Assembly (NCBI GenBank): GCA_903845115.1 | Contig: CAIMWE010000002.1 | Span: 1-43,117, forward strand | Direction: 5' to 3' | Source: an uncultured Acidobacteriota bacterium | Lineage (GTDB): Bacteria; Acidobacteriota; Thermoanaerobaculia; UBA5066 | Length of the DNA stretch: 43,117 bases | Shown here: piece after piece, positions 1-43,117 of the stretch | Layout of the letters: the number at the start of each line of letters is the position of its first letter | Numbering within the stretch: position 1 is the first letter of the stretch | Translations under genes and position numbers: made by a program | Notes under the pieces: model-generated | The model's database searches: none | Seen by the model: the letters and a program-made list of their open reading frames with translations, nothing else | Told to the model about the DNA's origin: nothing

Positions 1-115
1 CCCGAACCTCTCTCACCCGGACCGCCTGCACCTCGCCTGTCTTCCGTCCCATGAGCCGTCCTCCTCGGCATACTGCCGCCGCTCAGGAGGCTAGCTCGCC
101 GAGGCAGTCGTTTTC

Positions 116-616
116 ATGCACGCTTGCCGAAGGGACACGATTCACAGGGGTTATCGGCCCGGCTGCATCGGCCGGATCGCCGAACTTCATGCGAGGTACT
201 ACCACTCCCTCGTCGGGTTCGGCCTCTTCTTCGAGAGCAAGGTCGCCCGCGAGCTCTCGGAGTTCTGCGAGCTGTACGCGGAGGACCGCGACGGACTCTG
301 GCTCGCGGTGGAGAGCGGGGGAGTTGAAGGGTCGATCGCAGTAGACGGTTCCCATGCCGGGAGCGACGGCGCCCACCTGCGTTGGTTCATTGCCTCGGAC
401 GCGGTGCGGGGGACGGGCGCGGGGACGGAGCTGCTCGGCGCGGCGATGACCTTCTGCCGGTCCCGCCGGTACGAACGGGTGTATCTCTGGACCTTCGAGG
501 GCCTGGATGTGGCGAGGCACCTGTACGAGAAGGCGGGCTTCCGCCTGGTCGAGCAGCGGGCCGGCACGCAGTGGGGATCGGCGGTGAACGAGCAGCGCTT
601 CGAGTGGCGGGAGTGA
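116..616 (+). CDS. GNAT-family N-acetyltransferase
   Basis: The 166-residue product has a GNAT-like fold pattern. An early RPG..GRIAELHARYY stretch resembles the start of MarR-associated GNAT domains. The acetyl-CoA loop appears as VRGTGAGTELLG, and a late LYEKAGFRLVE segment is the usual GNAT ending. The family moves an acetyl group from acetyl-CoA to an amine; the substrate cannot be read here. The ATG at 116 is the first reasonable start, but no strong ribosome site precedes it. The next gene follows on the same strand after about 55 bases. Nothing recognisable lies in positions 1-115. Confidence 0.8.
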   Translation: MHACRRDTIHRGYRPGCIGRIAELHARYYHSLVGFGLFFESKVARELSEFCELYAEDRDGLWLAVESGGVEGSIAVDGSHAGSDGAHLRWFIASDAVRGTGAGTELLGAAMTFCRSRRYERVYLWTFEGLDVARHLYEKAGFRLVEQRAGTQWGSAVNEQRFEWRE

Positions 617-671
617 CGTGGAGGCCGGGAGGGCGATTGCGGTATCGGAACTGTCGAGGCTACGCTCGGGC

Positions 672-1736
<1,065 letters not shown>

Positions 1737-1757
1737 CGCTTCCTCCCGGGACGCCGA

Positions 1758-2249
1758 TCAGGTGCCGAACAGGGGCTTGGCGGAGAGGGCGCCGGAGGGC
1801 GTCCGGTCGCCCGTCACGGTCCTGCGGTGGTAGTCGATCTGTCCCAGGTGATACGCCAGGTGGCAGCTCGTCTGGAGGAGCCAGAGACCCGTCTCGATCG
1901 GCTTGACGTTGGGCGGGAGGAAGAACGGCTCCTTCAGCCTCGCGGGATCCAGGGCCAGGAGCGTTCGCGCGACTTCCGCGGAAGCCTGCTCGATGCCGGC
2001 CTGGAGCTGCGCCCGCGAGATCCCCCTGGCGGCGAACTCGGCGTCGCGGTCCCTGACGTAGCCGGTCCCGCCGAGCTGCGCGCCGATGAAGTGCCTGAGG
2101 TTGCCGACGAGGTGGAGGGCGAGGTTGCCGCCGGAATTCGGGCACCCGGGGACCTCTCGCCAGAGAAGGCCGTCGTCGGGGTAGAGGCCGACCTCCACCC
2201 GGAGCGCGTCGATGTCCCGGACGAAGAGGGTTCGCAGGTGTTCGAGCAT
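1758..2249 (-). CDS. DinB-like four-helix protein
   Basis: Started at the ATG at 2247-2249 (MLEHLRTLF...), giving about 163 residues; a longer frame to 2312 adds an unconvincing leader. The pattern is a DinB/YfiT-type helical bundle: a histidine in NLALHLVGNLRHF and a later HLAYHLGQIDYHRR cluster could supply the usual metal-binding triad. The family includes metal-dependent thiol transferases and damage-inducible proteins, but many members have no assigned function. It stands alone on the minus strand, convergent with the hydrolase and downstream of the M28 peptidase gene. Confidence 0.75.
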   Translation of the reverse strand: MLEHLRTLFVRDIDALRVEVGLYPDDGLLWREVPGCPNSGGNLALHLVGNLRHFIGAQLGGTGYVRDRDAEFAARGISRAQLQAGIEQASAEVARTLLALDPARLKEPFFLPPNVKPIETGLWLLQTSCHLAYHLGQIDYHRRTVTGDRTPSGALSAKPLFGT

Positions 2250-2328
2250 CGGGGAATCGTAGCGCGCCCTCGCCGTTGCCGGGGGGCGATGCGATCGGAA
2301 GTGTTCTGCCACGAGCGGTCCCCGCTTC

Positions 2329-4065
2329 CTACTTCGACCCCGCCGCCGCCTCCAGCGACGCCTTCCTCACCGCCGCGAACTCGTCGGCGGGCTTCCATTC
2401 GGGCGTGGCGGCCGAGCTGGCGATTCGGAGCGTCACGTGGAAGGCGAGGCGGGCGTCGTCGATGGCGCCCGAGAGGTCCCAGCTGTCGTGGTACTCGTCG
2501 GACGGCTGGTGGTAGTTCTTCCGGCCGAACTCCCGGGCGGCTTTCTTCGTCTCCTCGGGGTTGACGACGAAGTCGGAGCCGCCGCCGAGGTAGACGGCCG
2601 GGACGCCAACCTTCGCGAAGCTGAACTGGTCGGAGCGGTAGTACCCCCCCGACTCGGGGTGCCGGTCGGCGGCGACAGAACGTCCCTGCATCGCGGCGAC
2701 GGCCAGGATGTCGGCGTCGATGGTCGTCCGGCCGAAGCCGCTGACGGAGAGGTCGGTCGTCTTCCCGAAGACGTTGATGGAGTCGACGTTGACGCAGGCT
2801 GCGAGCTTCGCGACGGGGACGGGAGGGCGGGCCGCCAGCGCGAGCGAACCGAGCATCCCCTGCTCCTCGGCGGCCACGGCGGCGAAGTAGACCGAGCGAG
2901 CCGGAGGCGCCCGGAGCGAGGCCGTCGCGCGGGCCACCTCGAGGAGCTCCGCGACGCCCGAGGCGTTGTCGACCGCGCCGTTGTAGATGGCGTCCTCCCC
3001 GGGCCCGGCGTCCGCCTTCATCCCCAGGTGGTCGTGGTGGGAGGTGAAGACGACCGCCTCGCCGGCGTGGGCCGGGTCGCCACCCGCGACCTTCCCGATG
3101 ACGTTCGCGGTGCGGGTCTTCCTGACCTCGCTCCGGATCGCGACCGAGACGGTGACGCCCAGCGGGACGGGGCGGAAGTCGCGCTGTTTCGCCTTTCGGA
3201 GGAGTTCGTCGAGGTCGAAGCCGCCGAGCTTCGCGAGACGCTTCGAGGCCTCCTCGGTCGTCCAGGCCTTCAGCGGGAGGGCGCCCTCCGGCTCCTCCAC
3301 CAGCGTAAAGCGCTCGCCGTCCCACGAGTTGCGGACGACGGACCAGCCGTACCCGGCCGACTCGGGCGTGTGGATGATCACCGCGCCGATCGCTCCCATC
3401 CGGGCCGCCTGCTCGTACTTGTAGGTCCAGCGTCCGTAGTAGAGGCGGGTCTTGCCGGCGAAGAGGGCCGGGTCGTCGTCCGGGTCGTTGTTCATGACGA
3501 GGAGGACCTTCCCCTTCACGTCGACCCCTTTGAAGTCGTCCCAGGCGTACTCGGGCGCGACGATCCCGTAGCCGACGAAGACGACCGGCACGTCCTTCAG
3601 CTTCACTTCGGGCAGCGGCAGGCCGGCGAAGGCCATCGATTCGTCCAGCTGCCGGAAGGCGACGGTCCCCCCGGCTCCCGAGAAGGTGAGCGGGCTCTCG
3701 ACGCGGCTGCGGACGCCGATGATCTCGACCGGCTGGAAGTACGAGCCGCCCGGGGCGCCCGGCAGGAGACCGGCGGCCTCCATCTGGGCGGCGATGTAGG
3801 CCTGGGCCAGCCTGTCGCCGCGGCTCGCCGGGGCGCGCCCCTCGAGGAGGTCGCTGGCGAGGAACTTCACGTGCGCGCGGATCGCGTCGGGCAGGATCCG
3901 CGCGGCCGCGGCCCGTTCCGCGGCGGTAGGGACGTGCTCCGCGACCGGGGCCGGCGCTGCGGCGGGAGCGGCGGCGGGCGGGGGAGCCCCGCCGGCGGCC
4001 GACGCCGACAGGGCGAGCGCGAGGACGGAGACCGTCCGGAAGAGCCCGGGATGAGAGAACGTCAC
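2329..4065 (-). CDS. Secreted M28-family zinc aminopeptidase with PA domain
   Basis: The 578-residue product begins with GTG at 4063-4065, one base after the stop of the tricorn-like gene, so the two are probably co-translated. An N-terminal hydrophobic signal (VSVLALALSASAAGG) is followed by an Ala/Pro linker. A protease-associated insert (about 155-290) precedes the M28 catalytic domain. The expected zinc and catalytic positions are visible: H343-x-D345, D366 in NGAVDNASG, E400/E401 in AEEQG, D428 in NVDSIN and H519 in YHQPSDEY. These suggest an active di-zinc exopeptidase in the periplasm or outside the cell. With the upstream tricorn homologue it could complete peptide breakdown to amino acids. 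Confidence 0.92.
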   Translation of the reverse strand: MTFSHPGLFRTVSVLALALSASAAGGAPPPAAAPAAAPAPVAEHVPTAAERAAAARILPDAIRAHVKFLASDLLEGRAPASRGDRLAQAYIAAQMEAAGLLPGAPGGSYFQPVEIIGVRSRVESPLTFSGAGGTVAFRQLDESMAFAGLPLPEVKLKDVPVVFVGYGIVAPEYAWDDFKGVDVKGKVLLVMNNDPDDDPALFAGKTRLYYGRWTYKYEQAARMGAIGAVIIHTPESAGYGWSVVRNSWDGERFTLVEEPEGALPLKAWTTEEASKRLAKLGGFDLDELLRKAKQRDFRPVPLGVTVSVAIRSEVRKTRTANVIGKVAGGDPAHAGEAVVFTSHHDHLGMKADAGPGEDAIYNGAVDNASGVAELLEVARATASLRAPPARSVYFAAVAAEEQGMLGSLALAARPPVPVAKLAACVNVDSINVFGKTTDLSVSGFGRTTIDADILAVAAMQGRSVAADRHPESGGYYRSDQFSFAKVGVPAVYLGGGSDFVVNPEETKKAAREFGRKNYHQPSDEYHDSWDLSGAIDDARLAFHVTLRIASSAATPEWKPADEFAAVRKASLEAAAGSK

Positions 4066-4066
4066 G

Positions 4067-7000
4067 TCAGTCGCCCTTCTTCTTCCCCATGTCGGGCGGG
4101 ACGGGGACCGCGGGCTCCCGGCTGACCCGCTCGGCCAGCTCCTTCATCAGGACCTCGACCCCCTTTTCCAGGCAGGGGTCCTGGCCGGCCATGATCGCCT
4201 CCGGGAGGTCGACCACCTCGATGTCGGGGGTCACCCCCTCGTTCTCGATGACCCACTTCCCGTCCCCGTCGTAGATCCGGAAGGTCGGGACGAGGATCGC
4301 CCCGCCGTCGACGAGGGAGGGGTTCCCCGAGAGGCCGATCAGCCCGCCCCAGGTGCGCGTGCCGATCAGCTTGCCGAGGCCGTTCTTCCGGAAGAAGTAG
4401 GGGAGGGCGTCGCCGCCGGACGACGAGTGGCCGTTCGTCAGCATCGCCTTGGGCCCGTCGTGCGCGAAGCCGGGCGTGCGCATGCTGGAGACGCCGCGCC
4501 GCGCCCACCTGGCGAGGGTCGTCCGGGAGAAGTACTCGATCATCCGGTCGGGGATGAAGCCGCCGCCGTTGTAGCGGTCGTCCACGATGAGCGCCGGCTT
4601 CGAGGCCTGCGAGTAGAAGAGCTTCTGGAGCATCCGGTTGCCGGCCCGCTCGGTGTCGGGGAGGTGGATGTAGCCGACCTTGCCGCCCGAGAGCCCGTCG
4701 GCCAGCGCCATCCGGGACTTCACCCAGTCGAGGTAGAAGAGGTTCAGCTCGCTGGCGACGGGGCGGACGGTCACGGCGCGGGCGCCCTTCCCCGAGGCGT
4801 CGCTGCCCACGAGGAGCGAGACCTGCTGCCCCGCGCGGTTCTCGAGGAGCCGGTAGGGGTTGTCCTCGGTCTTCAGGTCGATCCCGTCGACGGCCAGGAG
4901 GAGATCTCCCTCCTTCACGTTGACGCCCGGCTCCGTGAGCGGGGAGCGCCACGCGTCGTCCCAGTTCTCGCCCTCGTAGATCTTCGTGATCCGGTAGCGG
5001 CCGGAGGAGTCGGCCGACAGGGCGCAGCCGAGAAGGCCTCCCGCGACGCGGTCGACCTTCGGCTCGTCGCCGGCCTCGACGTAGGTGTGGCCCGACTCCA
5101 GCTCGCCGACCATCTCGCCGAAGAGGAAGTCGAGGTCGCTCCGGTGGGAGAGGAACGGGACGAGGGCTCCGTAGCGGCTCTTCATCGCCGGCCAGTCGAC
5201 ACCGTGCATCTTCGGGTCGTAGAACCAGTCCCGGGTGATCCGCCAGCCGTCCTCGAACATCTGGGCCCACTCGGCCCGGGGCTCGACCTTCGTCTTCAGG
5301 CCGGAGAGGTCGAGCTTTCCGTCGCCCGTCTTCAGCCCGGCCTTCGCGTCGGCGATGGCCCACTCCTTCCCGGTCTTCAGAAGGAGCTTCTTGCCGTCGA
5401 GCGAGAGGTCGTAGCCTTCGACGCCGTCGAGGACCTTCTCCTCCTTCCGCTCCTTCAGGTCGTACCGGAAGAGGGCGCGCTCGGCCCCCTCGGCGCGGAC
5501 GTAGAAGACCCCGTCGGCGGTGGCCGAGAGGCCGTCGAGGTCGCCCGCCTTCACACCCGGGAGGGCGACGGTCCGGGCGGTGAAGCCGGCCGCCTCGACG
5601 ACGGTCGGCTCGGGGGCCTTCTTCTCGCCCTTGTCCGACGGCTTGTCGTCGGCCCTGGCCCCCTTCGGCTCGTCCTTCTTCTCTCCGGGCTCCTCGTCGC
5701 TCTTCGGCGGGAAGAGGGGGGAGGCCGCCGGATCGAGCGCGGCCGCGAAGACGCGGGTGGCCCGCGCGTAGAGGTAGTTGAACTCGAAGGCGCTGAAGGT
5801 GAGGTTGTAGTCGCGGCTGGAGAGGAAGAAGAGGTGCTTCCCGTCCTTGCCGAAGACCGGCTCGGAATCAGGGGCGAGGCCGTCGCCGAGGAGAACGCTC
5901 TGCTTCCGATCGAGGGAGTAGAGCGCGAGGCCGGGGACCCGGTTCGGATGGGCCTTTTCGTACGCGATCCAGCGCCCGTCGGGTGAGAAGCTGTAACCCG
6001 TCAGGTCGCCCTGGCCGTCGCGGTCGGCCTCGGTGACAGCGCCGGTCGCCACGTCGACGACCAGGAGGCGCCGCTTCTTGTCCGCGAAGGCGAGGCTCTT
6101 TCCGTCGGGGCTGAAGACCGGGGCGAACTTCCAGACGTCCCCGCCGGTGGTCAGGCGGCGCGGCGTGCCGCCGCCGTCCTGCTGCCGGATCCAGATCTCG
6201 TATTCGCCGGTCGCGTCGGAGAGGTAGACGACGCTCTTCCCGTCGGGAGACCAGGAGGCCGAGTGCTCGCGGATGCCAGGGGTCCGGGTCAGGTTCCGGG
6301 TGGGGCCTTCCTTCGCGGGGACCGAGTAGAGGTCCCCGCGTGCCTCGAAGAGGGCCCGGGCGCCCGAGGGGGAGAGGGTCGCACGGGCAATCCGGTCCCG
6401 GACGTCCACGAAGTGCGGGACGGCGGCGGCGAGGTCGGTGCCGAGCGTGATCGGGATCCGGGTGGCCCTCTCGGTGGCGAGGTCGAGGCGGTAGAGCGAC
6501 CCGCCGTTCATGAAGACGATGGCGTCGCCGCCGAGCGAGGGCCAGAGGACGTCGAACTCGGAGAAGTGGGTGACCTGCCGCGTCTTCCGGGTCCTGGTGT
6601 CGTACGCGAAGACGTTCAGGGTCCGGTCGCGGTCCGAGGTGAAGTAGATCGTCTCCCCGTACCACATCGGGAAGTTGTCAGTCCCCTTCCAGTCGGTGAT
6701 CCGCTCGGACTTCTTGGCGGTGAAGTCGTAGATCCAGACGTCCTGGGCCCGGCCGCCCACGGTCCGCTTCCAGGTCCGGAACTCGCGGTCGACGGGGCAA
6801 TACGCGAGCTTCGTCCCGTCGGGCGAGAGCGAGGCGCTGCCCCCCTCCGGAAGGGGGAGCGGCGTCTCGAGGCCCCCCATGGGGTCGACCGTGTAGTAGC
6901 GCCCCATCCGCTCGCCGTGAGGGGTCCGGTTTCCTCGGAAGAGGACTTTCCCGTCGGGAGTCCAGCCCAGCACCCAGTAGTCCCAGCCGCCCCGCGGCGG

Positions 7001-7348
7001 CATCGCCCCGACGTCGTTGTAGAAGGTGAGCTGCCGGGGGGCTCCCCCCCACGAGGGCATCACCCAGATCTGCCGGGAGCCGCTGTACTCGGCGCTGAAA
7101 GCGATCCACTTCCCGTCGGGCGAGATCTTCGGGAAGAGCTCGAGGCCGGGGTGCGAGGTGAGGCGGAGGGCCGGCCCCCCCGAGACCGCGGCCCGCCAGA
7201 GGTCGCCGGCGTGGACGAAGACGACGAAGTCGCGGTGGATCGAGGGATAGCGAAGCAGCCGGGCGTCGGGCGGGCCCTGCTGGGCGGCGGCCGCGGAGGG
7301 GAGGAGCGAGAAGCCGAGGAAGAGGACCGGCGGGAGGAGTCTTCGCAT
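4067..7348 (-). CDS. Tricorn-like S41 protease with beta-propeller and PDZ domain
   Basis: The chosen ATG at 7346-7348 gives 1093 residues and a clear signal peptide (MRRLLPPVLFLGFSLLPSAAAAQQ region); the frame stays open further upstream, but that extension is low-complexity. The first half has TolB/WD40-like repeats with recurrent SPDGK motifs. An acidic Lys/Glu-rich linker follows (about 540-580), then the tricorn core, a PDZ-like segment (about 760-840) and an S41 domain. Candidate catalytic residues are H715 (DPKMHGVDW), S977 (third serine of SSSGGD) and E1037 (ENEGVTPD), matching the His/Ser/Glu layout of tricorn. The export signal distinguishes it from the cytosolic archaeal enzyme. 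It is first in an operon with the M28 gene. Confidence 0.93.
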   Translation of the reverse strand: MRRLLPPVLFLGFSLLPSAAAAQQGPPDARLLRYPSIHRDFVVFVHAGDLWRAAVSGGPALRLTSHPGLELFPKISPDGKWIAFSAEYSGSRQIWVMPSWGGAPRQLTFYNDVGAMPPRGGWDYWVLGWTPDGKVLFRGNRTPHGERMGRYYTVDPMGGLETPLPLPEGGSASLSPDGTKLAYCPVDREFRTWKRTVGGRAQDVWIYDFTAKKSERITDWKGTDNFPMWYGETIYFTSDRDRTLNVFAYDTRTRKTRQVTHFSEFDVLWPSLGGDAIVFMNGGSLYRLDLATERATRIPITLGTDLAAAVPHFVDVRDRIARATLSPSGARALFEARGDLYSVPAKEGPTRNLTRTPGIREHSASWSPDGKSVVYLSDATGEYEIWIRQQDGGGTPRRLTTGGDVWKFAPVFSPDGKSLAFADKKRRLLVVDVATGAVTEADRDGQGDLTGYSFSPDGRWIAYEKAHPNRVPGLALYSLDRKQSVLLGDGLAPDSEPVFGKDGKHLFFLSSRDYNLTFSAFEFNYLYARATRVFAAALDPAASPLFPPKSDEEPGEKKDEPKGARADDKPSDKGEKKAPEPTVVEAAGFTARTVALPGVKAGDLDGLSATADGVFYVRAEGAERALFRYDLKERKEEKVLDGVEGYDLSLDGKKLLLKTGKEWAIADAKAGLKTGDGKLDLSGLKTKVEPRAEWAQMFEDGWRITRDWFYDPKMHGVDWPAMKSRYGALVPFLSHRSDLDFLFGEMVGELESGHTYVEAGDEPKVDRVAGGLLGCALSADSSGRYRITKIYEGENWDDAWRSPLTEPGVNVKEGDLLLAVDGIDLKTEDNPYRLLENRAGQQVSLLVGSDASGKGARAVTVRPVASELNLFYLDWVKSRMALADGLSGGKVGYIHLPDTERAGNRMLQKLFYSQASKPALIVDDRYNGGGFIPDRMIEYFSRTTLARWARRGVSSMRTPGFAHDGPKAMLTNGHSSSGGDALPYFFRKNGLGKLIGTRTWGGLIGLSGNPSLVDGGAILVPTFRIYDGDGKWVIENEGVTPDIEVVDLPEAIMAGQDPCLEKGVEVLMKELAERVSREPAVPVPPDMGKKKGD

Positions 7349-7411
7349 CCCGCCGATTGTGGCGCAATCGGGATGATCGGATACGGCGTAACTTTTTCGG
7401 GCCAGGGTTGG

Positions 7412-7440
7412 TTGACTCCTCCCGGCCCGGATGCTACGTT
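7412..7440 (+). promoter_or_regulatory. Sigma-70-type promoter for the export cassette
   Basis: TTGACT at 7412-7417 is separated by exactly 17 bases from TACGTT at 7435-7440, with TG two bases before the -10 box (extended -10). It points toward the first outer-membrane factor gene, whose ATG at 7525 follows a GGAGG site at 7515-7519. Read by eye; not tested. Confidence 0.55.
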
Positions 7441-7452
7441 TCCGACAGTTCG

Positions 7453-7464
7453 ACAACGTGTTGT
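7453..7464. promoter_or_regulatory. Inverted repeat, possible operator
   Basis: ACAAC-GT-GTTGT is a perfect 5-base dyad with a 2-base spacer, starting 13 bases after the proposed -10 box. A repressor bound here would cover the transcription start of the export cassette. Such a short dyad can occur by chance. Confidence 0.3.
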
Positions 7465-7524
7465 AGATATCGAGACCGGACGGGGCGCTCGGCCCGTCAG
7501 CATCTCTCTCCATTGGAGGATCAG

Positions 7525-9171
7525 ATGAGTGTTCGCGCCGTCCCGCCCGCGCTGCAGCGGGTCCTCCTCGCCGGCCTCGGGCTGCTCCTGGCGCCCGCGG
7601 CTCCCGCTGCCGATCCGGCGGCTCAGCCGGGCGCGCCGGCCGCGTCTTTCCCCGCGATGACCTTCCCCGACGGCCGGATCTCCCTGATCGAGGCGATCCG
7701 GCTGACGCTCCTGCACGACCCGAACCTGAAGATCTCGGAGCAGCAGGCGGTCGCGGCGAAGGGGACGGCCCAGTCGGCATCGGGCCAGTTCGACCCACTG
7801 CTGGACGCGAACGCGTCGTACTCGCAGAACAAGACGGCGCTGACGGCTTCCCAGGTTCCCCAGCCCCCCGTGCCCGGCTACCCGAACGAGTCCGACGCGA
7901 AGAGCTCCGCGCTCGGTCTCTCCCTCGCGTTCCCGTTTCGGGACGGCGTGACGGTCGGGGCGGTCGGAAACGGCGGTTGGTCGAGCAACGTCCTGTCCGG
8001 CGGGGATCCCGAGATCGCCGCGGCGATCAGCGGCCCGGACATGTACAACGCCTCGGTCGGGTTCACGCTCGATGCGGCGCTCCTCCGGGGGCGCGGCTCC
8101 GACGCGACCGGGGCCGCCGAACGTTCGGCCCGGATCAACTGGGAGGCGAGCGAGCTCTCGTACCGGCACGCGGCCTCCGGAAGCGTCCTGACCACGATCT
8201 CGGCTTACTGGGGCCTCGTCGCCGCGCAGGAGCAGCTCGAGATCGCGCGGAAGGCCCTGGGGCTCTCCACGAAGACGGTGGAGGTCTCCCGGGCCCTGAT
8301 CTCGGCGGACGAGATCCCGAGGGCCGAGCTCTCGCGGGTCCTGGCGAGCCAGGCGACGGATCAGAGCCAGGTCGCGGCGGCGGAGCGGGCGCTGTTCGAG
8401 GCGCGGGTCGCCCTGGCCCTCGCCATCGGGCTGTCGGTGGGAGCGGAAGCGAACGCCCCGCTGGCCGCCGACGCCTTCCCGCCGCCGCCCGAGAAGCCGG
8501 CGCTGGAGGCCTTGCGGCCGGCGGACCTGTCCGGGGTCGCCCTGGGACGCCGGCTCGACCGGAAGGCCGCTGCGAAGCTGAAGGAGTCCGGCGGGGTCCT
8601 GCTGACGTCGGCCAGGACCGGGCTCAGACCGAAGCTCGACTTTCACGGACAGGTCACGACGGGAACGGTGGCGGAGTCGAGCCTGTCGCGCGCCGGCTCC
8701 GGGTGGAAGTTCCCGCTCTACGCGGGCAACCTCGCGTTCGAGGCACCGTTCGGGAACAACGCGGCGCGGGGCCTCGTCGTCCAGAAGGAGGCGGCCCTGA
8801 GCCAGCAGACCATCAACCTGGAGGACCTGGAGCGGCAGATCAAGGCGAACGTCGTGCAGCTCTGCCGGTCGCTCGGGGAAGCGGCGGACCAGGTCGCCAG
8901 GGCCCAGGAAGCCACCGTGCTCTACGACAAGACCGTCTCGGACGAGAACGAGAAGTTCCGGAGCGGGCAGTCCACGCTCATCGACACGATCACGACGAGG
9001 CAGCTCGGGACGAGCGCGGACCTCGCGTACGCGGTCTCCCGCCAGGAGCTGGCGACGCTCCTGGCACAGCTCCGGTTCGAGACCGGGACCCTGGTGGACG
9101 AGAACGGCGGGAAGAACGTCGTTCGCAAGGAGACGCTCCAGACCCTTCCTCGCGCGGACGCGGTGAAGTGA
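7525..9171 (+). CDS. TolC-like outer-membrane efflux protein 1
   Basis: The ATG at 7525 has a good GGAGG site seven bases upstream and gives 548 residues. A signal peptide (LLAGLGLLLAPAAPAA) is followed by the outer-membrane factor repeat fold: SLIEAIRLTLLHDPNLKISEQQ opens the first half, and the second repeat ends in AQLRFETGTL. A region near residue 405 reads FEAPFGNNAARG, a motif shared with the next gene. It probably forms the outer-membrane channel of the exporter encoded downstream. First gene of the cassette; its TGA overlaps the most upstream GTG start of the second channel gene. Confidence 0.88.
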   Translation: MSVRAVPPALQRVLLAGLGLLLAPAAPAADPAAQPGAPAASFPAMTFPDGRISLIEAIRLTLLHDPNLKISEQQAVAAKGTAQSASGQFDPLLDANASYSQNKTALTASQVPQPPVPGYPNESDAKSSALGLSLAFPFRDGVTVGAVGNGGWSSNVLSGGDPEIAAAISGPDMYNASVGFTLDAALLRGRGSDATGAAERSARINWEASELSYRHAASGSVLTTISAYWGLVAAQEQLEIARKALGLSTKTVEVSRALISADEIPRAELSRVLASQATDQSQVAAAERALFEARVALALAIGLSVGAEANAPLAADAFPPPPEKPALEALRPADLSGVALGRRLDRKAAAKLKESGGVLLTSARTGLRPKLDFHGQVTTGTVAESSLSRAGSGWKFPLYAGNLAFEAPFGNNAARGLVVQKEAALSQQTINLEDLERQIKANVVQLCRSLGEAADQVARAQEATVLYDKTVSDENEKFRSGQSTLIDTITTRQLGTSADLAYAVSRQELATLLAQLRFETGTLVDENGGKNVVRKETLQTLPRADAVK

Positions 9172-11213
9172 GGCCCCACGTGATCGCGCCATGTGGTTCG
9201 AGGGAGGTCCGGCGGCTAGCGGGGGCCGCCGGGCTCGCGGCGGCGTTCGCCCTCCTGGTGCCGGGACCCGCCGTCCTGGCAGCCGCACCGGCGGCGACGA
9301 CGGCGGCCGCCTCGACGGCGACGAAGATCGTGGCGATCCGCTCGGAAAGGGAGGGGAAGAACCAGGTCGTGCGGCTCGAGACCGACGGGCGGCCGGGAGG
9401 AACGGTCGAGAAGCGGGCGGCCCCTCTGCGCCTCGTCGTCTCGCTCCCCGGGCTTCGCAACGCGGTACCGGCCGGGATCTCGACGCTGGGCGGGCCGTTC
9501 GCCAAGAAGGTCGCCGTGGGGCGGGCCCCGCGAGGCGGGAGGGATGGCGTGCAGGTCGTGCTCTCCCTCTGGGCGCCCGCGGCGTTCGACATCCGGCGCG
9601 ACGCGGCCGGCCTCTCGATCGTCCTGTCGGAAGAGGCGGGGGAGACGGTGGCGGCGGCCGGCGCCGAGACCGCGCGGGCTCCTTCTCCGGCAGCAATCGG
9701 GCCAAGGCTCTCGCTGGCCGAGGCGATCCGGCGAACGCTGGCGGTCTCCACGCAGCTCCGTCTGGCTCGCGAGGACTCCCGGGCGAGCCGAGGCAGCCTC
9801 CAGCAGGCGGCCGGCCAGTTCGACCCCTCGGTGACGATCGTCCCGGCGTTCCAGCGGGGCCTGAACGCGGTCCTGCAATCGGCCCCGGCTTCTAGCCGGG
9901 CCGTTTCCGGGACCGAGCTGCTCCCCCTCACGGACGAGGTGGACACGTTCACGATCGATCTGGCGCTTCCGTTCCGCTTCCGGAACGGGATGGTCGTCTC
10001 CCCGTTTCTCTCGACCCAGTCGTACCAGGACAGGACCGACAGCTGGATCCCGACCCGCTACCAGTCGGATGCCGGGCTCCGGATCGACTGGCCGCTCGGG
10101 AAGGGAGGCGGGACCGCCTCCGCGGGGGCCGCGGAGCACGCCGCGCGGCTGGAAGCCGACGCCTCCCTCCACCAGGTCGCCTTCACCGCCTCCGACAGCG
10201 TCCTGAACACCGTCCTCGCGTACTGGGCGCTCGTGGCGGCCGAGGAGCGTCTCGCCCTGCTCGAGCGCTCCTGCGACCAGCAGAGGAAGATCGAGCGGCT
10301 GTCCCAGGCTCTCGTCCAGGCCGACGAGATCTCCCGCTCCGAGCTGGACCGCATCCGCGCGAGGGTCGCGGACGCGGAGGCGGCGGCGGCCCAGGGCCGG
10401 CAGTCGCTGGTGGCGGCGCGGGTCGGCCTCGCGCGGTCGATGGGAACCGTGGTCGCCGACCTGGACGACGCCCCGCTCGCCTCCGACCCGCTTCCCCCCT
10501 TGCCGGCGACCGGCGAGATGGAGAAGTCCCCGGCCAGCCGGCTCTCGGCGCTCGCTGCCAGCCGGCGGGCGGACCTCCAGGCCGCCCGGAAGAGGCGGGA
10601 GGCCGCAGACGTCCTGCTGACCGCTGCCCGGATCGATCTCCGCCCCCGCGTCGACCTGTCGCTCCGGGCGGGATACGGGGGGGTGAGCGAGGATCCGACG
10701 AGGGGGGCCGCGAGCCCTGCCGGCATCTGGGACTCGTTCGGCGGCAGGTGGGCGGGACCGAATTTCGCCCTCAGCCTCCGCTTCCAGCTCCCCTTCGGCA
10801 ACAACGCCTACAGGGGCCAGTGGGTCCAGGCTGGCTCGGCCCTGGAGCAGGCCGACCTCACGGCCCTGAACCTCTCCAGGACGGCCGGGAGCCAGACGGT
10901 GAAGCTCGCCGACTCCGTCCGGCGGAGCGTGGAAGAGGTCTCCGCGCGGGACGTCTCCGCCCAGGAGAACGACCGGACGGTGAGCGCGGCCTTCGAGCAG
11001 TACCGGGCGGGCGAGCTGAGCCTCGTCGACGCGATCGTCACGGAGAGGAACCAGACGCAGGCCGGCCTCGACCTCATCGCGTCGCGGCAGACCCTGGCCG
11101 CGCGAGTGGCGCAGCTCAGGTTCGAGACGGGATCGCTCGTGCCCTACGTGGTGAAGGGGGACGACGTGGCGTTCGGAGAGCCGTCGGCCGTCGGGCTCTC
11201 GTTCTCGGAGTGA
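9168..11213 (+). CDS. TolC-like outer-membrane efflux protein 2 with N-terminal AMIN domain
   Basis: The start is taken as GTG at 9168, overlapping the previous stop as GTGA; GTG at 9180 is an in-frame alternative. The product is about 681 residues. A signal segment (LAGAAGLAAAFALLVPGPAVLAA) precedes an AMIN-like beta domain (about residues 45-150, ...PLRLVVSLPGLRN... and ...VQVVLSLWAPAAFDI...). An outer-membrane factor domain then starts at SLAEAIRRTLAVSTQLRLA and ends AQLRFETGSLV. It shares the PFGNNA.RG motif with its neighbour, so the pair look like diverged tandem paralogues. AMIN domains bind cell-envelope or peptidoglycan targets in other proteins, so this one may anchor or localise the channel (inference). 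Confidence 0.85.
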   Translation: MRPHVIAPCGSREVRRLAGAAGLAAAFALLVPGPAVLAAAPAATTAAASTATKIVAIRSEREGKNQVVRLETDGRPGGTVEKRAAPLRLVVSLPGLRNAVPAGISTLGGPFAKKVAVGRAPRGGRDGVQVVLSLWAPAAFDIRRDAAGLSIVLSEEAGETVAAAGAETARAPSPAAIGPRLSLAEAIRRTLAVSTQLRLAREDSRASRGSLQQAAGQFDPSVTIVPAFQRGLNAVLQSAPASSRAVSGTELLPLTDEVDTFTIDLALPFRFRNGMVVSPFLSTQSYQDRTDSWIPTRYQSDAGLRIDWPLGKGGGTASAGAAEHAARLEADASLHQVAFTASDSVLNTVLAYWALVAAEERLALLERSCDQQRKIERLSQALVQADEISRSELDRIRARVADAEAAAAQGRQSLVAARVGLARSMGTVVADLDDAPLASDPLPPLPATGEMEKSPASRLSALAASRRADLQAARKRREAADVLLTAARIDLRPRVDLSLRAGYGGVSEDPTRGAASPAGIWDSFGGRWAGPNFALSLRFQLPFGNNAYRGQWVQAGSALEQADLTALNLSRTAGSQTVKLADSVRRSVEEVSARDVSAQENDRTVSAAFEQYRAGELSLVDAIVTERNQTQAGLDLIASRQTLAARVAQLRFETGSLVPYVVKGDDVAFGEPSAVGLSFSE

Positions 11214-11284
11214 ACCGTGGACGCGAGCCGGCCGTATTCCCGCCGAGGTCCGGTTCGTGGGCGTTGACGGGTTGAAGGGACGAG

Positions 11285-12427
11285 ATGGCTGACCTCTTCC
11301 GGAAGAAGGCGATCGACAAGCTCTCGTCGCCCGAGCAGCTCGACACGATGATGCAGGTGACCTCTCCGGGAGGCTGGATCGCGCTGGCCGGCCTCGGGGT
11401 CATCCTTCTGTTCGCCGTCGTCTGGAGCGTCGTGGGGTCGATCGGAATCCGGGTCGAGGGACAGGGGATCCTGATCCGAGGGGCCGAGGTCCTCGACATC
11501 ACCTCCGCGGCGCAGGGGCGCGTGAAGGAGGTCAGGGTCCGGCCGGGCGACCGGATCAAGACGGGGCAAATCGTGGCCCGTCTGGAGCAGACGGAGCTCG
11601 AGATGCGGCTCGCGAACATGAAGGAACGGCTCGGCCAGATGGAGGTGCAGAAGACGGAGGTCGGGACCACCGGCCGGTCGCTCGTCGCCCAGTACGAGTC
11701 GCAGATCGCCGAGCTGAGGCAACGGGTGGTCACCCAGGAGAATCTGGTCGCGCGGGGGCTTCTCACCCGGGCGACGCTCCTCCGGACGAAGCAGGAGCTG
11801 GCCCAGATCGAGCAGAGCATCTCCTCGACCCGTCAGATGACCTCGGGAGAGCAGATCCGCGTGGACGACCTCCGCGGCCAGATCCAGGAGGCGGAGGCCA
11901 GGCTCGCGGCCTCGGTCGAGGTGAAGAGCCCGTTCGACGGCCGGGTCCTGGAGGTGGTCACGGCGGTCGGGAGTCTGATCGGTCCAGGGAGCCGGATCCT
12001 GACCCTCGAACCGCTCGACGCTCCCCTCCAGACCGTCGTGTACGTCCCGGCCGTCGAAGGGAAGAAGGTGCGGCCCGGCATGCAGGTGCGGGTCTCGCCG
12101 TCGACGGTGAAGGTGGAGGAATACGGATTCCTGGTGGGCACCGTCCAGTCGGTCTCGGAGTTCCCGGTGACGCCGGAGGGGCTGCGCCGCGTCCTCCGGA
12201 ACGACCGGCTCGCCGAGCAGTGGATGGCGGCGAGCCCGCCGATCGAGGTGGTGGCGAGCCTGACGCCGGACGCCGCCACGAAGAGCGGCTACCGGTGGTC
12301 GTCCTCGAAGGGACCGCCGACGCAGATCCTGAGCGGAACGCTGGCGGCCGCCTCGGTCGTCGTCGAGAGGAAGTCGCCGATCTCGTACGTCCTTCCTGCG
12401 GTCAAGCGTTCCCTCGGCGTGAGCTGA
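11285..12427 (+). CDS. HlyD-type membrane fusion protein (NHLM secretion type)
   Basis: The 380-residue product has one transmembrane helix at about residues 30-52 (GWIALAGLGVILLFAVVWSVV). A lipoyl/barrel-sandwich half-motif (SAAQGRVKEVRVRPGDRIKTGQ), a long helical hairpin rich in Glu, Gln and Arg, and a second half-motif (VKSPFDGRVLEVVTAVGSLI) follow. This is the periplasmic adaptor that links an inner-membrane ABC exporter to a TolC channel. The position before a C39-ABC and a second ABC gene matches the NHLM bacteriocin secretion gene order. The ATG follows the second channel gene by 71 bases. Confidence 0.9.
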   Translation: MADLFRKKAIDKLSSPEQLDTMMQVTSPGGWIALAGLGVILLFAVVWSVVGSIGIRVEGQGILIRGAEVLDITSAAQGRVKEVRVRPGDRIKTGQIVARLEQTELEMRLANMKERLGQMEVQKTEVGTTGRSLVAQYESQIAELRQRVVTQENLVARGLLTRATLLRTKQELAQIEQSISSTRQMTSGEQIRVDDLRGQIQEAEARLAASVEVKSPFDGRVLEVVTAVGSLIGPGSRILTLEPLDAPLQTVVYVPAVEGKKVRPGMQVRVSPSTVKVEEYGFLVGTVQSVSEFPVTPEGLRRVLRNDRLAEQWMAASPPIEVVASLTPDAATKSGYRWSSSKGPPTQILSGTLAAASVVVERKSPISYVLPAVKRSLGVS

Positions 12428-12442
12428 GGGAGGGGTCAGGCC

Positions 12443-14641
12443 GTGCCCCTCGCGCCGGAACCCCCGAGCCCGGCGAAGGCTTCCCCCGCTCGGAGGGTCG
12501 ACTCCCCGACGGTCCTGCAGATGGAGGCGGTCGAGTGCGGGGCCGCGGCGCTGGCGATGGTGCTCGGGTATCACGGGCGCATCGTCCCGCTCGAGGAGCT
12601 CCGAGCGGAGTGCGGCGTCTCCCGCGACGGAAGCAAGGCGAGCAACGTCCTGAAGGCGGCGAGGAAGTACGGTCTGGTCGCGAAGGGATTCAAGCACGAG
12701 GTCGAAGCCCTGTTCGACCTGCAGTTCCCGGTGATCCTGTTCTGGAACATGAACCACTTCGTCGTCCTGGACGGGTTCGGGAAGGGCGGAAAGGTCTTCC
12801 TGAAGGATCCGGCCGAGGGGCCGAGGACCGTCACGATGGAGGAGCTGGACGACTCCTTCTCGGGAATCGTCCTGACCTTCCAGCCCGGCCCGGAATTCAA
12901 GGAGGGCGGCCAGAAGCCGAGCATGGCCGCCGCCCTCCGGCGGCGCGTCGCCGGGTCGGAGACCGCCCTTCTCTTCGTCCTGCTCACCGGCCTGGCCCTG
13001 GTGCTTCCCGGCCTCGTCGTGCCGACCTTCACCCGCGTCTATCTCGACGAGGTCCTGATCGCCCAGCGGACGGCGCTTCTCCAGCCCCTCCTGATCGGCA
13101 TGGGGGTGACGGCGGCCGTCCGGATGGCCCTGACGTGGCTGCAGGAGAGCTGCCTCCTCAGGCTGGAGACGAAGCTCGCGCTGACGACCTCGAGCGGATT
13201 CTTCGGCCACATCCTCCGGCTGCCAATCTCCTACTTTTCACAGCGCTACAGCGGCGAGATCGGCTCCCGCGTGATGGTCAACGACAAGGTGGCGCACCTG
13301 GTCTCGGGGAAGCTCGCCGCCACGGCCCTGGACTGCCTGCTGATCGTCTTCTACGCGGTCCTCATGGCCCTCTACGACTTCTGGATGACGCTCCTCGTGA
13401 TCGGGATCGCGCTGCTGAACATCGTGGCGGTCAAGCTCGCCTCGCGGTCGCGGGTCGACGGGAGCCGCCGGCTCGCGATGGACTACGGGAAGCTGATGGG
13501 AACGGCCATGGGCGGCCTCCAGATGATCGAGACGCTCAAGGCGACGGGGAGGGAGGCGGAGTTCTTCGGAAGGTGGGCGGGGTACCAGGCGAAGGCCCTG
13601 AAGACGAAGCAGTCGCTCGGCCTCGTCGGGGAGCTGGTGTCGGCGGTCCCGCCCCTGGTCAACGCCCTGACGACCACCGTGGTCCTGCTCGTGGGAGGGA
13701 TGAAGGTGATGAGCGGCCAGCTGACCGTCGGGATGCTGGTGGCCTACCAGTCCCTCGTGGCCAGCTTCACCCGTCCCCTGGGGGCGTTCGTCGCGTTCGG
13801 CGCATCCGTGCAGGAGCTGGAGGCCGACATGGGTAGGCTGGACGACGTGCTGCAGTACCCGATCGACGCGCTCTACCGGAGGGAGCCGGGCGGGGAGCCG
13901 CCGGCCGCCGGGCGCGTCAAGCTCGCCGGCCAGGTCGAGCTCAGGAACGTGACGTTCGGGTACAGCCCGCTGGAAGCGCCCCTGATCGAAAACTTCAGCC
14001 TCTCGGTGCAGCCCGGGCAACGGGTCGCCCTGGTGGGCACGAGCGGCAGCGGAAAGTCGACGGTCTCGAAGCTGGTGGCGGGCCTCTACGAGCCGTGGGA
14101 AGGGGAGGTGCTGTTCGACGGCATCCCGCGCACCCGGCTCCCCCAGAGCCTGATCGCGAATTCGGTCGGCTTCGTCGACCAGGACATCTTCCTGTTCAGC
14201 GGGACGCTCCGCGACAACTTGACGATGTGGGACTCCACCATCCCGATGACGGGAGTGACGCAGGCCTGCCGGGACGCCGAGATCGCGGAGGCGATCGAGA
14301 CCCGGGAGAGGACCTACGACGCCGCGGTGGAGGAAGGAGGGGGGAACTGGAGCGGCGGGCAGCGCCAGCGGTTCGAGATCGCCCGCGCCCTCGCGCTGGA
14401 ACCGGCGATCCTCGTGCTCGACGAGGCGACGAGCGCCCTGGACCCCTCGACCGAGGCGCTGATCGACGATGCGCTCCGGCGACGGGGCTGCACCTGCCTG
14501 ATCGTGGCCCACCGCCTCAGCACGATCCGCGACGCCGACGAGATCCTCGTGATGGAGCGGGGGAAGATCGTGCAGCGGGGGACCCACGAGAAGATGAAGG
14601 ACGAGCCGGGGCCGTACTCGGCCCTGATCGCGGAGCACTGA
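12443..14641 (+). CDS. C39 peptidase/ABC exporter (NHLM-type ABC1)
   Basis: GTG start at 12443; 732 residues. The N-terminal C39 peptidase has all expected residues: Q26 and C32 in LQMEAVECG, H105 in NMNHFVVLD and D122 in KDPAEG. Six predicted transmembrane helices follow, then an ATPase with Walker A GTSGSGKST, signature SGGQRQR and Walker B ILVLDEATSALD. Transporters of this class cut a leader after a double-Gly-type site and export the core peptide. The gene lies between the adaptor and the FHA-ABC gene; the next GTG is one base after its stop, so tight coupling is likely. No peptide substrate gene was found nearby. Confidence 0.93.
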   Translation: MPLAPEPPSPAKASPARRVDSPTVLQMEAVECGAAALAMVLGYHGRIVPLEELRAECGVSRDGSKASNVLKAARKYGLVAKGFKHEVEALFDLQFPVILFWNMNHFVVLDGFGKGGKVFLKDPAEGPRTVTMEELDDSFSGIVLTFQPGPEFKEGGQKPSMAAALRRRVAGSETALLFVLLTGLALVLPGLVVPTFTRVYLDEVLIAQRTALLQPLLIGMGVTAAVRMALTWLQESCLLRLETKLALTTSSGFFGHILRLPISYFSQRYSGEIGSRVMVNDKVAHLVSGKLAATALDCLLIVFYAVLMALYDFWMTLLVIGIALLNIVAVKLASRSRVDGSRRLAMDYGKLMGTAMGGLQMIETLKATGREAEFFGRWAGYQAKALKTKQSLGLVGELVSAVPPLVNALTTTVVLLVGGMKVMSGQLTVGMLVAYQSLVASFTRPLGAFVAFGASVQELEADMGRLDDVLQYPIDALYRREPGGEPPAAGRVKLAGQVELRNVTFGYSPLEAPLIENFSLSVQPGQRVALVGTSGSGKSTVSKLVAGLYEPWEGEVLFDGIPRTRLPQSLIANSVGFVDQDIFLFSGTLRDNLTMWDSTIPMTGVTQACRDAEIAEAIETRERTYDAAVEEGGGNWSGGQRQRFEIARALALEPAILVLDEATSALDPSTEALIDDALRRRGCTCLIVAHRLSTIRDADEILVMERGKIVQRGTHEKMKDEPGPYSALIAEH

Positions 14642-14642
14642 C

Positions 14643-17600
14643 GTGAGCGCCCCCCCTCCCGGCCCCCGGCGCGAGGTCACGGCGACGATGGTCGTCGGGA
14701 CGGGGCCGGTCCCCTCGGCGTACCGGCTCCGCGTCGTGGAGGCGCGGGACGCCGAGCTGGTCGGACGGAGCCACGAGGGCAAGGGCCGCTGCGTGATCGG
14801 CCGCGCCGACGACTGCGACTTCGTCGTCCTGGACAACCAGGTCTCCCGCCGCCACGCGGAGCTGGGGCCGGTGCCCGGGGGGTTCCTCCTCCGGGACCTC
14901 GGGAGCGCCAACGGCACGTGGGTCGGCGACCGCCGTGTGGAGGAGGCGCGCATCGACCACCTCGACCGCTTCCGGGTCGGCACGGTGGTGTTCGAGGTGC
15001 TGAGCGCCGACGACCTGGCGGGCGACGCGCTCGGGCTGGCCCGGACCACCTCGGTCCCGGTGAGGGAGATCCTCGAGGGGATCCGCGTGGCGCTGGAGCA
15101 GCCCGGGGCCGGAGGCCGGCTCGAGGACGAGGGGACGGAGGTCGTGGTCGCCGGGAACAGCCCGTTCCTCCTGAGCGACCCGGGACTCTCCTGGATCGTC
15201 GAGGCCGGGAGGGTCGACCTCTTCGCCGTCGGCGTGAAGGACGGGGCGCCGGCCGGAAGCCGGTCTCACTTCGTCAGCATCGAGGCGTCCGGCGCCTTCT
15301 TCGGGATGGACTTCGAGTCGCTCGGGATCGGCTCGGGGTTCCTGGCCTCGGGAAAGCCGGGAACCCGTCTCCGGAAGATCCCCGTCGCGCGGCTAGCGGA
15401 GATGGCCTCCGCCGGGCAGCACGTGGAACGGATCGCGTCCCTGCTGGAGGGCTGGACGTCGTCCCTGACCCGGGCGCTCGTCCGGGACGTCCCCCTCGGA
15501 CCGTCGACGTACGTGGAGCTGGAGGAGCGGGGGGAGGCGGAGGTCGGTTTCCAGAAGCGGGCGCGGTGCCACAAGGGGTCCGGGTGGATCGAGCTCGAAG
15601 GAGGGGCGGGCCTCTTCATCAGCCTGACGGAAATCGGCGCGGCGCCGGGGAGGGTCCTGTTCCCGCTCACGCACGACGGCTGGATCGAGTCGACGCGCGA
15701 CGGGCTGGTCCTGTCGACGTTCCCGGCGGTCGAGGCGGTCACGCGGCCCGACGTCTGGCAGGGCCTGCGGGTCTTCCACCGCGCCCTGTGCGAGTGCGAG
15801 TTCATCAACAAGAGGCTCGCGACCGTCGACGAGTTCAACAGGCTCCGGAGCAAGACCGAGCGGGCCGAGTCGGCCCGCGAGGAGGCCCTTCGCGAGATCG
15901 GAGGCGTCCTGGCGGGGCCGGGCGAGGCAGCGGGAGTCGAGGCGGACGCCGCGGACGCCGACCCCGTCTTCCTGGCTTGCCGGGCCGTCTGCCGCGACCT
16001 GGGGATGGAGGCGAGACGGCCGCCCGAGCCGAAGGCGGAGCTCGACTTCGAGGAGAGGCTCGAGGGGGTCGCGCTCGCGTCCCGTTGCAGGACACGGAAG
16101 GTCGCGCTGAAGGGTCGCTGGTGGCGGGAGGAGCACGGACCGATCCTCGGAAGAATCGAGGAGACGAAGGAGCCCGTGGCCCTCCTCCAGGTCGCGTCGA
16201 ACGCCTACGACCAGGTCGACCCGCGGACTGGGAGCCGCACGAGGGTGACCGCCGAGGTGGCGGAGGCGCTGGACCCCTTCGGCTGGGTCCTCTACCGGCG
16301 CTTCAAGGACGGCACCTTGACCGCCAAGGACATCGCCCTCTTCGGCGCGCGCGGCGTGAAGGGCGACCTGTACGGACTCCTGGCGATGGGGATTGCCCTC
16401 GGGCTGGTCGGGGCCGCGACGCCCTATTTCACGGGCCAGATGTTCGACCGGGCGATCCTGAGGGCCGAGGACAGCCTTCTCCTCCAGTACGCGCTCGCGC
16501 TGCTGGCCTTCGCGGTCGCCGGGGCGGCGTTCAAGGTGACGGAGTCGATCGCGACGCTTCGCCTGCAGGGGAGGATGGACTACTCGGTCCAGGCGGCCCT
16601 GTGGGACCGGCTGCTCGACCTGCCGTCGAGCTTCTTCCGGAAGTACTCGGCGGGCGACCTCGCCGACCGCGCCGGGGGGATCGACGCCATCTGGCAGCTC
16701 CTCTCCGGAGCCGGCATCGGCGCGATCCTCGGGGCGCTCTCCTCGGTGTTCTACGTCGGCATGATGCTGGCCATCAGCGTCCCGCTCGCGCTGGTCGGTC
16801 TCCTCCTGACGGTCCTCTACGTGGGGGTCACGACCGGGGCGAACTTTCTCCAGCTCCGCGTGCAACGGGAGCAGCTGGCCATCCGGGGGAAGCTGGCGGG
16901 CCTCGTCCTGCAGCTCATCGAAGGGGTCGGAAAGCTCCGGGTCAGCGGAGCGGAGCACCATGGGTTCCGGGTCTGGGCCCGGGATTTCGCGGAGCAGCGG
17001 CGGACCGGCTTCCGGATCGGAAGGATCCAGAACCTGGTGTCGGTCTTCGGATCCGGGTACTCGATCTTCGCTTCGATGGCGATCTTCGCGGTGCTGACCG
17101 CTTCCCAGAGCGCCGCGGCCGGCGGCGGCCACGGCGGCCTGACCACCGGTTCGTTCATCACGTTCGCGGCCTCCTTCGGGGCCTTCCTCGGGGCCGTGCA
17201 GTCGCTGGCGGAGGCGTCGCTCAACCTCCTCGCCGTCGTCCCGATCTGGGAGCGGCTGACGCCGATCCTGGAGACGCCGCCCGAGGTGGACGACGCGAAG
17301 GCCTCGCCCAGCCGGCTGCGCGGGGAGATCGAGATCTCGCACCTCTGGTTCCGGTACACCGAGGACGGGCCGTACGTCCTCCGGGACCTTTCGCTGAAGA
17401 TCCAGCCCGGGGAGTTCGTCGCCTTCGTCGGCCCCTCGGGCTGCGGGAAGTCGACGCTGTTGCGGCTGATGCTCGGGTTCGAGAAGCCGGAGAAGGGCTC
17501 CCTCTACTACGACGGGCAGGACCTCTCCGCCCTGGACGTCCGCCTCGTCCGGAAGCAGCTGGGGGTCGTCCTCCAGGACAGCAGCCTGCTCCCGGCAGAC

Positions 17601-18038
17601 ATCTACCGGAACATCGCCGGCACGAGCTCGCGAACCATCGACGAAGCCTGGGAGGCCGCCGAGGCCTGCGGCTTCGCCGACGACGTCCGCGAGATGCCGA
17701 TGGGGATGCACACGTTCCTCTCCGAAGGCGGCGGCGGGCTGTCCGGCGGGCAGAGGCAGCGCCTGATGATCGCGCGGGCCATCGTCGACAAGCCGCGGAT
17801 CCTCTTCCTCGACGAGGCGACGAGCGCGCTCGACAACCGGACGCAGGCGATCGTGACGGAGAGCATGAACCGGATGCGGGCCACCCGGATCTGCATCGCG
17901 CACCGTCTCTCGACGATCATCAAGGCCGACCGGATCCACTACCTCGAGGGAGGGGCGATCCAGGAGTCGGGGACCTTCGAGGAGCTGATGGCACGCCGGG
18001 GCCTCTTCCACGAGATGGCCAGCCGGCAGCAGGCCTGA
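14643..18038 (+). CDS. FHA-domain fused NHLM-type ABC transporter (ABC2)
   Basis: GTG start at 14643; 1131 residues. An N-terminal FHA domain is visible at about residues 28-115, with IGR, SRRHAEL and SANGTWVGD at the phospho-Thr-binding loop positions. A long cytosolic region follows (about 140-560); its SPFLLSDPGLSWIVEAGRV stretch resembles the cyclic-nucleotide-binding-like part of NHLM ABC2 proteins. Then come six membrane helices and an ATPase with GPSGCGKST, LSGGQRQR, LFLDEATSALD and a switch His in IAHRLST. No C39 domain is present. FHA fusion to this exporter class is unusual; it suggests transport is switched or positioned by a Thr-phosphorylated partner (inference). The next gene's ATG follows five bases after the stop. 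Confidence 0.9.
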   Translation: MSAPPPGPRREVTATMVVGTGPVPSAYRLRVVEARDAELVGRSHEGKGRCVIGRADDCDFVVLDNQVSRRHAELGPVPGGFLLRDLGSANGTWVGDRRVEEARIDHLDRFRVGTVVFEVLSADDLAGDALGLARTTSVPVREILEGIRVALEQPGAGGRLEDEGTEVVVAGNSPFLLSDPGLSWIVEAGRVDLFAVGVKDGAPAGSRSHFVSIEASGAFFGMDFESLGIGSGFLASGKPGTRLRKIPVARLAEMASAGQHVERIASLLEGWTSSLTRALVRDVPLGPSTYVELEERGEAEVGFQKRARCHKGSGWIELEGGAGLFISLTEIGAAPGRVLFPLTHDGWIESTRDGLVLSTFPAVEAVTRPDVWQGLRVFHRALCECEFINKRLATVDEFNRLRSKTERAESAREEALREIGGVLAGPGEAAGVEADAADADPVFLACRAVCRDLGMEARRPPEPKAELDFEERLEGVALASRCRTRKVALKGRWWREEHGPILGRIEETKEPVALLQVASNAYDQVDPRTGSRTRVTAEVAEALDPFGWVLYRRFKDGTLTAKDIALFGARGVKGDLYGLLAMGIALGLVGAATPYFTGQMFDRAILRAEDSLLLQYALALLAFAVAGAAFKVTESIATLRLQGRMDYSVQAALWDRLLDLPSSFFRKYSAGDLADRAGGIDAIWQLLSGAGIGAILGALSSVFYVGMMLAISVPLALVGLLLTVLYVGVTTGANFLQLRVQREQLAIRGKLAGLVLQLIEGVGKLRVSGAEHHGFRVWARDFAEQRRTGFRIGRIQNLVSVFGSGYSIFASMAIFAVLTASQSAAAGGGHGGLTTGSFITFAASFGAFLGAVQSLAEASLNLLAVVPIWERLTPILETPPEVDDAKASPSRLRGEIEISHLWFRYTEDGPYVLRDLSLKIQPGEFVAFVGPSGCGKSTLLRLMLGFEKPEKGSLYYDGQDLSALDVRLVRKQLGVVLQDSSLLPADIYRNIAGTSSRTIDEAWEAAEACGFADDVREMPMGMHTFLSEGGGGLSGGQRQRLMIARAIVDKPRILFLDEATSALDNRTQAIVTESMNRMRATRICIAHRLSTIIKADRIHYLEGGAIQESGTFEELMARRGLFHEMASRQQA

Positions 18039-18043
18039 AGCCC

Positions 18044-19222
18044 ATGCCTCGCGACGGCTCTCCGCCAGGGAACGACGGGCGCCGCCGGGCCCTCCGGGCT
18101 GCCGGCGCCTGCGGGGAGGTGCTGGAGGAGCTGCTGGCCTATGGAACGCCGCTCATCCCGGCGGGGCGGGCGGCCCTCCTCGCGGAGATGTCGTTTCCCG
18201 ACGAACCGCAGACGGAGGTCTGGAGCGGCTATGCCGAGGCGGCCGAGAGGGACGGGGCGATCCCGGTCCTCCGGCGGGTGCTGCCGCAGCTGAGCTATCC
18301 GATCAGGGCGGGCATCAGCGGAACCGAGGGCTATCGGGCGACGACCCTGCGGGGCCAGGCCCCCGAGCTGGACGCGGAGGCGACCGGCCTCCCGCTCCGC
18401 CGGCCGGAGGAGGTGACGCTTCGGGTCCACCCGACGCTGGTCGGGAGCGTGCCGATCCTCGTCGCGCCCGATCGGGGGGATTTCGAGTCGCTGGTGAGAG
18501 CGCTGAGCTCCAGGAACGAGCCGGTGGCGGTGCCCCCGTCGATGGGAGCGTGCCTGGTCCGGGGCCTCAACAACTGGGATCGGGTCCGGCGGTTCCGCGT
18601 CCGCTGGGAGGCCGAGAACCCGGGGAGAAGCTGGGACGATGGCTTCCGGGAGCTCGTCCCGAGGAAGGAGCTCTACCAGGACCGCTTCATCCTGCTCTCC
18701 ACCGGACCCTACAGCGGCCTCCCCGCCGCGGAGACCGGGCTCGCCGAGGAGGAGTGGCTGGCGGCGTCTCTCTCGGTGAGGAGAGAGCACGAGATGACCC
18801 ACTACTTCACGCTCCGCGTGGTCGGAAGCGCCCGGAACAACCTGGTCGACGAGCTGATCGCCGACTACGTGGGCCTGGTCCTGACGTTCGGGACCTACCG
18901 GGCCGACCTCGCCCTCCGCTTCTTCGGGCTGGAGGCGTACCCCGCTTGCCGTGCCGGATCGCGCCTCGAGATCTACCGCGGCAAGCCGCCCCTCTCCGAC
19001 GAGGCTTTCTCCCTCGCGCGCCGCCTCGTCCATGACGCGGTCCGGAACCTGGCCCGCCTCGACGAGGCGCTCCGCTCCTCGCCGCCCGGGGGCCCCGCCC
19101 TCTCCCGTCTCGTGCTCGAGCTGGCGAGCCTCGGGCTGGAGGAGCTCGCCGGGAATCGTGAATTGCGACGACCTGGTCAAGAGCCTGAAACGGCGCTGAG
19201 CTCGAAGGGAACCGGCGGGTAG
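18044..19222 (+). CDS. HEMTH-motif protein linked to NHLM exporters
   Basis: ATG at 18044, five bases after the FHA-ABC stop; 392 residues, no signal peptide. I recall similar uncharacterised proteins (possibly the DUF7005 family) beside NHLM transporters, but could not check this. A zinc-metalloprotease-like H249-E250-M-T-H253 motif is followed 17 residues later by E270 in DELIADY, a gluzincin-like spacing. Other distinctive blocks are SMGACLVRGLNNWDR and KELYQDRFILLSTG. A role in processing the exported peptide is plausible but unproven. The last 22 residues (after G370) differ from what a second copy of its 3' end, at 22991-23092, would encode, so this C terminus may be a rearranged one. 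Confidence 0.75.
   Translation: MPRDGSPPGNDGRRRALRAAGACGEVLEELLAYGTPLIPAGRAALLAEMSFPDEPQTEVWSGYAEAAERDGAIPVLRRVLPQLSYPIRAGISGTEGYRATTLRGQAPELDAEATGLPLRRPEEVTLRVHPTLVGSVPILVAPDRGDFESLVRALSSRNEPVAVPPSMGACLVRGLNNWDRVRRFRVRWEAENPGRSWDDGFRELVPRKELYQDRFILLSTGPYSGLPAAETGLAEEEWLAASLSVRREHEMTHYFTLRVVGSARNNLVDELIADYVGLVLTFGTYRADLALRFFGLEAYPACRAGSRLEIYRGKPPLSDEAFSLARRLVHDAVRNLARLDEALRSSPPGGPALSRLVLELASLGLEELAGNRELRRPGQEPETALSSKGTGG
19097..19152 (+). repeat. 56-bp direct repeat, copy 1
   Basis: This segment inside the 3' end of the HEMTH gene matches 22991-23046 at 54 of 56 positions (differences at the 6th and 23rd bases). Both copies are read in the same frame as ALSRLVL-E/G-LASLGLEELAG. They bracket the two kinase genes. 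Confidence 0.9.
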
Positions 19223-19246
19223 GACCCTTCAGCGGCCTCCGCGCTT

Positions 19247-19255
19247 CCCCCCCCC
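19247..19255 (+). repeat. C9 homopolymer upstream of the Ser/Thr kinase
   Basis: Nine consecutive C bases lie in the gap between the HEMTH gene and the kinase, about 70 bases before the kinase ATG. A TAGAAT box at 19289-19294 could be the kinase -10, but no good -35 is seen at the right distance, so promoter involvement of the tract is speculative. Confidence 0.6.
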
Positions 19256-19323
19256 GGGCCCGTCTCAGGAGAGTTGCGACGGCCCGCATAGAATCGCACC
19301 AGCTCCGAGAACGTGCGAAAGCG

Positions 19324-20949
19324 ATGGAAGACGAGTTCCCCGTAGCCGAAAGCGAGGCAGTTCGCTTCCTCCAGTCGCGAATCGCGCGATTCGCGAGGAC
19401 ATGCGGGCTCGCGGGACTCGTCCTGGCGGCCATCTGGATCTCTGCCGTCCTGGTCTTCGACCACTCGATCCGGAATCTCTCGGGGACCGGCTACCTTCTG
19501 CTCGTCGCGGGCAGCTGCGTTTTCTTCGGGGTGGCGCTGGCAACCAACCGGGTGGCTCCATCCCTTTCGTACGTTCAGAAGCTGGAGTCGGGCGGCCTTT
19601 TCCTCGCCTGTACCTGCTTCGCATCGGCCGGAGCCTTCTTCCAGCCCGACTCCAGACCGGAAGAGGTGGTCGGGACGGTCCTCTTCTTCACGGTCATGGC
19701 ACGGTCGATCTACGTTCCGAGCCGTGGCCGAAGAACGTTCGCCTTGAGTTCCACGATCGCCCTCACCCACATCCTTCTTGCCCTCTGTTCCTATCCCAAG
19801 AGGCCGTTTCACTGGTCCGGTTCAGGGGGGGCTCTCCATCCCGGCGCGGAGCGCGTCTTCGAGCTCCTCACGATGACGGTCGGGTGGCTCTTCGTCATCT
19901 CCCTCGCGACGGCCGCCTCGAACGTGATCTACGGACTGAGGCGGAAGATCGGTCAAGCGCAGGAGTTCGGGCCCTACAAGCTCGTGAGGAAGATCGGCGA
20001 GGGAGGGATGGGAGAGGTCCACGAGGCGCAGCACGCCATGCTTCGCCGCCGGACGGCCCTCAAATTGCTGCTTCCGACCAAGGCAAGTGACGAGGACATC
20101 CGGCGTTTCGAAAGGGAGGTCCAGCTCTCCGCGCGTCTCTGTCATCCGAACACGATCACGATCTTCGATTACGGCCGGACGCGGGCGGGGGTCTTCTATT
20201 ACGCGATGGAGCTTCTCGAAGGGGCCTCTCTTGCGCGCCTCGTCGACTTCGAGGGCCCGTTGCATCCGGGCCGGGCGGCGCGAATCCTCTACGGAGTCGC
20301 AGGAGCGCTGCACGAGGCGCACGGCCTCGGCTTGATCCACCGCGACATCAAGCCTGCCAACATCATGCTCTGCCGTCACGGAGGGGAGTTCGACGTCCCG
20401 AAGCTCGTCGACTTCGGACTCGTGAAATCGATCCGCATAGCCGCCGCCAAACCGCTCAACACCGAGCCCGACGTGATGCTCGGCACCCCCTACTACATGT
20501 CACCCGAAGCGATCCTGCAGCCAGAGCAGGTCGATGGGAGAAGTGACCTCTACTCCCTCGGTGCCGTGGCGTTCTTTCTGGTGACCGGGACGCACGTGTT
20601 CACCGGACGACAAGTCTTCGAAGTCTGCGAACGGCACGTTCACCAGGATCCGGAAACGGTTTCGGAACGGCTGGGCAAGCCATTCGCCGCCGACTTCGAG
20701 GAGCTGATCGAGGATTGCCTCGAAAAGGACCCGAACGTTCGGCCACAGTCGGCAGCGATTCTCCGTGCACGCTTGCGGGGGCTGAAGGATTTCGATTCGT
20801 TCGGCGAGGTCGAAGCGGAGAGCTGGTGGCGCGAACGCGGCGCTCGCTTCCTCTCTCCGACGAAACCGAATGACCGGACCGGGCTTCTCGCCTGGGTGGA
20901 CGACGGGCTCTCGTCGGCCCGTTCCGGGGTGACAAGAGCGAAGCCGTGA
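19324..20949 (+). CDS. Membrane-anchored Ser/Thr protein kinase
   Basis: 541 residues. The N-terminal third holds about six transmembrane helices (around 28-45, 54-72, 88-106, 113-130, 137-156, 180-205). A cytosolic Hanks-type kinase domain runs from about 216. All catalytic elements are present: Gly loop G225-EGGMG, K247 in ALKLL, HRDIKPAN with D341 and N346, D363-FG and GTPYYMSPE, so it should be active. No PASTA or other extracellular sensor follows; the unusual order is membrane domain first, kinase last. It is the only canonical Ser/Thr kinase in the window and a natural candidate to phosphorylate ligands of the nearby FHA proteins (inference). One sampled line (20401-20460) is 35/60 G+C against 43/60 in the ABC gene (17401-17460), consistent with a different origin. 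Confidence 0.92.
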   Translation: MEDEFPVAESEAVRFLQSRIARFARTCGLAGLVLAAIWISAVLVFDHSIRNLSGTGYLLLVAGSCVFFGVALATNRVAPSLSYVQKLESGGLFLACTCFASAGAFFQPDSRPEEVVGTVLFFTVMARSIYVPSRGRRTFALSSTIALTHILLALCSYPKRPFHWSGSGGALHPGAERVFELLTMTVGWLFVISLATAASNVIYGLRRKIGQAQEFGPYKLVRKIGEGGMGEVHEAQHAMLRRRTALKLLLPTKASDEDIRRFEREVQLSARLCHPNTITIFDYGRTRAGVFYYAMELLEGASLARLVDFEGPLHPGRAARILYGVAGALHEAHGLGLIHRDIKPANIMLCRHGGEFDVPKLVDFGLVKSIRIAAAKPLNTEPDVMLGTPYYMSPEAILQPEQVDGRSDLYSLGAVAFFLVTGTHVFTGRQVFEVCERHVHQDPETVSERLGKPFAADFEELIEDCLEKDPNVRPQSAAILRARLRGLKDFDSFGEVEAESWWRERGARFLSPTKPNDRTGLLAWVDDGLSSARSGVTRAKP

Positions 20950-21143
20950 TCGAGTTCCGGAGCGAAATCGTCGGGTCCGCCGAAGTCCGTGATTTCGCGT
21001 GTTTTCGCGCCCAGAGGTCGGGAGGTGACATGATCCTCCCCGCAGAGGTAGCCAGCATGGCGGTCTTTTCGGTCTACACTAGTCTCGCGTTGTTCCCGTC
21101 GGTTCCCTGGCCCTGGTCCCGCCAGGGCGATATGCGCGCCTGA
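20946..21143 (+). CDS. Possible small coupled ORF between the kinases
   Basis: A 65-codon frame starts with GTG overlapping the Ser/Thr kinase stop (GTGA) and ends just before the ribosome site of the histidine kinase. Its second half is hydrophobic ([18 protein letters not shown]), so a small membrane peptide is conceivable. I recognise no family and the composition gives no strong coding signal. It may be only spacer; a 7-bp perfect hairpin (21105-21111 with 21121-21127) lies in its 3' part. Confidence 0.2.
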
Positions 21144-21150
21144 GGGGAAC

Positions 21151-22968
21151 ATGAGCAGGGTCGCAGCCCCCCCCCCCCCGGGAGAGAACAGGCCCCCCCT
21201 TGTGACGACTGCCCCTCAGACCGTGCGCGAGGAGGCGGAGCGGCGGCTTGCCGCCAGGAAAGCTTCAGGGCACTGGCGGAAACCCGAGAACATCCCCTCC
21301 CTCCTGCATGAGCTGGAAGTCCACCAGATCGAGCTCGAGCTTCAGAACGAAGAGCTGCGACGGACGCAGAACGAGCTGGAGCGCTCACGCGAGAGGTACC
21401 TCGACCTCTACGACGTGGCCCCGGTCGGCTACGCCGTTCTGGATGACAAGGGACTGATCCAGGAGGCGAACCTCACGCTCACGAGCCGCCTGGGGGGCCC
21501 CCGGACGGCATTCGTGGGGCGTCCCCTCCGCCGCTTCGTCGACCCCGCGAGCCAGGACTCCTACCTCCTGCACCTTCAGCGGCTCTTCGAGACCGGGGAG
21601 CCGTCGTCGTTCGATGTGGACATGGTGACGAAGGACGGCACCTCGTTTCGGGGCCGACTGGACGCCGTCGTCCACGACGACGACTCCTCCGGATCGAGGT
21701 CCTGTCGCGTCACATTGACGGACGTCACCGATCTGAAGCGGGCCGAGGAGGACGTCCGGGCGGGCAAGGAAGTTCTCCAGAACGTTCTGGACTCGGTTCC
21801 CCAGGCGATCTTCTGGAAGGACAGGAACAGCGTCTACCTCGGGGGTAACCGAACCTTCGCCCGTGCAGCTGGGCTCTTTGACCCGGAGAAGATTGTCCGG
21901 AAGACAGATTTCGACCTGCCGTGGCGTACGGAAGAAGCCGAGGCTTACCGAGCGGATGACGCGCAGGTCATGGGCAGCGGATTCCCGAAACGACACATCG
22001 TGGAACGACAGCGAAAGGCGGATGGCACGGATCTGTGGATCGATACCACCAAGGTGCCGCTGCTCGACGCCCGAGGGGAAGTGAGGGGCGTCCTGGGCGT
22101 CTACGACGACATCACCGAGCGCAAGCGGGACGAGGAGGCGCTCCGCGAAAGCGAGGAGCGATACCGGAGACTCAGCGATGAGCTGGAGCGAAGAGTCCGG
22201 GAGAGGACGGCGGAGCTGGAGGAGGCCAATCGGGAGCTGGGAGCCTTCTCGTACTCCATCTCTCACGAGCTGCGGTCACCCCTCCGGGCGATCGACGGCT
22301 TCTCAGCTCGCGTTTCCGACTCCCATGCGGGTCTTCTCGACGACGAGGGACGCCGTCTCTTCGCAGAGGTCCGGTGGAACGCGCAGCGGATGGGGCGGCT
22401 GATCGACGACCTGCTCGCTTTTTCCAGAGCTCGCGACGTTGATCTCTCCCTCGGTTCGGTGAACATGACCGGAGCCGCGAGGGCCGCGTTCGCTCTTGCC
22501 GTGCCGGAAGAGGCGTCCCGCTCAAGGATCTCGCTCTCGGTGGACGACCTCCCCGATGCCCACGGGGATGCCAGGCTCCTCGGTCGAGTCTGGGAGAACC
22601 TCCTCTCGAATGCGGTCAAGTTCTCCGCTGGACGGGAGAAGCCCGAGATCCAGGTCGAGGGCGACATCCTGGGCGGGGAGGCGGTCTACCGGGTCAGGGA
22701 CAACGGGGTCGGGTTCGACATGGAGTACGTGGACAAGCTGTTCGGAGTGTTCCACCGGCTCCACGGGCAACGCGAGTTCGAGGGGACCGGGGTCGGCCTC
22801 GCGCTCGTCCGGCGGATCGTGACCCGGCACGGAGGAAAGGTCTGGGCGGAAGGTGAAGTCGGGAAGGGGGCGACGTTCTCGTTCTCGCTGCCCGTGGCCG
22901 CTCCATCCGGCCTCAGCACGTCCTTGAAGAAGTTGGGGTTGCCCCCGGGGACCACGAGCGTTCCCTGA
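21151..22968 (+). CDS. Cytosolic PAS-PAS sensor histidine kinase
   Basis: 605 residues; ATG at 21151 after a GAGGGGA ribosome site. No membrane helix is seen. The order is: Pro-rich start, a [20 protein letters not shown] helix typical of PAS kinases, PAS 1 (about 82-195), PAS 2 (about 205-325), a coiled coil, HisKA with phospho-acceptor H372 in [12 protein letters not shown], and HATPase with N box [18 protein letters not shown] and [13 protein letters not shown]. No response regulator gene is adjacent, so the partner is elsewhere. Codons 6-10 contain a 13-C run; slippage by one or two bases would shift the frame close to the start. The gene ends about 20 bases before the second copy of the 56-bp repeat. 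Confidence 0.93.
21167..21179 (+). repeat. C13 homopolymer in the histidine kinase start region
   Basis: Thirteen consecutive C bases begin 16 bases after the start codon and encode part of APPPPG. The tract is long enough for slipped-strand mispairing, and also long enough to be a sequencing or assembly weak point. As written, the frame is open. Confidence 0.85.
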
Positions 22969-22990
22969 CCGGGGCGGACGGGGCTCCGAC

Positions 22991-23092
22991 GCCCTTTCCC
23001 GTCTCGTGCTCGGGCTGGCGAGCCTCGGGCTGGAGGAGCTCGCCGGCGAGGAGCTGGCCGGCCAGGGTCTCGGGCCCCGCTTCAGGCCCTGA
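22991..23092 (+). pseudogene. 3' remnant of the HEMTH gene with 56-bp repeat copy 2
   Basis: Positions 22991-23046 repeat 19097-19152 with two mismatches, and the same frame continues as EELAGQGLGPRFRP to a TGA at 23090-23092. There is no start codon or gene body, so this is a fragment. The simplest reading is that it preserves the original C terminus of the HEMTH protein, now separated from the gene by the kinase pair. Its end overlaps the stop of the convergent FHA gene; a CTTCAG-GCC-CTGAAG hairpin (23080-23094) sits there. Confidence 0.65.
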
Positions 23093-24083
23093 AGACGAGC
23101 TTCCGGCGCCCGATCTGGATGACGTCCCCCTCGGAGAGGACGTGCTCCTTGACGAGCGCGCCGTTGACGATGACGCCGTTCGGGGACCCCCGGTCGATGA
23201 CCTTGAACTGCGCGTCCCCTTCCGGAACGACGGAGGCGTGGGCCCGGGAGACGTCTGGGAACGGAACGTAGATCTCGTTCTCCGACGATCGACCGATCGA
23301 CATGGGGGACCTCTTCAGGGCGTACTCCCGCTCCGGCTGGTCGTCCGTGAAGAGGACCAGGCGAGGGCCCTGGGGAGCGGGCGGCAGACCCGGGTTCTTG
23401 TGCACGGGCCGCCGGGCCGGGGGCAGAACACCCACGAGGGTGGCATCGGGATTGATGTCCGGCGGGAGAGAAGCGCCGGGAACGCTCGCGTGGACGTCCA
23501 TCTGTGCGGTGACCGTCGTGGGAGCCTCCGGGGGAGGCGCCGCGGGCGCGACACCGGTGGGCGCGACGCCGGTGGACGCGGCGCCGGAGGGCGCGACACC
23601 GGTGGACGCGGCGCCGGAGGACGCGGCCCGCTCCAGCTCCTCCTCGGACGGGAAGGCCTTCACGAAGTCGGCCTTCATCGCGCCGAGCTCGTCGAGGGCG
23701 CGCTGCCTTTCCGCGACGCTGCGCTGGCAGTCCGCCGACCGCGTCCGGTAGTCGTCGTCGGGGAACTCGCCCAGGTCGTGCCGAAGCTCGACCTCCTCGA
23801 GCTCGAACTTCGTCTCCTGGAGCGATTTTTCGGCTTCGAGCGTGAGCTCCCGCAGCCGTCTGTACTCCTGGGCCGCCTGCCGTCTCGGGCCCCTCGCCTC
23901 GGCTTCCAGGGCGACCTTCCTCTTCTCGTAGTCGCCCCGGACCCTCCGGTAGACGACCTCGGAGACCTTCTCCTTCGCGGTCTCCATTTTCTGGAGACGC
24001 TCCCGGAAGACGTCTTCCTCGCGCCGGATGCGCACGAGCTCCGAAAGGGACGAGACATCGATCGTTTTCGGTCCGTCTTTCAT
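23082..24083 (-). CDS. Coiled-coil and FHA domain protein
   Basis: 333 residues, ATG at 24081-24083 with a GGAGG site just upstream. Residues 10-150 are charged and helical (coiled-coil-like). Residues about 155-180 are low-complexity, built from repeated ASTGVAP/SGAASTG units, followed by a Pro-rich linker. A C-terminal FHA domain (about 240-333) has SIGRSSENEI, SRAHASV and SPNGVIVNG. FHA domains bind phospho-Thr peptides. No signal peptide is seen. It lies downstream of the CNB-FHA and STAS genes on the same strand after about 115 bases, so it may share their transcript or use its own leader, which contains a strong hairpin. The partner is unknown; the Ser/Thr kinase gene about 2.1 kb away is a candidate writer. 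Confidence 0.88.
   Translation of the reverse strand: MKDGPKTIDVSSLSELVRIRREEDVFRERLQKMETAKEKVSEVVYRRVRGDYEKRKVALEAEARGPRRQAAQEYRRLRELTLEAEKSLQETKFELEEVELRHDLGEFPDDDYRTRSADCQRSVAERQRALDELGAMKADFVKAFPSEEELERAASSGAASTGVAPSGAASTGVAPTGVAPAAPPPEAPTTVTAQMDVHASVPGASLPPDINPDATLVGVLPPARRPVHKNPGLPPAPQGPRLVLFTDDQPEREYALKRSPMSIGRSSENEIYVPFPDVSRAHASVVPEGDAQFKVIDRGSPNGVIVNGALVKEHVLSEGDVIQIGRRKLVFRA
23546..23620 (-). repeat. Five 15-bp tandem repeats in the FHA gene linker
   Basis: Five in-frame 15-base units run from 23546 to 23620, followed by a partial sixth. Units 1 and 4 are identical, as are units 3 and 5, and units 2+3 differ from 4+5 at a single base. This gives a 30-bp higher-order repeat. Each unit encodes five small residues, so copy-number change would lengthen or shorten the linker without breaking the frame. 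Confidence 0.9.
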
Positions 24084-24096
24084 ACTTTCCCTCCTG

Positions 24097-24119
24097 GGCC
24101 GTGACCTGGCGTCACGGCC
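24097..24119 (-). promoter_or_regulatory. Perfect 9-bp hairpin in the FHA gene leader
   Basis: GGCCGTGAC (24097-24105) and GTCACGGCC (24111-24119) form a perfect stem with a 5-base loop, just upstream of the ribosome site of the FHA gene. A TAATAT box (24149-24154, minus strand) further upstream could be a -10 element. The hairpin could act as an operator dyad or modulate translation. Confidence 0.4.
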
Positions 24120-24197
24120 GGACAGGTTCTTCGAAATGTCCAGGACGGGAATATTACGCTGGCGGGAGTGGGGGAGGGGCGTCCCGGTTTCGTAGGC

Positions 24198-24689
24198 CTA
24201 CCGGGGGCCTTCGGGCGCCCGACAGAGGAGGTGGGCGGCCCGGGCGGCCAGCTCTGCAGTCCCCGGCTGCGGGCGGGAAGCCGTGACGACTCCGCTGCGG
24301 GAGACGCCGAGGACCACGGCCGCCTTCTCGAGGGCCGCGAACCGCCAGACGCCGGAGGGAGCCTGGGCGATCGCCTCCGCCCGCGTGCCGCAGATCGTGA
24401 AGGCATCCAGGAAACCCGCGACCTCGAAGATCGCCTGCACCGGACTTGCCAGGGAGCAGAGGGCCAGGTGTCCGCCCAGCCCGGAGAGCTTCCGGGCGAA
24501 CATCAGCAGGATCCGGACCCCTGCGCCCGAGAGGTGCTTCACGCCGGCCAGGTCGACGACGAACCGCCGTTCGCCCGCCGTCACCATGTCCGAGAGGGCT
24601 CTCTCCAGGTCGACGGAGGCCTTCGGGTCGATCTCACCCTCGACCGCGACGATCGAGAAGCCGCCCGAACGGCTCGAGGAGAGCTCCAT
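24198..24689 (-). CDS. STAS-domain protein (anti-sigma antagonist-like)
   Basis: 163 residues. The first 110 form a STAS domain: GGFSIVAVEGEIDPKASVDLERAL, then FVVDLAGVKHLSGAGVRILLMF, where the serine in HLSGAG sits at the usual phosphorylation site, then ALCSLASPVQAIFEVAGFLDAF. The remaining tail is Ala-rich with no known domain. STAS antagonists are switched by Ser phosphorylation and free an anti-sigma factor or similar partner; no such partner is seen here. The ATG overlaps the stop of the CNB-FHA gene by one base (TGATG), so the two are translationally coupled. Confidence 0.87.
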   Translation of the reverse strand: MELSSSRSGGFSIVAVEGEIDPKASVDLERALSDMVTAGERRFVVDLAGVKHLSGAGVRILLMFARKLSGLGGHLALCSLASPVQAIFEVAGFLDAFTICGTRAEAIAQAPSGVWRFAALEKAAVVLGVSRSGVVTASRPQPGTAELAARAAHLLCRAPEGPR

Positions 24690-25513
24690 CAGGCGACCTT
24701 CAGGATGGTCTTCACGTCGCCGAACTGGATCCAGTCGCCGTCCTTCACTTCGACGCGGATCCCGTTGCCGACCCGGGTCCCGTTCACGAAGGTCCCGTTC
24801 GCGGTGGCGATCTCCTCGAAGACGAAGAGCCGGTCGGCGTCCCGGAGGATCCTGGCGTGGCGCCGGGAGGTGGTCTTGTGCGGGTCCAGCTCGGTGAGGT
24901 CGACGTCGGGTCGAGCGCCGGTGACTGAATCGCGCCTCCCGACGTGCGCCTCCGGCCGGTCGGGGAGAACGGACTCGGACCCCGTCTCGAAGAAGACGAG
25001 TTTCCAGGAGGGGCCGCCCGGGGCAGGAGGCGCCGAGGCCGGAGGCGGCTCCGGGAGAGGAAAGCTGGCATGGGACGGGGCCTCGTACGGAAGAGGAGAG
25101 GAGGGCGAGGCCGGCGCGGGGGCGCTTCCCGTGGCGGCCGGAGACACCGCGGCGCGCGCGGTTTCGGCAATGGCCTCGGCCTCACGCATCCGGGCCGACA
25201 TTCGCCGGAGCATCCGGATCGCGACCTCTGGGTAGTGCCGGATCATCTCGTCGAACGTGGCATGGTCGATGGCCAGGATCCGGCACGGCGTCAGGGCGCG
25301 GGCCGTCGCACCGCGCGGGAGGTCGTCGATGATCGACATCTCGCCGAAGAAGTCGCCGGAGGAGAGGACCCCGAGGCGCCACTCGGAAGCCCCCGACCCC
25401 TTCAGGATCTCGACCTCGCCCTCCTCGACGACATACATCTCCGAGCCGGGGTCTCCCTCCCGGATGATGGTCTGCCCCTTGGTGAAATTCAGGACGCCGC
25501 TCTTCGTCTCCAT
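24689..25513 (-). CDS. Cyclic-nucleotide-binding and FHA domain protein
   Basis: 274 residues, ATG at 25511-25513. An N-terminal cNMP-binding-type domain (about 1-125) has GDPGSEMYVVEEGEVEI and the phosphate-binding cassette FGEMSIIDDLPRGATARA, with the Glu and Arg used to bind cyclic nucleotide. A Pro/Ala-rich linker follows, then an FHA domain (about 185-274) with HVGRRDS, SRRHARI and ATANGTFVNGT. No DNA-binding helix-turn-helix is seen, so it is not a Crp-type regulator; it looks like an adaptor combining nucleotide sensing with phospho-Thr binding (inference). First gene of the minus-strand group, behind a candidate promoter at 25604-25632. Confidence 0.9.
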   Translation of the reverse strand: METKSGVLNFTKGQTIIREGDPGSEMYVVEEGEVEILKGSGASEWRLGVLSSGDFFGEMSIIDDLPRGATARALTPCRILAIDHATFDEMIRHYPEVAIRMLRRMSARMREAEAIAETARAAVSPAATGSAPAPASPSSPLPYEAPSHASFPLPEPPPASAPPAPGGPSWKLVFFETGSESVLPDRPEAHVGRRDSVTGARPDVDLTELDPHKTTSRRHARILRDADRLFVFEEIATANGTFVNGTRVGNGIRVEVKDGDWIQFGDVKTILKVA

Positions 25514-25851
25514 GCTCGTCCCTACCGGCCGGTCCGGCGGCAGCTGGCGGCGCCTCCGAAGGACACTCCACTTTCCGCGATCATCGGGACGATCACGGGA
25601 TCGATTCTAAGGCGGCCCGCAATCTTCTCCAACCCACCCGGCCAGGATGTCCCCGGGAGGATTCCCCCGGCTGAGCGTTCGCGCTTCCGTCCGCCGGTCT
25701 CCCGGGCGCCCGGCTCCTCCACCGGGAGGACCGGGGCGGCTGCTCGGAGGATGCCCCGCTGTACTAGACTGTGCCCTGGAGTCCAGGTGCACTCGAGAGA
25801 ACCGATCCCAGTCTCTGCAGGCGCTTCACCGAGGTGGGGCGGAGGCTCCCC
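25514..25851. other. Divergent intergenic region, 338 bp
   Basis: This gap separates the minus-strand CNB-FHA gene from the plus-strand T6SS locus. It holds the minus-strand promoter described separately. On the plus strand I find no convincing promoter; TACTAGACT near 25762-25770 is at best a weak -10. Part of the gap (25771-25851) is in frame with the next gene if an upstream GTG is used. No RNA gene was recognised. Confidence 0.5.
25604..25632 (-). promoter_or_regulatory. Candidate promoter for CNB-FHA/STAS operon
   Basis: Read on the minus strand, TTGGAG (25632-25627) and TAGAAT (25609-25604) are spaced by exactly 17 bases. The -10 box matches five of six consensus bases. It would give a leader of about 85 bases before the ATG at 25513. 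Confidence 0.45.
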
Positions 25852-27975
25852 TTGAAGGAGCTAGAGACGGCCCGTCTCCTTCCGCCGGGCGACATTCCCG
25901 CGCCGTTCGGGCTCCACCTCGTGCTGAGCGGCGCAGCCGGGGAAGAGCCCGGCCCCGTCCTCCTCTCGAGCGACGAGAGCTTCGCGCGCGTCTACCTCGC
26001 GGCCCTCCGGGGCGACGAGGGGAGCGTGGTGGAGCTGGCGGCGATCAAGCTCCTGGCGCCCGACCTTCCCGAGACCCTCGCGGCGGCTCCCTACTGCCAG
26101 GGGAACGAGTGGCTCGCCGAGCGCTGGGAGCGCGAGAGGAAGAGGCTGCGGGCCCTGCGCGAGGCCAGCCCTCTCTTCCCGCGCCTCCTGCAGCCGGATG
26201 GCGAAGCCGGCCGCCCGGCCGCCGAGATCCCTCCCCTCCTCCTTTGCCGGCCGTCGAGATCCTTCTTCGAGCCCCCCTGCCCGAACTGCAGCGGAGAGCT
26301 CGAGACCTGCCGCGACGAGGGCTTCCTGCGGGAAGCCGGCCTGCCGTCCTTCGCCGACTCGTGCCGCCGTTTTCTCTGGTGCCCTCGCTGCGCCCGCTCG
26401 GACGCGAGGCTCGGGGTCTGGTCGGCTTCGCCCGGTCCGGAGAAGGCCTCGATCTCGGTCGGGACGCCCGGCGACCTCCTCGAGGGGCTCGCCCGCGGGC
26501 TTCTCGGGGAGTGGGACGAGGCCGCCGTCGGGCGGTTCCCCTCGCCGTCCTGCGCCGCGGCAGCGACGGGAATCCGCAGGGACGGGGGCGGCTCGGTTGC
26601 CGAGTTTTCTCGGCGCTGGTCGGTCTTCTGCCTGACCGGCTCGCCGTACATCCTCACTGGCCTTTCCCCGGTTCGCATCGACGAGTGGACCGACGTCCTC
26701 GGAGGGCGCGACGCGCGCGACCTCGTGCCGGCCGGCGCGCCAGGGTCGGTCGCCGTGGACTCGGCGCGATTCCGCCTCGAGTGGCTCGACGCCTCTCTCC
26801 CCCCCTCGGGCCGGCTCCTCTACGGACACGACGGGACCGGGCTCGACGCGGTCGAGGTCTTCTTCCTGAAGATGCTGACCTTCCGGCAGCTCGTCGCGGG
26901 AGTCCTTCACTTCTACCGGCACGCCGGGCAGCCCCACCTCGACCTGCATCCCTGGCACGTCCTCCTCGACACCTACGGCGCGGGTGAGGGACTGCCGGCC
27001 TTCTGGACCTTCGAGGCGCGTCTCCACGGCCTGGCTTCCGCCGAGAAGACGAAGCTGTTCGGGATCGAGATCGTCCTTCCGCCGCCGGAGCCGCTCTTCC
27101 CGTACGCGGCCCCGGAGATCCTCGAGTTCCGCCTGGCGAGCCCCCGCCCGGCGGAGGTCTCCATCGGCGACGTGAGGGCGGCGGAGGAGGGGACCTACGT
27201 GCTGGAGGGCCGTCTGCGCGATTCGAGCGGCCTCTTCCCCCGGCCGGAGGGGACGGACTCGGTCCACGTCACGTTCCCGGACGACACGCTCGGGATCGGC
27301 CTCACGTCGCTGGTCCTGCGGCCGCAGCGCGGGGTGCCCGCGACGCACGAGGAGCTGGTCTTCCTGAGCGAGCCGGCGACGTTCGACGACGCCTCGCTGA
27401 AGAGGCTCCGGAAGAGCTTCGGGGTGAGGATTCCGGGAGCCCGCTACAAGGTCTTCCCCCGGTTCGGGGCGCCTTCGGACCTTCACTCGCTCGGGGTCCT
27501 TCTCCTGCGCGTCTTGGCCGTGGGAGAGGGGAGCGAGCTCCTGCCCGTCGTGCAGGCCGCCTGGCGCGCCGCGGGCGTCGCTTCGGCCGGCTCGGAGGGG
27601 AGCCCGGCCGGGAGGCTGCGGAAGGCCCTCTTCTCGGAGCCTGCGGCGGCAGGTCTCTTCGACAGGGCCTCCGTCTTCCATCGGCGCGAGGACCGCGCTC
27701 CCGGCCGGCCGAACGCCATTCCCCCCCTGCTCTGGGAGAAGGCGATTCTCCTGTCCCTCCGGCTCGCCACCCGGATTCCGGGTTTCTCCATCTGCTCGGG
27801 GCCGGGCGACTTCGAACCCGACGACCCGGCCGGGAGGATCCAGGAGGCCCTTCACGCCTGCGAGGAGATCGTAGGGGAGCTGCGTGCCCTTCTCTTCCAC
27901 CGCCAGCCGTTCCACTGGGAGGTTCACCAGATCCTGGCCGAGATGATGGCCGAAGAATCGGGGGGCCGGCCTTGA
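25852..27975 (+). CDS. Divergent kinase-like protein with zinc-ribbon-like insert
   Basis: TTG at 25852 is preferred because GGAGG lies just upstream; GTG at 25771 is an in-frame alternative (734 residues). From the TTG it has about 707 residues. I know no exact family. A kinase-like plan can be traced: AAIK66LLAPDL resembles the beta-3 lysine, H362-L-D364-L-H-P-W-H-V-L-L-D resembles the catalytic loop, and APSDLHSLGVLLLRVL (near 540-556) resembles the APE/alpha-F segment. No DFG is seen, and His replaces the usual catalytic-loop Asn, so it may be a pseudokinase. C143-P-N-C146 and C177-P-R-C180 suggest a zinc ribbon. It is first in the T6SS gene run, next to an FHA/TagH gene. Confidence 0.7.
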   Translation: MKELETARLLPPGDIPAPFGLHLVLSGAAGEEPGPVLLSSDESFARVYLAALRGDEGSVVELAAIKLLAPDLPETLAAAPYCQGNEWLAERWERERKRLRALREASPLFPRLLQPDGEAGRPAAEIPPLLLCRPSRSFFEPPCPNCSGELETCRDEGFLREAGLPSFADSCRRFLWCPRCARSDARLGVWSASPGPEKASISVGTPGDLLEGLARGLLGEWDEAAVGRFPSPSCAAAATGIRRDGGGSVAEFSRRWSVFCLTGSPYILTGLSPVRIDEWTDVLGGRDARDLVPAGAPGSVAVDSARFRLEWLDASLPPSGRLLYGHDGTGLDAVEVFFLKMLTFRQLVAGVLHFYRHAGQPHLDLHPWHVLLDTYGAGEGLPAFWTFEARLHGLASAEKTKLFGIEIVLPPPEPLFPYAAPEILEFRLASPRPAEVSIGDVRAAEEGTYVLEGRLRDSSGLFPRPEGTDSVHVTFPDDTLGIGLTSLVLRPQRGVPATHEELVFLSEPATFDDASLKRLRKSFGVRIPGARYKVFPRFGAPSDLHSLGVLLLRVLAVGEGSELLPVVQAAWRAAGVASAGSEGSPAGRLRKALFSEPAAAGLFDRASVFHRREDRAPGRPNAIPPLLWEKAILLSLRLATRIPGFSICSGPGDFEPDDPAGRIQEALHACEEIVGELRALLFHRQPFHWEVHQILAEMMAEESGGRP

Positions 27976-28012
27976 CGGGCCGGGCCCTCTCTCCGGCGGC
28001 GCGGGAGGGATC

Positions 28013-29923
28013 GTGACGTCTAGCCCGCGTTCGCTCGCCGCGGAGGTGTGGCTGGGGCCGATGGAGGGCCTGCGATACGTCGTGGAGACGCCGGGCTTCA
28101 ACCAGGCCATCCGCATCGGCCGCCTGCCGTTCGACCGCCGGTCGAAGGAGAAGAACCACCTCCTCCTCTCGGCCGTGGCTGGAGTCTCGGGAAGCCACGC
28201 CGAGGTCCGCCTCGCGGGGGCTCGCTGTTTCCTGAAGGATCTCGGCAGCGCCAACGGGACCTTCTCGGTGGGAAAGGCCGTGACCTCCGAGGTGGAGCTC
28301 AAGCCGTGGGAGGTCTTCCTCGTCTCGCTCACGCCGGTGCAGGCGTTCCTCGCGAGCCCGGAGGCGGTCCTTCCGCCGTTCGAGCCCGTGGCGGCCGCGG
28401 ACTGGCAGGACCCGGCCCTCTCTCCCATCATCGCCTCCGCGACCGAGGCGGCGACCCGATGCGGCGAGCGGTACATCGACACCCGGCACCTCCTCGAGGC
28501 CCTGCTCCGCTCGAGCGACGCCCGGTTCGAGGAGCCCTTCGCCTTGGCCGGCTGGTCGAGGCGCTCCGCCCTCGAGCTCCTCTTCACGAAGGATCTCTTC
28601 GAGGAGAGGTTTGCCTGGCTGGCCGAGGACCTGATCAAGCCCGTCGTGCTGACGGCGAAGTTCGCCGACGTCGTCGTCTCGCCGAAGGTCGCGCGGCTTT
28701 TCGATGCCGTCCGGGCGCGGGGCGCGGGGCTCGGCGGCACCGAGAGAACCGCCGCCGCGATGGGCGCGATCTTCACGGCGATCCTCTCGGACTCGCAGGG
28801 TCCGGTCGGAAAGTGGCTCGTGGCGCGCTCGGTGAGGCCGCTTTCGGAGGCCACGGTCGTCGAGGCCTTCCGCGGCGGGGAGAAGCCGGTGCGCAAGGAG
28901 CTCCCGGCCCCTCCGCCGGCCGTGCCGCCCGCGGAGCCCAGCGCCCCCCCGGCGGCCGTCAGCCCTCCGGCGGTGCCTCCTCCTCCCGGCCCGGTGAAGC
29001 CGCCCGCCCCTCCCGCCGCCGTCGAGCCCCCTCCGCGGGAGAAGGAGAAGCTCCCCGATCCCTCGAGCCCCGGCGACCGGGCGCTGACCGCACGGGCACG
29101 GGACCTCGCCGGCGAGCTCTTCGAGCTCTACGGGGCGCATCGCTTCGACTCGGCCGACGACAGGAGAAAGGTGCTCAGCGCCCGTGTCGGAAGGGATCTC
29201 GCCGCGCTGTCCAGGGAGGACCGGGAGAAGCTCCTGCATGCGCTCGGGCGCCAGCTCCCTCTCGTCTCCGAGGGGCCGAAGGTGGACGAGGAGATCACGC
29301 GGCTGAAGCGCCGGATAGATGAGCTCGAACGGCAGAAGGCCGAGGAAGTCCCGGCCAGGAGCGCCGCCGGCCCGCAGAAGGCGACGGCCCTCCCGCTTCT
29401 CCTCCGGCAGCTGGCCTCGGGCGAGGACCTCTCGGCGGCCGATCGGGAGGCGATGGTCCTCCGGCAGGTGCTGGAGTTCGCGATCAGCATGGAGGGGATG
29501 GTCCTCGGGCTCGTCCAGTCGCTGACGATGCCGGGGAACGAGACGATGCAGTTCCGGCTCCCGCAGTTCCGCGAGACGATCCAGTCCGTCCTCCATTCGA
29601 TCGCCGAGGGAAAGGGCGTCAACTCGCAGCGCACCCAGGACTACCTCGAGGAGCTCAAGAGGTGGCAGATCGCTCTCCTCGCCGCCTTCCACCAGGCCCC
29701 GGCGGACTGGTTCGACAGGCTCTGGAAGCGCATCAACCCCACCACGATCGAGTCCGCCCCCCGTTCGGCGGGCTGGAAGCTGCGCGGCGAGGCGGCGGAC
29801 TGGTGGGAGCTCTACCGGCAGGGAGTCAAAGACCTCGGGCCCGACGTCGTCCACGACCAGGTGCTCCAGGCCGTGGCGCGGATCGCCCGTGCAGAGTTCG
29901 AGAAGCTCAAGAAAAGCCAATAG
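28013..29923 (+). CDS. tagH: T6SS FHA protein, TagH-like, with Clp-N-like module
   Basis: 636 residues, GTG start at 28013. An N-terminal FHA domain (about 15-110) shows IRIGRLPF, SGSHAEV and SANGTF. Residues about 135-290 look like a double Clp-N repeat: RYIDTRHLLEALLRSSDARF and a second RTAAAMGAIFTAILSDSQGPVGKWL unit. A Pro-rich linker and a short coiled coil (ITRLKRRIDELERQK) follow. The C-terminal 150 residues (EFAISMEGMVLGLVQSL onward) match the region seen in T6SS-associated FHA proteins. Fha proteins elsewhere relay phospho-Thr signals to T6SS assembly. A Clp-N-like module is familiar from the TssH/ClpV ATPase rather than from FHA proteins. It sits between the kinase-like gene and tssJ. 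Confidence 0.75.
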   Translation: MTSSPRSLAAEVWLGPMEGLRYVVETPGFNQAIRIGRLPFDRRSKEKNHLLLSAVAGVSGSHAEVRLAGARCFLKDLGSANGTFSVGKAVTSEVELKPWEVFLVSLTPVQAFLASPEAVLPPFEPVAAADWQDPALSPIIASATEAATRCGERYIDTRHLLEALLRSSDARFEEPFALAGWSRRSALELLFTKDLFEERFAWLAEDLIKPVVLTAKFADVVVSPKVARLFDAVRARGAGLGGTERTAAAMGAIFTAILSDSQGPVGKWLVARSVRPLSEATVVEAFRGGEKPVRKELPAPPPAVPPAEPSAPPAAVSPPAVPPPPGPVKPPAPPAAVEPPPREKEKLPDPSSPGDRALTARARDLAGELFELYGAHRFDSADDRRKVLSARVGRDLAALSREDREKLLHALGRQLPLVSEGPKVDEEITRLKRRIDELERQKAEEVPARSAAGPQKATALPLLLRQLASGEDLSAADREAMVLRQVLEFAISMEGMVLGLVQSLTMPGNETMQFRLPQFRETIQSVLHSIAEGKGVNSQRTQDYLEELKRWQIALLAAFHQAPADWFDRLWKRINPTTIESAPRSAGWKLRGEAADWWELYRQGVKDLGPDVVHDQVLQAVARIARAEFEKLKKSQ

Positions 29924-29933
29924 GAGGCCCGTG

Positions 29934-30419
29934 ATGAGACAGGTGGGAACAAAGGGACGTTCGGTCCGGCTGGCTCTGGCGATCCTGGCGGCGGCCGGCA
30001 GCTTGGCCCTTTCGGGATGCGGCTCCTCGACCGGGACGGTCGCCTTCCGGTGCGGCCCGCAGATCAACGGGGGGCTCGCTCTCGCCGTGGACGTCGTCCG
30101 GGCCACCGAGCAGGAGGCCCGCAACATCCAGACGATGGGTGAGAAGTGGTTCTACGACCAGAGCCGGCTGAGCTTCCAGGGGCAGAACCGGATCCAGACG
30201 CTGACGTTCACCGCCGGCGAGGTCTCGGGCCGCTGCGACCGCGAGGTGACCGTGAAGGTCAACAAGGGCGAGATGTTCCTGGTCCTGATCGCGGACTACA
30301 AGTTCCAGGCGACCGATCCCGCCAGGTACGTGATCGCCCTTCCCCGCGAGAAGTGGGTCGGCCAGAAGGTGCTCGTCTCGGTCCTCGAGAGGGAGCTGGC
30401 CGTGGAGACGCGCTGGTGA
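29934..30419 (+). CDS. tssJ: T6SS outer-membrane lipoprotein TssJ
   Basis: 161 residues. The ATG at 29934 is chosen over the adjacent in-frame GTG because a GGAGG site lies six bases before it. A lipoprotein signal ends in the lipobox L26-S-G-C29. The mature part is short and beta-rich (TVAFRCGPQINGGLALAVDVVRAT, ..YVIALPREKW), as in TssJ. TssJ anchors the TssL-TssM membrane complex to the outer membrane. It lies directly before tssK, tssL and tssM, the classic membrane-complex order. Confidence 0.85.
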   Translation: MRQVGTKGRSVRLALAILAAAGSLALSGCGSSTGTVAFRCGPQINGGLALAVDVVRATEQEARNIQTMGEKWFYDQSRLSFQGQNRIQTLTFTAGEVSGRCDREVTVKVNKGEMFLVLIADYKFQATDPARYVIALPREKWVGQKVLVSVLERELAVETRW

Positions 30420-30429
30420 AGGCCGGCAG

Positions 30430-31788
30430 ATGAAGAAGAGCCCGCAGGTCCTCTGGGCCGAGGGGATGTTCCTGAGGCCCCACCACCTCCAGGCGGCCGA
30501 ACGCTACCGCGACGAGGCGCTGCACCGGGAGATCCAGCGCATTCAGCCCTTCTCCTGGGGCGTCGGCCTCCTCGAGGTGGCGCCGGACCAGCTCGAGAAC
30601 TTCGTCTTCGAGGTCCGCTCGGCGGCGCTCAAGCTCAAGGACGGCACGGCCCTGGAGCTCGGGACGACGCTCCTCCTTTCCCCCCGCAGCTTCAAGGCCG
30701 AGCTCGACAAGGCGAGCGGGCGGATGAGGGTCTTCCTCGGCGTCCCGGTCGCGCGCGAGGCGGGGGCCAACGTCTTCGCCCCCGGCGAGTCCCCGGGCGG
30801 GCAGGACCGCCGGTGGGCGGCCGAGACGGTCGAGGTCCTGGACGAGAACACCGGAGTCAACGCGCAGCCCGTCGCCGTGAGACGCTGCAACGGGCGCCTC
30901 ATCTTCGGGAACGAGAGCCACGAGGGGTTCGAGTGCCTCGAGATCGGCGTCGTGGAGCGTTCCGGGCAGGGGAGGAACCTCCCGGTCCTCTCGCGGGAGT
31001 TCATCCCTTCGGTCACCGAGGTGGGAGCGTCGGCGACCCTGCAGACGCTCTGCGACGGCGTGACGAACCGCGTCGAAGCCAAGCACCGCCTGCTCCTGAC
31101 GGACACGGCCCAGGGGCGCCTCTCGCTCTCGGCCGAGGGGCCCGCGGGCTGGCAGACCTTCCTGAAGCTCCAGGTCCTCGCGAACTCGCTCTTCCTCCTC
31201 CAGCAGCTGACGCGGATCCCGAGGATCCACCCGTTCACCGTCTACGCCGAGTTCTGCCGGCTGGCCGGCCAGCTCTCGGTCTTCGACGACGGCAAGAAGC
31301 CGGTCTCGGTGCCGCTTTACGACCACGAGCGGCTGGGGCCCTGCTTCCACGAGACCTGCCGCGTCGTGGAGGCGCTGCTCGAGAAGATCGTCGCCTCGCG
31401 CTTCAACAGGATCGAGTTCGTCCTGCGCGACGACCTGCTCGTGGCCGACCTCCTGCCCGAGCACGTGGAGGGGCCGGTCGAGCTCTTCCTCGCCATCGAG
31501 ACCAACGTCGAGGAGAAGGTCCTCAAGGGCCGGATCGTCACGATGAAAATGGGGTCGGTCACGGACATCCCCATCCTGCGCCAGCGACGGCTCTTCGGAC
31601 TCGACCTCGAGATGCTCAAGCGGACGCCGGCCGGCCTTCCGCAGCGGGAGGACTCCTTCTACTTCAAGCTGGAGAAGGAAGGGCCCTACTGGTCGAACGT
31701 CGTCCGGGACCACGTGGTCGCCCTGTCGGACGCGCTCGACCCGCAATTGAAGTTCGCCCTCTACGTCACCAACAAGCCGGGGAGCTGA
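30430..31788 (+). CDS. tssK: T6SS baseplate protein TssK
   Basis: 452 residues, of normal TssK length. The start VLWAEGMFLRPHHLQAAERY is a hallmark of the family. A later stretch GWQTFLKLQVLANSLFLLQQLTRIPRIHPFTVYAEFCRLAGQLSVF, described here by its ends G1148-like helix and SVF, is in the usual neck region, and the C-terminal head reads FALYVTNKPGS. TssK is a trimeric cytosolic adaptor that connects the baseplate to the TssJLM membrane complex. The stop is one base before the tssL ATG, so the two are probably coupled. Confidence 0.95.
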   Translation: MKKSPQVLWAEGMFLRPHHLQAAERYRDEALHREIQRIQPFSWGVGLLEVAPDQLENFVFEVRSAALKLKDGTALELGTTLLLSPRSFKAELDKASGRMRVFLGVPVAREAGANVFAPGESPGGQDRRWAAETVEVLDENTGVNAQPVAVRRCNGRLIFGNESHEGFECLEIGVVERSGQGRNLPVLSREFIPSVTEVGASATLQTLCDGVTNRVEAKHRLLLTDTAQGRLSLSAEGPAGWQTFLKLQVLANSLFLLQQLTRIPRIHPFTVYAEFCRLAGQLSVFDDGKKPVSVPLYDHERLGPCFHETCRVVEALLEKIVASRFNRIEFVLRDDLLVADLLPEHVEGPVELFLAIETNVEEKVLKGRIVTMKMGSVTDIPILRQRRLFGLDLEMLKRTPAGLPQREDSFYFKLEKEGPYWSNVVRDHVVALSDALDPQLKFALYVTNKPGS

Positions 31789-31789
31789 G

Positions 31790-32485
31790 ATGGACTACGT
31801 GACCGAGCTTTTCCGGGTGGCCTCGAAGGAATTCATGTTCTTCTCGGCCTTCCGCCAGAAGGTCCGCAAGGGGGTCCGAATCGCGGCGGACGACGTGGCC
31901 GCCGACCTGGAAGCCATCTTCCGGGAGCAGGCCGTGGCGGTCCGCGAGGACCCCCGCCTGGAGGCGCTGTGGGGGCCCGGTCCGAACGACCTCAAGGCGC
32001 GGTACGTCCTCGTGGTCCTCGCGGACGAGATCCTCATCCACTCCGGCTGGGATTCGGCGGAGGAGTGGCAGAACCGCATCCTGGAGGAGAAGTACTTCCG
32101 GACGAACATCGGCGGCGACCAGTACTTCGCCATCGCCAAGGAGCTCCAGCCCGACGACGTGGAGCTCGCCGCCATCGTCTTCGCGGGCCTCGCCCTGGGA
32201 TTCCGCGGGAAGTACCGCGAACGTCCCGAGAAGCTGGCCGAGGTGCGCAAGAACGTCTACCGGCTACTGTCGGAGTACCTCGCCACGCAGGCCGACAAGG
32301 TGACCCCCGAGGCCTACCACGTCGTGGCGCAGCAGCAGAAGCGCCTGAACCCCGTCCTGACGCTCGGGCGCGTGGCGATCGTCGGGTTCGGGTTCTTCTT
32401 CCTCTACGTCCTGATCACGTTCCTCCTCTGGGGCCGCCTCGTCGGGGACATCCGGGCCGTGGCGCAGGCGATGGGAGTGGCCTGA
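31790..32485 (+). CDS. tssL: T6SS inner-membrane protein TssL (DotU/IcmH family)
   Basis: 231 residues: a cytosolic helical domain (YVLVVLADEILIHSGWDSAEEW and FAGLALGFRGKY are typical DotU-family segments) and one C-terminal membrane helix at about 190-215. There is no peptidoglycan-binding extension after the helix. TssL contacts TssK and TssE in the cytosol and TssM in the membrane. ATG one base after tssK; tssM starts three bases after its stop. Confidence 0.95.
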   Translation: MDYVTELFRVASKEFMFFSAFRQKVRKGVRIAADDVAADLEAIFREQAVAVREDPRLEALWGPGPNDLKARYVLVVLADEILIHSGWDSAEEWQNRILEEKYFRTNIGGDQYFAIAKELQPDDVELAAIVFAGLALGFRGKYRERPEKLAEVRKNVYRLLSEYLATQADKVTPEAYHVVAQQQKRLNPVLTLGRVAIVGFGFFFLYVLITFLLWGRLVGDIRAVAQAMGVA

Positions 32486-32488
32486 GCC

Positions 32489-35400
32489 ATGTACGAGCTG
32501 CTCGAGCTCCTCCAGCGTCTCCCGAAGCCCATCAAGGCCCTCGGCATCGTCTTCCTCCTCATCCCGGTCTCCTACCTCCTGACGCGCGGGCTCGGCATCG
32601 AGAAGTACTGGTGGGTCGTCGTGCTCGGCATGATCGTCATCGCCGTCGCCGTCTGGGCGTTCGGGGAGTTCGTCAAGAAGGGCGACTCGAAGCGCGGCCA
32701 GGCCTTCGAGGGGGAGCTCCGCCGCGACGCCGAGAAGGTCGGCGCCTCCAAGCAGGAGGTGAGGGAGGCGCTCAAGGAGCTCTCGGCCAAGTGGGCGGAC
32801 GCCTCCCTGCAGCTCCAGAAGACGGGGCTCTCGATCTACTCGCTCCCGTGGTATCTGCTGATCGGCGAGCCGCAGTCGGGCAAGTCGACGACGCTCAAGA
32901 ACTCCGGCCTGGAGTTCCCCGTCGGCGGGGACGGCCTTTCGGGCTCGGGCGGGACGCGGAACTGCGACTGGTGGTTCGCCAACGAGGCGGTGATCCTGGA
33001 CACGGCCGGGCGCTTCACGTTCCAGGAGGACGCCGCCCCGGATGCCTCGGAGTGGTCGACGTTCCTGAAGCTCCTGAAGAGGTACCGCCGCTATTGCCCG
33101 ATCAACGGGGTCCTGGTGGTCGTTCCCTGCACGTCCCTCCTCGAGGACTCCCCGGAGGAGCTGGACCGCAAGGCCGCGAACATCCGCGGCAAGCTCATCA
33201 ACCTGCAGCGCGTCCTCGAGATTCGCTTCCCGGTCTTCGTCATGATCACGAAGGCCGACCGGATCCTGGGCTTCTCGGAGTTCTTCTCGAAGCTCGACCC
33301 GGTGGACCAGAAGCAGCTCGTCGGCTGGTCGAATCAGGTGGGACCCGAGAAGCCCTACGACATCCGCACGTTCGACGAGGTCTTCGAGAACCTCCTGACC
33401 CGGATCCACAAGCTCCGGCTGAAGTTCACGGCGAACGAGGAGATCGTCCAGAACGTCGACCGGATCTTCGTCTTCCCGGACGAGCTCCGCGCCATCAAGG
33501 ACCCGATCAAGCGCTACTTCCAGGGCATCTTCGTCGAGACCCGGTACGACGAGCCCTTCGTCTTCCGCGGCTTCTACTTCTCGAGCGGCGTCCAGCAGGG
33601 CAAGCCGATCGCCCGCGCCACCCGGGAGCTCCTCGGCGCGTCGGCCGAGGGAGTCCTCGACAACCTCGAGCAGATCTTCAAGCGTTCCCGCCCGTTCTTC
33701 ATCAAGGACTTCTACGAGAAGAAGGTCTTCCCCGAGCAGGGGCTGATCTCCCGGACCAAGGCGGCCGACGAGCGGGAGAAGCACGTCCGGTGGGCCACGT
33801 GGGGGCTGGGCGCGCTCATCGTCCTGATGGTCATCGGCGGCATCGCCGTCCCGTACTACTCGCTCCAGGCCTACGTGCGGCCGATCCAGGCGACCGTGAA
33901 GAAGGCGGAGGAGTGCGCGGGGAAGGGGCCGTGCCGGGTGGCGGAGGCCTATGACATCTCGGTCCGCCTGCACCAGCACAGGCTGGAGATCCAGAAGAAG
34001 TCCTGGCTCTTCCTGATGTTCTTCCGGGGCGCCAGGACGAACGAGCTGTCGACGCTCCTCGCGAGCATCAACCGGAAGGTGTACCTGGAGAAGGTCGTGG
34101 TGCCGGTCCTGGCGGACGTCGAGGCCCGGATGGGGAGCCTCGACTGGGAGAAGGCCTACGACTACAAGGCCTTCCTCAACGCGCTCGAATCCCAGCTCCG
34201 GTGGGCCGCGATCCAGAAGCCCTCGCCCGGCGACAAGCCGATCGTCCGGCCCGAGGACCTCCGCCTCGCCGCGGCGGTCCCGTTCATCCAGAGCACCAAG
34301 GGCGTCCCCTGGAGCCAGCGGTCCGCGGAGGTCGACGAGTGGGCCGCCGTGGCGGCCAGCAACGCGCCCGACGTGATCCTGGCCGGAGTCCTCACCGACA
34401 AGGCCGAGGTGGACGCCCTCAAGATCCCCTCCCCCGAGCGCCCCATCAAGACCTTCGAGAGCTACTGGACGGTGGCGAGCCTCCTGAGGTGGGACTACAG
34501 GCTCAACACGCTGCTCGGCCTGTACGCGGGCAAGTACCGGGAGCTGATCGCGACGGCGGACGACCCCGCCTCGCGGAGCCTCCTCTCCCGCTCCGCCCTC
34601 ACCGGCAAGGAGTTCCGGAAGGTCTACGAAGAGGTCGGCAAGCACCTGGCGACGCCTCGCGTCGCCTCGCTCGACTTCCCGGGCGTGACGCCGGACGTCT
34701 GGGAGCGAAACCTCAGGGCGGACTACGTGCGGCTCCTGGAGTTCAAGGCGGTGATCCCGGCCGTGAGCGACAACCGGCTCGAGACGATGATCGGCCAGCT
34801 CAAGGCCGACCACGCGACCCTGAACTCCACGAGCGCGCAGTACGTCTACCTCGTCGCCGAGGACCCGCAGAACAAGGCGAAGAAGGCCTGGACGCCCTCG
34901 GCGGCAGCGGTGTCGCCGATGCTCGTGGCCGTCTCCGACTACTCGGACCTCGAAGCGTTCGTGACGGCGGACAAGCCCCAGGCCGTCGTCGAGGAGGCGA
35001 AGGGCAAGTCCTCGCCAGCCGAGCGGAAGAAGACGATCGAGGACTTCTCGGCGAAGCAGCGGGCGCTCAAGGACAAGGCGGTGGAGAACCTGAAGGCGCT
35101 CCCGGCGATCCCTGCGGAACACCAGGGAGAGACGGGATTCAAGAAGTCGCAGCTCGAGGCGTTCGTCGACCGGACCGCCTCGGTGGCTTTCCTCTTCCGG
35201 ACGCTCCCGTACGCCCAGACGTTCCTCGAGCGGGAGATCGGACCCGGGTGCGACTCGGTCTGCTACCAGCGGGCGTTCGCCAAGATGATGGTCGACCTCG
35301 GCATCGCCTCCATCTCGGAGGCCGAGAAGGTCAGCTCGCGCGCCGACGTCAAGGAGATGGCGGGCGCCGTGGGCAGGCTGATGTACGACTACCTCGTCCG

Positions 35401-36766
35401 CTACATCGACCACTTCTCCGCCCGCTCCCCGCGGGGGGGGGGCGGTGGGTTCTACGTGCCGGTCGCGGCCGTCCAGAAGGCCTCGAGCTGGCGCGAGTTC
35501 CAGGGCGTGGTCCAGAAGTGGAATCCGCAGGGGGACGGAGGCGGCGAGGGGGGGCCGGCGCAGGGCGGCGATCCCGCGGGGGCCCTTCAGCAGGCCGACG
35601 TCGAGGACTACGCAGCCAGGAGCGGCTACCTCACGAAGCTCCTCGACTACTACCGGAACAAGCAGGCCCCGCTCAGAGCGGCGAGGGCCGGAGGGGGCGA
35701 GAAGGCCTCGCCCGAGCTCGTGGCCGCCGTCACCCAGTTCAAGAACAACGTGCTCCCGCTCCCCGACGTCGAGCTGAAAGCGTGGCGAAACCTGGTCGCG
35801 GGAGTCGACGGCGTCTCCCTGCGGGGTTACCACGCGTTCACGAGGAATCCCGCCGTCAGGCGCCATCCGACCTGGGGGGCCTCCCTCCAGATGGTGGAGA
35901 GGCGCGGGGCGAACCTGATCCGGGACGCGATCCGGCCGTCCTTCCAGCAGGCGCAGGAGCCGGTCGTCAAGAAGATCCAGACCACCTGCGTCGGGCAATT
36001 CCCGTTCATCCGGGAGAGCCAGCTCCGGCAGGAGCGGGTGAGCTACACGACGGGCTCCCTCATGAAGCAGAGCGGAGTCGGGGCGACCCCCGCCTACCGC
36101 CTCGACCTCGCGACGATCCCGCAGGGGCACTTCTCCGGCGTCCTGACCGACGTCGGGGTGCTGGCCGACGAGTACGCCATCAACCCCATCCTCTTCTGGG
36201 GCGAGGTCGACTTCGACTTCATCGGGGAGCCGCCCCGGAGCCTCCTCGCGGTGGCCCGCGGCTGGCAGATCTTCCTTTCGGGAGGGACCCGGGGCTCCTC
36301 GGTGATCAAGGAGCACAAGGTGGAAGTCCGGCCGGTGACGTTCACGCCGAGCCCGGGCAGGAGGTTCATGGGCGACCGCGTCAACGCGCTCTTCCTCTTC
36401 GACCGGAGCGTCTACATCCGGCCGTCCACCGACTTCAAGACCGGCAGGCAGCCCAGCCCCTTCGTCTGGCGGCTCGGCCCCCAGGACGCGCCGCTCTCCG
36501 TGACCGGCCGCAAGGAGGAGTCCGTCGGCGGCTGGAGCTCGAGCCTCGATCTCTACGGCGGCCCGCTGCGGTTCTTCTACTTCGTCCGTCTCGCGAGCGA
36601 GGACCGGGATCGGCGCGAGATGGACGACCCGGAGAAGGAGAGGGACCGCGACAAGACCTGGACGATCCGCGTCGTGATCCCGGATGCGGAGAAGCGCGAC
36701 GAACCGCTGGAGGGTCTCTTCGAGCTGGTCCTCGACGAGCCGCTCCCAGGGGTCCTCCCGGGGTAG
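32489..36766 (+). CDS. tssM: T6SS inner-membrane NTPase TssM (IcmF family)
   Basis: 1425 residues, longer than the usual 1100-1200. Two N-terminal membrane helices (about 16-33 and 41-59) precede a cytosolic NTPase domain with Walker A G126-EPQSGK132-ST, DTAG at 171-174 and a TKAD motif near 254. A third helix follows near 433-452, then the large periplasmic region that binds TssJ. A Gly-rich stretch near residue 981 (encoded over a G10 tract) and another near 1015 lie in an insert that helps explain the extra length. The NTPase motifs are intact. Central gene of the membrane complex. Confidence 0.95.
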   Translation: MYELLELLQRLPKPIKALGIVFLLIPVSYLLTRGLGIEKYWWVVVLGMIVIAVAVWAFGEFVKKGDSKRGQAFEGELRRDAEKVGASKQEVREALKELSAKWADASLQLQKTGLSIYSLPWYLLIGEPQSGKSTTLKNSGLEFPVGGDGLSGSGGTRNCDWWFANEAVILDTAGRFTFQEDAAPDASEWSTFLKLLKRYRRYCPINGVLVVVPCTSLLEDSPEELDRKAANIRGKLINLQRVLEIRFPVFVMITKADRILGFSEFFSKLDPVDQKQLVGWSNQVGPEKPYDIRTFDEVFENLLTRIHKLRLKFTANEEIVQNVDRIFVFPDELRAIKDPIKRYFQGIFVETRYDEPFVFRGFYFSSGVQQGKPIARATRELLGASAEGVLDNLEQIFKRSRPFFIKDFYEKKVFPEQGLISRTKAADEREKHVRWATWGLGALIVLMVIGGIAVPYYSLQAYVRPIQATVKKAEECAGKGPCRVAEAYDISVRLHQHRLEIQKKSWLFLMFFRGARTNELSTLLASINRKVYLEKVVVPVLADVEARMGSLDWEKAYDYKAFLNALESQLRWAAIQKPSPGDKPIVRPEDLRLAAAVPFIQSTKGVPWSQRSAEVDEWAAVAASNAPDVILAGVLTDKAEVDALKIPSPERPIKTFESYWTVASLLRWDYRLNTLLGLYAGKYRELIATADDPASRSLLSRSALTGKEFRKVYEEVGKHLATPRVASLDFPGVTPDVWERNLRADYVRLLEFKAVIPAVSDNRLETMIGQLKADHATLNSTSAQYVYLVAEDPQNKAKKAWTPSAAAVSPMLVAVSDYSDLEAFVTADKPQAVVEEAKGKSSPAERKKTIEDFSAKQRALKDKAVENLKALPAIPAEHQGETGFKKSQLEAFVDRTASVAFLFRTLPYAQTFLEREIGPGCDSVCYQRAFAKMMVDLGIASISEAEKVSSRADVKEMAGAVGRLMYDYLVRYIDHFSARSPRGGGGGFYVPVAAVQKASSWREFQGVVQKWNPQGDGGGEGGPAQGGDPAGALQQADVEDYAARSGYLTKLLDYYRNKQAPLRAARAGGGEKASPELVAAVTQFKNNVLPLPDVELKAWRNLVAGVDGVSLRGYHAFTRNPAVRRHPTWGASLQMVERRGANLIRDAIRPSFQQAQEPVVKKIQTTCVGQFPFIRESQLRQERVSYTTGSLMKQSGVGATPAYRLDLATIPQGHFSGVLTDVGVLADEYAINPILFWGEVDFDFIGEPPRSLLAVARGWQIFLSGGTRGSSVIKEHKVEVRPVTFTPSPGRRFMGDRVNALFLFDRSVYIRPSTDFKTGRQPSPFVWRLGPQDAPLSVTGRKEESVGGWSSSLDLYGGPLRFFYFVRLASEDRDRREMDDPEKERDRDKTWTIRVVIPDAEKRDEPLEGLFELVLDEPLPGVLPG
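35433..35442 (+). repeat. G10 homopolymer in tssM
   Basis: Ten consecutive G bases encode part of RGGGGGF around residue 981 of TssM. A one-base slip would truncate the periplasmic part. It may also be a sequencing weak point. Confidence 0.85.
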
Positions 36767-36775
36767 GGGAGCGGC

Positions 36776-37768
36776 GTGGCCTCGAACATGTTCTCGCGCT
36801 TCGTCGACAGGCTCTCCTCGTCGGGAGGGCCCCGGAGCGAGCAGTGCCCGCTCCAGCTGTACGGTAAGCTCCCCATCTACAAGGACTTCATCTCCTCCGG
36901 CCTGGGCGACGAGGGGGCCATCGAGTTCCGCGAGTGGATCGGGAACGGGTACAGCAAGAAGTGGGCGACCCGCGAGGGGTGCCGCGGGACCGAGATCCCC
37001 CCTTACACCTTCGTCCTCCCCTTGCCGGCCTCCCGGCGCGCCGTGGTCGGCTGCCTCTGGGGCAGCCACGACGAGGGGGGCCTCAGGCCCTTTCCCTTCG
37101 CGGCCTTCGCGGTGCTCCCGTCCGGGCGGAAGGTCTCGGACCCGACGACGGCGCTCTCCTACCTCGAGGTTTTCTACGAATGCGGCGCCTCCATTCGCCG
37201 CAATTTCCAGGGTGGTCGGACCGTGGCCTCCTTCTACGACTCCTTCCGGGGCGCGAGGGTCGAGCTGCCGATCGTCGGCCCGGAGGCCCTGGCCAAGGGG
37301 CTGGGCGAGGACCTCCAGAACGTCGCGGTCCAGGAATTCGCCACCGCCATCCTGGGAGAAGCCGCGGCGGTCCGCTGGCCCGGGCACCTCGAGGCCCTGG
37401 AGAAGGCCGTCCGGCAGAACGTGGGCGGAGGCGCCGTCCGGATCCCGCTCGGGGCGCTTCTCCCGCGGGAGATGCAGGTCCAGGTCTGGCTCTCCTGGCT
37501 CCGCCGGCGCGAGGCTCTCCCCGTTGGGGCTCTTCGCGGCGTCCTCGTGGAACGTTCCGGGGAGAGGGGCCGGGCCGTCCTCTTCTTCCGCGACCTGAAG
37601 GCCGACGACTTCCTCCTGCTCCATCCCGGCCGTTCGGACTACGACTGGGTGGAGGAGGTCGGCGGCGAGGCCCCCGCCGGAGGAGCCGGCCAGGAGGCCG
37701 AAGGTGAGCCGCCACCCGGGTGGGACGATCCCCTCCCGGCGCTCTTGGCCGGCGGTCGAGGCATTTGA
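36776..37768 (+). CDS. tagF: T6SS-associated protein TagF
   Basis: 330 residues, GTG start at 36776, nine bases after tssM; an in-frame ATG at 36788 is an alternative. The TagF domain is recognisable: LYGKLPIYKDFISSG, IEFREWI, YTFVLPLP and GCLWGSHDEGG..PFPFAAFAVLP. Elsewhere TagF acts as a post-translational repressor of T6SS, in some species within the threonine phosphorylation pathway, which suits the FHA and kinase-like genes in this locus. The C-terminal 40 residues are Gly/Glu/Pro-rich without a known domain. It ends the first T6SS transcription unit; a promoter and hcp follow. Confidence 0.88.
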   Translation: MASNMFSRFVDRLSSSGGPRSEQCPLQLYGKLPIYKDFISSGLGDEGAIEFREWIGNGYSKKWATREGCRGTEIPPYTFVLPLPASRRAVVGCLWGSHDEGGLRPFPFAAFAVLPSGRKVSDPTTALSYLEVFYECGASIRRNFQGGRTVASFYDSFRGARVELPIVGPEALAKGLGEDLQNVAVQEFATAILGEAAAVRWPGHLEALEKAVRQNVGGGAVRIPLGALLPREMQVQVWLSWLRRREALPVGALRGVLVERSGERGRAVLFFRDLKADDFLLLHPGRSDYDWVEEVGGEAPAGGAGQEAEGEPPPGWDDPLPALLAGGRGI

Positions 37769-37821
37769 CCGTGCCCATCGTGCTCGAGATCACGAATCTG
37801 TCGTTCCTGGGGCCAGGGGTC

Positions 37822-37850
37822 GTGACTTCCTGGCTCCGCGTCCCTAGATT
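37822..37850 (+). promoter_or_regulatory. Candidate promoter for hcp
   Basis: GTGACT (37822-37827) and TAGATT (37845-37850) are spaced by 17 bases. Each matches four of six consensus bases. The leader contains a strong GAGGAGGAAAG ribosome site before the hcp ATG, suited to high expression. The candidate tssA promoter has a similar GTGAC -35 box. Confidence 0.4.
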
Positions 37851-37888
37851 AGCTTCCAGCAAACGGAAACAGAACGAGGAGGAAAGAC

Positions 37889-38377
37889 ATGGCAGCTGTT
37901 GACTATTTCCTGAAGATCGATGGTGTCCAGGGCGAGAGCGCGGACAGCGAGCACCAGGGGGAGATCGACGTCCTCTCCTGGTCCTGGGGCGAGACCCAGA
38001 GCGGATCGATGGCGTACGGCGGCGGCGGTGGATCCGGGAAGGTCTCCATGCAGGACTTCCATTTCGTGATGCACGTCTGCAAGGCGAGCCCGAAGCTCCT
38101 CGAGGCCTGCGCATCGGGACAGCATTTCGGGTCGGCCACGCTGGTGGCCCGCAAGGCGGGAGACGGGCAGAAGAAGTACCTCCAGATCAAGTTCACGGAC
38201 ACGCTGGTGTCGTCGTTCCAGACGGGAGGATCCGGATCGGGTGACGTGGTTCCGGTCGACCAGATCAGCCTGAACTACTCCAAGATCGAGTACGAGTACC
38301 AGGCCCAGGAGAAGGGCGGCTCGACGGGCGGCGCGGTCCGGGCGGGCTGGGACCTCAAGACGAACAAGAAGGCGTGA
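37889..38377 (+). CDS. hcp: T6SS tube protein Hcp (TssD)
   Basis: 162 residues, ATG at 37889 behind a strong ribosome site. The opening AVDYFLKIDGVQGES, the SWSWGETQSGS block and the later DFHFVMHVCKASPKLLEACASGQHF segment are typical of Hcp. Hexameric rings of Hcp stack into the inner tube and carry small effectors. No C-terminal effector extension is present, so it is a structural Hcp. It has its own promoter and is followed by stem-loops, so it is probably expressed at a higher level than the membrane-complex genes. Confidence 0.95.
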   Translation: MAAVDYFLKIDGVQGESADSEHQGEIDVLSWSWGETQSGSMAYGGGGGSGKVSMQDFHFVMHVCKASPKLLEACASGQHFGSATLVARKAGDGQKKYLQIKFTDTLVSSFQTGGSGSGDVVPVDQISLNYSKIEYEYQAQEKGGSTGGAVRAGWDLKTNKKA

Positions 38378-38383
38378 ACCACT

Positions 38384-38413
38384 CCCCGCACTCCCGGTTT
38401 GCCGGGGGCGGGG
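38384..38413 (+). terminator. Compound stem-loop after hcp
   Basis: An outer CCCCGC/GCGGGG stem (38384-38389 with 38408-38413) encloses an inner CCCGG-TTTG-CCGGG hairpin (38393-38406), seven bases after the hcp stop. There is no T-run, so Rho-independent termination is uncertain; it may instead stabilise the transcript. Confidence 0.45.
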
Positions 38414-38435
38414 TCGGTCACGCAAGGGGACGGAC

Positions 38436-38466
38436 GGCGCCGCGGACCCGGGGAGGCCGCGGCGCC
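38436..38466. terminator. Strong hairpin between convergent hcp and tagJ
   Basis: GGCGCCGCGG (38436-38445) and CCGCGGCGCC (38457-38466) form a perfect 10-bp stem with an 11-base loop. It lies between the stops of two convergent genes, where a bidirectional terminator is expected. No T-run on either side. Confidence 0.5.
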
Positions 38467-38475
38467 CGGAGTCTC

Positions 38476-39282
38476 CTACTTCGGGTTGCCGCGCGGGTCG
38501 AAGGTGATGTCCGAAAGCTCGAAGAGGCCGACGGCGTCGTCGTCGACGAGGAAGGATCTCTGGCCGGCTCCCACCGTGAGGTCGTCCGCCAGGCTCTTCC
38601 AGTCGGTCATCCGGCCCAGCCGGATCAGGTCGTCGGCGCTGGAGGGCGAGCCGCTGTACAGGGCGAAGAGGAAGACGTCGCCCCGGGTCCCGTCGTCGGC
38701 CTCGATCTGGGCGCCCGGCCAGAGCAGGTCCCGGAGCTTCCTGGGGGGGCTGATCTGGATGCGCCGGGCCTGCTCCAGCGGGAACCAGGTGTACCGGCCC
38801 TTGAAGACCATCTCGAGGAACGGGCCGCAGAAGTCGTCGAAGTCGCGGAGGTCGGCGAAGGTCCGGTCCCCGGCCCGCCCCGGCATGGCGGGGCGCTCGT
38901 CCTCGGCGCTGTCGAGCAGCCCGCGGGCCTCGGCGAGCCTCCCCTGCCGGACCGCCTGCAGGGCGGCCAGGTGAGCCTCGACGTAGGCCGGGGGCGGCCT
39001 CAGGAAGGCCGGGCGCGCCTCGGCCGCGAAGACCCGGGCGCGTTCGCCCTCCGCTGCCAGCACCGAACGGTACATCTGAGCGGCCAGCTGCGAGGCCGGG
39101 TCGGCGGCGGCGGCGGCCGCGATCTGCTTCTCCGCCCGGCTCCACTCGCCGGCGAAGGCGAGGAGCTCGAAGAGGGCCGTGCGCAAGCGGGGGTCCGCGG
39201 GCGCGGCCTTGACTTCCCTGGTCAGCTCCTGGATCGCTGCCGTCAGGTTTCCGGCGTCCAGCAGCTCTTTCGTCGTCGGCAT
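38476..39282 (-). CDS. tagJ: T6SS accessory protein TagJ/ImpE
   Basis: ATG at 39280-39282 behind a GGAGGAGG site; 268 residues. The longer frame to 39363 is not needed. An N-terminal TPR-like helical region (TKELLDAGNLTAAIQELTREVKAAPADPRLRTALFELLAF) is followed by the ImpE-type C-terminal domain (FLEMVFKGRYTWFPLEQARRIQI, DLLWPGAQIEADDGTRGDVFLFALYSGS; only the ends of these long blocks are quoted as landmarks). TagJ proteins bind the sheath and the TssH ATPase in some systems. It is the only minus-strand gene in the T6SS locus, divergent from tssA. Confidence 0.85.
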   Translation of the reverse strand: MPTTKELLDAGNLTAAIQELTREVKAAPADPRLRTALFELLAFAGEWSRAEKQIAAAAAADPASQLAAQMYRSVLAAEGERARVFAAEARPAFLRPPPAYVEAHLAALQAVRQGRLAEARGLLDSAEDERPAMPGRAGDRTFADLRDFDDFCGPFLEMVFKGRYTWFPLEQARRIQISPPRKLRDLLWPGAQIEADDGTRGDVFLFALYSGSPSSADDLIRLGRMTDWKSLADDLTVGAGQRSFLVDDDAVGLFELSDITFDPRGNPK

Positions 39283-39353
39283 GGTGCGACCTCCTCCGCG
39301 GGGCCCGGATACCGCGGTACCGGTGGCCGGCCCGCGAGTCCCGAAAATTCCAA

Positions 39354-39382
39354 GTGACACCAACGATAGGATGAAATAAAGT
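39354..39382 (+). promoter_or_regulatory. Candidate promoter for tssA-tssB-tssC-tssE
   Basis: GTGACA (39354-39359, five of six consensus bases) and TAAAGT (39377-39382) are spaced by exactly 17 bases in a locally AT-rich stretch of the 134-base tagJ-tssA gap. A GGAGGA ribosome site at 39405-39410 precedes the tssA ATG. No sigma-54-type -24/-12 element was found. Confidence 0.5.
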
Positions 39383-39416
39383 CAGTGGTCAATTGCGGCC
39401 CGCTGGAGGATCATAA

Positions 39417-40517
39417 ATGGCTTCGCAGGTTGCGGTTCTAGATCTGGAGGTCTTGCTGGAGCCGATCGGGGGGGAAAACCCCTCCGGCGAGAGCTTCCAG
39501 TACCAGGGTCTTCACGACGAGATCCGGGAGGCCCGGCGGGCGGACGACGACCTCAACCAGGGGGAATGGAAGCGGGAGCTGAAAACCGCGGACTTCGACC
39601 GGGTCATCCAGCTGGCCGGGGAGGCCCTGAGGGCCAAGACCAAGGACCTCCAGGTGGCCGCGTGGCTGGTGGAGGCGGTGACGGTCGAACGGGGGTTTGC
39701 GGGGTGCCGCGACGGCCTCCGGCTGGTCTGCGGCCTTCACGAGAAGTACTGGGACACCTTCTACCCGGAGATCGACGAGGGCGACCTCGAGGCACGAGCG
39801 AACGTCCTCTCGTTCATGGACCGCCAGGTGGCCGACGCCCTCAAGAAGGTGCCACTGACCCTGTCCCCCGGTCTCAATTTCTCGTACATTCAATGGGAGG
39901 AGTCCCGTCCGTTCGACGTTCCCGACGGGCCGGGGGTGGGGGTCGACGCGGAGACCCAGGGGCGCCTGGCCGACCTCCGGGCGAAGGCCCTGGAAGAAGG
40001 CAAGACGAGCGGGGAGGAGTTCCGGAAGGCGAAGGGGGGAACCCGGCGCCCGTTCTACGAGGAGACTCACGCTCTCCTCGCTGAAGCCTGGGAGGCTTTC
40101 GTGAAGCTCGACCGGCAGATGGACGAGAGATTCGGGAGGCAGACCCCCGGGCTCGGCCTCGTCAAGAAGTCCCTCGAGGAGATCCGGCCGGTCGTCGAGA
40201 AGATCCTGAAGGAGAAGCGGATCCTCGAGCCCGACCCGGCGGAGGCAATGGCGCCTCCGGAGGCGGGGGATCCGTCGCCGGCGGCCTCGCCAACGGCCTC
40301 GACGGGGCCGGTCAGTTCCCGGCAGGAGGCCCTCGTCCGTCTCGCCGAGGTGGCAGACTACTTCCGCCGGACGGAACCGCACAGCCCCGTCTCCTACCTG
40401 GTCCAGCGCGCCGTCTCCTGGGGCCACATGCCCCTCGATACCTGGCTGGCCGAAGTGATCAAGGACGGGGGCGTCCTGGACAACCTCAGGGAGACCCTCG
40501 GGATCAAGAAGCAATGA
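39417..40517 (+). CDS. tssA: T6SS protein TssA (ImpA N-terminal family)
   Basis: 366 residues. The N-terminal ImpA domain is clear: LLEPIGGENPSGESFQYQ, then AAWLVEAVTVERGFAGCRDGL and KYWDTFYPEIDEGDLEARAN. A Pro/Ala linker (about 278-300) leads to a short C-terminal domain ending VSYLVQRAVSWGHMPLDTWL, as in short TssA proteins. TssA primes tube and sheath polymerisation at the baseplate or caps the distal end. First gene of the sheath operon; 109 bases separate it from tssB. Confidence 0.93.
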   Translation: MASQVAVLDLEVLLEPIGGENPSGESFQYQGLHDEIREARRADDDLNQGEWKRELKTADFDRVIQLAGEALRAKTKDLQVAAWLVEAVTVERGFAGCRDGLRLVCGLHEKYWDTFYPEIDEGDLEARANVLSFMDRQVADALKKVPLTLSPGLNFSYIQWEESRPFDVPDGPGVGVDAETQGRLADLRAKALEEGKTSGEEFRKAKGGTRRPFYEETHALLAEAWEAFVKLDRQMDERFGRQTPGLGLVKKSLEEIRPVVEKILKEKRILEPDPAEAMAPPEAGDPSPAASPTASTGPVSSRQEALVRLAEVADYFRRTEPHSPVSYLVQRAVSWGHMPLDTWLAEVIKDGGVLDNLRETLGIKKQ

Positions 40518-40626
40518 TCAAATGAGGACGCCGCGAAGCGTTGAGATCCGATAGCATTACAGCATGGCGAGAAGCTCCCGTGAACGGCCGGTCCGCCGGG
40601 TGTGACGGCGTCAGTCAGGAGGCAGC

Positions 40627-41166
40627 ATGGTCAAGAAAGAAAGCATCCAGCAGAAACTGAAGCGGGTCCGGCCGCCGCGGGTCCAGATCACCTACGACGT
40701 GGAGATCGGAGGGGCGATCGAGCTCAAGGAGCTCCCGTTCGTGGTCGGCGTCCTCGGGGACTTCTCGGGCATGCCCGACCAGCCGCTTCCCCGGCTGAAG
40801 GACCGGAAGATCATCGAGATCGACCGCGACAATTTCGACCAGGTGCTCGCGGGGATGGCGCCCCGCCTGCAGATGCGAGTCGAGAACAAGCTCGCGGGCG
40901 ACGGCAGCAAGATGGGGGTCGAGCTGAAGTTCAAGAGCCTCGAGGATTTCGAGCCCGACCGGCTCGTCCTGCAGGTGGAGCCGCTCAAGAAGCTCGTCGA
41001 GGCGCGCCAGAGGCTGTCGGACCTGATGTCCAAGGCGGACGGCAACGACAAGCTCGAGCAGATCCTTCAGGACGTCCTGAAAAACGCGGGGCAGCAGCAG
41101 AAGCTGGCCGAGTCGCTGGGACTGACAAACGAGCCCGCGCCGAAGAACGAGGAGCCCCATGAGTAG
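40627..41166 (+). CDS. tssB: T6SS sheath small subunit TssB (VipA)
   Basis: 179 residues with a GGAGG site before the ATG. The family signature is complete: SIQQKLKRVRPPRVQITYDVE, LPFVVGVLGDFSG, FDQVLAGMAPRLQMRVEN and the C-terminal KKLVEARQRLSDLMSKADGN. TssB pairs with TssC to form the contractile sheath around the Hcp tube. It overlaps tssC by eight bases, which fits coupled 1:1 synthesis. Confidence 0.97.
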   Translation: MVKKESIQQKLKRVRPPRVQITYDVEIGGAIELKELPFVVGVLGDFSGMPDQPLPRLKDRKIIEIDRDNFDQVLAGMAPRLQMRVENKLAGDGSKMGVELKFKSLEDFEPDRLVLQVEPLKKLVEARQRLSDLMSKADGNDKLEQILQDVLKNAGQQQKLAESLGLTNEPAPKNEEPHE

Positions 41167-42652
41167 CCGACTCGACAAGTCCAAGGGAAAAGCCGTCGAA
41201 CGGGAGGAGACAGGAGAGCCCGATCTCCTCTCCAAGATCCTCGACGAGGGTCGCCTGGCGCAGCACGAGGGGCAGGTCCAGCAGTCCAAGGACATGATCG
41301 CCGAGTTCGTCCAGGCGGCGATGCAGGGCCAGATGGTGGTGAGCAAGGACCTGGAGACCTCGATCATGGCGCGGATCGCCGCGATCGACCAGATGCTCTC
41401 CGCGCAGCTGAACGAGATCATGCACCAGCCGGCCCTTCAGAAGCTGGAGGGCTCCTGGCGGGGGCTCTTCCACCTCGTGTACGAGTCCGAGACGTCGACG
41501 ATGCTGAAGATCCGCGTCCTCAACGTCTCGAAGAAGGACCTCCTCAAGGACCTCGAGAGGGCGGCGGAGTTCGACCAGTCCGCGGTCTTCAAGAAGGTCT
41601 ACGAGGAGGAGTACGGCACGTTCGGCGGGGCTCCGTTCGGGGCTCTCATCGGGGACTACGAGTTCTCGAACCATCCCCAGGACATGATGCTTCTAGAGAA
41701 GATGGCGCAGGTGGCCGCAGCGGCCAACGCGCCCTTCATCTCGGCGGCGGCGCCGCAGCTCCTCGGCTGGGAGAACTACAACGACATGACCGAGGTGCGC
41801 GACCTCGCGAAGATCTTCGAGCGGACCGAGTACGCCAAGTGGCGCTCCTTCCGCGAGTCGGAGGACTCCCGCTACGTCGGGCTCACGCTGCCCCGCACCC
41901 TGATGCGGCTCCCCTACGGGGCGGACACCGTCCCGACGGAGACCTTCCGTTTCGAGGAGGACGTCGACGGCAAGGAGCACACCAAGTACCTCTGGGGCAA
42001 CGCGGCCTACTCCTTCGGGACGCGGCTCACCGAGGCCTTCGCGCTGCACGGCTGGTGCGTCGCCATCCGCGGCGTCGAGGGGGGCGGTCTGGTGCAGGGC
42101 CTGCCCGTCCACACCTTCAAGACCGACGAGGGCGACGTCGCGCTCAAGTGCCCGACCGAGATCGCCATCACGGACCGCCGCGAGAAGGAGCTCTCCGACC
42201 TCGGGTTCATCCCGCTCGTCCACTGCAAGAACACGGACTACGCGGCCTTCTTCGGAGCCCAGTCGTGCCAGAGGCCGAAGAAGTACGACCTCGACTCGGC
42301 CAACTCCAACGCCCGCCTGTCGACCATGCTCCCGCACATCTTCGCGGTCTCCCGCTTCGCGCACTTCCTGAAGGCGATGATGCGCGACAAGATCGGCAGC
42401 TTCATGTCCCGCAAGGACTGCGAGATGTTCCTCAATACCTGGATCGCGAACTACTGCTCGCCGGACGACACGGCGTCCCCCGAGACGAAGGCCCGGTACC
42501 CGCTCCGGGAAGCGAAGATCGAGGTGACCGAGATCCCCGGCAAGCCGGGCGCCTACCGCGCCGTCGCCTTCCTGCGGCCCCACTTCCAGCTGGACGAGCT
42601 CCAGGTTTCCCTCCGGCTGGTCGCGGACCTCCCGCAGTCGGCCCGGAAGTAG
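41159..42652 (+). CDS. tssC: T6SS sheath large subunit TssC (VipB)
   Basis: 497 residues, the usual size. Typical blocks are LEGSWRGLFHLVY, FGALIGDYEFSNHP, SAAAPQLLGW, YVGLTLPRTLMRLPYG, FRFEEDVDGKEHTKYLWGNAAY (described by its first and last residues FRFEE and GNAAY) and the C-terminal FLRPHFQLDELQVSLRLVADLP. The N-terminal 50 residues carry the segment that ClpV contacts in other systems. Forms the sheath with TssB. A 63-base gap with a hairpin follows before tssE. Confidence 0.97.
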   Translation: MSSRLDKSKGKAVEREETGEPDLLSKILDEGRLAQHEGQVQQSKDMIAEFVQAAMQGQMVVSKDLETSIMARIAAIDQMLSAQLNEIMHQPALQKLEGSWRGLFHLVYESETSTMLKIRVLNVSKKDLLKDLERAAEFDQSAVFKKVYEEEYGTFGGAPFGALIGDYEFSNHPQDMMLLEKMAQVAAAANAPFISAAAPQLLGWENYNDMTEVRDLAKIFERTEYAKWRSFRESEDSRYVGLTLPRTLMRLPYGADTVPTETFRFEEDVDGKEHTKYLWGNAAYSFGTRLTEAFALHGWCVAIRGVEGGGLVQGLPVHTFKTDEGDVALKCPTEIAITDRREKELSDLGFIPLVHCKNTDYAAFFGAQSCQRPKKYDLDSANSNARLSTMLPHIFAVSRFAHFLKAMMRDKIGSFMSRKDCEMFLNTWIANYCSPDDTASPETKARYPLREAKIEVTEIPGKPGAYRAVAFLRPHFQLDELQVSLRLVADLPQSARK

Positions 42653-42670
42653 CCGGAGCGTCGACAGTCG

Positions 42671-42702
42671 CGCCGGGCGGGGGGAGATCGCCCCGTCCGG
42701 CG
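42671..42702 (+). promoter_or_regulatory. 12-bp hairpin between tssC and tssE
   Basis: CGCCGGGCGGGG (42671-42682) pairs with CCCCGTCCGGCG (42691-42702) across an 8-base loop, with one G-U pair in RNA. No T-run follows and tssE starts 13 bases later. It may reduce read-through or protect the upstream sheath mRNA. Confidence 0.5.
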
Positions 42703-42715
42703 CCAGTTGCCCGCG

Positions 42716-43117
42716 ATGTCGCGTTTCGACAACGAGCTCCTCGTCACGCCGTCGGTCCTGGACCGGCTGATCGACCACGAGCCGAAGGTGGCCCGGGAGC
42801 CCCCGGCGACACGGGCGAAGAGCCTCCGGCTCATCAAGCTGTCGTTGCGCCGGGACCTGGAATGGCTCCTGAACACCCGCCTGACGTTCTCGGTTCCCCC
42901 TGACCTCCCGGAGCTGGAGAGGTCGCTCCTGGCCTACGGACTGCCGGACCTGACGACGTACAGCGCCTCCAACCCGGTCGACCAGAACCGGCTCCGGCGC
43001 CTGGTGGAGGTGGCCGTCGAGACGTTCGAGCCGCGCCTCGAGGGGGTCGTCGTGACCCTCGAGCCCGCCACGGGGCCCGAGCGGGCGGTCCGCTTCCGGA
43101 TCGACGCCCGGCTGAAG
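42716..43117 (+). CDS. tssE: T6SS baseplate protein TssE (gp25-like), partial
   Basis: ATG at 42716; 134 codons run off the window end with no stop. The gp25-like core is visible: SLRLIKLSLRRDLEWLLNTR is the conserved Arg-rich helix with the Glu-Trp, followed by LLAYGLPDLTTYS and a beta-rich end. TssE is a phage-gp25-like baseplate component at the base of the sheath. The position after tssC is standard, and tssF and tssG would be expected next. Confidence 0.92.
   Translation, partial: MSRFDNELLVTPSVLDRLIDHEPKVAREPPATRAKSLRLIKLSLRRDLEWLLNTRLTFSVPPDLPELERSLLAYGLPDLTTYSASNPVDQNRLRRLVEVAVETFEPRLEGVVVTLEPATGPERAVRFRIDARLK

What the first reader, a model, noticed from the sequence alone, without database searches (positions are those of the whole stretch)
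25852..27975. Degenerate kinase-like T6SS protein with a CxxC/CxxC insert
Kinase landmarks (AAIK, HLDLHPWHVLLD, APSDLHSLGVLL) are spread over a 700-residue protein, with a zinc-ribbon-like pair of CxxC motifs between the first two and about 180 residues between the catalytic loop and alpha-F. The lack of a DFG suggests a pseudokinase or unusual kinase. It sits beside an FHA/TagH gene at the head of a T6SS locus.
Basis: partly seen in the sequence, partly recalled or inferred. Interest (0 to 1): 0.65.

Follow-up and report, generated by a model that had tools for sequence, protein, structure and literature searches.

The report
Zinc-ribbon pseudokinase heading T6SS operon
The gene encodes a conserved cytosolic protein with a protein-kinase fold whose catalytic motifs are largely lost and which carries two extra inserted domains; it occurs almost only alongside one kind of type VI secretion system in a group of Acidobacteriota, so it is probably a non-catalytic part or regulator of that weapon rather than an active kinase.

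Summary
Window 25852-27975 (+) encodes a 707-aa protein from a TTG start. K66, the HLD...H loop (D364), two CxxC pairs (143/146, 177/180) and alpha-F D543 are all present. No Pfam or NCBIfam kinase model matches. An AlphaFold model built from 12 family members nevertheless gives only protein kinases as its 50 best VIA-align matches (best: IRAK3 pseudokinase, Z 13.5, 247 residues). A profile comparison hits kinases exactly at the catalytic loop (score 57.6; 200 column-shuffled controls reach at most 30.4). In 14 homologues HxD and alpha-F Asp are invariant, DFG-Asp is absent in 14, the catalytic-loop Asn is His in 14, and K66 is lost in two. The four Cys are kept together (12) or lost together (2). 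This points to a maintained pseudokinase. Among 149 genomes of the class it occurs in 14, of which 13 have T6SS. In the window's family it directly precedes fha-tssJKLM-tagF. Best explanation: a cytosolic scaffold or regulator of T6SS assembly, comparable to the T7SSb pseudokinase EssB/YukC paired with FHA domains. Binding and function are untested.

The parts
25852..27975 (+). Kinase-fold, probably pseudokinase gene (707 aa, TTG start), called PSK here
   Evidence: TTG start supported by relatives and an RBS-like GGCGGAGG
26047..26049 (+). K66, beta-3 lysine (AAIK); kept in 12/14, R in L023, Q in L025
26248..26616 (+). Insert 1 (about residues 133-255), inferred to lie in the beta4-beta5/hinge region; starts with the zinc-ribbon-like part
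   Evidence: pLDDT mostly 80-94 over residues 131-260; weak Pfam zf_Rg match 137-172, E 0.006; boundaries inferred
26278..26391 (+). Two CxxC pairs, C143/C146 and C177/C180
   Evidence: all four in 12/14 homologues, all four lost in 2/14
26839..26871 (+). Family signature GxDAxExxxLK (330-340) at the start of predicted alpha-E
   Evidence: invariant columns G330 D332 A333 E335 L339 K340
26932..26970 (+). Degenerate catalytic loop PHLDLHPWHVLLD (361-373): R->L and N->H compared with HRDxxxxN
   Evidence: profile comparison with kinases E 9.5e-7; P361 H362 L363 D364 H369 invariant in 14/14
27004..27033 (+). Segment WTFEARLHGL (385-394) where DFG should be; no Asp there in any homologue
27100..27117 (+). 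APE-like motif PYAAPE (417-422)
   Evidence: aligned to YMSPE of kinases when the profile alignment is extended; PE changed in L023-L025
27139..27465 (+). Insert 2 (about 430-538): small beta-barrel domain between APE and alpha-F
   Evidence: folds alone with pLDDT 87.5; weak matches to FNR-type FAD-domain and Upf1-1B barrels, Z up to 7.8
27469..27516 (+). alpha-F helix with invariant D543 (SDLHSLGVLL)
27760..27762 (+). R637, invariant Arg near the end of the kinase fold (alpha-I-like position)
   Evidence: the assignment to alpha-I is inferred
28013..29923 (+). fha/tagH-type gene; FHA phosphopeptide-binding residues (GR, SxxH, NGT) intact
   Evidence: Pfam FHA E 8e-8; alignment with relatives
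29889..30419 (+). Lipoprotein-like gene (LSGC lipobox), tssJ position
   Evidence: conserved between fha and tssK in relatives; TssJ identity inferred
30430..31788 (+). tssK
   Evidence: TIGR03353 E 2e-77
31790..32485 (+). tssL
   Evidence: TIGR03349 E 1e-24
32489..36766 (+). tssM
   Evidence: TIGR03348 E 6e-108
36776..37768 (+). tagF
   Evidence: TagF_N E 7e-10
37889..42652 (+). hcp (37889-38377), tssA (39417-40517), tssB (40627-41166), tssC (41159-42652)
   Evidence: Pfam

Best explanation
PSK is a cytosolic pseudokinase that serves as a scaffold or regulatory component of a particular T6SS. It keeps the two-lobed kinase fold but has probably lost canonical phosphotransfer. The fold and its two inserts (a zinc-ribbon-like/helical one and a beta-barrel one) act as protein-docking surfaces. 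In the window's family it most likely works with the adjacent Fha protein, whose phosphothreonine-binding pocket is intact, to control recruitment of TssK/TssL/TssM and sheath assembly. The phosphate that Fha reads would come from another Ser/Thr kinase. Shown: predicted fold, loss of motifs, conservation, synteny, co-occurrence. Inferred: lack of catalysis, zinc binding, binding to Fha or to the fused sheath-like protein, role in assembly.
For: Fold: the 50 best VIA-align rows of an unbiased model are all protein kinases, Z 11.2-13.5, spanning model residues ~8-680. Sequence: profile match to kinases at the catalytic loop; the 15 weak PDB profile hits are all kinases. Degeneration: DFG Asp absent 14/14, HRDxxxxN changed to HLDxxxxH 14/14, K66 lost 2/14, putative alpha-C Glu (E95) lost 3/14. 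Maintained by selection: dN/dS 0.09-0.28 in close pairs. Cytosolic: no 19-residue stretch above mean hydropathy 1.8 in 14 homologues (TssL 2.6, TssM 2.4). T6SS link: the gene before fha in the window-family loci, followed by tssJ-K-L-M-tagF-hcp-A-B-C where the contig continues. Present in 14 of 149 class genomes, 13 of them TssB+ (Fisher 6e-13, not corrected for relatedness). T6SS loci without it in the class show no fha, tagF or kinase in the stretches held. Fha residues intact. Precedent: the T7SSb pseudokinase YukC binds the FHA domains of YukB (PMC9600267).
Against: No interaction or activity is shown. K66 and D364 persist in 12/14 and 14/14, so residual or non-canonical chemistry is possible. 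In the deep branch (L083-L085) no fha gene was found nearby, so Fha cannot be its only partner. The model's catalytic segment (residues 363-396) has pLDDT under 50. The genome holds 41 Pkinase matches, so a canonical kinase for this T6SS is possible but unassigned.
Confidence: 0.62

Rival explanations
1. Active but atypical kinase, or another nucleotide-dependent transferase: K66 and D364 with the invariant H369 form an unconventional active site that modifies Fha or TssL, i.e. it replaces PpkA.
For: K66 12/14 and PHLDxxxxH 14/14 conserved; position next to fha in a locus with tagF but no PpkA/PppA-like gene seen inside it; Fha pocket intact, so something phosphorylates its ligand.
Against: Metal-binding DFG Asp and catalytic-loop Asn absent in all 14, no glycine loop, K66 replaced in L023 and L025, E95 lost in three.
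Confidence: 0.22
2. PSK is mainly a partner of the fused TssB-TssC-like protein, e.g. an adaptor for a second, sheath-like element, and its place beside fha in one family is secondary.
For: In the deep branch PSK lies directly downstream of the fused gene in 3 of 3 loci. A fused gene is found in 11 of 13 PSK+ T6SS+ genomes and 0 of 7 PSK- T6SS+ genomes (Fisher 5e-4). In G071, which has two T6SS loci, only the one with the fused gene has PSK.
Against: In the window's family the fused gene is at the other end of the locus or on another contig, and it was not found in G000 or G002; related genomes are not independent.
Confidence: 0.12
3. Not a kinase relative: motif look-alikes on another fold.
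For: No Pfam or NCBIfam kinase hit; Foldseek alone gave no confident kinase hit.
Against: VIA-align top rows, profile comparison against shuffled controls, correct order of HxD, APE and alpha-F Asp.
Confidence: 0.04

Closest known systems
EssB/YukC pseudokinase of type VIIb secretion systems (PMC9600267)
   Same: Secretion-system pseudokinase lacking several kinase motifs, encoded with and (there shown) binding FHA domains.
   Different: EssB/YukC is a membrane protein; PSK has no membrane segment, carries two large inserts, belongs to a T6SS, and its FHA neighbour keeps the phosphopeptide-binding residues that YukB/EssC lack (against PMC9600267).
PpkA of the T6SS threonine phosphorylation pathway (PMC3953482, PMC12607579)
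   Same: Kinase fold, encoded in T6SS loci with Fha and TagF; Fha is the likely functional neighbour.
   Different: PpkA is an active, membrane-associated kinase whose catalytic Asp and Asn matter (D161/N166, PMC3953482); PSK has His for that Asn, lacks DFG and has no membrane segment.
IRAK3 pseudokinase domain (PDB 6ziw)
   Same: Best structural match of the whole model, Z 13.5, rmsd 4.2, 247 residues.
   Different: 13% identity; tied within 1 Z with active kinases, so it shows the fold and not a special kinship.
Canonical Hanks-type Ser/Thr kinases of the same genome, e.g. window 19324-20949
   Same: Catalytic-loop region, APE and alpha-F align in order.
   Different: Those have HRD, Asn, DFG and a glycine loop; PSK does not.

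Membership tests
Protein kinase-like fold | Two-lobed kinase fold | tested here: met
   All 50 best VIA-align rows are kinases, Z 11.2-13.5, model range ~8-680; catalytic segment itself low confidence
Protein kinase-like fold | Sequence homology to kinases | tested here: met
   hhalign score 57.6 against shuffled maximum 30.4; HMMER against Pfam finds no kinase
Active Hanks-type Ser/Thr kinase | DFG Asp | tested here: not met
   No Asp in the segment in 14/14 under either possible register
Active Hanks-type Ser/Thr kinase | Catalytic-loop HxDxxxxN | tested here: not met
   HxD present, Asn is His in 14/14
Active Hanks-type Ser/Thr kinase | Beta-3 Lys | tested here: inconclusive
   Present here and in 12/14; R or Q in two divergent members
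Active Hanks-type Ser/Thr kinase | Glycine-rich loop | tested here: not met
   No conserved GxGxxG between predicted beta-1 and beta-2
Pseudokinase | Kinase fold with loss of at least one catalytic motif | tested here: met
Pseudokinase | No phosphotransfer in vitro | not testable with these tools
   needs purified protein
PpkA (T6SS kinase) | Encoded with fha in a T6SS locus | tested here: met
   fha is the next gene in the window-family loci; not in the deep branch
PpkA (T6SS kinase) | Intact catalytic residues | tested here: not met
PpkA (T6SS kinase) | Inner-membrane anchoring | tested here: not met
   No 19-residue segment above mean hydropathy 1.8
EssB/YukC family | Sequence or close structural kinship with EssB | tested here: inconclusive
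   Not among the 50 rows listed, which is no evidence either way
EssB/YukC family | Binds FHA domains | not testable with these tools
   only gene adjacency is shown
Zinc ribbon | Two CxxC pairs conserved as a set | tested here: met
   4/4 Cys in 12 homologues, 0/4 in 2; weak zf_Rg match
Zinc ribbon | Metal bound | not testable with these tools
   needs purified protein

The most novel reading that the evidence does not exclude
A previously undescribed T6SS pseudokinase family that physically couples a phosphothreonine reader (Fha) to a second, fused TssB-TssC-like sheath protein, so that phosphorylation elsewhere in the cell gates assembly of this T6SS through a zinc-stabilised, non-catalytic kinase fold. 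It would be the T6SS counterpart, independently arrived at, of the EssB-FHA pair of T7SSb.
Probability: 0.25. Interest if true: 0.75.

Novelty: new variant of a known kind. Interest (0 to 1): 0.52.

Why it matters
T6SS regulation by threonine phosphorylation is understood through active PpkA kinases. Here, at the head of T6SS loci of a group of Acidobacteriota known from metagenome-assembled genomes, a kinase-fold protein is kept under selection without its catalytic motifs beside a reader domain that still looks able to bind phosphothreonine. If it is a scaffold, pseudokinase-FHA pairing would be a recurrent design in two unrelated secretion systems. It also gives testable residues for a family that no library used here recognises.

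Tried and rejected
Pfam, NCBIfam, PADLOC and PHROGs gave no family above cut-off. phmmer against PDB gave only chance haemoglobin hits. tblastn against plasmids: none. Single-sequence scan of genome contigs: none; the alignment-based scan gave 13 loci, all with Acidobacteriota-type titles, but it rests on two short patterns, so distant relatives in other phyla may be missed. Phylum scan of 396 genomes: no full-length member outside the class; three weak partial hits are probably ordinary kinases or chance. Foldseek on the whole model ranked other proteins first, many of them barrels matching insert 2; VIA-align on the same candidates showed the kinase match. EssB/YukC did not appear among the 50 rows. 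The beta-barrel assignment of insert 2 is weak (Z at most 7.8, rows for several unrelated barrel families). A T6SS-effector or immunity reading was set aside because the gene sits with structural genes in the loci seen. The papers held contain none on Thermoanaerobaculia with T6SS, and no T6SS pseudokinase was evident among the titles and abstracts listed for that pair of terms.

Full report
Observation. The ORF at 25852-27975 (+) is a genuine gene: its codon-position GC pattern matches its neighbours, its TTG start matches the start of relatives, and one copy exists in the genome.

Is it a kinase? Sequence libraries say nothing. Eleven relatives' genomes besides the window's own gave a match, and thirteen loci came from genome contigs, mostly the same records; fourteen sequences make alignment A2. 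A model predicted from the first alignment without templates (mean pLDDT 75.7) matches only protein kinases in the 50 best VIA-align rows, Z 11.2-13.5 with 218-263 residues aligned, spanning the whole protein. The family profile matches a profile of 26 canonical kinases from the same genome exactly at the catalytic loop; 200 column shuffles never came near that score. Letting the alignment extend puts PYAAPE on the APE motif and D543 on the alpha-F Asp without being told to. Weak PDB profile hits are all kinases.

Is it active? The DFG Asp is missing in all 14 members under either register (WTF or LHG), HRDxxxxN is HLDxxxxH in all 14, the glycine loop is absent, K66 is Arg or Gln in two, and the putative alpha-C Glu is lost in three. 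The protein is under purifying selection in close pairs. It is therefore most likely a pseudokinase, but the invariant H362/D364/H369 keep a non-canonical chemistry possible. The catalytic segment is the least confident part of the model.

Inserts. The two CxxC pairs begin an insert of about 120 residues, inferred to lie between beta-4 and beta-5. The four Cys are conserved or lost together, as expected for one metal site. The long gap before alpha-F is the activation segment with APE plus a beta-barrel insert of about 109 residues, which folds alone with pLDDT 87.5 and resembles FNR-type FAD-domain and Upf1-1B barrels only weakly.

Context. In the window's family the order is psk-fha-tssJ-tssK-tssL-tssM-tagF-hcp-tssA-tssB-tssC (impE on the other strand in the window), read in full or in part in each locus that extends far enough. 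The Fha proteins keep GR, SxxH and NGT, the residues associated with phosphothreonine binding. In a deep branch (G045, G138, G071) psk directly follows a gene encoding a TssB-like plus TssC-like fusion, beside a canonical tssB-tssC pair; no fha was found there in the stretches held. Such a fusion is also present in most window-family genomes, elsewhere in or away from the locus. Among 149 genomes of the class, psk is in 14 and TssB in 20; 13 have both. T6SS loci without psk showed no fha, tagF or kinase in the stretches held, though several of these contigs are short. Related genomes are not independent, so the P values overstate the case.

Mechanism. The simplest reading is a cytosolic scaffold or regulator for T6SS assembly that works with Fha, the phosphate being supplied by another kinase. 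The T7SSb pair YukC (pseudokinase) and YukB (FHA) is a documented precedent (PMC9600267), but there the FHA pockets are not conserved, and here they are. In PpkA systems an active kinase acts upstream of the assembly scaffold Fha (PMC3953482, PMC12607579), and TagF represses by binding Fha (PMC5995506). None of the binding steps has been tested for PSK.

Taxonomy.

Verdict. A real, conserved, unnamed pseudokinase family tied to T6SS: a new variant of the known kind 'secretion-system pseudokinase'.

Noticed in passing
L083:10075-11859 (-), L084:589-2613 (+), L085:10790-12478 (+), L118:9166-10539 (-), L119:3735-5105 (+): Single ORFs matching both VipA (TssB) and VipB (TssC), i.e. a fused sheath-like protein beside canonical tssB and tssC; seen in 11 of 13 pseudokinase-positive T6SS genomes and in none of 7 T6SS genomes without it.
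   Followed up: partly
window 38476-39363 (-): ImpE/TagJ-type gene (Pfam ImpE E 9e-38) on the strand opposite to the T6SS operon, between hcp and tssA; the overlapping + strand ORF 38374-39357 is spurious by codon GC.
   Followed up: partly
window 19324-20949 (+): Canonical Ser/Thr kinase (HRD, DFG intact) about 5 kb upstream of the pseudokinase; not found near the gene in the window-family relatives read. A candidate source of phosphate for Fha.
   Followed up: no
window 23082-25513 (-): Three genes just upstream on the other strand: an FHA protein, a STAS-like protein and a cyclic-nucleotide-binding/FHA protein (STAS by eye); a relative of the first also precedes psk in G002.
   Followed up: no
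window 12443-18038 (+): Peptidase C39-type ABC exporter followed by an ABC transporter with an N-terminal FHA domain.
   Followed up: no
window 28013-29923 (+), residues about 130-190: The Fha protein has, after its FHA domain, a stretch (YIDTRHLLEALL) that reads like a Clp-N-type repeat; noticed by eye, no Pfam hit.
   Followed up: no
L119:1266-2837 (+): Canonical Ser/Thr kinase with a HAMP-domain gene upstream, two genes from the fused sheath gene in G004.
   Followed up: no
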